Below are positions 1-45,475 of a stretch of 45,475 nucleotides of DNA, one piece after another; positions within the stretch are counted from its first letter, which is position 1; every line of letters starts with the position of its first letter. A model generated the notes under the pieces. That model was not told where the DNA came from. It saw only the letters and a program-made list of their open reading frames with translations, and did not search any database. Source of the stretch: Polyangium sp. 15x6 (GTDB lineage: Bacteria > Myxococcota_A > Polyangia > Polyangiales > Polyangiaceae). The DNA is taken from the NCBI RefSeq assembly GCF_029960785.1, contig NZ_JASBQE010000095.1, positions 1-45,475 of the forward strand, in the 5' to 3' direction. The translations under genes were made by a program, and so were the position numbers.

Positions 1-215
1 GCCTTCGCCGCCGATACCGCCGGCGCCGCCGACTCCACCCGTGCCGCCCGTGCCGCCCGTGCCGCCGACTCCACCCGTGCCGCCCACTCCGCCGGTGCCG
101 CCTGTGCCGCCCGTACCGCCCGTGCCGCCTCCGGTTCCCCCGGTGCCGCCCGTGCCGCCGGTCGCGCCCGCGCCGCCCGTGCCGCCGGTCGCGCCGCTAC
201 CACCTTGGCCCCCCG
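1..215. repeat. Short tandem repeat coding for Gly-Gly-Thr triplets
   Basis: A run of degenerate nine-base units (variants of gccgccggt, gccgcccgt) fills the segment. On the minus strand each unit encodes Thr/Val/Ala-Gly-Gly. The same unit type recurs at about 1150-1290 in the neighbouring lipoprotein gene. The array is likely to vary in copy number by slippage. Confidence 0.8.
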
Positions 216-297
216 TGCCGTTGTCCGAGCACGACGCGAGGCCGAGGGCGCCCGCGAGCAGAAGCAGCGAGCTGGAAAAGAGAAGGGTACGAGCCAT
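1..297 (-). CDS. Gly-rich (TGG)n lipoprotein, 3' part outside window
   Basis: The gene starts at the ATG whose complement is at 295-297 and stays open for 99 codons to the window edge, so only the N-terminus is visible. The first 22 residues form a lipoprotein signal peptide: a basic start (MARTL), a Leu-rich core and a lipobox ending L-A-S-C with Cys23 as the lipidation site. After Cys-Ser-Asp-Asn the chain becomes almost pure Gly-Gly-Thr/Val/Ala triplets, a collagen-like linker common in myxobacterial surface lipoproteins. Any C-terminal functional domain lies beyond base 1. The downstream-neighbouring gene at 643-1383 has the same architecture, so the two look related. Probably an outer-membrane-anchored exported protein; function unknown. 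Confidence 0.75.
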   Translation of the reverse strand, partial: MARTLLFSSSLLLLAGALGLASCSDNGTGGQGGSGATGGTGGAGATGGTGGTGGTGGGTGGTGGTGGTGGVGGTGGVGGTGGTGGTGGVGGAGGIGGEG

Positions 298-642
298 CAG
301 GAAAACCTCCGGGAGCAACGCGCCGGCGCGGCGCCGCCCGAATGCGCGCGGTGGTGCGGCCACGTGGAGCACCCACCGCGCATGTCGGATCCGGAGCGCG
401 CGCCTGCCGGGAGTGCGGCTCCGATCAAGCGGGCCGAAGCGACTTCCGGAGCATCGTCTCAGATTTCCGCGTGCGGCTCAACTCGGACGAACGAAGTCGA
501 TCGACGCGCCCGACGCGAGCTGCAGCCGTGCAAACGAACGGCACCCATCGTGGGAGATCTCGCGATCCTGGGATGGAGCGGGGACGGAGGAAGGGCGGCG
601 CGCCCGGGGTTGTCTGCCGCCGGGCGCGCGGGCGGGGGCGGG
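298..642. other. Intergenic region between two lipoprotein genes
   Basis: About 345 bases between the end of the second lipoprotein gene and the start of the first, both on the minus strand. I see no convincing gene on either strand; the open frames that cross it have arginine/alanine-rich shadow composition. It should hold the promoter of the truncated lipoprotein gene, but no clear -35/-10 pair was recognised. A purine-rich tggaaaagagaaggg stretch at about 272-287 lies inside the coding region of the first gene, not here. Confidence 0.5.
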
Positions 643-1383
643 TCAGTAGCTCGTGACGAGCGCGAAGCAGGCGGCGTACGCCTTGTTGCAGTCGGGCTCG
701 GAGCTGTCCGTGATGCAGTTGGCGAGCTCCTGGAGCGCGGCGCTGTTGAAGGGATTCGTCTCGAGCTGGCAGCCCTGCGTGTCGAAGACCTCGCCGTTGA
801 TGCAGAGCTGGTCGGAGATCGTCTGGCAGGCGAGGGCTGCGTCGGCCGAGGGACAGGCCGCGGCGTACATCTTGCCGACGCAGTCGGCGACCTGCTCATC
901 GTCACAGGCGTTCGCGGGCTCGACGCCGATGTCCGAGAGGCAGCTCTGGAGCACGGTGGCCGCGCCGCGCGTGTAGATGTCGAAGCCACGCTTGCACGTG
1001 CCGTAGCCCGGGGGGTCGTACTCGATGGGGTTGCCGTTCCCGTCGGTGCCCTGGCACTGGGCCGCGGGGCCTTCCGGCTTGGGCGTGATGTTCATGGCGT
1101 CGCAGGAGGCGACATCGCCGCTGCCGTCGTCCGGGCCGATGCAGGAGGAGCCGCCGCCCTCGCCGCCGGCGCCGCCCGTGCCGCCCGTGCCGCCCGTGCC
1201 GCCCTCGCCGCCGACGCCGCCGACGCCGCCGGCGCCGCCCGAGGCGCCGACACCCGCGCCGCCGTCGCCGCCGCTTCCGCCGGTGTTGTTGTTGGGATCC
1301 GTGACGATGATGCAGCCGCTGCTGAGGGCCGCGGCCGTGAGGAACGAAGTAAGAACCAAGGCAAACGTCGAGCGAGACTGCAT
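643..1383 (-). CDS. Gly-rich lipoprotein with Cys-rich C-terminal domain
   Basis: A 246-residue exported lipoprotein. Residues 1-23 are a signal peptide ending in a lipobox L-S-S-G-C, with Cys24 as the lipidation site. Residues about 31-78 are a GG-T/V/A repeat linker. The remaining 165 residues form a domain with about ten cysteines, spaced as if to form disulfides (for example C-x9-C, CDDEQVADC, CPSADAALAC), typical of secreted myxobacterial proteins that fold in the periplasm or at the surface. It is divergent from the ribosomal block and parallel to the truncated lipoprotein gene, with which it shares the linker. No enzyme motif is visible, and I do not recognise a named family. The coding frame is clear from the signal peptide and codon bias. 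Confidence 0.85.
   Translation of the reverse strand: MQSRSTFALVLTSFLTAAALSSGCIIVTDPNNNTGGSGGDGGAGVGASGGAGGVGGVGGEGGTGGTGGTGGAGGEGGGSSCIGPDDGSGDVASCDAMNITPKPEGPAAQCQGTDGNGNPIEYDPPGYGTCKRGFDIYTRGAATVLQSCLSDIGVEPANACDDEQVADCVGKMYAAACPSADAALACQTISDQLCINGEVFDTQGCQLETNPFNSAALQELANCITDSSEPDCNKAYAACFALVTSY
1150..1290. repeat. Gly-Gly-Thr coding tandem repeat in the second lipoprotein gene
   Basis: Nine-base degenerate units (gccgcccgt, gccgccgac) encode the Gly-rich linker. They are nearly identical to those at 1-215, so the two copies could recombine. This is a low-complexity coding repeat, not a CRISPR array: there are no unique spacers. Confidence 0.7.
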
Positions 1384-1518
1384 GTTCCGAGTCCTCCGGA
1401 GTTGGGAGGCGCCGAGGGCCCGGGGAGGTGGGGCTCCGGCGCGGACGATTTCAAGAAGTGTGAGCGTAGTACGAGCGGCCCGGCGGATCCTTCAAAACCG
1501 AACCGTGCTCCGGACGCC

Positions 1519-1548
1519 CGTTCAGCGATCGCGGGAGATCCGTTCAGC
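1519..1548 (+). promoter_or_regulatory. Pair of 8-bp direct repeats upstream of the ribosomal promoter
   Basis: CGTTCAGC occurs at 1519-1526 and again at 1541-1548. The spacing is 22 bases, about two helical turns, so both copies face the same side of the DNA. They lie about 50-75 bases upstream of the candidate promoter, where an activator would bind. Binding protein unknown. Confidence 0.35.
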
Positions 1549-1573
1549 CGGATCCCTCACGGACGGTGGAGCT

Positions 1574-1588
1574 CGCAGAATTTCTGCG
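1574..1588. promoter_or_regulatory. Inverted repeat next to the ribosomal promoter
   Basis: Arms CGCAGAA (1574-1580) and TTCTGCG (1582-1588) are perfect complements around a single T. The site ends eight bases before the candidate -35 element and has the form of a dimeric regulator's binding site. Function inferred only from position and symmetry. Confidence 0.4.
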
Positions 1589-1596
1589 GATCTGGC

Positions 1597-1625
1597 TTGC
1601 AAGCGTCGTGGGGCTTTGCTAGACA
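1597..1625 (+). promoter_or_regulatory. Candidate sigma-70-type promoter of the ribosomal block
   Basis: TTGCAA at 1597-1602, a 17-base spacer, then TAGACA at 1620-1625, preceded by TGC to give an extended -10. It is the best sigma-70-like match seen in the 509-base gap before rplV. Transcription from here would leave a leader of about 260 bases. The -10 match is only partial (3 of 6), so it remains a prediction. Confidence 0.4.
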
Positions 1626-1856
1626 CCGCGCTCCGTTTTCCTGGGGGCGATCGCCTATGGTGTTCGTCCCTCCCGAAGCCGTAACGGCGCTTCGGATCCA
1701 GCTCGCCTCTTCGGCCGCCGTGGGACACCCCCCGGTGACGCGGAGAGGGTTCCTCGTCGCGAGACGTCGGGTTGGTCTTCCGGAACGTACGACGGCAGGG
1801 CTCGGTTCGACAGGCGTAACGCTGGTCGACCGAGTTGGCCAACGACCGGGCGCCCT

Positions 1857-1871
1857 GGGCCGAACCGGCCC
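1857..1871 (+). promoter_or_regulatory. Leader hairpin before rplV
   Basis: GGGCCG (1857-1862) and CGGCCC (1866-1871) form a six-pair GC stem with a three-base loop. It ends nine bases before the GAGG ribosome binding site at 1881-1884. It could affect initiation at rplV, but no known r-protein leader structure was recognised. Confidence 0.35.
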
Positions 1872-1892
1872 CCTGTCTGCGAGGTTTCTCGG

Positions 1893-2231
1893 ATGCTAAG
1901 CAAGGCCAGTGCGATGTTTTCGCGGATCTCTCCGCGAAAGGCGCGCATGATTGCGGACCTGGTCCGCGGACGCGATGCAGCGGATGCGATCCAGCTGCTC
2001 CAGTTCACGGAGAAGTCGGGCGCGCCGGTGATCAAGAAGGTCATCGAGAGCGCGGTGGCGAACGCCCGCCAGGGTGGCGCCGACGTCGACGCTTTGTTCA
2101 TCAGCAAGGCCACGGTCGACAAGGGCCCGAACAAGTTCAACCGCCGCTGGCGCCCCCGTGCGATGGGGCGCGCGACGAAAGTCGTGAAGGGCGTCTCTCA
2201 CATCGTGATCGAGCTCAGCGAGCGCAAGTAA
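1893..2231 (+). CDS. rplV: 50S ribosomal protein L22
   Basis: A 112-residue protein, the usual length for L22, which binds 23S rRNA and lines the peptide exit tunnel with its beta-hairpin. The family signature RISPRKARMIADLVRG sits near the N-terminus, and the hairpin segment GPNKFNRRWRPRAMGRA near residues 80-95 is intact. The ATG is preceded eight bases away by GAGG. The gene is the first of the block: upstream there is no rpsS, rplB or rplW, but a long intergenic region and a divergent lipoprotein gene. rpsC follows after 15 bases. Confidence 0.97.
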   Translation: MLSKASAMFSRISPRKARMIADLVRGRDAADAIQLLQFTEKSGAPVIKKVIESAVANARQGGADVDALFISKATVDKGPNKFNRRWRPRAMGRATKVVKGVSHIVIELSERK

Positions 2232-2246
2232 AGGAACACGGCTTCC

Positions 2247-2939
2247 ATGGGACAGAAGACCCATCCGTACGGCTTCCGCGTCGGCGTGATCAAGACGTGG
2301 AGCAGCAAGTGGTACGAGGACGGTAACGCGTACCAGAAGTGGCTCCACGAGGACATCCGCATCAAGCGGGCGATCAAGCAGTACCTCTACAACGCGAACA
2401 TCGCGAGCGTGGAGATCGAGCGCGCCGCGAACCGGGCCAAGGTCATCGTCTACACGGCGCGTCCGGGGATGGTGATCGGCAAGGGCGGCAAGGGCATCGA
2501 GACCTTGAAGGGTGGCAACGTCGGCACCGCGACCAAGGGTGAGACGGTGTTCCCGGGCGTCGCCTCCTTCACGGACAACGAGGTCTTCATCGACGTCCAG
2601 GAGGTCCGGAAGGCGGAGACGAACGCGCAGCTCGTCGCGGAGAACATCGCGACGCAGCTCGAGCGTCGCATCGCGTTCCGCCGCGCCATGAAGAAGGCCG
2701 TGGCGACGGCGATGAAGTTCGGCGCGAAGGGCATCCGCGTTCGGTGCGCGGGCCGGCTCGGCGGCAGCGAGATGAGCCGTGTCGAGACGTACCGCGAGGG
2801 TCGGGTTCCGCTCCACACGCTGCGCGCCGACATCGAGTTCGGCCTCGCCGAGGCGAGGACGAAGGTCGGCATCATCGGCGTGAAGGTGTGGATCTTCAAG
2901 GGTGAGGTTCTCCAGCGCAAATCGCGCCGGATTCAGTAG
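2247..2939 (+). CDS. rpsC: 30S ribosomal protein S3
   Basis: A 230-residue protein that forms part of the mRNA entry channel of the small subunit. N-terminal [13 protein letters not shown] is typical, followed by a type II KH domain with its GxxG loop at G78-K-G-G81, then the conserved [21 protein letters not shown] segment (spread over about 126-145) and the C-terminal domain ending in GEVLQRK. Compared with the usual S3, the stretch between the GxxG loop and the [10 protein letters not shown] strand is about 14 residues longer (roughly residues 88-103). The total length stays normal because the C-terminal tail is short. No frameshift is apparent; the reading frame continues cleanly into conserved sequence. 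Confidence 0.97.
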
Positions 2940-2948
2940 GAACGACCG

Positions 2949-3362
2949 ATGCTGTCTCCCAAGCGAACGAAGTTCCGCAAGATGCAGAAGGGCCGCATTC
3001 GCGGGGTTGCGACCACGGGAAGCGACGTGTCCTTCGGTGATTTCGGTCTGCAGGCGCTCGAGCCCGCGCGCATCACGTCTCGCCAGATCGAGGCTGCGCG
3101 TATGGCGATTCAGCGGCACTGCAAGCGCGCGGGCAAGCTCTGGATCCGCATCTTCCCGGACCGACCGGTGACGAAGAAGCCGCTCGAGGTCCGCATGGGT
3201 GGCGGAAAGGGTGCGCCGGAGGAGTGGGCCGCGGCGGTGCGGCCGGGCCGCGTCATGTACGAGATCTCGGGCGTGCCCGAGGAGATGGCGCGTGAGGCGT
3301 TCCGCCTCGCCGGGCACAAGCTCCCGATGGCGTGCAAGTTCATCGCTCGCGGGATCGTGTGA
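2949..3362 (+). CDS. rplP: 50S ribosomal protein L16
   Basis: A 137-residue protein, normal length. L16 sits near the A-site and the tRNA elbow, and organises the peptidyl transferase region. The opening [16 protein letters not shown], the internal [13 protein letters not shown] and the [16 protein letters not shown] segment are all family hallmarks. The arginine/glycine residues of the hydroxylation loop (RMGGGKG) are present. It lies nine bases after rpsC and ten bases before rpmC in the canonical order. Confidence 0.97.
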
Positions 3363-3372
3363 GGTATTCGAG

Positions 3373-3588
3373 ATGAAGGCGAAGGATCTGCGCGAACGCA
3401 CGACGGAGCACCTGCAGGAGCTCGAGAAGAATCTCGGCCGTGAGGTGTTCGACGCCAAGTTCAAGAACTTCACGAACCGGCTGAACGACACGTCGGCGAT
3501 CCGCAAGGCGCGCCGCGATCTCGCCCGGGTCAAGACGATCCTCCAGCAGCGTGCCAGCGAGTCGGCAGCGGCGGAAGGGAACAAGTAG
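3373..3588 (+). CDS. rpmC: 50S ribosomal protein L29
   Basis: A 71-residue helical protein at the exit tunnel, where L29 with L23 forms the docking site for nascent-chain factors. The start is the ATG at 3373 (MKAKDLRERT), preceded by GAGG at 3361-3364; longer upstream extensions overlap rplP and look unnatural. The helical hairpin and the closing RARVKT-like motif (ARRDLARVKTIL) fit the family. A short Ala/Ser/Glu tail follows. Canonical place between rplP and rpsQ. Confidence 0.95.
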   Translation: MKAKDLRERTTEHLQELEKNLGREVFDAKFKNFTNRLNDTSAIRKARRDLARVKTILQQRASESAAAEGNK

Positions 3589-3592
3589 AGCC

Positions 3593-3913
3593 ATGGCAAC
3601 GAACGAGGCGAACGCGACCGCCGCCGGGCAGGCTCAGGCCGAGACGACCGCGAAGCCGCACGGCTTCCGCCGCAAGCTCGTCGGGCGCGTGAAGAGCAAC
3701 AAGTGCGACAAGACCGTCGTGGTCGAGGTCGTGCGTAACTCGCCGGATCCGGTCTACAAGAAGTACGTCCGGGCCCGCGAGCGCTACAAGGCGCACGACG
3801 AGAAGAACGAGTACAAGGTCGGTGACCGCGTGGAGATCCAGGAGCACCGTCCGATCTCGCGCGAGAAGCGCTGGATCGTGACGAAGCTCATTTCCCGCCC
3901 GGTGGAGGAGTAG
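3593..3913 (+). CDS. rpsQ: 30S ribosomal protein S17
   Basis: A 106-residue OB-fold protein that binds 16S rRNA early in assembly. The core [18 protein letters not shown] and the [18 protein letters not shown] segment are diagnostic. An extra N-terminal tail of about 20 residues rich in Ala, Thr and Asn ([13 protein letters not shown]...) precedes the normal start of the fold. I chose ATG 3593 because it is four bases after the rpmC stop; in-frame starts further up would lie within rpmC. Two bases separate its stop from rplN. Confidence 0.95.
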
Positions 3914-3915
3914 CC

Positions 3916-4284
3916 ATGATTCAGGTCACGACGCATCTCGAAGTGGCGGACAACTCCGGGGCTCGGGTCGTCAAGTGCATCAAGGTTCTCGGTGGCTCGC
4001 GTCGCAAGTACGCGGGGCTCGGCGATGTGATCGTCGTGTCCATCAAGGAAGCCATGCCGGGCACCAAGGTGAAGAAGGGCGACACGGCGCGGGCGGTGGT
4101 GGTGCGCACGGCGCGTGAGTATCAGCGCTCGGACGGCAGCTACATCAAGTTCGACACCAACAGCGCGGTGCTGATCAACAAGGAGAAGGAGCCGATCGGG
4201 ACCCGTATCTTCGGGCCGGTGGCTCGCGAGCTCCGCGCGAAGAAGTTCATGAAGATCATCTCGCTCGCGCCGGAGGTGCTCTGA
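3916..4284 (+). CDS. rplN: 50S ribosomal protein L14
   Basis: A 122-residue protein, exactly the family length. L14 lies at the subunit interface and contacts 16S helix 14. [17 protein letters not shown] at the start, the central [13 protein letters not shown] segment and the terminal [19 protein letters not shown] are all typical. Its TGA stop shares one base with the ATG of rplX, so the two are translationally coupled. Confidence 0.98.
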
Positions 4285-4598
4285 TGCGACGGCTCCGAGT
4301 CGGTGACCTCGTGCAGGTCATCAGCGGCAAGGACAAGGGCAAGCAGGGTCGCGTGACGAAGGTCCTCGCGGAGGACGACAAGGTCGTCGTCGAGGGGATC
4401 AACGTGGTGACGCGGCACCAGCGCCCGACGCCGCGCAATCAGCAAGGCGGCAAGATCACGAAGGAGGCGCCGCTTCATGCCTCCAAGGTGATGCCGGTGG
4501 ATCCGACGACGGGCAAGCCCACGCGGGTGAAGTCTACGGTCGTCGATGGCAAGAAGCAGCGCACCGCGAAGAGCGGCGCCGTGATCGCGGCAGGCTGA
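4284..4598 (+). CDS. rplX: 50S ribosomal protein L24
   Basis: A 104-residue KOW-domain protein, an assembly initiator that binds the 5' domain of 23S rRNA. The KOW motif [21 protein letters not shown] lies at residues 6-26. The central [19 protein letters not shown] segment and the [18 protein letters not shown] stretch are typical. It overlaps the rplN stop by one base and ends three bases before rplE. Confidence 0.97.
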
Positions 4599-4601
4599 GC
4601 C

Positions 4602-5336
4602 ATGGCGGACAAGAAGGAAGAAAAGGGCAAGGGCAAGGGCGAAAAGCCCAAGGACGCCAAGCCGGCGGCTGCGAAGCCGCAGGCGGCTGCGGCCGGCAAG
4701 GGTGGCAAGGACGCCGGGAAGGGCGGCAAGGGCAAGGGCGAGGCGAAGGCCACGCCGCAAGCCGAAGTCGCTGACGTTCCGCGTGATCCGAGCTACGCGC
4801 CGCGCCTGCGCGCGAAGTACCGGGAGGCCGTCGGGCCCGCGCTTTCGAAGCGCTTCGGGTACAAGAACCCGATGATGGTGCCTCGCCTCGAGAAGGTCGT
4901 GATCAACATGGGCCTCGGCGCTGCCGTCGGGAACCCGAAGATCATCGACTCCGCTGTCGAGGACATGCGGGCGATCTCGGGCCAGAAGCCGGTCGTGACG
5001 CGCGCTCGCAAGTCGATCGCGACGTTCAAGCTCCGCGAGAACCTCCCGATCGGCGTGATGGTGACGCTGCGCGGGGAGCGGATGTGGGAGTTCGTCGATC
5101 GTCTGATCAGCTTCTCCCTGCCGCGCGTGCGCGACTTCAAGGGCGTGAGCCCGAAGGGCTTCGACGGCAAGGGCAATTTCACGATGGGTCTGCGCGAGCA
5201 GATCATCTTCCCTGAGATCGACTACGACAAGGTCGACGTCGTGAAGGGAATGAACATCTCGTTCGTGACGACCGCGCGCACCGACGAGGAGGGACGAGCC
5301 CTTCTCACGGAGCTTGGGATCCCGTTCAGGCATTGA
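4602..5336 (+). CDS. rplE: 50S ribosomal protein L5 with long Lys/Gly/Ala N-terminal extension
   Basis: A 244-residue protein; L5 is normally about 180. L5 binds 5S rRNA and contacts the P-site tRNA. The canonical fold begins near residue 66 ([10 protein letters not shown]) and is complete: [49 protein letters not shown] and the closing [12 protein letters not shown]. Residues 1-64 are a low-complexity extension made mainly of Lys, Gly, Ala and Pro ([15 protein letters not shown]...). It is in frame, follows rplX by three bases, and has no better internal ATG before the fold, so I take it as translated. Such a basic tail could bind rRNA, but this is inference. Confidence 0.95.
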
Positions 5337-5346
5337 GGAACGTTCG

Positions 5347-5532
5347 ATGGCCCGTGCAAAAGAATTCGCCAAGCTGAACCGGCCGCCCAAGTTCGCCGTG
5401 CGGCACCGGAACCGTTGCAAGGTGTGCGGCCGTTCGCGGGCTTATTACCGCGATTTCGAGCTCTGCCGCATCTGTCTTCGTACGTTCGCGCTCCGAGGCG
5501 AGCTGCCGGGCGTGATCAAGGCGAGCTGGTGA
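5347..5532 (+). CDS. rpsZ: 30S ribosomal protein S14, zinc-binding type Z
   Basis: A 61-residue short-form S14. The zinc ligands Cys24, Cys27, Cys40 and Cys43 ([11 protein letters not shown]...CRIC) are all present, which defines the zinc-dependent type; the long cysteine-free paralogue expressed under zinc limitation is not in the window. [16 protein letters not shown] is the chosen start: an upstream in-frame start would overlap rplE by 23 bases. Its position between rplE and rpsH is canonical. It sits in the head of the small subunit near S3 and S10. Confidence 0.97.
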
Positions 5533-5536
5533 TGCC

Positions 5537-5929
5537 ATGATGACCGATCCTGTCGCCGACATGCTGACCCGGATCCGGAACGCCGCGCTCGCGCGGCATG
5601 ATCGGACCGAGGTTCCTGCAAGCAAAATGAAGCAGGCCGTTGCCGAGATCCTCAAGTCCGAGGGGTACATCGCGGACGTGCGGCCGAGCGACGGCAACCC
5701 TGGGAAGCTGACGATCGTGCTGAAGTACGGGCGTGACCGCTCGAGCGCGATCGACGGAGTCCGTCGGGTGAGCCGCCCGGGGCGACGCGTGTACGTCAAG
5801 CACGACCGCATCCCCCGCGTGCTCTCCGGCCTCGGGATCTCGATCCTGAGCACCTCCCACGGCCTGATGAGCGACCGCGACGCCCGCAAAAACAAGCTCG
5901 GAGGCGAGCTCATCTGCGAGGTGTGGTGA
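5537..5929 (+). CDS. rpsH: 30S ribosomal protein S8
   Basis: A 130-residue protein, normal length. S8 binds helix 21 of 16S rRNA and in many bacteria also represses spc operon translation. MTDPVADMLTRIRNA opens the fold, and the C-terminal signature ISILSTSHGLMSDRDARKNKLGGE-type segment (about residues 100-124) is intact. Two tandem ATG codons (5537 and 5540) could both serve as start. Its TGA overlaps the ATG of rplF. Confidence 0.97.
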   Translation: MMTDPVADMLTRIRNAALARHDRTEVPASKMKQAVAEILKSEGYIADVRPSDGNPGKLTIVLKYGRDRSSAIDGVRRVSRPGRRVYVKHDRIPRVLSGLGISILSTSHGLMSDRDARKNKLGGELICEVW

Positions 5930-6528
5930 TGCAAACGGCTACGACGCAACAAGGCGAGGCCTCCAAGACCTCGCGCATCGGCAAGCGACCGGTGGACGTC
6001 CCCAAGGGCGTTACCGTGTCGATGCAGGGGCGCAAGGTCGAGATCAAGGGCGCCAAGGGCCAGCTCGCGCGCGAGCTGCCTTCGAGCATCGACGTGAAGG
6101 TCGAGGGCGCGAAGCTGCACGTGACCTCGACGGCGCCCGGGCGTGATGGCTCGCGGCTGCAGGGGCTCGTGCGGGCGCTGCTCGCCGGCATGGTGAAGGG
6201 CGCGGCCGACGGCTACGAGCGGGTGCTCGAGCTGAAGGGCACCGGTTACCGTGTCGACCTGAAGGGCACGACGCTCACGTTCGCGCTCGGGTATTCGCAC
6301 CCGGTCGTGTTCAACGTGCCGAAGGGCCTCACGGCGACGATCCCGGCGGATTCGAAGGGCACGGTCCTCGTTCTGACGGGCGCCGACAAGGAGCTCATCG
6401 GGCAGACGGCCGCGACGATCCGCGGCTTCCGTCCGCCGGAGCCCTACGGTGGCAAGGGCGTTCGTTATCGTGGCGAGCGCGTTCGCGAGAAGGCCGGCAA
6501 GGCTGGCGGTAAGGGCGGCAAGAAGTAA
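5929..6528 (+). CDS. rplF: 50S ribosomal protein L6
   Basis: A 199-residue protein; typical L6 is about 178. It binds 23S rRNA near the factor-binding stalk base. The usual start SRIGKRPVDVPKGV begins at about residue 15, so a short polar tail (MQTATTQQGEASKT) is added, and a Lys/Gly-rich tail extends the C-terminus after GVRYRGERVREKAGK. The conserved GTGYRVDLKG and RPPEPYGGKGVRY segments are present. I chose ATG 5929, which overlaps the rpsH stop (TGATG); GTG codons at 5923 and 5926 are less likely. Confidence 0.94.
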   Translation: MQTATTQQGEASKTSRIGKRPVDVPKGVTVSMQGRKVEIKGAKGQLARELPSSIDVKVEGAKLHVTSTAPGRDGSRLQGLVRALLAGMVKGAADGYERVLELKGTGYRVDLKGTTLTFALGYSHPVVFNVPKGLTATIPADSKGTVLVLTGADKELIGQTAATIRGFRPPEPYGGKGVRYRGERVREKAGKAGGKGGKK

Positions 6529-6534
6529 CCGAGC

Positions 6535-6555
6535 GGGGCGACGTCGTGTCGCCCC
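6535..6555 (+). promoter_or_regulatory. Strong hairpin between rplF and rplR
   Basis: GGGGCGAC (6535-6542) and GTCGCCCC (6548-6555) pair perfectly over eight bases around a five-base loop. No T-tract follows, so it is unlikely to be a simple intrinsic terminator. It may act as an RNA-stability or attenuation element inside the spc-type operon. Confidence 0.45.
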
Positions 6556-6576
6556 TACAGGTACGGGGTTACGACC

Positions 6577-6936
6577 ATGGCTATGAAGATCGTCGGACGG
6601 GAGCGCCGCAAGCTCCGTATTCGCAAGAAGGTGAACGGCTCGCCCGCTCGCCCGCGCCTCACCGTCTTCCGCAGCGCGAAGCACATCTACGCGCAGGTGA
6701 TCGACGACACGACGGGTCAGACCGTCGCGCACGCGTCGACGCTGTCGAAGGACCTGAAGGGCACGCTCGACAACGACAACAAGGTCGACGCGGCCAAGAA
6801 GGTCGGGGCGCTCATCGCCAAGATCTGCAAGTCGAAGAAGATCGACCGTGTCGTGTTCGATCGGAACGGCTACCTCTATCACGGGCGCGTGAGCGCCCTC
6901 GCTCAGGCCGCGCGGGAGGCGGGGCTCGAGTTCTAG
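6577..6936 (+). CDS. rplR: 50S ribosomal protein L18
   Basis: A 119-residue protein, normal length. L18 binds 5S rRNA together with L5. The Arg/Lys-rich start ([13 protein letters not shown]), the [19 protein letters not shown] segment and the closing [26 protein letters not shown] are all diagnostic. It follows rplF by 48 bases, a gap containing an eight-pair hairpin, and is separated from rpsE by 86 bases; these are wider gaps than elsewhere in the block. Confidence 0.97.
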
Positions 6937-7022
6937 CCCCGAAGGCGCCGGACCCGCGGGGGTCACGGGCAAAACGTCTCGGGCGATAGCGAAGACTTCA
7001 CGGACGACGAAGAAGGCACGGT

Positions 7023-7628
7023 ATGGCGTTCGATCAGGTCGACGAAGAAAAGCTCAAGGAGCGGGTGATCCACATCAACCGCGTCGCCAAGGTCGTGAAG
7101 GGCGGGCGGCGCTTCAGCTTCTCGGCGCTCGTCGTTGTGGGCGACGAGTCGGGACATGTGGGCGTCGGCCTGGGCAAGGCCAACGAGGTCCCGGAGGCGA
7201 TCCGGAAGGGCAACGATCAGGCCCGCAAGAACATCTTCCGCATCCCGCTCGACGGGGCGACGATCCCGCACGACGCGTTCGGGCACGTCGGCGCGGGCAA
7301 GGTGCTCTTGAAGCCGGCGAGCCCTGGAACGGGCGTCATCGCGGGCGGCGCGGTGCGCGCGGTCGTCGAGTCCGCGGGCATCCACGACGTTCTCTCGAAG
7401 TCGCTCGGCACGAGCAACCCGCACAACGTCGTTCACGCGACGGTGGCGGCGCTCAAGGCGCTGAAGAGCGTGGAGCAGGTCGCGGGCCGGCGCTCGATGC
7501 AGGCGGACGACGTGGGTTGGCAGCGCAAGGGTGGCAACGCGACGGGCAGTGCGACGAGCCGTCGTCGCGCGAGCCAGATGCCCCCGGCACGCTCTCCGCG
7601 TGAGGGGGGTGAAGGAGGTACGCCGTGA
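7023..7628 (+). CDS. rpsE: 30S ribosomal protein S5
   Basis: A 201-residue protein; the family is usually about 165-175. S5 acts in mRNA entry and decoding fidelity. The double-stranded RNA-binding region ([19 protein letters not shown]), the fidelity-related [15 protein letters not shown] loop and the C-terminal [12 protein letters not shown] helix are complete. About 35 residues of low-complexity tail follow, rich in Arg, Ser, Gly and Pro. The stop overlaps the GTG start of rpmD by four bases (GTGA). Confidence 0.96.
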
Positions 7629-7834
7629 AGACCCATCTCCGCGTACGGCAGACGGGCAGCGTGACGAACCAGACGGAGCACACGCGCAAGGTTTTGCGGG
7701 GCCTCGGCCTTCGCAAGCCGGGCAATGAGGTGCTCGTGGCGAACACGCCCTCGTTCCGTGGCATGGTCAAGAAGGTGATCCACCTCGTTTCGGTCGAGGA
7801 AGTCGACGGCAACGGCGCGCAGGCGTCGAAGTAA
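7625..7834 (+). CDS. rpmD: 50S ribosomal protein L30
   Basis: A 69-residue protein; L30 is normally about 60. The GTG start at 7625 overlaps the rpsE stop and lies just after AAGGAGG (7611-7617), a strong Shine-Dalgarno sequence. The fold signature [27 protein letters not shown]-type helix and the closing [13 protein letters not shown] are present. A short tail of about eight residues is added. It lies in the canonical rpsE-rpmD-rplO order. Confidence 0.93.
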
Positions 7835-7848
7835 GGAAGCGTAGCAGC

Positions 7849-8322
7849 ATGGACATCCTCTCGAAGCTTCAGGCCCCGGAAGGCGCCAACAAGAAGGAGA
7901 CCCGCGTCGGCCGCGGCGTGGGCTCCGGCCTCGGCAAGACGGCGGGTCGTGGCCAGAAGGGCCAGAAGGCCCGGTCGACGGGCAACATCGGCAAGAAGCA
8001 CTTCCAGGGCGGCCAGACCCCGATCCAGCGTCGCCTGCCGAAGCGCGGCTTCCGCAACCCGCTCGCGGCGATCGTCGCGAACGTGAACGTCGGCGACCTC
8101 GAGATCTTCGAGGCTGGCGCGGACGTGAACCAGGAAGCGCTGGAGGGCAAGCGCCTGCTCCAGGGTCGTTACGACCTCATCAAGGTGCTCGGCGACGGCG
8201 AGCTCACGAAGAAGCTCACCGTGACGGCGCACCGGTTCTCGAAGAGCGCCATCGCCAAGATCGAGGCGGCGGGCGGCAAGGCGATCGTGCTTGCGCCCGG
8301 CAAGGCTTCGGCGCAAGCCTAA
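7849..8322 (+). CDS. rplO: 50S ribosomal protein L15
   Basis: A 157-residue protein, slightly above the usual 145-150. L15 is a late-assembly protein with a long N-terminal extension running into 23S rRNA. The Gly-rich extension [22 protein letters not shown], split by typical Arg/Lys residues, and the [17 protein letters not shown] motif identify it. The C-terminal globular half ends with [17 protein letters not shown]. It sits 14 bases after rpmD and 45 bases before secY. Confidence 0.96.
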
Positions 8323-8367
8323 CGTCCTTTCGGCTCGAGCCCCCCCAAGGCAGCACACCGACGTACC

Positions 8368-9696
8368 ATGGCCACACTCGCGGGAATTGCGAACTTCCAC
8401 AAGGTCCCGGAGCTCCGGCGCAGGGTGATCTTCACCCTCGTGATGCTGGCCGTGTACCGCATCGGGGTCTTCGTCACGGTCCCCGGCGTCGACCGCGCCG
8501 CCATGTCGAAGTACATGGCCAAGCAGTCAGGCGGTCTGCTGAACTTCTTCAACATGTTCTCCGGCGGCGCGCTGGAGAACTTCTCCCTCTTTGCGCTCGG
8601 GATCATGCCGTACATCTCGGCATCGATCATCATCCAGCTGATGGGCATGGTCTACAAGCCCATCGACGAGCTGCGCAAAGAGGGAGAGCAGGGGCGGCGC
8701 AAGATCGACCAGTACACGCGCTACGGCACGGTCGCGCTGTCGCTCTTCCAGGCGTACGGCAGCGCCAAGCTCGTCGAGGGCTGGTCGGCCTCGGATGCGG
8801 GCGCGGGCATCGTCACGCACCCGGGTCTCGGCTTCCAGCTCATGACGATGATCACGCTGACCACGGGAACGGCGTTCCTCATGTGGATCGGCGAGCAGAT
8901 CACGGAGCGCGGCATCGGCAACGGCATCTCGCTCCTGATCTTCGCGGGCATCGTGACGGGCGTGCCGGGCTGGGTGGGCAGCTATCTCGCGACGAACGCG
9001 GGTAACATCCAGCCGCTCACGATCTCGGCGGTCGGCGCGTTCGTCGTGGCTGCGATTGCGGTGATCGCGTTCTTCGAGAACGGTCGCCGGCAGATCCCGA
9101 TCGTGTATTCGCGGCGGCAGGTGGGGCGGCGCGTGTACGGCGCGCAGAACGCGCACCTGCCGCTCAAGGTGAACACGGCGGGCACGATCCCGCCGATCTT
9201 CGCCTCCTCGCTGCTCATGTTCCCCGCGACGCTGGCGAACATGAACGTGCCGGGCGCGGACAAGCTCCAATCGATCATCAGCGGTGGCGGCTGGGTGTTC
9301 AACACCGGCTACGCGCTCCTGATCGTGTTCTTCTGCTACTTCTACACGAGCGTCACGTTCCAGCCGGTCGACGTGGCGGAGAACCTGAAGAAGCAGCAGG
9401 CGAACATCCCTGGCATTCGCCCGGGCAAGCAGACGGCGGACTACATCCAGGGCGTGATGAATCGCATCACGTTCGGCGGGGCGATGTACGTCGCGGCCGT
9501 GTGTGTCTTGCCGTCGGTGGTTGGTGACCTCCTGCGTGTGCAGATCACGTTTGGCGGGACGTCCCTGATGATCGTCGTGGGTGTTGCGCTGGATACGGTC
9601 AACCAGATCGAGGCGCAGCTCATCACGCGCAGCTACGAAGGGCTCACCGGCCCTGGGGCGAGCCGCATTCGGGCGCGGCGCCTCCCCGAGGGATGA
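8368..9696 (+). CDS. secY: Protein translocase subunit SecY
   Basis: A 442-residue integral membrane protein with about ten transmembrane helices, the pore of the Sec translocon. The N-terminal region FHKVPELRRRVIFTL and the plug-region segment GGLLNFFNMFSGGALENFSLFALGIMPYIS (spread over about 52-82) are typical. The cytoplasmic loops that contact SecA and ribosomes are recognisable, including PIVYSRRQVGRR and a loop near NLKKQQANIPGIRPGK. The C-terminus ends in an Arg-rich tail. Its position between rplO and adk is canonical. Confidence 0.97.
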   Translation: MATLAGIANFHKVPELRRRVIFTLVMLAVYRIGVFVTVPGVDRAAMSKYMAKQSGGLLNFFNMFSGGALENFSLFALGIMPYISASIIIQLMGMVYKPIDELRKEGEQGRRKIDQYTRYGTVALSLFQAYGSAKLVEGWSASDAGAGIVTHPGLGFQLMTMITLTTGTAFLMWIGEQITERGIGNGISLLIFAGIVTGVPGWVGSYLATNAGNIQPLTISAVGAFVVAAIAVIAFFENGRRQIPIVYSRRQVGRRVYGAQNAHLPLKVNTAGTIPPIFASSLLMFPATLANMNVPGADKLQSIISGGGWVFNTGYALLIVFFCYFYTSVTFQPVDVAENLKKQQANIPGIRPGKQTADYIQGVMNRITFGGAMYVAAVCVLPSVVGDLLRVQITFGGTSLMIVVGVALDTVNQIEAQLITRSYEGLTGPGASRIRARRLPEG

Positions 9697-9712
9697 GAAG
9701 GGAGATCTTCGG

Positions 9713-10351
9713 ATGATCGCGATCTTGGTTGGTCCGCCCGGTTCGGGCAAAGGCACGCAGGCGAAGGTCCTCACCGGCAAGTTTGGGATCCCGCAGATCT
9801 CGACGGGTGACATGCTTCGCGCGGCCAAGACGGCTGGCACGCTCGATCCGCGGTACCGTGCGATCATGGACGCGGGCGGCCTCGTTCCGGACGAGGCGAT
9901 GATCGAGCTCATCGACAAGCGCATCGACGACGCGGACTGCAAGAACGGGTTCTTGCTCGACGGTTTTCCGCGTACGGTCCCCCAGGCCGATGCGCTCGAG
10001 CGTCTGCTTGCGGGTCGTGGCCTTACGATCGATGCTGTTTTGCAGCTGGATGTGGCGCGATCTCTCCTGGAGGAGCGCTTGATCCACCGTCGGACCGACA
10101 AAAGGTCTGGACAGATCTACCATCTCGTCTATAATCCGCCGCCCCCGGATGCCGAGCTAGAGCATCGGGCGGACGATCGGCCGGAGGCCGTCGGAAAGCG
10201 TCTCGATGCGTACGAGGCGATGACGGCGGCGCTCCTGCCCTACTACGAAGCAAAAGGTCTCCTCCGGCGTGTCGACGGTGTCGGCAAACCCGAGGAGGTC
10301 ACGGCGAGGGTGCTTGAGGCCCTTGGCCGAGTGCAGTCGGAAGAGTCATGA
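9713..10351 (+). CDS. adk: Adenylate kinase
   Basis: A 212-residue cytosolic enzyme that converts ATP and AMP to two ADP. The P-loop G7-P-P-G-S-G-K-G is intact, followed by the AMP-binding helix STGDMLRAA, the FLLDGFPRT motif and a long LID domain (about residues 125-160, [18 protein letters not shown]). The LID has no cysteines, so it is the zinc-free kind. I start at ATG 9713, where the P-loop begins, 16 bases after secY. Its stop overlaps infA by four bases (ATGA). The methionine aminopeptidase gene often found next to adk is missing. Confidence 0.96.
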
Positions 10352-10602
10352 GGCGATCGAACCAAAGCTCGAAACCCGCGAAGGAACCGAAGGGCGACAA
10401 GCTCGAGTTCGATGGTGTCGTTCAGGAGGCTCTTCCGAACGCGATGTTTCGGGTGAAGGCCGACAATGGTCTCGGGGTGCTCGCGACCATCAGCGGCCGG
10501 ATGCGTCAGTACTACATCAAAATTTTGCCCGGCGATCGCGTTACGGTCGAGGTTTCGCCCTACGACCCGACGCGTGGCCGGATCACGTATCGTCACAAGT
10601 AG
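10348..10602 (+). CDS. infA: Translation initiation factor IF-1
   Basis: An 84-residue OB-fold protein that occupies the A-site during initiation; the usual length is 72. The fold from [19 protein letters not shown] to [24 protein letters not shown] and GRITYR is complete. About 14 extra residues ([15 protein letters not shown]) precede it, giving a basic tail. The start overlaps the adk stop by four bases. The spacing to rpmJ is 48 bases. Confidence 0.95.
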
Positions 10603-10650
10603 ACCAAGCAGCCCAAGTAGCGGAGCGAGGACAGGGAACGGAGCCGCGAC

Positions 10651-10764
10651 ATGAAGGTGCGACCGAGCGTCAAGAAAATCTGCGACAAGTGCAAGGTGGT
10701 GCGCCGTCGCGGCGTCGTGCGCGTGATCTGCGAGAACCCTCGCCACAAGCAGCGTCAGGGCTGA
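10651..10764 (+). CDS. rpmJ: 50S ribosomal protein L36
   Basis: A 37-residue zinc-ribbon protein beginning [15 protein letters not shown]. The ligands Cys11, Cys14, Cys27 and His32 are all present, so this is the zinc-binding form. It ends in HKQRQG. L36 stabilises 23S rRNA near the peptidyl transferase region. It lies in the canonical spot between infA and rpsM, 12 bases before the latter. Confidence 0.96.
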
Positions 10765-10776
10765 GCTGGAGCAACC

Positions 10777-11157
10777 ATGGCACGTATTGCTGGCGTCGAT
10801 CTCCCGCGTCGTAAGCATCTCGCGTATGCGCTTCCGTACCTCTATGGTATCGGCCGCGCGCTCGCGAAGCAGATCTGCGCGAAAGCCAAGATCCCCGAGA
10901 ACAAGCGGGTGGAGGAGCTGAACGACGCAGAGATCAGGACGATCCGCGAGATCCTCGACGCCGAGTACAAGGTGGAGGGCGATCTTCGTCGTGAGGTTCA
11001 GCTCAACATCAAGCGGTTGATGGATCTGGGCTGCTACCGCGGTCTTCGGCATCGCCGCGGTCTGCCGGTGAATGGCCAGCGCACGCACACGAACGCGCGT
11101 ACGCGCAAGGGCCCGCGCAAGGGCATGCTGCAGCGTCGCCCGGCGACGAAGGCGTGA
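10777..11157 (+). CDS. rpsM: 30S ribosomal protein S13
   Basis: A 126-residue protein in the head of the small subunit, contacting the P-site tRNA and bridge B1. [26 protein letters not shown] is typical (helix-two-turn-helix), as are the [28 protein letters not shown] segment and a Lys/Arg-rich tail. It opens the alpha-type part of the block. rpsK follows after 23 bases. Confidence 0.98.
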
Positions 11158-11180
11158 CGGGACGTTAGGAAGAGGACGCT

Positions 11181-11585
11181 ATGGCGAGTCCGAAGACGGC
11201 GGCCACCAAGGCCAAGCAGAAGAAGAAGGTCAAGAAGAACATCGCGGCTGGGATCGCGCACATCCAGTCGACGTTCAACAACACGGTCGTGACGATCACG
11301 GACATCAACGGCAATGCCGTGGCGTGGTCGTCGGCCGGTGCGCGCGGGTTCAAGGGGTCGCGCAAGTCGACGCCCTTCGCTGCGCAGCTCGCTGCCGAAG
11401 AGGCGGCGCGGCGGGCGCAGGAGCACGGGATGCGGTCGGTGGCCGTATTCGTGAAGGGCCCTGGCGCCGGGCGCGAGAGCGCGCTCCGGGCGCTGCAGAC
11501 GGCCGGCTTCAAGGTGACGTTGATCCGCGACGTCACGCCCATTCCGCACAACGGTTGCCGGCCGCCCAAGCGGCGCCGGGTCTGA
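11181..11585 (+). CDS. rpsK: 30S ribosomal protein S11
   Basis: A 134-residue protein of the small-subunit platform. The signature [20 protein letters not shown] and the closing [19 protein letters not shown] are diagnostic. A Lys-rich N-terminal tail ([11 protein letters not shown]) is normal for the family. rpsD begins 36 bases later. Confidence 0.98.
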
Positions 11586-11621
11586 AGCAGCGCGCGCGGG
11601 AGTCCGCTCGAGGTTACGAAC

Positions 11622-12251
11622 ATGGCTCGCTACGTTGGTCCTGTCTGCAAGCTCTGCCGCCGCGAAGGCATGAAGCTCTACCTCAAGGGAGAGCGCTGCT
11701 ACTCGGAGAAGTGTGCCTACACGCGGCGTCCTTACCCGCCCGGCCAGCATGGCCAGGGTCGCATCAAGCTCAGCGAGTACGCCGTCCGGCTCCGCGAGAA
11801 GCAAAAGGTGCGTCGCATCTACGGCGTTCTCGAGAGCCAGTTTCACGGCTACTTCCAGGAGGCGAGCCGTCGCAAGGGCCGCACGGGTGAAGAGATGCTG
11901 GCGCTCCTCGAGCGTCGCCTCGACAACGTCGTGCATCGGCTCGGCTACGCGGCGTCGCGCTCCGAGGCGCGTCAGCTCGTGCGCCACGGTCACGTGAAGG
12001 TGAACGGCAAGCGCCTCGACATCCCGAGCTTCGTGGTTCGGGTGGGCGATCGCGTGGAGCTCACGGAGGGCGCGAAGAAGTTCAAGTTCGTGGCGGCCGC
12101 CGTGGCCGGCGCGGACAAGCGCCCGATCGCCTCGTGGCTCGAGGCCGACCGCGGATCGTTCTCGGGTTCGGTCAAGGGCACCCCGGTGCGCGAGGACCTC
12201 AACGAGCCGGAGATCCGCGAGCAGCTCGTCGTCGAGTACTACTCGCGCTGA
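11622..12251 (+). CDS. rpsD: 30S ribosomal protein S4, zinc-binding form
   Basis: A 209-residue primary rRNA-binding protein. The N-terminal zinc site is intact: Cys9, Cys12, Cys26 and Cys31. The S4 RNA-binding domain at about residues 95-160 contains [33 protein letters not shown]. The protein ends in QLVVEYYSR. In many bacteria S4 represses the alpha operon. Here a terminator-like hairpin lies directly after the gene, before rpoA. Confidence 0.97.
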
Positions 12252-12297
12252 TTCTGTTCGCAGGTCGGTGGTCTTGCGGTGAACGTTTCGGAAAGCT

Positions 12298-12338
12298 GAT
12301 CGGGGGCGTGCGAGGGAGCGCGGCCCCGATCGCTTTTT
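12298..12338 (+). terminator. Intrinsic terminator-like hairpin between rpsD and rpoA
   Basis: GATCGGGG (12298-12305) and CCCCGATC (12324-12331) pair perfectly around an 18-base loop, followed by GC and five Ts (12334-12338). It has the form of a rho-independent terminator on the plus strand. Since rpoA and rplQ follow on the same strand, it is either a partial terminator/attenuator or it means rpoA has its own promoter in 12339-12453. Confidence 0.6.
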
Positions 12339-12453
12339 GATTGCAGGAAAATAGCGCCATCCGGCGCGACGCGGGCAGGAGACGGCTTTCGCTCACCGAG
12401 TGCGGTGACGGGGCGAGATTTCCGCGCGAACCCCTCGAAGAAAGAGGACGCTG
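12339..12453 (+). promoter_or_regulatory. rpoA leader
   Basis: The rest of the 202-base gap. It contains a small hairpin, TCACCG (12393-12398) with CGGTGA (12403-12408), and an AAGAGGA ribosome binding site just before the rpoA ATG. No good -35/-10 pair was recognised, though TTGATT at 12337-12342 lies directly after the terminator. Confidence 0.35.
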
Positions 12454-13497
12454 ATGACGATGCAGACCAGCGGAAGCATGACGATGATCGCGCGAAACTG
12501 GCGCGATCTGATCCGCCCGAAGGGCATCTCGATCGACACCGAGTCGTCGAACAACTTCTACGCGAAGTTCACTTGCGAGCCTCTCGAGCGCGGCTTCGGG
12601 ATCACGATCGGCAACTCGCTTCGCCGCGTGCTCCTCTCGTCGCTGCAGGGCGCGGCGATCACCGCCGTCCGCATCGAGGGGGCGCTGCACGAGTTCACCA
12701 CCGTGCCCGACGTCGTCGAGGACGTCAGCGACATCATCCTCAACCTCAAGGAGGTCGTCTTCAAGGCGGCCGCCGCGCGGACCTACACGGTCCGCATCGA
12801 CAAAGAGGGCCCGGGGCCGGTGTACGCGCGCGACATTCAGCTCGTCGACGGGCTCAGCGTGCTGAACCCCGATCACCTGATCGCGGTGCTCGCCAAGAAG
12901 GGCCCGCTCGCGATGGAGCTGACGGTGAACGTCGGCCGCGGCTACGTGCCCGCGGAGCGGAACAAGACGCCGACGATGGCGATCGGGACGATCCCCATCG
13001 ACGCGCTGTTCTCGCCCATCCGCAAGGTCAACTACACGATCCAGAACGCGCGCGTCGGTCAGGTGACCGATTACGACAAGCTGACGCTCGAGGTCTGGAC
13101 GAACGGCTCGGTGCTGCCCCAGGACGCGGTCGCGTTCGCCGCGAAGATCCTGAAGGAGCAGCTCTCGATCTGGGTCAACTTCGAGGAGTCGGAGGAGACG
13201 AGCTACCAGACGGTGCCGGGCGACGAGGAGCCGCTGAACGAGAACCTCTTCCGCTCGGTCGAGGAGCTCGAGCTCAGCGTGCGCAGCGCCAACTGCCTCC
13301 AGAACGCGAACATCACCCTGATCGGCGAGCTCGTGCAGCGGACCGAGCAGGACATGCTGAAGACCAAGAACTTCGGTCGGAAGTCCCTCAAGGAGATCAA
13401 AGAGATCCTTGCGAACATGGGGCTTTCGCTCGGTATGAAGATCGACAACTGGCCGCAGCTGCTCGAGCGCTGGAAGGCGCAGCAGGCGCAAGCCTAG
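12454..13497 (+). CDS. rpoA: DNA-directed RNA polymerase subunit alpha
   Basis: A 347-residue protein. The N-terminal dimerisation domain (about 20-250) carries [30 protein letters not shown]-type sequence. The linker is acidic ([18 protein letters not shown]), and the C-terminal domain (about 270-340) that binds UP elements and activators has the [16 protein letters not shown] and [15 protein letters not shown] helices. ATG 12454 is preceded by AAGAGGA; ATG codons at 12478 and 12484 are alternatives that would remove an unusual Met/Ser-rich start. rplQ follows after ten bases. Confidence 0.97.
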
Positions 13498-13507
13498 AGG
13501 GTGCGAT

Positions 13508-14074
13508 ATGCGTCATAAGAAGGCGGGGAGGCAGTTTGGTCGGGACACGTCGAGCCGGCGCGCGATGCTGCGCAACTTGACGGCGAACCTGATCACCCAC
13601 GAGCGCATCGAGACGACGGACGCGAAGGCCAAGGAGCTCCGGCGCGTCGCGGAGCGGCTCATCACCAAGGCCACGCGCCTCGGCAAGGTCGCCTATACCG
13701 CGCAGAGCGAGCTGTCGGCGGCTGACAAGGCGCGCCGGCTCCACGCCGAGCGCCTCGTCTCGTCGTACGTGCCGCGCTTCGGCGTGAAGGCCGACGGGAC
13801 CAAGGTCGACGTCGTCGAGAAGGTGATGCTCGACCTCTCGAAGCGCTTCGAGGGCCGGCCCGGTGGCTACACGCGCATCATCAAGCTCGGCAATCGCCGC
13901 GGCGACAATGCGCCGATGGTCTACATCGAGTTCATCGACGCGGCGCAGGTGACCGACAAGCAGGCTCCCGAGGAGCCGGCTGCGGCGGTGACCGCCGAGC
14001 CCACGTCGGCCGCGTCGGCCTCGGCCGAGTCCGCCTCGACGGCGAGCTCGGGCGAGACCGCGTCGAACGAGTAA
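13508..14074 (+). CDS. rplQ: 50S ribosomal protein L17 with acidic/Ala-Ser C-terminal tail
   Basis: A 188-residue protein. L17 lies near the exit tunnel. The canonical 120-140 residue fold is complete (MRHKKAGRQFGRDTSSRRAMLRNL, HERIETTDAKAKELR, GGYTRIIKLGNRRGDNAPMVYIEF segments, separated here). From about residue 145 it continues into a tail of Ala, Ser, Glu and Thr (QAPEEPAAAVTAEPTSAASA...), acidic rather than basic like the other tails in the block. It is the last gene of the block and is followed by two hairpins. Confidence 0.96.
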   Translation: MRHKKAGRQFGRDTSSRRAMLRNLTANLITHERIETTDAKAKELRRVAERLITKATRLGKVAYTAQSELSAADKARRLHAERLVSSYVPRFGVKADGTKVDVVEKVMLDLSKRFEGRPGGYTRIIKLGNRRGDNAPMVYIEFIDAAQVTDKQAPEEPAAAVTAEPTSAASASAESASTASSGETASNE

Positions 14075-14089
14075 AGCGCTCCCACGACG

Positions 14090-14135
14090 AACCCGTGAAC
14101 GGGGATCGGGTGACCGGTCGCCACGTTCACGGGTT
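14090..14135. terminator. Long hairpin after rplQ
   Basis: AACCCGTGAAC (14090-14100) and GTTCACGGGTT (14125-14135) are perfect 11-base complements around a 24-base loop that itself contains the palindrome GACCGGTC. It lies 15 bases after the rplQ stop, between convergent genes. Together with the next hairpin it probably ends the ribosomal transcript. Confidence 0.6.
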
Positions 14136-14143
14136 TGGAAGGG

Positions 14144-14184
14144 AAAAACGAACACGGACACCGCGAGGTGCCCGTGTTTTCGTT
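14144..14184. terminator. Bidirectional intrinsic terminator
   Basis: An A-run (14144-14148), then a stem with arms AACACGG-ACACC and GGTG-CCCGTGTT closed by a GCGA tetraloop, then TTT and CGTTT. One A/C mismatch interrupts the stem. A-run and T-run on opposite sides let it serve both the ribosomal block on the plus strand and the minus-strand gene that ends at 14216. Confidence 0.75.
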
Positions 14185-14215
14185 TGTCGGGCCCGCGAGC
14201 GACTCGCGGAAACCT

Positions 14216-15952
14216 TCACTCCGCGCCGGCGACCGGCGCATCTGGGGCGGGCGGAGCGGGTGGATTGCCGCCTGCCCGCGGCCCTTCCGCGTCGCGACCG
14301 GCGTCAGGCTTACGCCTCGCCAAGAAGATCATCGCGATCATCGCGATCAGCGCGACGATCCCCACGCCGCCCGCCGCGACATAGCGGTGCAGCGAGCTCT
14401 TTTGCGGCTCGATGCGCTCCTGCTCCAGCGACGCGAGCGCCCGCTTCGCGCGCTCGTTGCTCGGATCGAGCTCGATCGCCTTCGTCAGCGGGAACTTGTC
14501 CGGCGTGCCCCGCGCGATGAGGGTCACGCCTTCGAGGTAGGCGATCTCCGCCTCGACCTTCCGCGCGCCCTCCCCCTTCGGATCGAGCCGCAGCGCCTTG
14601 CGGAGCATCTCCAGCGCTGCCGCCGGCTCCTTCTCTTCGAGCGTCTTCGCGTGCGCCACGTACGCCGGCGCCATCTCCTTGCGACGCTCGAACACCGGCG
14701 AGCGCGCGAGCACCTTGTCGAACGCGCTCGTCGCCTCGACCCAGCGGCTCGCGGTCGCGTGCGCCGCGCCCTCGTCCATCAGCTTGTAGACCTCGGCGAG
14801 CCGCGCGCGGTCGTACATGCCGAAGAGCTCGCGCGCGATGCGATCCCACGTGAACTCGCGCGGCGCCTTGTTGCCCGTCTGGTTCAGGTAGGCGTCGCGG
14901 AGCTGCCAGATGCCGGGCTCGCCGATCGCGGCGATCGCCTCGCGCGCGGCTTCGCGAAGCTGGATGCGGTCGCTGTTGCTGAACGAGAGGATCACGCGGA
15001 CGGCGTCGACGTCGCGCGTGCGGCCGTAGGCGCGCAGGATGTCGGCGAGGGCCTGCGGATCGGTCACGCCGACGGCCTCGCCGGGGATCGCGCGGCCGAG
15101 CAGATCGAGCTGTTTGCTTGCGAAGCGCTGCACGATCTTCGCGTCGTGCTGTCGGCCCTCGATGAGCGCGGGGACGGCGCGGTCGCGGAGTTTTGCGATT
15201 TGCCGCTGGAGATCGACGCGGAGCAGCTCGCCGAAGTACGAGTACATCTGCAACAGCTCGCGCACCGCGGGCGTCGTGCCCGCCGCCGTCAGCATGCGCT
15301 CCATCGCGAGCAGGCGGACGAGATCCCGCCAGGTATCGTTCTTCGGCTTCGGAGAGGCCAGGACAAACTCGAGCCAATCGCCCTCGTCCTCCGCGTCCTT
15401 GTCCTTCTCCTTGTCGGCCTTGCTCTTCTTCGGCGCCTTCGCGTCCTTGCTGGCCTTGTCGTCCTTGGCGGGGGCCTTGTCGTCCTTGCCGGCCTTGTCC
15501 TTCTCCTTGCCCGCCTTCTCGGCCTTCTCGGCCTTCTCCTTGTCGCGCAGCGACTTGCGGCCGGCCTTGCGCGCGTCGTCGAGCAGGCCTTGCGCCTCCT
15601 TGCGGTCGAGCCCGGCGCGGAGCTCCTGCACACGCGCGCGCACCGCAGGCACCACGGACGGCGTGACCTCCGCGATGGCCGCGCGCGCCGTCTCCTTCCC
15701 GCGCGCGTCGCCCGTCGTGAGGCGCTCGAGCACGCGGTCGAGCTCCTGCAGCGCCGCGGCGTCGGGCTCTTGCAGCACGATCGGCTGGAGCTTCGGGAGC
15801 TCTGGCAAGGACGCGGGCGCGGCCGGCGCTGCGGCCGCCGAGGCCGAGGCCGAAGGTTGCGTGATCTCTCCGGCGGCGTGCACGTGCAGAGGCACGAGCG
15901 CGAGCGCGGAGACGAGAACGAACGACGAAGCGAGCTTCGAGACGTGATTCAC
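14216..15952 (-). CDS. Exported, membrane-anchored HEAT/TPR-type repeat protein
   Basis: A 578-residue protein. I chose the GTG at 15952 because it gives a clean signal peptide (basic MNHVSK, hydrophobic [13 protein letters not shown], then HVHA) and lies outside the upstream acylphosphatase gene; a longer frame would run through that gene. Residues about 100-170 are a very Lys/Ala/Asp-rich segment ([16 protein letters not shown]), probably a flexible linker or coiled coil. The middle resembles helical repeats ([45 protein letters not shown]). The C-terminal part has TPR-like helices ([21 protein letters not shown]) and a transmembrane helix near residues 530-550, followed by a short Pro/Ala tail. 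It lies 47 bases after acyP on the same strand. Function unknown; probably a periplasmic scaffold. Confidence 0.75.
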
Positions 15953-15999
15953 GGTGCCCCCGAGAACGACGGGCGAGCGCGCGGCCCTTCCCGGGCGGT

Positions 16000-16278
16000 T
16001 CACTCGACGATGCGGAAGTCCGGAAAATCGCCCTGGAATCCGCGCCAGCGGACGTCGACGCGCTCCACGCGCGCCGCGCTCGGGCCTTTCTGGGCCCAGG
16101 CGATGAGCTCTTTCAGGCCATCTTCTTCGCCTTCGGCGAGGATCTCGACGCCTCCGTCCGGGCGGTTCTTGACCCAGCCGGAGAGGCCGAGGCGCTTGGC
16201 TTCGCGCTGTGTCGACGCCCGGAAATAGACGCCCTGAACGCGACCCTTCACGTGCAGATGCACTTGTTTCAGCCCCAT
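16000..16278 (-). CDS. acyP: Acylphosphatase
   Basis: A 92-residue enzyme, the exact family length, that hydrolyses acyl phosphates such as acetyl phosphate or carbamoyl phosphate in the cytoplasm. The catalytic Arg20 is in [12 protein letters not shown], and Asn38 is in [13 protein letters not shown]. It ends with the family-typical FPDFRIVE. It is divergent from rho, 351 bases away, and is followed on its strand by the exported repeat protein. The physiological substrate is not shown by the sequence. Confidence 0.95.
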
Positions 16279-16388
16279 CGGACCGCTCGATTCCTACTCG
16301 CACGTCGCGACCGAGGCAACCTCGTAGGCCTGCGCGCGAACGCGCACCCTGAAACGATCCGCCCCCGAAGGAGCGACCTCGCGAGGCG

Positions 16389-16400
16389 AATCGGCCGATT
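16389..16400. promoter_or_regulatory. 12-bp perfect palindrome overlapping the rho -35 box
   Basis: AATCGGCCGATT is self-complementary over all 12 bases. Its last two bases are the first two of the candidate -35 TTGACA. A protein bound here would block RNA polymerase at the rho promoter. The regulator is unknown. Confidence 0.4.
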
Positions 16401-16426
16401 GACAGGTCAGTATCGCTTGATAGAGT
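16399..16426 (+). promoter_or_regulatory. Candidate sigma-70-type promoter of rho
   Basis: A consensus TTGACA (16399-16404), 16-base spacer and TAGAGT (16421-16426). It leaves a leader of about 200 bases before the rho ATG; long leaders are the rule for rho in other bacteria, where they serve autoregulation. This is the best promoter match in the window. Confidence 0.55.
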
Positions 16427-16629
16427 CCCCGCCCGCCGAGCACCGCGCTCGGCCGCGCCCCCTCACTGGGGACGCCTCGTCACAGTCCGTCGAACCGCCC
16501 TTCCCAGGGGCGGGCAATCCACGAGAGCCGGCCCAAGGGCCGACTCGAAGCTCGACCTTCCCACAACCCTACCGACCTCGGGGAACGCGCCGTCTTCCGG
16601 CCGACGCCCCTCCGTGGAGTTTTCGATCG

Positions 16630-17877
16630 ATGCACCTGCGTGAACTGAAGCAGAAATCGATGGCCGATCTGGTGCAGATGGCCAAGGGCCTCAACATCGA
16701 AGGAGCCGCGGGCCTGCGCAAGCAGGAGCTCATCTTCGCGCTCCTCCAGGCCCTGGCTGCCCAGGATCAGCCTGTGTACGGCGAGGGCGTGCTCGAGTGC
16801 CTGCCCGACGGTTTCGGCTTCCTGCGGGCGCCCGACTACAACTACCTGCCGGGTCCGGACGACATCTACGTCTCCCCGTCGCAGATCCGGCGCTTCAACC
16901 TGCGCACGGGCGACGCGGTGAGCGGCCCGATCCGGCCCCCGAAGGAGCGCGAGGCGTACTTCGCCCTGCTCAAGGTCGACAAGATCAACGGCGTCTCGCC
17001 CGAGGTCGCGCGCGACAAGATCCTCTTCGACAACCTCACGCCGCTCTACCCGCAGCAGAAGTTCAACATCGAGAACGGCACGAAGGGCTTCTCGACGCGC
17101 ATCATCGACATGCTCTGCCCGATCGGGAAGGGCCAGCGCTGTCTGATCGTCTCGCCGCCCCGCGCCGGCAAGACGGTGCTGCTCCAGAACATCGCCAACG
17201 CGATCAGCACGAACCACCCGGAGACCACGCTCATCGTGCTGCTCATCGACGAGCGGCCCGAAGAGGTCACGGACATGCAGCGCAACATCAAGGGCGAGGT
17301 CATCAGCTCGACCTTCGATGAGCCCGCGACGCGTCACGTCCAGGTCGCCGAGATGGTCATCGAGAAGGCCAAGCGCCTCGTCGAGCAGAAGCACGACGTG
17401 GTCATCCTGCTCGACTCGATCACGCGCCTCGCCCGCGCCTACAACACCGTCGTCCCCCCGAGCGGCAAGATCCTCTCCGGCGGCGTCGACTCGAACGCGC
17501 TGCACAAGCCGAAGCGCTTCTTCGGCGCGGCCCGCTCCATCGAGGAGGGCGGCTCGCTCACGATCATCGCGACCGCGCTCGTCGACACGGGCTCGCGCAT
17601 GGACGAGGTGATCTTCGAGGAGTTCAAGGGCACGGGCAACAGCGAGATCCACCTCGACCGCAAGCTCATGGAGAAGCGGATCTTCCCCTGCCTCGACATC
17701 AACAAGAGCGCGACGCGCAAGGAAGAGCTGCTCCTGCCCGAGTGGATCCTCCAGCGCGTGTGGCTGCTCCGCGGCCTGCTGCACCCGCTCAACGTCATCG
17801 ACTCCATGGAATTCCTGCTCGACAAGGTGAGCCGCACCGAGACGAACCAGGAGTTCCTCGAGTCGATGAATCAATAA
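16630..17877 (+). CDS. rho: Transcription termination factor Rho
   Basis: A 415-residue RNA-dependent helicase/ATPase, normal length. The start at ATG 16630 gives [20 protein letters not shown], the usual Rho N-terminal helix. The cold-shock-like primary RNA-binding domain spans about 50-115 ([18 protein letters not shown]). The P-loop is SPPRAGKT at 175-182 (most Rho proteins have APPKAGKT), followed by [12 protein letters not shown] with catalytic Glu208. The Q-loop region ([20 protein letters not shown]) and the closing [15 protein letters not shown] are present. No insertion in the N-terminal domain, unlike some actinobacterial Rho. Confidence 0.98.
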
Positions 17878-17881
17878 ACGA

Positions 17882-17918
17882 TGGGGGCTCCGTTCCGCTT
17901 CGCGGAACTCTGCCCCCA
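17882..17918. terminator. Hairpin after rho
   Basis: TGGGGGC (17882-17888) pairs with GCCCCCA (17912-17918), and inside it GTTCCGC (17892-17898) pairs with GCGGAAC (17902-17908), with 3x3 internal loops and a TTC loop. It begins five bases after the rho stop. No T-tract follows on the plus strand, so termination would need help, possibly from Rho itself. The type resembles the dispersed GC hairpins at the window end. Confidence 0.55.
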
Positions 17919-17967
17919 AACCCCCGCCGCCCCCGCGGCCATGCCTGAGGGGCCCTCGAACTGGGGG

Positions 17968-18008
17968 CCCCCTTCCCTTTCCCCTCCCCTGCCCCTACCG
18001 ATCCCCCG
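17968..18008 (+). promoter_or_regulatory. C-rich, G-poor tract, rut-like
   Basis: Almost 40 bases of C and T with only two G residues and a few A, immediately after the rho hairpin. C-rich, G-poor unstructured RNA is what Rho binds. On the rho transcript this would be a natural Rho loading site. Prediction from composition only. Confidence 0.4.
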
Positions 18009-18080
18009 GGCAAACGTCGGATCCATCGCGATTTTGCGGGAGCGCTGTAGCGCCGGCCGGAGGCGTGTTAGCGTCGACTG

Positions 18081-20213
18081 GTGACCGGTAAGGCGGACCG
18101 CCTGCGAGAGCTCACGGCCCGGGTCGAGGAGCTCGAGGCCAGGCTCGAACGCTCCGAGAAGACCGTCAGCGCGCTGCGCGACGTGGGGCTCGCGCTCGGC
18201 TCCACCCTCGACCTCGATCAGCTCCTCGAGCTCATCCTCGGCAAGATCACGGAGCTGCTCGAAGCCGACCGGGCCACGCTGTACCTGCTCGACGAGCAAC
18301 GAAAGATGCTGCTCTCGCGGGTGATCCTCGGCGGCGAGGTCCGCTCGATCGAGCTGCCCGTGGGCGAAGGCATCGCCGGCCACGTCGCCAAGCACGGCAA
18401 GATCGCACGCGTCAAGGACGCCTACCGAGACAAACGCTTCCAGCGCACGTGGGACGAGCTCACGGGCTACCGGACGCGCTCGATCCTCGCCGCGCCGATG
18501 CGCAACCACGTGGGCCGCACGATCGGCGTCGTGCAGGTGCTGAACAAGCACGGCGGCAAGGGCGAGTTCTCGCAGTACGACGAGGAGCTGCTCTCGGCGC
18601 TCGCCACGCAGGCGGCCATCTCCATCGACAACTCGCGCCTGTTCCTCTCGGTCATCCAGAAGAACATGCAGCTCGTCGAGACGAAGGAGCAGCTCGAGCA
18701 CCGCGTCGCCGATCTGAAGCTTCTGTTCGAGCTCGAAACGGCGATGAGCGGGGCCTCGTCGCTCGAAGAGCTGAGCCGCGCGGTCATCGCCGAGGCCTCG
18801 AAGGCGTGCGAGGCGCGCGCCGGTGGTCTGCTCGTCGACGAGGGCGAGGCCGGCGTGTTCTTGTACTTCTGCGACGCGTCGGCGCCGGGCGTCTCGGTGC
18901 GCGACGTCGACGTGAAGCGACTGCCCGTCAAGCGCGGCGAAGGCCTGCTCGGCTGGGCCATGACGCACAACGAGTCGGTCCACCTCGGCCCGAAAGATCC
19001 GCCGGTCGGGCCGATCGTCGAGGCCGCGCTCACGCACATGCATCCGTCGCTCGATCTGGAGATCGAGAGCGCCATCGTCGTGCCGCTCGAAGGCGAGGAG
19101 GACACGTCGCTCGGCGCGCTCGGGCTCTACAACGCTAAGAACGCGCTCGGCTTCACGCAGGACGATCGCTCGCTCTTGCGGCTCGTGTCGGCGAACGCGT
19201 CGACCGCGGTGCGCCTCTTCCGCTCGCGCACCGAGCGCGAGAAGAGCGAGCGACTCACGGCGATCGGGCGGCTGCTCTCGGGCGTGATGCACGACATGCG
19301 CACGCCGCTCACGGTGATCAGCGGCTACGTGCAGCTCATGGCGACCGCGGGCGAGCCCTCGGTGCGCGCCGAGCACGCGCGGCTCATCCTGAAGCAGTTC
19401 GACGCCATCAGCGCGATGCAGCGCGAGCTTCTGGAGTTTGCCCGCGGCGAGCGCAGCATCCTCGTGCGCAAGGTCTACCTGACGAAGTTCTTCGGCGACC
19501 TCGAGAAGCAGCTCCAGCTCGACCTCGCAGGCAACCGCGTCACGATCGTGATGGAGCTCGACGACCGCGGCACCGCGCGCTTCGACGAGACGAAGATGAC
19601 GCGCGTCGTGCACAACCTCGTGCGCAACGCGGTCGAGGCGATGGAGCCGCACGGCGGCGGCAAGGTGGTGCTGCGCGCGCTGCGGCAGGGCTCGGACTTC
19701 GTGCTCAGCGTCTCCGACACGGGGCGCGGGATTCCGCCGGAGATCCGCGAGCGGTTGTTCCACTCGTTCGTCACGAGCGGCAAGCGCGGCGGCACGGGCC
19801 TCGGCCTCGCGATCGTCAAGAAGATCGTCGACGAGCACGGAGGCTCGATCGAGGTGGAGTCGTCCGAGCGCGGAACGACGTTCACGATCCGGATCCCGCA
19901 GGAGACGCCGATGATGGCGACGATCGCGCCGCCGGCCCCGACCGCGTCTCCCGCGTCGCCGCACATCCCGCGGCCATCGAGCGCGCGTGTCGACGAGGCA
20001 ACGGGCTTGCCGCTCGTGCATGCGACGAGCCCCACGTCGGCCTCCGCGGCCGCGACGACGGCGCGCTCACCGCAAGCGCCGGCGGCCGAGGAGCCCGAGG
20101 CCGATCGATCGGCCAAGACGGCGCGAGCGAGCCAGCCCGGCGAGGAAGGACCACCGAGCCGACGCAGCGGCCGCGCGAGCACCCCGGGACAACCCGCGGG
20201 ACGAACGGGGTAG
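18081..20213 (+). CDS. Soluble sensor histidine kinase, GAF-GAF-HisKA-HATPase
   Basis: A 710-residue protein starting at GTG 18081. Residues 1-30 are a likely coiled coil, followed by GAF 1 (about 38-190, DVGLALGSTLDLDQLLELIL through IGVVQVLNK) and GAF 2 (about 215-385). The phosphoacceptor is His404 in GVMHDMRTPL. The ATPase domain has the N-box HNLVRNAVEAME (about 511-522), G1 box DTGRGIP (546-552) and G2 box GTGLGLAI (571-578). From 611 to 710 there is a Pro/Ala/Ser-rich tail without a fold. No transmembrane segment, so it senses a cytosolic signal. No response regulator gene is present in the window. The next gene, for an Fe-S protein, starts 46 bases later, suggesting a shared transcript. 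Confidence 0.93.
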   Translation: MTGKADRLRELTARVEELEARLERSEKTVSALRDVGLALGSTLDLDQLLELILGKITELLEADRATLYLLDEQRKMLLSRVILGGEVRSIELPVGEGIAGHVAKHGKIARVKDAYRDKRFQRTWDELTGYRTRSILAAPMRNHVGRTIGVVQVLNKHGGKGEFSQYDEELLSALATQAAISIDNSRLFLSVIQKNMQLVETKEQLEHRVADLKLLFELETAMSGASSLEELSRAVIAEASKACEARAGGLLVDEGEAGVFLYFCDASAPGVSVRDVDVKRLPVKRGEGLLGWAMTHNESVHLGPKDPPVGPIVEAALTHMHPSLDLEIESAIVVPLEGEEDTSLGALGLYNAKNALGFTQDDRSLLRLVSANASTAVRLFRSRTEREKSERLTAIGRLLSGVMHDMRTPLTVISGYVQLMATAGEPSVRAEHARLILKQFDAISAMQRELLEFARGERSILVRKVYLTKFFGDLEKQLQLDLAGNRVTIVMELDDRGTARFDETKMTRVVHNLVRNAVEAMEPHGGGKVVLRALRQGSDFVLSVSDTGRGIPPEIRERLFHSFVTSGKRGGTGLGLAIVKKIVDEHGGSIEVESSERGTTFTIRIPQETPMMATIAPPAPTASPASPHIPRPSSARVDEATGLPLVHATSPTSASAAATTARSPQAPAAEEPEADRSAKTARASQPGEEGPPSRRSGRASTPGQPAGRTG

Positions 20214-20259
20214 CCGCGGATCCCTTGCGCGCATCGCCTCGGGAGCAGAGACTCCGGAG

Positions 20260-21357
20260 GTGCTCCGCCTGCCCATCGTCGCCACGCACAAACGCGCGCT
20301 CGAGACGTGCGTGTACTGCCCGAAGCTCTGCCGCGCCGCGTGCCCCGTCTCGAACGCGGAGGCGAGCGAGACGGTGACGCCGTGGGGCAAGATGAGCCTC
20401 ACCTACTTCGCGGGCCGCGGCGACGTGCCCGTCGAGGCCGAGCACACCGCGCCGGCGTGGGCCTGCACGGGCTGCCACGCATGCCGCGAGAAGTGCGACC
20501 ACAGGAACGAGCCCGCGACGGTGCTCGTCGAGTCGCGCGCGGACTTTTTCGCGCGCGGCGCCGCGCCGAAGGCAGCCATGGACGTGGTGATGCGGACGCA
20601 AGAGCGCGACGGCGAGACGGCCGCGGCGCTTGATGCGATCGAGGGCGAAACGAAGAGGCACGGGCACGTCGCGGCCGGCGTGCTCGTCGGATGCTCGTAC
20701 GCTCGGAAAAACCCGTCTGTCGCGAAGGACGCGCTCGCCGTCGCGGCGAAGCTCGTCGGCGGCCCGGTGCGCGCCATTCGAAGCTGCTGCGGCCTTCCCT
20801 CGCTCCACGCGGGTGACCGGGAAGGCTTCCGTGTGTCCGCCGAGCGCCTCGCCGCCGAGGTCTCCGAGGTCCCGCGCCTCCTCGTCGTGGACCCGGGCTG
20901 CGCGCGCGCCACGATGGTCGAGCACGCCCGTGTCGGCGTCACCATGCCCCGCGAACCCGAGCTCCTCCTCGACCTCGCGCACGCCGCGCAGGACCGCCTC
21001 CGCGTGCTGCCCGAGCTCGCGGGCACGACCGTGCGGTGGCATTCGCCGTGTCAGCTCGGCCGCGGGCTCGGCCGGTACGACGAGCCGCGCGCGCTGCTCG
21101 CGAAGATGTCCGGCAAGGAGCCCGCGACCTTCCAGCGCGACCGTGAGCACGGCGAGTGCAGCGGCGCGGGCGCGCTCTTGCCCGTGACGCGGCCGCGCAC
21201 GAGCGAGGCCATCGCGGACGCGCGCATCGCCGAGCACAAGGCGCGGGGCGGAGGCCTGCTCGTGACGGCGTGCGGGTCGAGCCTGCGGCGCTTCCGGAGC
21301 CGCGGCGAAGCGGCCGAGGACCTCGTCAGCCTGCTCGCGCGGGCGCTCGCTCCCTGA
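20260..21357 (+). CDS. Fe-S oxidoreductase, GlcF/HdrD-like with CCG-type motifs
   Basis: About 365 residues. I chose GTG 20260 because it places the first cluster motif near the N-terminus; there is no ATG and longer starts lie within the kinase gene. Two [4Fe-4S] motifs are present: C17-x2-C20-x3-C24-x3-C28-P and C69-x2-C72-x2-C75-x3-C79. The C-terminal part has cysteine motifs resembling CCG domains (SCCGLPSLHAGD, DPGCARATM, HSPCQLGRGLG, ECSGAGALLP). Proteins of this kind carry electrons for glycolate, lactate or heterodisulfide enzymes. No catalytic flavoprotein partner is nearby. It lies between two histidine kinase genes, 12 bases before the second, so a redox-signalling role is possible but unproven. 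Confidence 0.85.
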   Translation: MLRLPIVATHKRALETCVYCPKLCRAACPVSNAEASETVTPWGKMSLTYFAGRGDVPVEAEHTAPAWACTGCHACREKCDHRNEPATVLVESRADFFARGAAPKAAMDVVMRTQERDGETAAALDAIEGETKRHGHVAAGVLVGCSYARKNPSVAKDALAVAAKLVGGPVRAIRSCCGLPSLHAGDREGFRVSAERLAAEVSEVPRLLVVDPGCARATMVEHARVGVTMPREPELLLDLAHAAQDRLRVLPELAGTTVRWHSPCQLGRGLGRYDEPRALLAKMSGKEPATFQRDREHGECSGAGALLPVTRPRTSEAIADARIAEHKARGGGLLVTACGSSLRRFRSRGEAAEDLVSLLARALAP

Positions 21358-21369
21358 GTCCTCGCGCGC

Positions 21370-22932
21370 ATGTCGACCCCGAAGGTTCCTCGCCGAAGGC
21401 GAACCGTCTCGAGCAGGCTGCTCGCGAGTTACGTGCTCGTGCTCGCGGCCTTCGCGCTCACCGTGACCTGGAGCTTTCGCGCGCTCCGCGACACGTCGCA
21501 AGGCGCGGAGCTCCTCCGCAGCGGATACGCGCCGCTCCTGCTCCGCGTGGGCGAGGCCCTCGCCGCGCAGAACGTCTTCAACGCGCAGCTCAACCACATC
21601 ACGGCCGCGAAAAACCCTGGCGACGTGCGCGAGTGGATCGAGACCGCGCGCCGCACGCGCCCGCTCACGTTCGCGCACGTGCGTGAAGCCGCCGAGAAAG
21701 GGCTCGTCGACGAGGATCCTTCCGTCGCGAAGTTCCAGGACGAGATCGTGCACGAGGCCGCGGCCATCGAAAAACTCCTCGTCGCGGACCCCGAGCGGTT
21801 CGGGCAGCTCTTCCAGGCGCTCGCGGTGAGCGACCGCGAAGCCGCGGAGCGGGCGCGCGACGAGCTGCTCAAGCGCGAGGCCGAGGGCGCGCAGCGCCTC
21901 CGCGCCATCAAGCTGCGCGTCGAGGAGCGGATGGAGAGCCTCACGGCCGAGGCGAAGCGGCGCGAGGCCCGGTCCATTCAGCTCCTCGTCGGCCTCTTCG
22001 TGCTCACGCTGCTCGTCGGCGTGGTGATCTCCATCTACGCGCGCCGCGTGCTCGCGCCGCTCACGGCCGTCACCGAGCGCGCGAAGGCCGTCGCCCAGGG
22101 CGACCTCACGCCGCGCGAGGTCATGGCCACGAACGACGAGATCGGCGAGCTCGCGACCACGTTCGAGGGCATGGTCGCCGCCATCCAGCGCGCCCGCAGC
22201 GAGCTCGTCAACGCCGAGCGCCTCGCCGCCATCGGCAAGATGGCCGCGCACGTCACGCACGAGATTCGCAACCCGCTCTCGTCGATCGGCCTCAACCTCG
22301 AGCTGCTCGAAGAGGAGGTCGCCACGTCGGACAACAAGGAGGCCTCGCAGCTCGTCGTCGCCATCAAGGCCGAGGTGGAGCGGCTCTCGCGCATCGCCGA
22401 GCAGTACCTCAGCATCTCGCGCAGGCCTCGCCCGCGGCTCGAACGCGAGCGCGTCGAGGACCTCGCGGTCGAGCTCATGGCCTTCGTGCGGCCCGAGCTC
22501 GACCGCGGCGGCGTGGCGAGCCGCGTGGACGCCGACGACGATCTGCCCGACGCGCGCCTCGACGAATCGCAGTTCCGTCAGGCGCTCCTGAACCTCGTGC
22601 GCAACGCGCGCGAGGCCATGGCGAAAGGCGGCGAGCTCGTCGTGTCGATCCGCAAGGCCGAGGACGACGGCATCGACCTCGCGGTCGACGACACGGGCTC
22701 GGGCGTGCCCGAGGAGCTACGCGCGTCGATCTTCGATCCCTTCTTCACCACGAAGCAACGCGGCACGGGCCTCGGCCTCGCGGTCACGCGCGACATCGTG
22801 GAGGCGCACGGCGGGACGATCCGCTGCCTCGGCCGCGAGGGCGGCGGCACGCGCTTTCTGATTCACCTGCCGGCCGCGGGCGCCTCGGAGCCGAGCTCGA
22901 AGGTCGTCGACGACGACGAGCTTTTGGCCTAG
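21370..22932 (+). CDS. Membrane sensor histidine kinase with HAMP domain
   Basis: A 520-residue protein. TM1 is at about 18-36, an extracytoplasmic helical sensor at about 37-200 (predicted coiled, without cysteines), and TM2 at about 203-223. HAMP spans about 225-278 (RVLAPLTAVTERAKAVAQGD). The phosphoacceptor is His297 in HVTHEIRNPLSS. The ATPase domain carries LLNLVRNAREAM, DTGSGVPEE and GTGLGLAV. The sensor region resembles four-helix-bundle chemoreceptor-like input domains. It follows the Fe-S gene by 12 bases and converges with the small membrane protein gene, only ten bases away. No cognate regulator in the window. Confidence 0.94.
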   Translation: MSTPKVPRRRRTVSSRLLASYVLVLAAFALTVTWSFRALRDTSQGAELLRSGYAPLLLRVGEALAAQNVFNAQLNHITAAKNPGDVREWIETARRTRPLTFAHVREAAEKGLVDEDPSVAKFQDEIVHEAAAIEKLLVADPERFGQLFQALAVSDREAAERARDELLKREAEGAQRLRAIKLRVEERMESLTAEAKRREARSIQLLVGLFVLTLLVGVVISIYARRVLAPLTAVTERAKAVAQGDLTPREVMATNDEIGELATTFEGMVAAIQRARSELVNAERLAAIGKMAAHVTHEIRNPLSSIGLNLELLEEEVATSDNKEASQLVVAIKAEVERLSRIAEQYLSISRRPRPRLERERVEDLAVELMAFVRPELDRGGVASRVDADDDLPDARLDESQFRQALLNLVRNAREAMAKGGELVVSIRKAEDDGIDLAVDDTGSGVPEELRASIFDPFFTTKQRGTGLGLAVTRDIVEAHGGTIRCLGREGGGTRFLIHLPAAGASEPSSKVVDDDELLA

Positions 22933-22942
22933 GGCGCGCCCA

Positions 22943-23419
22943 TCAGGGCAGCGCGCCGCCGCCCCACGGAATGAGCACGAGGAACACGAACGCGACGAGC
23001 ACCAGCATGAGCACGCTGGTCACGAGGTACGTCGAGCGCGGCGAGCGCGACGTGCTCCATCCGTCGCCGTAAAACTTCCCTCGCGAGCGCGTGCGCAGCT
23101 TCTTCTGCACGCCTCCGAGCAGGCTCGGCGCCACCGCGCCCGGCGGCGGACGCAGCGCGCGCCGCAGGAGCTCGCGCACCTCGACCTCGTCGAGCGGCGC
23201 TTCGTCCTCGGCCTCGTCGCGCTTCTTCGCCGCGCGTTTCTCGTCCGCGCCCGGCGCCTCGTCCTTCGCTTCGGCCTTCTCTTCGGCGTCGAGCCAGCGC
23301 TCTGCTTCGGCCGCGAGGCGCTCGGCCTCTTCGCCCGTGACGTCGCCCTCCGTGCCGAGCAGATCCTGATCGTCGGCCGGCGCGCCCGCCTCTGGCTTTC
23401 GCTTCGCGTCGCCGCTCAT
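22943..23419 (-). CDS. Small single-pass membrane protein, candidate anti-sigma partner
   Basis: A 158-residue protein. The ATG at 23419 overlaps the stop of the ECF sigma gene by four bases (ATGA), so translation is coupled. Residues 1-75 are highly charged, rich in Glu, Ala, Lys and Asp (EEAERLAAEAERWLDAEEKAEAK), and predicted helical. Residues about 80-110 form a conserved-looking block with LRRALRPPPGAVAPSLLGGVQKKLR, and a transmembrane helix spans about 128-152 close to the C-terminus. There is no HxxxCxxC zinc motif of the ZAS anti-sigma family. Position argues for control of the sigma factor, but the family is not recognised. Function inferred. Confidence 0.8.
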   Translation of the reverse strand: MSGDAKRKPEAGAPADDQDLLGTEGDVTGEEAERLAAEAERWLDAEEKAEAKDEAPGADEKRAAKKRDEAEDEAPLDEVEVRELLRRALRPPPGAVAPSLLGGVQKKLRTRSRGKFYGDGWSTSRSPRSTYLVTSVLMLVLVAFVFLVLIPWGGGALP

Positions 23420-24042
23420 GCCTTCTTCTCGCTCCTCAGCTTGTCGCCGAGCGCCTTCTCGACCAGGGCGCGAAGCTGCGCGCGGGCGCGGAAAATGCGG
23501 CTCTTCACCGTGCCTTCCGGCAAGCCCGTCACCTCCGCGATCTCGTCGTAGGACATGTCCTCCACGTCGCGCAGGATCAAGACCTCGCGGAAGTCCGCGT
23601 CGACTTGCTCGATCGCGCGCCTGACGATGCGCTCGAGCTGCATGCCCTCCAGGATCTCGTCCGGACGGTTGATCGCCCCGCTCACCGTGACGCCCTTGCC
23701 GCCGTCGCCCGTCACGCGATCGGCGATCTCGTGGACGTCCTCCTGCTCGCCCACCTTGCGCCGCGACAGGTACTTCGCCTTGTTCTTGCAGAGGTTCACG
23801 GCGATCCGGAAGATCCACGTGGAGAGCTTCGACTCTCCGCGGAACTGATCGATCGCCTTGAAGACCTGGACGAACACCTCTTGCGCGAGGTCCTCGGCCT
23901 CGTCGCGTCGCCCGATCATCCGGAACACGAGCGCGAACACGCGTCGCTCGTAGGCGACGACGAGCTCGTTGAAGGCCGACTCGTCACGCGCCACGAGACG
24001 CGCGACGAACCTGGCCTCCTCGGTCTCGTCGTCGCTCGTCAC
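23416..24042 (-). CDS. ECF RNA polymerase sigma factor (RpoE-like)
   Basis: A 208-residue group IV sigma factor. The start is GTG 24042, preceded by GAGGAG 13 bases upstream on the minus strand. Sigma region 2 (about 20-90) contains FRMIGRRDEAEDLAQEVFVQVFKAID and the -10-binding STWIFRIAVNLCKN helix. Region 4 (about 140-195) contains the REVLILRDVEDMSYDEIAEVTGLPEGTVKSRIFRARAQLR-type helix-turn-helix (listed in parts). A linker of about 30 residues containing a Gly-rich DRVTGDGGKGV stretch joins them. It lies 52 bases downstream of tRNA-Gln on the same strand and overlaps the small membrane protein gene. It resembles RpoE1-type sigmas of myxobacteria; target genes unknown. Confidence 0.94.
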   Translation of the reverse strand: MTSDDETEEARFVARLVARDESAFNELVVAYERRVFALVFRMIGRRDEAEDLAQEVFVQVFKAIDQFRGESKLSTWIFRIAVNLCKNKAKYLSRRKVGEQEDVHEIADRVTGDGGKGVTVSGAINRPDEILEGMQLERIVRRAIEQVDADFREVLILRDVEDMSYDEIAEVTGLPEGTVKSRIFRARAQLRALVEKALGDKLRSEKKA

Positions 24043-24094
24043 GCCCGGCTGCTCCTCGCAGCTACGGTAAACGCCCTCGGTCGGGGGACGCTAG

Positions 24095-24168
24095 TGGTTC
24101 CGGCGCATGGATTCGAACCATGATTAGGGGATTCAAAGTCCCCCGTCCTGCCCTTAGACGACGCCGGA
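24095..24168 (-). tRNA. tRNA-Gln, anticodon TTG
   Basis: Read on the minus strand, the gene folds into a full cloverleaf. The seven-pair acceptor stem is TCCGGCG with CGCCGGA. The anticodon stem GGGGA/TCCCC holds the loop CTTTGAA, with anticodon TTG (Gln, codons CAA/CAG). The T stem CATGG/CCATG holds loop TTCGAAT, and the four-base variable loop is TAAT. The U1-A72 pair is usual for tRNA-Gln. The 3' CCA is encoded in the genome (24095-24097 on the plus strand reads TGG). The ECF sigma gene starts 52 bases further on. Confidence 0.97.
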
Positions 24169-24247
24169 GCGGGCCCCGGGCGTGCCCGGAGCTCGAGAGG
24201 GCCGGGACGATAGCGCGACTCTCCCCGCTTGGCACGTGCCGAGGAGA

Positions 24248-24419
24248 CGGTCGCTGCCGGCCGCGGGAGGAGGCCGACCGACTTCGACGACGGTCGACCC
24301 CCAGCGAAACAGAGCCGTGACCAACCTCGCCGGCGGTCGACCCCCAGCGCAGGAGGGTCGCGCTCGTCTTCGGGGACGGTCGCTACCGCCGAACGCCCCG
24401 TCGCGACCGCCTCTGACCC
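24248..24419. repeat. Degenerate tandem repeat, 43-bp period, four units
   Basis: The hexamer CGGTCG starts at 24248, 24291, 24334 and 24377, exactly 43 bases apart each time. Units 2 and 3 share the 16-mer CGGTCGACCCCCAGCG; units 1 and 4 share CGGTCGCT-x-CCG. Outside these cores the units have diverged. The array lies between tRNA-Gln and the 3' end of the GYF-domain gene; the last unit runs into that gene's coding end. No coding role is evident. Confidence 0.6.
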
Positions 24420-25342
24420 GGGTCGGTATGGTGGCGCGCCGAGGGCGGAGGGGGCGCCACGGGGGCCGCCTCCGTCTGCCGGAGGGTCTCGACCGTCCTG
24501 TGCCCCACCTTCGACACGAGCTCGGAGGCGCCGGACACGAGCGCGGGACGGTTCGTACCCTCGTCTTGCCCAGACAGGACCGCGGGCGCGATCCCTCGAT
24601 GCACGAGCGCGAGGCCCACCGCCGTCACCGCCACGACACACCCGAGCACGAAGGAGAACCCTCCTTGCCCTGCCACAGACCGTCGTGACCCACCCTTGCG
24701 ACCGAAGGGCCACGCCCGGAGGGGGAGCGAAATCGGCTCCGAGCGGGTCTCGTCCCCCTCGAGAGGCCGTACGCGCGGAGGGTCGCCCGTCTGCGCGACG
24801 GCCCCGCTGAAGGTCAAAGGTGTCCTCGACTCGCCGCGCGGCGGCGTGAGCGCGACCTCCGGCAGCGGCGCCGGCGTCACGAGCGGCGGGTCGAAGGAGA
24901 CCGAATCGGCGAGCGCGTAGGCGAGCTCGGGGATGTGCTCGATCCGCCTCCACCCCTCCATCCCGTCACGCCAGACCGAGGTCTCGGCCCCGATCTCACC
25001 CCTGGCGAGGGCCATCCAGAGCTCGAACGTGGTCATGGCCCGCAGGCCCGAGCCGAGCTCGACGCACCACTCGGGCATGGGACGGCCGCTCTCGGTGCTC
25101 TCCTCGTCGAGGTCGAGGCGCGCGAGCTTGCGGCGCTTCTTGTGGTTGGCGAACCAGGATTTCGGGTTCGAGCGCGCGTAGGGGATCGTCGGATGGCTCT
25201 CACGCGCGAGCGGCGCCGGCTGCGTCTCGGCCTGGTTCTCCGCGGGGGGCGGGAGCATGGACGAGCGCGGCTGGAACACGCTCGGGATCGTGTCTTCCGG
25301 GCCCCTGCTTTCGATGGACGACGACACACACGACGCCTGCAT
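24383..25342 (-). CDS. GYF_2-domain membrane protein
   Basis: About 319 residues starting at ATG 25342, preceded by GGGAAGGGG on the minus strand; a GTG 24 bases further up is the alternative. Residues about 92-145 fit the GYF_2 fold: W-C-V-E-L, MTTFELWMALARGEI and SVWRDGMEGWRRIEHIPEL, a domain that in myxobacteria is often linked to kinases or motility regulators and probably binds peptides. A transmembrane helix follows at about 235-255 (FSFVLGCVVAVTAVGLALV). The rest is Pro/Arg/Ser-rich and disordered. The last codons overlap the 43-bp repeat. Topology suggests a cytoplasmic GYF domain with a short extracytoplasmic tail. Function unknown. Confidence 0.8.
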   Translation of the reverse strand: MQASCVSSSIESRGPEDTIPSVFQPRSSMLPPPAENQAETQPAPLARESHPTIPYARSNPKSWFANHKKRRKLARLDLDEESTESGRPMPEWCVELGSGLRAMTTFELWMALARGEIGAETSVWRDGMEGWRRIEHIPELAYALADSVSFDPPLVTPAPLPEVALTPPRGESRTPLTFSGAVAQTGDPPRVRPLEGDETRSEPISLPLRAWPFGRKGGSRRSVAGQGGFSFVLGCVVAVTAVGLALVHRGIAPAVLSGQDEGTNRPALVSGASELVSKVGHRTVETLRQTEAAPVAPPPPSARHHTDPGQRRSRRGVRR

Positions 25343-25458
25343 GAGACGCCCCTTCCCGACAAACACCGGACGTCCGCAGCCCCGTGCGATGGGGCGACGG
25401 GCGGACGCTCGGCGTGACTAGGGCGCTCCTACAGGGTTCTCGTGAGGTCGGCCAAGTT

Positions 25459-29413
<3,955 letters not shown>

Positions 29414-29442
29414 GGCACGACCGAAACTAAGGCCGGATCTCT

Positions 29443-29465
29443 GGCAAGCAAGGGCCTTGCCAAGG
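29443..29465. promoter_or_regulatory. Overlapping inverted repeats upstream of clpB
   Basis: GGCAAG (29443-29448) and CTTGCC (29456-29461) form an inverted repeat; CCTTG-C-CAAGG (29455-29465) overlaps it. The site lies 30-50 bases before the clpB start on the minus strand, in the 137-base divergent region. It could be an operator for either gene. Regulator unknown. Confidence 0.3.
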
Positions 29466-29550
29466 GACCGAGGAGGTCACACGCTCGGGGATCCTTTTCG
29501 GGTTCTTCGCGATCGACACGGACGGGCGCCCTCGGCGAAGATGCGCCTTC

Positions 29551-31923
29551 ATGCGCAAACATCGGCTCTCTTTTCTCGCTTTCACGGCGCTCGCGGTCCC
29601 ATCCCTCGCAGCCGCGCTCGCCTCGTGCGGTGACGGCAACGTGACGGGCAGCGGCGCGTCCGCAGGCACGTCCTCGGGCGGCCAGGGCGGCCAGGGCGGC
29701 GGCGGTCAGGGCGGACTCGGCGGCGACCTCTTCGGCGACAGCGGGACCACCGGCTGCACGCCCGGCGAGGCCTGCGGCGACGGCGGCGTCTGCACGTCGG
29801 GCGGCGTGTGCTGTACGCAGGACAAGGCCTGCGGGGCGGCGTGCTGCGGCGACGCGGAGGTCTGCTCGTTCCAGCAATGCGTGGTCCCCGGCGCGACGTG
29901 CATCGACGCCACGGAATGCCCCGCGGGCTCCTACTGCGAATACGCGCTCGGCGAGCCGGGCGGCATGCCCGACGGCGGCGCGGGCGGCTCGTGCCAGGGC
30001 GGCGTGACGCCGGCGACGGGCAAATGCCTGCCGCAGCCGCCCGAATGCGCGCCCGGCATGGAGCCCGGCCCGAACGACCCGATCACCTGCCTCGCGAAAT
30101 GCGAGTACAAGCCGCCCGTCGGCCAGTTCGAGCCCGTGCTCAAGTACGTCTGGGGAGACCCGGCCGCGCCGAACACGCAGGACAGCGTGATGATGGCGCC
30201 CATCGTGATCCAGCTCGACGACGATACCTGCGACGGCGTGGTCGACGAACGCGACATCCCGGAGATCGTCTTCCTCACGTTCCAGACGAACAAGTACAAC
30301 GAAAATGGCACGCTCCACGCCATTTCGATCGTCAATGGCCAGATCGTCGAGAAGTGGACCGCGAACGCAGGCGCGACGAGCCAGAACCACCCGGGCCGCT
30401 CGATCGCCGCGGGCAACATCGACGGCGTGCCGGGCAACGAGATCGTGGTCTGCACGATCGACGGGCGCGCGCGCGCTTATACGGCGACGGGCGCGGAGCT
30501 CTGGCTCAGCGCGCCCGGCACGTGTTTCATGCCCTCGCTCGCGGACCTCGATCAGGACGGCGACGTCGAGGTCGTGGCGGAATCGCAGATCCTCGAGGGA
30601 AAGACGGGCGCGACCGTCGCGACGTTCGAGCCGGCGAATACCTCGAACGTCGTGGTCTCCGACATGGACGCCGACGGAAAGCTCGACGTCGTCACGGCGA
30701 GGCGCATTTACAAGGGCGACGGCACGCTCCTCGTCGACTCGAACCTCGTCGCGAGTTTCCCCGCCGTCGGCGATCTCGACAAGGACGGCATCCCCGAGGT
30801 CATCGCGATCTACAATTCGAACCACGAGCTCAGGATCTGGCGCGTCGACCCGAACGAGCCCGGCGGCTTCAAGGTCGTGCGCACGGGCATCGACATCAAC
30901 GGCACGCTCAATCCGGCCCTCTGCCCCACGAACAGCGCGGGCTACGTGCAAGGCGGCGGCCCGCCCACGGTGGCGGACTTCAATGGCGACGGCGTGCCGG
31001 ACGTGGCCATGGCCGGCGGCGTCGGATACGCGGTCTTCGACGGCAAGAAGCTCATGGACCCCGCGATCCCGAACGCCGAGACGCTCCTCTGGATCCGGCA
31101 AACCCAGGATTGCTCGTCCGCGTCGACGGGCAGCTCGGTCTTCGATTTCGAGGGCGACGGCAAGGCCGAGGTCGTCTACGCCGACGAGAAGATGATGCAC
31201 GTCTATTCCGGGACCGACGGGACGGTGCTTTACGAGACGTGCAACACGAACGGCACGCTCTACGAGTATCCGCTGGTCGCGGATGTCGACAACGACGGGC
31301 AGGCCGACATCGTGGTCGTGTCGAACTCGTATTCGAGTTTCACCTGCGCGGACGGCACGAAGACGGCGGGCGTGCGAATCTTCGGCGATAAAAACGGAAA
31401 CTGGGTCCGCACGCGAAGGGTGTGGAACCAGCACGGGTATCACGTGACGAACGTGGAGGAGGACGGGACGATCCCCACGGTGGAGATGCCGAACTACAAG
31501 CAGCCGAAGCTCAACAACTTCCGGCAGAACGTGCAGCCCTCGGGCGAGTTCTCCGCGCCGGATCTCGTCGCCACGGTGTTCCCGCTCTGCGGAGGCCCGA
31601 CGTACGGGCTCGTGGCGCGCGTGCGCAACATCGGCGAGGCGAGCGTGCCGGCGGGCGTGAACATCGGGTTTTACCTGGACGACCCGGCAAACGGCGGTGT
31701 GCCGCTGCCCGGCAGTCCCGTCATGACCACGAAGGTGCTCTATCCAGCCGAGGCCGAGGACGTGAACCTCCCGCTGCCAATGCCGCCGCCCGGCGTGCTC
31801 GACGGGTCGAAGAAGATCTTCGTGGTCGTCGACGATCAATCGCCGCCGCACGCATGGCACGAATGCCGGACCGACAACAACGTCGCCCAGGGCAGCGGCG
31901 TTTGTGAGGGCGGGCCAAACTGA
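29551..31923 (+). CDS. Surface lipoprotein with VCBS/FG-GAP repeats and CARDB-like domain
   Basis: A 790-residue exported lipoprotein. Residues 1-25 are a signal peptide ending in lipobox L-A-S-C (Cys26). A Gly/Ser-rich linker runs to about 65, followed by a Cys-rich segment with about twelve cysteines (about 65-175). The centre (about 220-620) has repeated Asp-rich FG-GAP/VCBS-type motifs such as [50 protein letters not shown] and [13 protein letters not shown]; these calcium-binding-like loops build a beta-propeller. The last 130 residues resemble a CARDB adhesion module ([25 protein letters not shown]). Likely a cell-surface adhesion or matrix protein. A strong terminator follows. Confidence 0.85.
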
Positions 31924-31953
31924 CGCAACGCGCTGGAGAAGTAAAACCCCTCG

Positions 31954-31999
31954 AAACACAAAACCCCCCTCGAGCAGCGCCGAGGGGGGTTTCGTGTTT
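31954..31999. terminator. Strong bidirectional intrinsic terminator
   Basis: A 19-base stem (31954-31972 with 31981-31999; 18 of 19 pairs) with an eight-base loop, AAAC...CCCCCCTCG against CGAGGGGGG...GTTT. A-run and T-run ends make it work in both directions. It lies between the lipoprotein gene (plus) and gyrB (minus), 15 bases before the gyrB stop. Confidence 0.88.
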
Positions 32000-32014
32000 G
32001 GGGGTTTGCCCCCG

Positions 32015-34719
<2,705 letters not shown>

Positions 34720-34809
34720 GCTCGGCGGGGCCCTTTTCGTGAGGAAATCACGCCCGATTGGTGCCCGTTTCGCGCGCTCGCGGTCGAGGCGCTCCCGAGC
34801 GGCCGGAGG

Positions 34810-35940
34810 TCAGCCCGCGCCCTCGTCGAGCTCGCCCCGAAACACGCGGAAGTCACGCCGTCCCTCGGCCGGTATGTCCTCCGCGCGGATGAGCTCGGGG
34901 CGCGTGGTCGTCAGGAAAATCTGACCGCGATGGAGCGCGAGGAATGAAAAGAGCGCGCCCGTGCGCTCCGGATCGAGCTCGCTCGAAACGTCGTCGAGCA
35001 AGAGCAAGGGCTCGATGCCCCGCTCTTTGGCGATCGTCGCCGTCTCGGCCGCCTTGAGCGCAAGCGTGAGCGCGCGATGTTGTCCCTGCGACGCGACCAC
35101 GCGCGCCGGATGCCCGTCCAGCATGAGCTCGAGCTCGTCGCGATGCGGGCCAAACCCCGCCGACGCCCGAAACGCATCCCGCTTTCGGCCCCGCGCGAGT
35201 TCGCCGCGCGCCGTCTCCACGTCGGCCGAGCCTCCCGGCGCGTATCGCGCTTCGAGGCGGAGGTCGGGCGCGGCGATCTGCGCGAACGCGCTCACGAGCT
35301 CGACCACGAGCGCCTCGGCCGCCGCCGCGCGCGCCCGCGTGAGGGCCGCGCCATGCTCGGCGCAGAGCTCCTCGAACGCGTCGAGCTCACGCGTATCTCT
35401 CGAAGGCATGTCCGCGCCGCGCCGCAAAAGCTCCTGCCTCGCTTTGAGCGCATGCGCATATCGCGCGCGCGCGTCGGCGCTCTCGGGCCGCGTGAAGAGC
35501 GCGAGCCGGTCGAGCAGCGTGCGCCGTCCCTGCGCGGGCCCGCTCGACAGCGTGAGCTCCTCGGGATGAAACACCACGACGGGCGAGCGCGTCGCGTACT
35601 CGACGAGCGCGCGCGGCCGATTGCCGTCGATGCGCACGGCCACGCTCTTGCCCTGCACCGCGGCCGTCTGCTCGCGCGAGAGCGCCGGCAGCGCGCCGCC
35701 GCGCTCGACGAAGCGCGCCTTCACGCTCGCCGCCTCCTCGCCGTGCCGCACGAGCTCGCCCACGCGCGACGTTCGAAAGCTCTTCGAAGTCGCGGCGAAG
35801 TAAATCGCCTCGAGCACGCTCGTCTTGCCGTGCCCGTTGTTGCCCCACACGACGTTGAGCCGCGGCGCGGGCTCCATGTCCACCCGCGAGAGGACGCGCA
35901 GGCCGCGCACGCTGAGCCGTTCGAGCTCGAGGCGATTCAT
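34810..35940 (-). CDS. recF: DNA replication and repair protein RecF
   Basis: A 376-residue SMC-like ATPase that loads RecA at gaps with RecO and RecR. Walker A is WGNNGHGKTSVLEAIYF, near residue 33. The signature ASQGQHRALTLALKAAE and Walker B LLLLDDVSSELD lie near the C-terminus. It starts MNRLELERLSVRGLRVL, typical of the family. It lies 87 bases downstream of dnaN, the gap holding a REP-like hairpin, and is followed by gyrB. Confidence 0.96.
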   Translation of the reverse strand: MNRLELERLSVRGLRVLSRVDMEPAPRLNVVWGNNGHGKTSVLEAIYFAATSKSFRTSRVGELVRHGEEAASVKARFVERGGALPALSREQTAAVQGKSVAVRIDGNRPRALVEYATRSPVVVFHPEELTLSSGPAQGRRTLLDRLALFTRPESADARARYAHALKARQELLRRGADMPSRDTRELDAFEELCAEHGAALTRARAAAAEALVVELVSAFAQIAAPDLRLEARYAPGGSADVETARGELARGRKRDAFRASAGFGPHRDELELMLDGHPARVVASQGQHRALTLALKAAETATIAKERGIEPLLLLDDVSSELDPERTGALFSFLALHRGQIFLTTTRPELIRAEDIPAEGRRDFRVFRGELDEGAG

Positions 35941-35946
35941 CGAGAT

Positions 35947-35987
35947 TCACCCCTCTGCCGGCGGGAGAGGGGTCGGGGGTGAGGGTG
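35947..35987. repeat. REP-like intergenic hairpin between dnaN and recF
   Basis: ACCCCTCT (35949-35956) pairs with AGAGGGGT (35966-35973) around a nine-base loop, followed by CGGGGGTGAGGG. Read on the minus strand it has the form CCCTCACCCCCGACCCCTCTCCCGC, shown in two parts, a known dispersed intergenic element of GC-rich genomes; its spurious translation is the familiar LTPDPSPAGRG. It may stabilise or attenuate the dnaN transcript. Confidence 0.6.
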
Positions 35988-36027
35988 TATCGGAGACGGG
36001 TCGCGGCGCTGATGTAGCGACCGCGTT

Positions 36028-37152
36028 TCAAATCCGCATCGGCATGATGACCGAGACATAGCTCTCGGCCGCCGACTCCGTCGCCGGACGGATGACCGCG
36101 GGGTCGAGCTCGCCCGACACGCCGAGGACGACCTCGTCGTCGCTGATGGCCGCGAGCACGTCGAGGAAGTACTTCGCGTTGAAGCCGATCGTCACCTCGG
36201 GGCCGTCGTAGTCGATCGGCACCTCGTCGAAGCCGTTGCCGCTCTCGGGGCTCTCGCTCGTGATGCGCAGCGCGCGCGGCGTCACCGTGAGCTTCACGCC
36301 GCCCGTGCGGTCGCTCGCGGCGAGCGAGACAGCGCGCAGGGCCTCGGCGAGCTGGGCGCGCGGCGCGCGGATGCTCCGGTCGCTCACGTTCGGGATGACC
36401 TGCTGGTAGGGCGGGAACTGCGCGTCGACGAGCTTCACCGAGAAGGTCATGCCACCGACGCCGAAGAACGCGTTCGGCCCGCTCTGCGTGATGTGCACCG
36501 TGGGCGTCTCCTTGTCGACGCCGCTCGTGAGCCTGCGCAGCTCGTGGATGGCCTTGAGGGGGATGAGCATCGTCGCCGTCGCGCTCGTCCCCTCGAGCGT
36601 GACCTCCATCTTGGACAGCCGGTGACCGTCGGTCGTGACCATGCGGACGCGGTGGCCGGCCCACTCGAAGAGCGCGCTGTTCACGTGGGCGCGCGTCTCG
36701 TCGGTCGAGATGCTGAAGTGCGTGCGCTCGATGAGGCGCGAGAGCAGCTCCACGGGCAGCTCGAGCGAGGGCGCGTCGGGCGCGGGCTTCGGGAGCTGGG
36801 GGAACTCGCTGCCGGGCATGCCGTGCAGCGTGTAGCGGCGCGGCGAGCCGACGGCCTTGATGACGGTCTGCGCGCCCTCGCGCGCGGTCACCTGGATGGG
36901 CCCGTCGGGCATGGCCTTCACGCGGTCGAGCAGGTCCTTCGCCGGAACGGCCACGGAGCCTGCGCTCACGATTTCGGCCGCCGTCTGACCACTCACCGCG
37001 AGGTAGAGGTCGGTCGCGGAAACGCGCAGCGCGTTCCCATCGGCGGCGAGCAGCACGTTGGCGAGCACCGGCATGGCGCTCTTCTTGTCGGCGACGCCCT
37101 GGCAGCGGTCGACGAGGCGCAGCAGATCTTTCTTCGCGATGACGAGGTCCAT
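36028..37152 (-). CDS. dnaN: DNA polymerase III subunit beta (sliding clamp)
   Basis: A 374-residue three-domain ring protein that tethers polymerase III to DNA. MDLVIAKKDLLRLVDRCQGVAD opens domain 1. Domain 2 has the RTHFSISTDETRAHVNSALFEW segment, and domain 3 ends in VSVIMPMRI, the usual clamp C-terminus. Length is normal. It heads the dnaN-recF-gyrB run. Upstream, where dnaA usually lies, there is a spacer with DnaA-box-like motifs and a divergent kinase gene. A TGCTAAGAG sequence about 45 bases upstream on its strand could be an extended -10. Confidence 0.97.
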   Translation of the reverse strand: MDLVIAKKDLLRLVDRCQGVADKKSAMPVLANVLLAADGNALRVSATDLYLAVSGQTAAEIVSAGSVAVPAKDLLDRVKAMPDGPIQVTAREGAQTVIKAVGSPRRYTLHGMPGSEFPQLPKPAPDAPSLELPVELLSRLIERTHFSISTDETRAHVNSALFEWAGHRVRMVTTDGHRLSKMEVTLEGTSATATMLIPLKAIHELRRLTSGVDKETPTVHITQSGPNAFFGVGGMTFSVKLVDAQFPPYQQVIPNVSDRSIRAPRAQLAEALRAVSLAASDRTGGVKLTVTPRALRITSESPESGNGFDEVPIDYDGPEVTIGFNAKYFLDVLAAISDDEVVLGVSGELDPAVIRPATESAAESYVSVIMPMRI

Positions 37153-37684
37153 GGCCCTTCAACTCCGCCGCGGCGGGAAAGCAGCGGGTCGGTCCCTCTT
37201 AGCAGGGTTATCGGCGGGGCGAAGGTCGAAAAGATGACCGAGGCAAACGTGACCAGGCTCACCCGTTCCCCTCCGATCTAGGGAGATCATTAGATCTAGA
37301 TCAGGTCGTCATCGTAGAGCCTGTGGACGATGGGGAAAACTCTGGATCGGCCCATGATTTCGATGACTTACGGATCCACCCCCCTGTGGATTGTTCGGGG
37401 AGGCCCCGGGGTCGGGTCGGGGAGATCTCGACGGGGGGACGGCCGAGCCCGGTTCTCTCCCCAAGGCAGACCCTGGGATCACCGGAAGTTATCCCCAGCT
37501 TGCCCCCGTTCGGCTGTAGGCGCCGCGGACTGACCAGACGAGCACCTGCGTACCGATGCGTACCGAGTGCGTCATGGGCCGCCCGCGCGCGGCGTGTGCT
37601 TCCGTCGTGGGAACGAAAACGCGATCGCCGAGCGATTTTGCAGTGGCCGCGCGCGACGGAATGGCCGAACGTAGGGCTCGCGCG
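37153..37684. other. Divergent spacer with DnaA-box-like motifs, candidate oriC
   Basis: A 532-base gap between dnaN (minus) and the kinase gene (plus). Motifs close to the DnaA box TTATCCACA are TTATCCCCA (37489-37497, plus strand, 8/9), CAATCCACA (complement of 37385-37393, 7/9), TCGTCCACA (complement of 37322-37330, 7/9) and TTTTCCCCA (complement of 37331-37339, 7/9). A locally AT-rich stretch with four GATC sites and the palindrome GATCTAGATC lies at 37275-37302. This fits the form of a chromosomal origin. Against it: dnaA is not adjacent, and no perfect DnaA box is present. Confidence 0.5.
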
Positions 37685-39454
<1,770 letters not shown>

Positions 39455-39464
39455 GCCGCGTCGG

Positions 39465-40124
39465 ATGAGCCGAGCACCACGCCTCACACGCATCGTCGGC
39501 AAGGGCCTCATCAAGTCCTACGGCCCCACCGTGGCCTTGCGCGGCGTGAGCCTCACGATCGAGCTCGGCAAGCTGCTCGTCGTCGAGGGCGCGAACGGCT
39601 CGGGCAAGTCCACGCTGCTCGGCATCCTCGGCACGGTGATCAAGCCGACCGCGGGTTCGGTCGTGTACGAGCCGCTCGGCGACGACCTGCTCGCGGTGCG
39701 CGCCGAGATTGGCTGGGTCTCGCACGAGACGATGGCGTACCCGGACCTGTCGGGTCGGAAGAACGTGGAGCTCGCGGCGCGGCTCGTCGGGCTCGACGCG
39801 GCGGAGGCGTGGGCGCGGGCTGCTTCGCGCTTCGAGCTCGGCGCGTTCGCCGAGCGGCCGGTGCGGACGTATTCGCGTGGGCAGCGGCAACGCATCGCGC
39901 TCGCGCGGGCGCTCACGCACGAGCCCTCGCTGGTCCTGCTCGACGAACCGACGACCGGCCTCGACAAGGCGGGCGTTTCGCGGCTGCTCGCGGTGGTCGA
40001 CGAGGAGGTCGCGCGGGGCGCGGCCGTGGTCGTCGTCTCGCACGAGCCGGAGCTCTTTCGCGAGCGGGCCGGCGCGCGCCTCGTGCTCGACCGGGGTCGG
40101 GTGGTCGATAGCGTTACCGCCTGA
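39465..40124 (+). CDS. ABC transporter ATP-binding protein, CcmA-like
   Basis: A 219-residue ABC ATPase. Walker A is GANGSGKST, the signature YSRGQRQRIALARAL, Walker B LVLLDEPTTGLD, and the switch His lies in VVSHEPE. Length and the small size fit CcmA, the haem exporter ATPase of cytochrome c maturation, but no ccmB or other membrane subunit follows, so the partner is unknown. It is ten bases downstream of the kinase gene and probably co-transcribed. The next gene is about 165 bases away. Confidence 0.85.
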   Translation: MSRAPRLTRIVGKGLIKSYGPTVALRGVSLTIELGKLLVVEGANGSGKSTLLGILGTVIKPTAGSVVYEPLGDDLLAVRAEIGWVSHETMAYPDLSGRKNVELAARLVGLDAAEAWARAASRFELGAFAERPVRTYSRGQRQRIALARALTHEPSLVLLDEPTTGLDKAGVSRLLAVVDEEVARGAAVVVVSHEPELFRERAGARLVLDRGRVVDSVTA

Positions 40125-40144
40125 CCGTCGCCGAAAAACTACAC

Positions 40145-40197
40145 AATGGACGTCGCCGCGAATGGACGGTGACGATGAACGCGAATTCGGATTCGCG
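40145..40197 (+). promoter_or_regulatory. Direct and inverted repeats in an upstream region
   Basis: AATGGACG occurs at 40145-40152 and 40161-40168, 16 bases apart. Just after it, CGCGAAT (40180-40186) and ATTCGCG (40191-40197) form an inverted repeat with a four-base centre. The region 40125-40289 is lower in GC than its neighbours and precedes the outer-membrane protein pair, so it is a likely control region. No firm -35/-10 pair was identified. Confidence 0.4.
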
Positions 40198-40289
40198 TGA
40201 AAGAAGCGTTCGACCTCGGTGTGTCGAATTTCCGTCAGCCGGTATTTTCTTTTCTTTTGCGATTCGATTCGATAAGGATCGATCTCAGC

Positions 40290-42011
40290 GTGTTCGATCT
40301 CGAAAATGGATTGCACCGGGGGAGCACGAGGGCGCGCCTCGTCGCGGCGCTGGCCGCGCTTTGCTTTCTCGGAATCGGGACGGGCGCCGGGGCGCAGACG
40401 AAAACGTCGGCCTCGGACGCGGCGCCGACCGAGATCACGGGGACGGTGCTCGCCCTCGAAGAGGAAGGCGAGGAGCTGATCCTGGACCTCGGCTCGACCC
40501 AAGGAGCGACGGAGGGGGCGACGGTCGAGATCTGGCGCCCGCTGAAGCTCAAACACCCCGTGACCGGCAAGGTGATCTCCGACCGATTCCGGATCGGGAC
40601 CCTCGAGCTCGGCCAGGTGCGGCCCTCGATGTCGATCGCCACGGCGACCGGCACGCTCACGCGGACCCCCGAAAAGGGCGACCTCGTGATCCTGCGCAAA
40701 GCCCCGGCCCTCGGCAAACCCGAGCCCGCAAAGCCCGACGCCCCCACGACCCCCACGGCGACGGAAACGCCCGCCGGGGATGCCGATCCCGAGGCGCTCG
40801 TGATCGCCACGATGTTCGACAAGCTCAAGGGCGCCGACCTCGTAACGCGCATCAAAGCCTACGAGGATTACGTCCGGGAGAAACCGAACGGTCGATATGC
40901 GCGCGTTCTCTATGAAGAAGCCGCGTCGCTGCGCCGACTGATCGAAGCCGAAGGAAAACCCGGTTCGAAGGCGGCGCCCGCGAAAGGGCAGATCACGCGG
41001 ACCGAGCCCTCGCTCGTGAGTTTTTCCCGACCAACGGCAGCGGTGGAAGGCACCCCGCTCGAGCTCGCGGTGGAGCTCGACGACCTGGCCACGGGCGCGA
41101 TCCTGCACGTGCGGACGAAGGGAAAACAGACGTACACGCCGTTCGTGATGGCCAGCGCTGGCCCCGGCTACTGGGCCGCGACCGTGCCCGGCGAGCGCCT
41201 CGTGCCCTCGGAGGTCGAGTACTTCATCGAGGCGACCATGGCGAGCGGCGCCGCGAAAGCCGTCGTCGGCCTGCCCAGCTCCCCCGAGCGGATCCAGATC
41301 CAGGACGCGCCCAAGGTCGCGAAGCCCGAGAAACGTATCGCCTCGGCGATGTTGCTCACGGATTTTGCCGACTACAACGGGCTCAAGGGCAACGATCGCG
41401 TCTGGCAAACGGAAGGCACGTTCGGGCTCCGTTACGGCGACACCGGCGTGCGCGCGCTACGCACGGGGTTCGGCGTCTACCGCGGCGTCGGCGGGTCGCT
41501 CAACGATCTCGATACGCTGGGGCTCTCGGGTCGGCCCGTCGGGTTGACCTACGGCTACCTCGAGACGGAGGTCGGCTTCCACCGGCTGTTCGGCGTGATC
41601 GGCAGGATGGCGATCGGGCTGCTCGACGACGGCATCTCGGGCGGCGGGCAGATCCTCTTCCGCATCGGCAACGACCGCGAGACGAACCTGGTGCTCGGCG
41701 GCGAGCTGCTCGGCGGCGTGGGCTTGCGCGGCTTCACCCAGCTCGAGCTGAACACCTTCAAGCGCGTGCCCATCCTCGTCCGGACCGAGGTGACGAACCA
41801 GCCAGCCGGATCGAGCAGCTACCGGTCGCCGCTCGAGAACGGACAGCCCACGCAGTCCGAGGAGGAAGGCGAGGTCGGCGCGCGCGGGATCGTGCAGGTG
41901 GGCTACCGGCTCACACCCGGATTCGTCATCGCGGCGCGTGTCTCGTTCCAGGGCCGAACCATCAACCATGCAGGGCCGGGCTTCGGCGGAGCCGTGGGGT
42001 ACGAATGGTGA
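40290..42011 (+). CDS. Exported protein with C-terminal outer-membrane barrel
   Basis: About 573 residues. I start at GTG 40290, 11 bases after AAGGA; this gives a signal peptide (basic start, core LVAALAALCFLGIGTGAGA, cleavage before Gln). TTG 40311 and GTG 40197 are alternatives. Residues about 35-120 resemble a small beta-rich SH3-like module (ILDLGSTQGATEGATVEIWR). An Ala/Pro/Thr-rich linker with a helical segment follows. A second beta domain (about 270-350) has YWAATVPGERLVPSEVEYFIEA. The C-terminal 200 residues alternate in a beta-barrel pattern and end in GPGFGGAVGYEW with a terminal aromatic, as in outer-membrane proteins. The stop overlaps the next gene by seven bases, and its end resembles that gene's end. 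Confidence 0.78.
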   Translation: MFDLENGLHRGSTRARLVAALAALCFLGIGTGAGAQTKTSASDAAPTEITGTVLALEEEGEELILDLGSTQGATEGATVEIWRPLKLKHPVTGKVISDRFRIGTLELGQVRPSMSIATATGTLTRTPEKGDLVILRKAPALGKPEPAKPDAPTTPTATETPAGDADPEALVIATMFDKLKGADLVTRIKAYEDYVREKPNGRYARVLYEEAASLRRLIEAEGKPGSKAAPAKGQITRTEPSLVSFSRPTAAVEGTPLELAVELDDLATGAILHVRTKGKQTYTPFVMASAGPGYWAATVPGERLVPSEVEYFIEATMASGAAKAVVGLPSSPERIQIQDAPKVAKPEKRIASAMLLTDFADYNGLKGNDRVWQTEGTFGLRYGDTGVRALRTGFGVYRGVGGSLNDLDTLGLSGRPVGLTYGYLETEVGFHRLFGVIGRMAIGLLDDGISGGGQILFRIGNDRETNLVLGGELLGGVGLRGFTQLELNTFKRVPILVRTEVTNQPAGSSSYRSPLENGQPTQSEEEGEVGARGIVQVGYRLTPGFVIAARVSFQGRTINHAGPGFGGAVGYEW

Positions 42012-43183
42012 CGCGAACCTTCGGGAAGACGCTGGCCGTGTTCGCCGCGGCCGCGCTGTCACTATCCTTCGCGCCGCGCGACGCCGAGGCCCAGAAAGCC
42101 GCGGACGTCCCGCCGGGCGAGACGCCGACGCCCACGACGCCGCGCGTCCATCACGCGCCGATCGCCAGCGCGGAGCCGGGCACGAAGCTCGTGCTGGAGG
42201 CGTCGTTCGAGCATGCGGAGCTCATCCGGAACGTGCTCGTCGTCTACCAGACCGCGCTCGGCGAGACGAAGGCCGTGCCGTTCCAGCGGGGCGGCGAGAG
42301 GGGCTACATCGCGGTCATCCCGGGCGAGGCACTCAAGGCGCCGGGGATCGGCTACACGATCGAGGTCGAGCAGATGAACGGGACGCGCTTCTCCGCGTTC
42401 GCGTCCCGGCAGAAGTTCCACCCGGTCAGCGTGATCGAGGATCGGACCGACGCGAAGGAACGAGCGGCGCTCAGTCGGCTCGGCGGGCGTCGCTCGGTCG
42501 TCGGGGTGGCGGGCGAGTACGTGGGCTTCGGGAAAACGACGGGCACGACGCCGATCCCATGCGCGGCGGGTCAGCCGACCTGCACGCCGGGCGAGGAGGT
42601 CCTGCCGGCGGTCGACGAGCAGTACTACCGGGTGGAGGCGAGCTACACGTACCGGCCGCTGCGCACGGTGTCGGAGTTCGGCTTCCGGCTCGGCCTCGTG
42701 CGCGGCTGGTCGCTCGTGCCGCTCTCCGAGTACAACGAGGAGCGGTACAAGGTCGGCCTGAACTTCGGCGCGGCGCGCATCCGCTTCCGGCTGCTCGACC
42801 TCTGGCACCTGGAGACGGAGCTCCAGACCAGCGTCACGGAGATCGGCTTCTCGGTCGGCCTCGGGGCGTCGACGTTGATCGGCGACCCGTACGGCTCGAA
42901 GCTCATCCTCGGGTTCGAATCACTCGGCCTCGGGGACAGCGCGCCGTTCGGGAATCGGTTCTACAGCCGGCTCGATCTGGTCGCGGGCGACCGCGTGCTC
43001 GTCTCGCCGATCGTCGAGGTGACGGACATGCCGAACGCGGAGACGTACGGCGTGCGTCTGATCGGCGAGGTAGGCATCACGCTCGGGCGTGGGTTCTCGG
43101 TGCAGGTCCGAGGAGGCTACCAGGCGCGGAGGTCGACGTCGGGTGGACCCGGGTTCGGCGGCAGCGTCCTCTACGCCTTCTGA
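42005..43183 (+). CDS. Outer-membrane barrel protein, related to its upstream neighbour
   Basis: A 392-residue exported protein. Residues 1-29 form a signal peptide (LAVFAAAALSLSFA then DAEAQ). A beta domain (about 55-140) has LVLEASFEHAELIRNVLVVYQ and GYIAVIPGEALKAPGIGYTIEVEQ. The C-terminal 220 residues alternate in a barrel pattern and end in GGPGFGGSVLYAF with a terminal Phe, the outer-membrane assembly signal. The last residues match those of the neighbour upstream (GPGFGG...Y), so the two probably arose by duplication. The start overlaps the upstream stop by seven bases; the 3' end overlaps bioD by 13 bases on the opposite strand. Function unknown. Confidence 0.8.
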   Translation: MVTRTFGKTLAVFAAAALSLSFAPRDAEAQKAADVPPGETPTPTTPRVHHAPIASAEPGTKLVLEASFEHAELIRNVLVVYQTALGETKAVPFQRGGERGYIAVIPGEALKAPGIGYTIEVEQMNGTRFSAFASRQKFHPVSVIEDRTDAKERAALSRLGGRRSVVGVAGEYVGFGKTTGTTPIPCAAGQPTCTPGEEVLPAVDEQYYRVEASYTYRPLRTVSEFGFRLGLVRGWSLVPLSEYNEERYKVGLNFGAARIRFRLLDLWHLETELQTSVTEIGFSVGLGASTLIGDPYGSKLILGFESLGLGDSAPFGNRFYSRLDLVAGDRVLVSPIVEVTDMPNAETYGVRLIGEVGITLGRGFSVQVRGGYQARRSTSGGPGFGGSVLYAF

Positions 43184-43872
43184 TTCTGGCCCTCGAGGGC
43201 GAGCGCCGAGAGCGCCCACTTCGCCGCCGCCCTCGTCTCCTCGGCCGTCGGCTCGGCCCGGGGAAATCCGACCAGCCTCGGAACGATCTTCAACTCGACG
43301 AGCTCCTCCGCATTCGTCCCCGTGGACGCATCCGGCACCGCCGGCGGCTGGAGCACGAGCAGCGGCACCGGCAGGTCCGCGGCCATCGTGCGCAGGGCGT
43401 GCAGCGTGACCGCGACATCGTGGAGCACGCCGAGCCGATCCGAAGCCACGAGCAGCAGGTGATCGGGTCGCAGCACGCGCACGAGGTCCAGGTTGGCGAG
43501 CCCCGGCCCGAGCGGCGACAGGAGCGCCCCCGCCGTCTCGATGACCAGGACCTCCGCGCAGGCATGCATGTCGACCCACTCGGCCACGCGACCCAGATCG
43601 ATGCGCATCCCCAGGCGACGCGCGGCCAGGTGCGGCGACACCGGATCCGGCAGCGCGTAGGGCAGGGGATGTTTCACGTGAAACGTGCTGAACGCCGCGA
43701 GCGCGGAGGCGTCGGTCGGGGTCGTGGGGGAAGGCTCCGACGGAACGCCGGACTCGATGGGCTTGAGGCCCGCGACCGAGACGCGAGCCGAGGCGAGGGC
43801 AGAGACGAGGGCAACACCCGCGTGGGTCTTCCCGACGCCGGTTCCGGTTCCGATGACGACGATGCGACTCAT
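43171..43872 (-). CDS. bioD: Dethiobiotin synthetase
   Basis: A 233-residue ATP-dependent carboxylase-like enzyme that makes dethiobiotin from diaminopelargonic acid. It starts MSRIVVIGTGTGVGKT, with the P-loop GTGTGVGKT, and the conserved KPIESG motif follows. The later VIETAGALLSPL motif matches the family's EGAGG-like segment. ATG 43872 overlaps the bioF stop by four bases. Residues of the FHVKH stretch are encoded by a near-perfect parS sequence. The 3' end overlaps the convergent outer-membrane gene by 13 bases. bioA and bioB are not in the window. Confidence 0.9.
   Translation of the reverse strand: MSRIVVIGTGTGVGKTHAGVALVSALASARVSVAGLKPIESGVPSEPSPTTPTDASALAAFSTFHVKHPLPYALPDPVSPHLAARRLGMRIDLGRVAEWVDMHACAEVLVIETAGALLSPLGPGLANLDLVRVLRPDHLLLVASDRLGVLHDVAVTLHALRTMAADLPVPLLVLQPPAVPDASTGTNAEELVELKIVPRLVGFPRAEPTAEETRAAAKWALSALALEGQNQKA
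43670..43685. other. parS-like centromere site inside bioD
   Basis: TGTTTCACGTGAAACG differs from the parS consensus TGTTTCACGTGAAACA at the last base only; the inner 14 bases GTTTCACGTGAAAC are a perfect palindrome. ParB proteins bind this sequence, and parS sites cluster near the replication origin. It is embedded in bioD coding sequence. No parA or parB gene is in the window. Confidence 0.85.
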
Positions 43873-44990
43873 GGCTTCCAGCCTTCCGCGAAGGCGGTGA
43901 CGATCTGAGAGAGGTCCGCGTCGGTGAGGCGCGCATGCGCGGTGACGCGAAGGCGTGAGGTGCCCGGCGGGACCGTCGGGGGGCGAATGGCCTGAACGAG
44001 GACGCCACGCTCGCGCAGGCGAAGCGAGATGCGAACGGCCTCCTCGGGAGGACCCACGAAGCAAGGGAGGATGGGCCCATGCGAAGGGAGGAGCGCGTCT
44101 CCGATGAGGGAGGCGAGTCCGGCGCGCAGACGGTCCGTGACCTGGTCGAGCCGAGCGCGCGCCTCGTCATCGGCCGCGACACGGAGGACCCGATGCCGGA
44201 TGGCGGCGGCGAGGGCAGGGCTGATGCCCGTGGAGAAGACGAAGCTACGGGCGCGGTTCCAGAGCCAGGTGCGGAGGACCATCGGCCCGACCACGAACGC
44301 ACCCTGGAGCCCGAGCGCCTTCCCGAGCGCCCCGACGAGCACGTCCGGCCGAACACCCGCCCGCGCCGCGAGTCCTCGACCTTCGGGCCCGAGGGTCCCG
44401 ACCGCGTGGGCCTCGTCCACGATGAGCGCGGCATCCCATCGGTCACACGCGGCCCGGAGCCGGACGAGGTCGGGCGAGTCGCCATCCATGCTGAAGTACG
44501 ACTCGGTGACGAGCCATCGCCGCGGCGCACCCTGCGCCTGCTCGAGCGCGGCCTCGGCGGCAGCCGCATCCCGATGGGGAACGACGACGACCTTGGCTCC
44601 GGAGAGCCGACAGCCATCGATGATGGAAGCGTGGTTCAATGCATCCGAGACGATGACGTCCCCCGGCCGGGCGAGAGCCGAGAGGGTCCCGACGTTGGCC
44701 GCGTACCCGGACGAGAACAGGAGGGCGGCTTCGAAGCCGAGCCAGGTTGCGATCGTCTGCTCGGCGAGCGCATGTTCGGCGTGATGTCCGCTGACGAGGC
44801 GTGAAGCGCCGGCGCCGGAGGGAGCCTCGGAGGGCGCGGGCCAGGGGTCGGTTCCGTATCCGAGGTAATCGTTCGAGCAGAGGACGAGGCATCCCGACGG
44901 CGCCGGTGCGCTCGGCTTGCGGAGCAGGCCAGCCTGGTCGAGCGCCGCAATCTCCGCCGCGAGATGGCGAAGGGCGCCGAGTTCGGTCAT
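43869..44990 (-). CDS. bioF: 8-amino-7-oxononanoate synthase
   Basis: A 373-residue PLP enzyme that condenses pimeloyl-ACP (or -CoA) with L-alanine in biotin synthesis. The conserved motifs are CSNDYLGY, GASRLVSGHHAEHALAE, ALLFSSGYAANVGTL, DALNHASIIDG, DEAHAVGTLGPEGRG and the PLP lysine in GALGKALG. The start is ATG 44990, overlapping the zapA stop by four bases. The first 25 residues are rather short compared with E. coli BioF. It is the second gene of a zapA-bioF-bioD run. Confidence 0.95.
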   Translation of the reverse strand: MTELGALRHLAAEIAALDQAGLLRKPSAPAPSGCLVLCSNDYLGYGTDPWPAPSEAPSGAGASRLVSGHHAEHALAEQTIATWLGFEAALLFSSGYAANVGTLSALARPGDVIVSDALNHASIIDGCRLSGAKVVVVPHRDAAAAEAALEQAQGAPRRWLVTESYFSMDGDSPDLVRLRAACDRWDAALIVDEAHAVGTLGPEGRGLAARAGVRPDVLVGALGKALGLQGAFVVGPMVLRTWLWNRARSFVFSTGISPALAAAIRHRVLRVAADDEARARLDQVTDRLRAGLASLIGDALLPSHGPILPCFVGPPEEAVRISLRLRERGVLVQAIRPPTVPPGTSRLRVTAHARLTDADLSQIVTAFAEGWKP

Positions 44991-45310
44991 CGGTCGTCCT
45001 CGTCGGATGCGTCCGCGCCGGGTTCGAGGGCGCCGAGCGCGGCGTCGACGCGTTCGAGCATGCGACCGAAGGCGATGCGGGTGCGGGCAAGCTGGTCGGT
45101 GTGGCGGGCGCGCTCTTCTTCGAGGTCGTGGGCGAGGGCGAGTGCCGCGAGGAGGAGGGCCTGGGGGTTGACCATGCGGCCGGGGCCGGCGACTTGTGTG
45201 AGCTTCTCCTCGACCATGAGGGTGAGGCGGTGGAGTTCGTCGTCGGACGCGGAGGTGACGACTCGATATGTCTGGCCGCCGATGCGGAGCTGGACCTGAC
45301 GGCCACCCAT
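44987..45310 (-). CDS. zapA: Cell division protein ZapA
   Basis: A 107-residue protein. ZapA promotes FtsZ filament bundling at the division ring. The start ATG 45310 gives MGGRQVQLRIGGQTYRVV, the typical N-terminal strand, followed by ELHRLTLMVEEKLTQV and a long C-terminal coiled coil (NPQALLLAALALAHDLEEE...). An acidic tail ends the protein. The stop overlaps bioF by four bases. Longer upstream frames overlap the hairpin region and look unnatural. Confidence 0.85.
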   Translation of the reverse strand: MGGRQVQLRIGGQTYRVVTSASDDELHRLTLMVEEKLTQVAGPGRMVNPQALLLAALALAHDLEEERARHTDQLARTRIAFGRMLERVDAALGALEPGADASDEDDR

Positions 45311-45402
45311 GGCGGGGGGACGGTACCATGAGGGGGGCCGGGATGCGAGGCGGGGAGGGAGGGTCGGAGGTGGTGGCCACCCGGAGGGGCACGAGGGCGT
45401 GC

Positions 45403-45472
45403 GCGGGGCTTTGCCCCGCACCCCAGCAGGGGGCTGTCCGCCCCCTGCACCCCGGACCAGCGCAAGCGCTGG
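45403..45472. repeat. Three consecutive GC hairpins at the window end
   Basis: GCGGGGC/GCCCCGC (45403-45419), GCAGGGGGC/GCCCCCTGC (45426-45448) and CCAGCG/CGCTGG (45457-45472) follow one another closely. They lie upstream of zapA, probably at the 3' end of a gene beyond the window. The pattern resembles the hairpin after rho and suggests a dispersed, multi-copy intergenic element. Copy number cannot be seen here. Confidence 0.6.
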
Positions 45473-45475
45473 ACT

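Follow-up and report, generated by a model that had tools for sequence, protein, structure and literature searches.

A conserved parS site inside bioD marks a probable centromere beside dnaN in Polyangium and related myxobacteria

ParABS systems generally involve the loading of a ParB clamp, the loading of SMC and segregation driven by ParA. The parS sites themselves are reported to be confined almost entirely to the vicinity of ori, and Pseudomonas aeruginosa is described as needing them within about 650 kb around it (PMC5815017). In that species, 9 of 10 predicted parS sites are stated to lie most likely within coding sequences (PMC4368675) and thus, on that account, a parS inside a gene is ordinary. 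Among myxobacteria, Myxococcus xanthus is described as carrying about 22 parS sites (consensus TGTTCCACGTGGAACG) in 3 kb, at a distance of about 4 kb from parA; its parAB genes are placed about 35 kb from oriC (PMC3899335). For Sorangium cellulosum So ce56, an origin next to dnaN and nearly 2 Mb from dnaA is mentioned as a suggestion of Gao and Zhang 2008, and the same source describes this chromosome as lacking the usual GC-skew inversion (PMC8538405).

We examined a parS-like sequence in a window of 45,475 nt that corresponds to the entire contig C270 of the Polyangium sp. 15x6 assembly (13,383,143 bases in 275 contigs). A preliminary description of this DNA had recognized a near-perfect parS site inside bioD, considered a chance match very unlikely in a window of this size, predicted that ParB is targeted here and that the region is origin-proximal, and proposed a scan for further sites and a GC-skew check. 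The features around the site are as follows.

43670..43685, no strand: parS, TGTTTCACGTGAAACG, 15/16 to canonical, one of four exact 14-mers genome-wide
43171..43872, minus strand: bioD (dethiobiotin synthase), host of the parS, NCBIfam bioD, 79.7 bits (cut-off 83.3)
43869..45392, minus strand: bioF-containing ORF, TIGR00858 bioF 359 bits, below the cut-off of 426.45
45401..45475, no strand: contig-end overlap, 75 bases shared with the start of contig C36

The first two claims agreed with our results. TGTTTCACGTGAAACG differs from the canonical parS TGTTTCACGTGAAACA by a single outer base, and its inner 14 bases form a perfect palindrome. When the whole window was scanned, this was the sole place within three mismatches of TGTTTCACGTGAAACA, and 100 dinucleotide shuffles of the window yielded a mean of 0.03 such matches, with at least one match in 3 of them. 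The site lies within a 233-aa ORF whose sole NCBIfam match is bioD, slightly below the curated cut-off, and the ORF immediately upstream has bioF as its best match, also under cut-off. Because the bioF homology begins only at residue 168, the start of this second ORF is probably located further inside. Although both models score under their cut-offs, the placement of parS inside bioD is sound.

The genome-wide scan revealed four places within two mismatches of the 16-mer, every one of them carrying the identical 16-mer, and none for the reversed control; when the 14-mer was allowed three mismatches, the signal was drowned (266 places vs 112 for the control). The three further exact sites are all located on contig C36, at 324, 1023 and 4958 (14-mer cores at 325, 1024 and 4959). 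Since C36 starts with the same 75 bases that end the window, the four sites form one cluster of ∼6.7 kb, in which the order after joining is aroC - parS - aroKB - parS - parS - bioD(parS) - dnaN. This order agrees with that of the congeners L078, L080 and G005, and gene order could be read directly, at least partly, in all five congeners. Exactly four 14-mers with similar spacing were present in 6 of 6 genomes of the genus (our genome and five others), the congeners carrying all four on a single contig in 4 of 5 cases and split into three plus one in G003. Beyond the genus, the exact 14-mer was found in 31 of the 39 genomes searched (our genome included), with 1 to 8 copies per genome among the matches listed, while the reversed control occurred in 0/39. 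It was missing from the remaining 8 of the 39, so that not all members of the order share this exact core.

Several observations on these sequences deserve mention on their own. The overlap between window 45401-45475 and C36:1-75 is a GC-rich repeat whose seeds also occur in two sampled stretches of G005 (L159 and L238), and therefore a dispersed repeat probably broke the assembly at the window end. On C36 (L022:323-340), parS provides an in-frame ATG (M-F-H-V-K-R), with another possible start further downstream; automated annotation may therefore begin the protein inside parS. In a Labilithrix MAG (L097), both parS-like sites (8816 and 10126) have the same variant core, GTTTCACGTGACAC, possibly reflecting a shared shift in ParB specificity. 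Finally, a Polyangiaceae MAG (L085) contains ten parS-like sites (≤1 mismatch) at 4583-8676, spread over ∼4 kb of the DNA upstream of bioD.

As for the partition proteins, profile matching identified a single PF17762 (HTH_ParB) protein in the genome, encoded on contig C184. A parA-like gene adjoins parB, its matches to ParA models being below the cut-offs; the same contig also carries tig-, clpX- and lon-like genes, named by reading. Comparison of this ParB with solved structures gave ParB-family proteins as best matches, with 7bnk first and 6t1f, which we take to be Caulobacter ParB, fourth. In the alignment to 6t1f, and according to our own residue mapping, the equivalents of R173, N178, G201 and R204 are kept, an Asn occupies the position equivalent to S172 and a Lys is found at position 184. 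Residues of the R173/G201 type are described as those of parS-binding ParB (PMC7383237). The genome hence combines a ParA-like protein with a ParB whose Arg and Gly are those characteristic of proteins that bind parS. The usual, non-universal location of parAB near the origin did not apply to the two near-closed relatives, in which parB lies more than 4 Mb from parS (4.52 Mb in G005 and 4.36 Mb in G024); in our genome it is on a separate contig. The preliminary reading of the site as a ParB target is thus supported, as a prediction of binding, by the three additional sites, the counts in the genus, the ParB residues and the conservation of the site in bioD presented below.

These data also bear on whether the palindrome could instead serve as the operator of some other DNA-binding protein, such as one regulating biotin or aromatic amino-acid genes. 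The sites do sit among bio and aro genes, which speaks for such a regulator. Nevertheless, the sequence is that of canonical parS, one copy is placed in the middle of a gene, all exact copies of the genome are gathered in one cluster, a ParB with parS-type specificity residues is encoded in the genome and the same core recurs in most of the relatives searched, which makes an operator a very improbable explanation.

To examine conservation at the DNA level inside bioD, we surveyed 69 BioD loci from named genomes and scanned all of them for the 14-mer. It was present with at most one mismatch at 26/69 loci and lay inside bioD at 16/69 (14 exact and 2 with one mismatch). All 16 intragenic sites fall at one and the same position of bioD and share one reading frame, just before the S-P-H-L-A-A-R region. 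A further locus, L083, was flagged by the script as inside bioD and excluded, its offset of 808 being beyond the bioD domain matched in relatives. Record titles of the 16 comprise Polyangium (3), Minicystis, Myxococcales, Polyangiaceae, Labilithrix and one ‘uncultured delta proteobacterium’. The embedded site was found in 6/6 genomes of the genus (the window, L050, L078-L080 and L272) and in G024; L078-L080 share site coordinates with G002-G004, apparently the same genomes, and for that reason add nothing to the genus count. In Sorangium (L082, L083 and L117) and G023, parS lies beside and not inside bioD, indicating that the intragenic position is not essential. With regard to ascertainment, one search peptide contained FHVKH, and all 16 loci with parS in bioD hold another search peptide.

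The window site encodes F-H-V-K-H through the codons TTT CAC GTG AAA CAT. When the 16 loci and the window were considered together, TTT, CAC and GTG were kept in 17/17 and AAA in 15/17 (14/16 without the window), the two exceptions, L087 and L097, using ACA. Two of these codons are rare in the window, where TTT accounts for 33 of 348 Phe codons and AAA for 53 of 645 Lys codons in genes called by our own mechanical script. The bases flanking the intragenic parS vary while TTT and AAA are nearly invariant. This occurs in proteins of quite different relatedness: the closest BioD proteins found, from three named Polyangium genomes, are 88-91% identical to that of the window, and parS-carrying BioD proteins from outside the genus are 36-58% identical over the aligned parts. 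The same spot, the same frame and the retention of rare codons point to selection on the bioD-embedded site as DNA.

Could the match instead have arisen by chance, or simply follow from a conserved F-H-V-K peptide in BioD, without a role in segregation? A clean peptide in the same frame at 16/16 loci is what this explanation predicts. Against it, F-H-V-K was absent at that point from the siteless BioD proteins among the 38 of 69 loci covered by the detailed comparison, which have other residues instead (the other 31, including one more Myxococcota MAG, L118, are siteless). In addition, the nearly invariant rare codons stand between variable flanks, the three further exact 14-mers, ∼2 to 6.7 kb from the bioD site, are matched in the genus by sites near aroC and aroKB, and no genome contained the reversed control. 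We consider that this explanation has a negligible chance of being correct.

We then turned to the location of the site relative to the replication origin. The window includes a group of genes that comprises the origin marker dnaN.

36028..37152, minus strand: dnaN (DNA polymerase III beta clamp), TIGR00663, 239.8 bits, over cut-off; origin marker gene
34810..35940, minus strand: recF, TIGR00611, 272 bits, over cut-off
32015..34609, minus strand: gyrB, NF011501, 1120.4 bits, over cut-off
37153..37555, no strand: candidate oriC, intergenic region upstream of dnaN, lower GC and DnaA-box-like motifs

The dnaN-recF-gyrB group (32015-37152) lies 6.5 kb from the window parS. In G005, dnaN and parS are separated by 6.6 kb; in G024, the gap is about 17 kb. 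Polyangium, Minicystis, Sorangium, G023 and G024 all carry the three genes near parS. In the 403-base stretch upstream of dnaN, the GC content is 63%, compared with 68% across the window; of the 200-base GC dips from 14 kb onward, the second deepest (56%) falls within this stretch and the deepest at ∼40.1 kb. Motifs of the GTTATCCCCA, TTTTCCCC and TCCACAG types upstream of dnaN are common to Polyangium and partly present in Minicystis and Sorangium. A TTWTNCACA box was not found in the 75 kb around parS. The canonical DnaA box, TTATCCACA, had 2, 3 and 6 copies in the three genomes examined vs 10, 11 and 19 for the reversed control, and formed no cluster in them. Elsewhere in the window, positions 1893-14074 of the plus strand carry a ribosomal-protein cluster that runs through secY to rpoA and rplQ, named by reading.

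A different arrangement would be that parS is real and replication starts at dnaA, leaving the centromere ∼1.2 Mb from the origin. In our genome dnaA is located on another contig, beside dnaK/grpE-like and ATP-synthase-like genes (named by reading), and has two related DnaA-box-like 9-mers directly upstream, which fits an origin at dnaA. In G005, whose main contig has 13.24 Mb, dnaA (11.651 Mb) and parS (12.902-12.908 Mb) are 1.25 Mb apart; in G024, a single contig of 12.24 Mb taken as circular for this purpose, the positions are 0.001 Mb for dnaA and 11.063-11.064 Mb for parS, a distance of 1.18 Mb. The distance to dnaA would thus have argued against origin proximity. The recurrence of dnaN-recF-gyrB near parS in five lineages or genomes speaks for an origin on the dnaN side. 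In G036, of another family of the same order, dnaA (9.823 Mb), the better of two dnaN matches (9.904 Mb) and parS (9.936 Mb) all fall within G036:C1:9822844-9937517, dnaA being only 81 kb from dnaN.

To distinguish between both locations, we analysed strand polarity in G005 and G024. The GC-skew check proved uninformative in 60 stretches of 20 kb from each genome, the signal being noisy and without a usable switch. In the same number and size of stretches we counted, on both strands, GGGNAGGG, which we take to be the FtsK-orienting motif of E. coli (KOPS-like). The sampling covers about 9-10% of each genome and is densest between dnaA and parS and beside parS; one pair of stretches overlaps in each genome (by 14 kb at 11.794/11.800 Mb in G005 and by 6 kb at 11.486/11.500 Mb in G024), so that a few motifs were counted twice. 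In G005, there were 15 forward and 41 reverse motifs at 12.05-12.90 Mb and 41 and 20, respectively, from 12.90 Mb across the end of the contig up to 0.35 Mb (Fisher P = 1.7e-5). In G024, the counts were 10/29 at 10.3-11.065 Mb and 29/14 at 11.065-11.8 Mb (P = 1.8e-4). Because the interval limits were chosen around parS, these P values are indicative only. A two-breakpoint fit without chosen intervals placed the origin at 12.928-12.936 Mb in G005 and at 11.020-11.042 Mb in G024, and hence the fitted switch is at most ∼45 kb from parS in both genomes. The lnL gain with the origin at parS was 20.1 vs 6.7 at dnaA in G005 and 12.7 vs 9.4 in G024; forcing the origin to dnaA fitted worse by 13.4 and 3.4 lnL units, respectively, the preference in G024 being modest. 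None of 300 shuffles reached the best GGGNAGGG gain in either genome.

Next to dnaA the polarity of GGGNAGGG was mixed (17/18 at 11.65-12.05 Mb in G005 and 5/10 at 11.8-12.25 Mb in G024), which speaks for an origin at dnaA. Six control fits (three motifs in two genomes) were also carried out. In G005, GGGANGGG preferred a place near dnaA, with a gain of 7.4 at dnaA vs 2.9 at parS and 8/300 shuffles reaching its best, and GGANGGGG peaked at parS with a gain reached by 228/300 shuffles. The other four fits pointed elsewhere, two of them, in G024, being matched by 13/300 and 22/300 shuffles. Two further approaches were dropped. K-mer strand classifiers trained on the arms were right in 27, 30 and 20 of 36 leave-one-out cases (k = 6, 7 and 8) and gave no clear answer for the dnaA-parS interval; the orientation of 16S rRNA genes was abandoned after no 16S was found in 4 of 5 genomes, all four of the window's family. 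With the KOPS-like motif favouring parS in both genomes, we regard an origin at dnaA as unlikely, and the dnaN side as the likeliest candidate for the origin. The origin proximity that had been predicted for this DNA is therefore upheld by indirect markers, namely dnaN-recF-gyrB in the window and a polarity switch near parS/dnaN in two relatives; parS is not near dnaA.

Taken together, our preferred reading, to which we assign a probability of roughly 90%, is that the bioD sequence is a genuine chromosomal parS, one of four in ∼6.7 kb that would constitute a centromere at the origin, beside dnaN-recF-gyrB. According to this reading, replication would fire most likely just upstream of dnaN. ParB would load at the parS cluster around bioD and form a CTP-dependent clamp that closes and then slides along the adjacent DNA, SMC would be loaded at the same cluster, and the origin region, once replicated, would be drawn apart by ParA. 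The site would be written into the coding sequence of bioD at a variable loop of the enzyme that tolerates F-H-V-K. A broader proposal, which we consider probable and hold less firmly, is that this loop keeps the centromere nearly letter for letter across myxobacterial lineages, segregation fixing F-H-V-K, and that in the family the origin-centromere locus has been split from dnaA (∼1.2 Mb) and from parAB (>4 Mb), so that the initiator gene, the origin and the partition genes would all be unlinked.

This arrangement would offer a natural test of whether parS has to be near oriC, near dnaA or near parAB, and of the three, only proximity to oriC seems to hold. It would also locate an origin-centromere region where GC skew is uninformative and dnaA seemingly misleads, and chromosome records of the family that are numbered from dnaA may not begin at the origin. 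The parS embedded in bioD would, in addition, illustrate well how a signal at the DNA level can constrain the sequence of a protein.

Compared with the systems described so far, Polyangium resembles M. xanthus in having a myxobacterial parS cluster near the origin, where, in the account available for M. xanthus, ParB binds the consensus parS. Unlike M. xanthus, it has four copies of TGTTTCACGTGAAACG with one inside bioD, and parB is far from them in two relatives. Unlike P. aeruginosa, the host gene is bioD and the embedding has been retained in several lineages of the order. As suggested for So ce56, the origin is argued here to be beside dnaN and far from dnaA; in contrast with what is reported for that strain, the case made here for Polyangium and another genus is based on motif polarity, is linked to parS and involves a distance of about 1.2 Mb instead of nearly 2 Mb. 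Overall, the case is well supported and of known kinds, a parS within a gene and an origin on the dnaN side; what is less ordinary is the deep retention of the site in bioD, together with the separation of both the origin and parS from dnaA and parAB.
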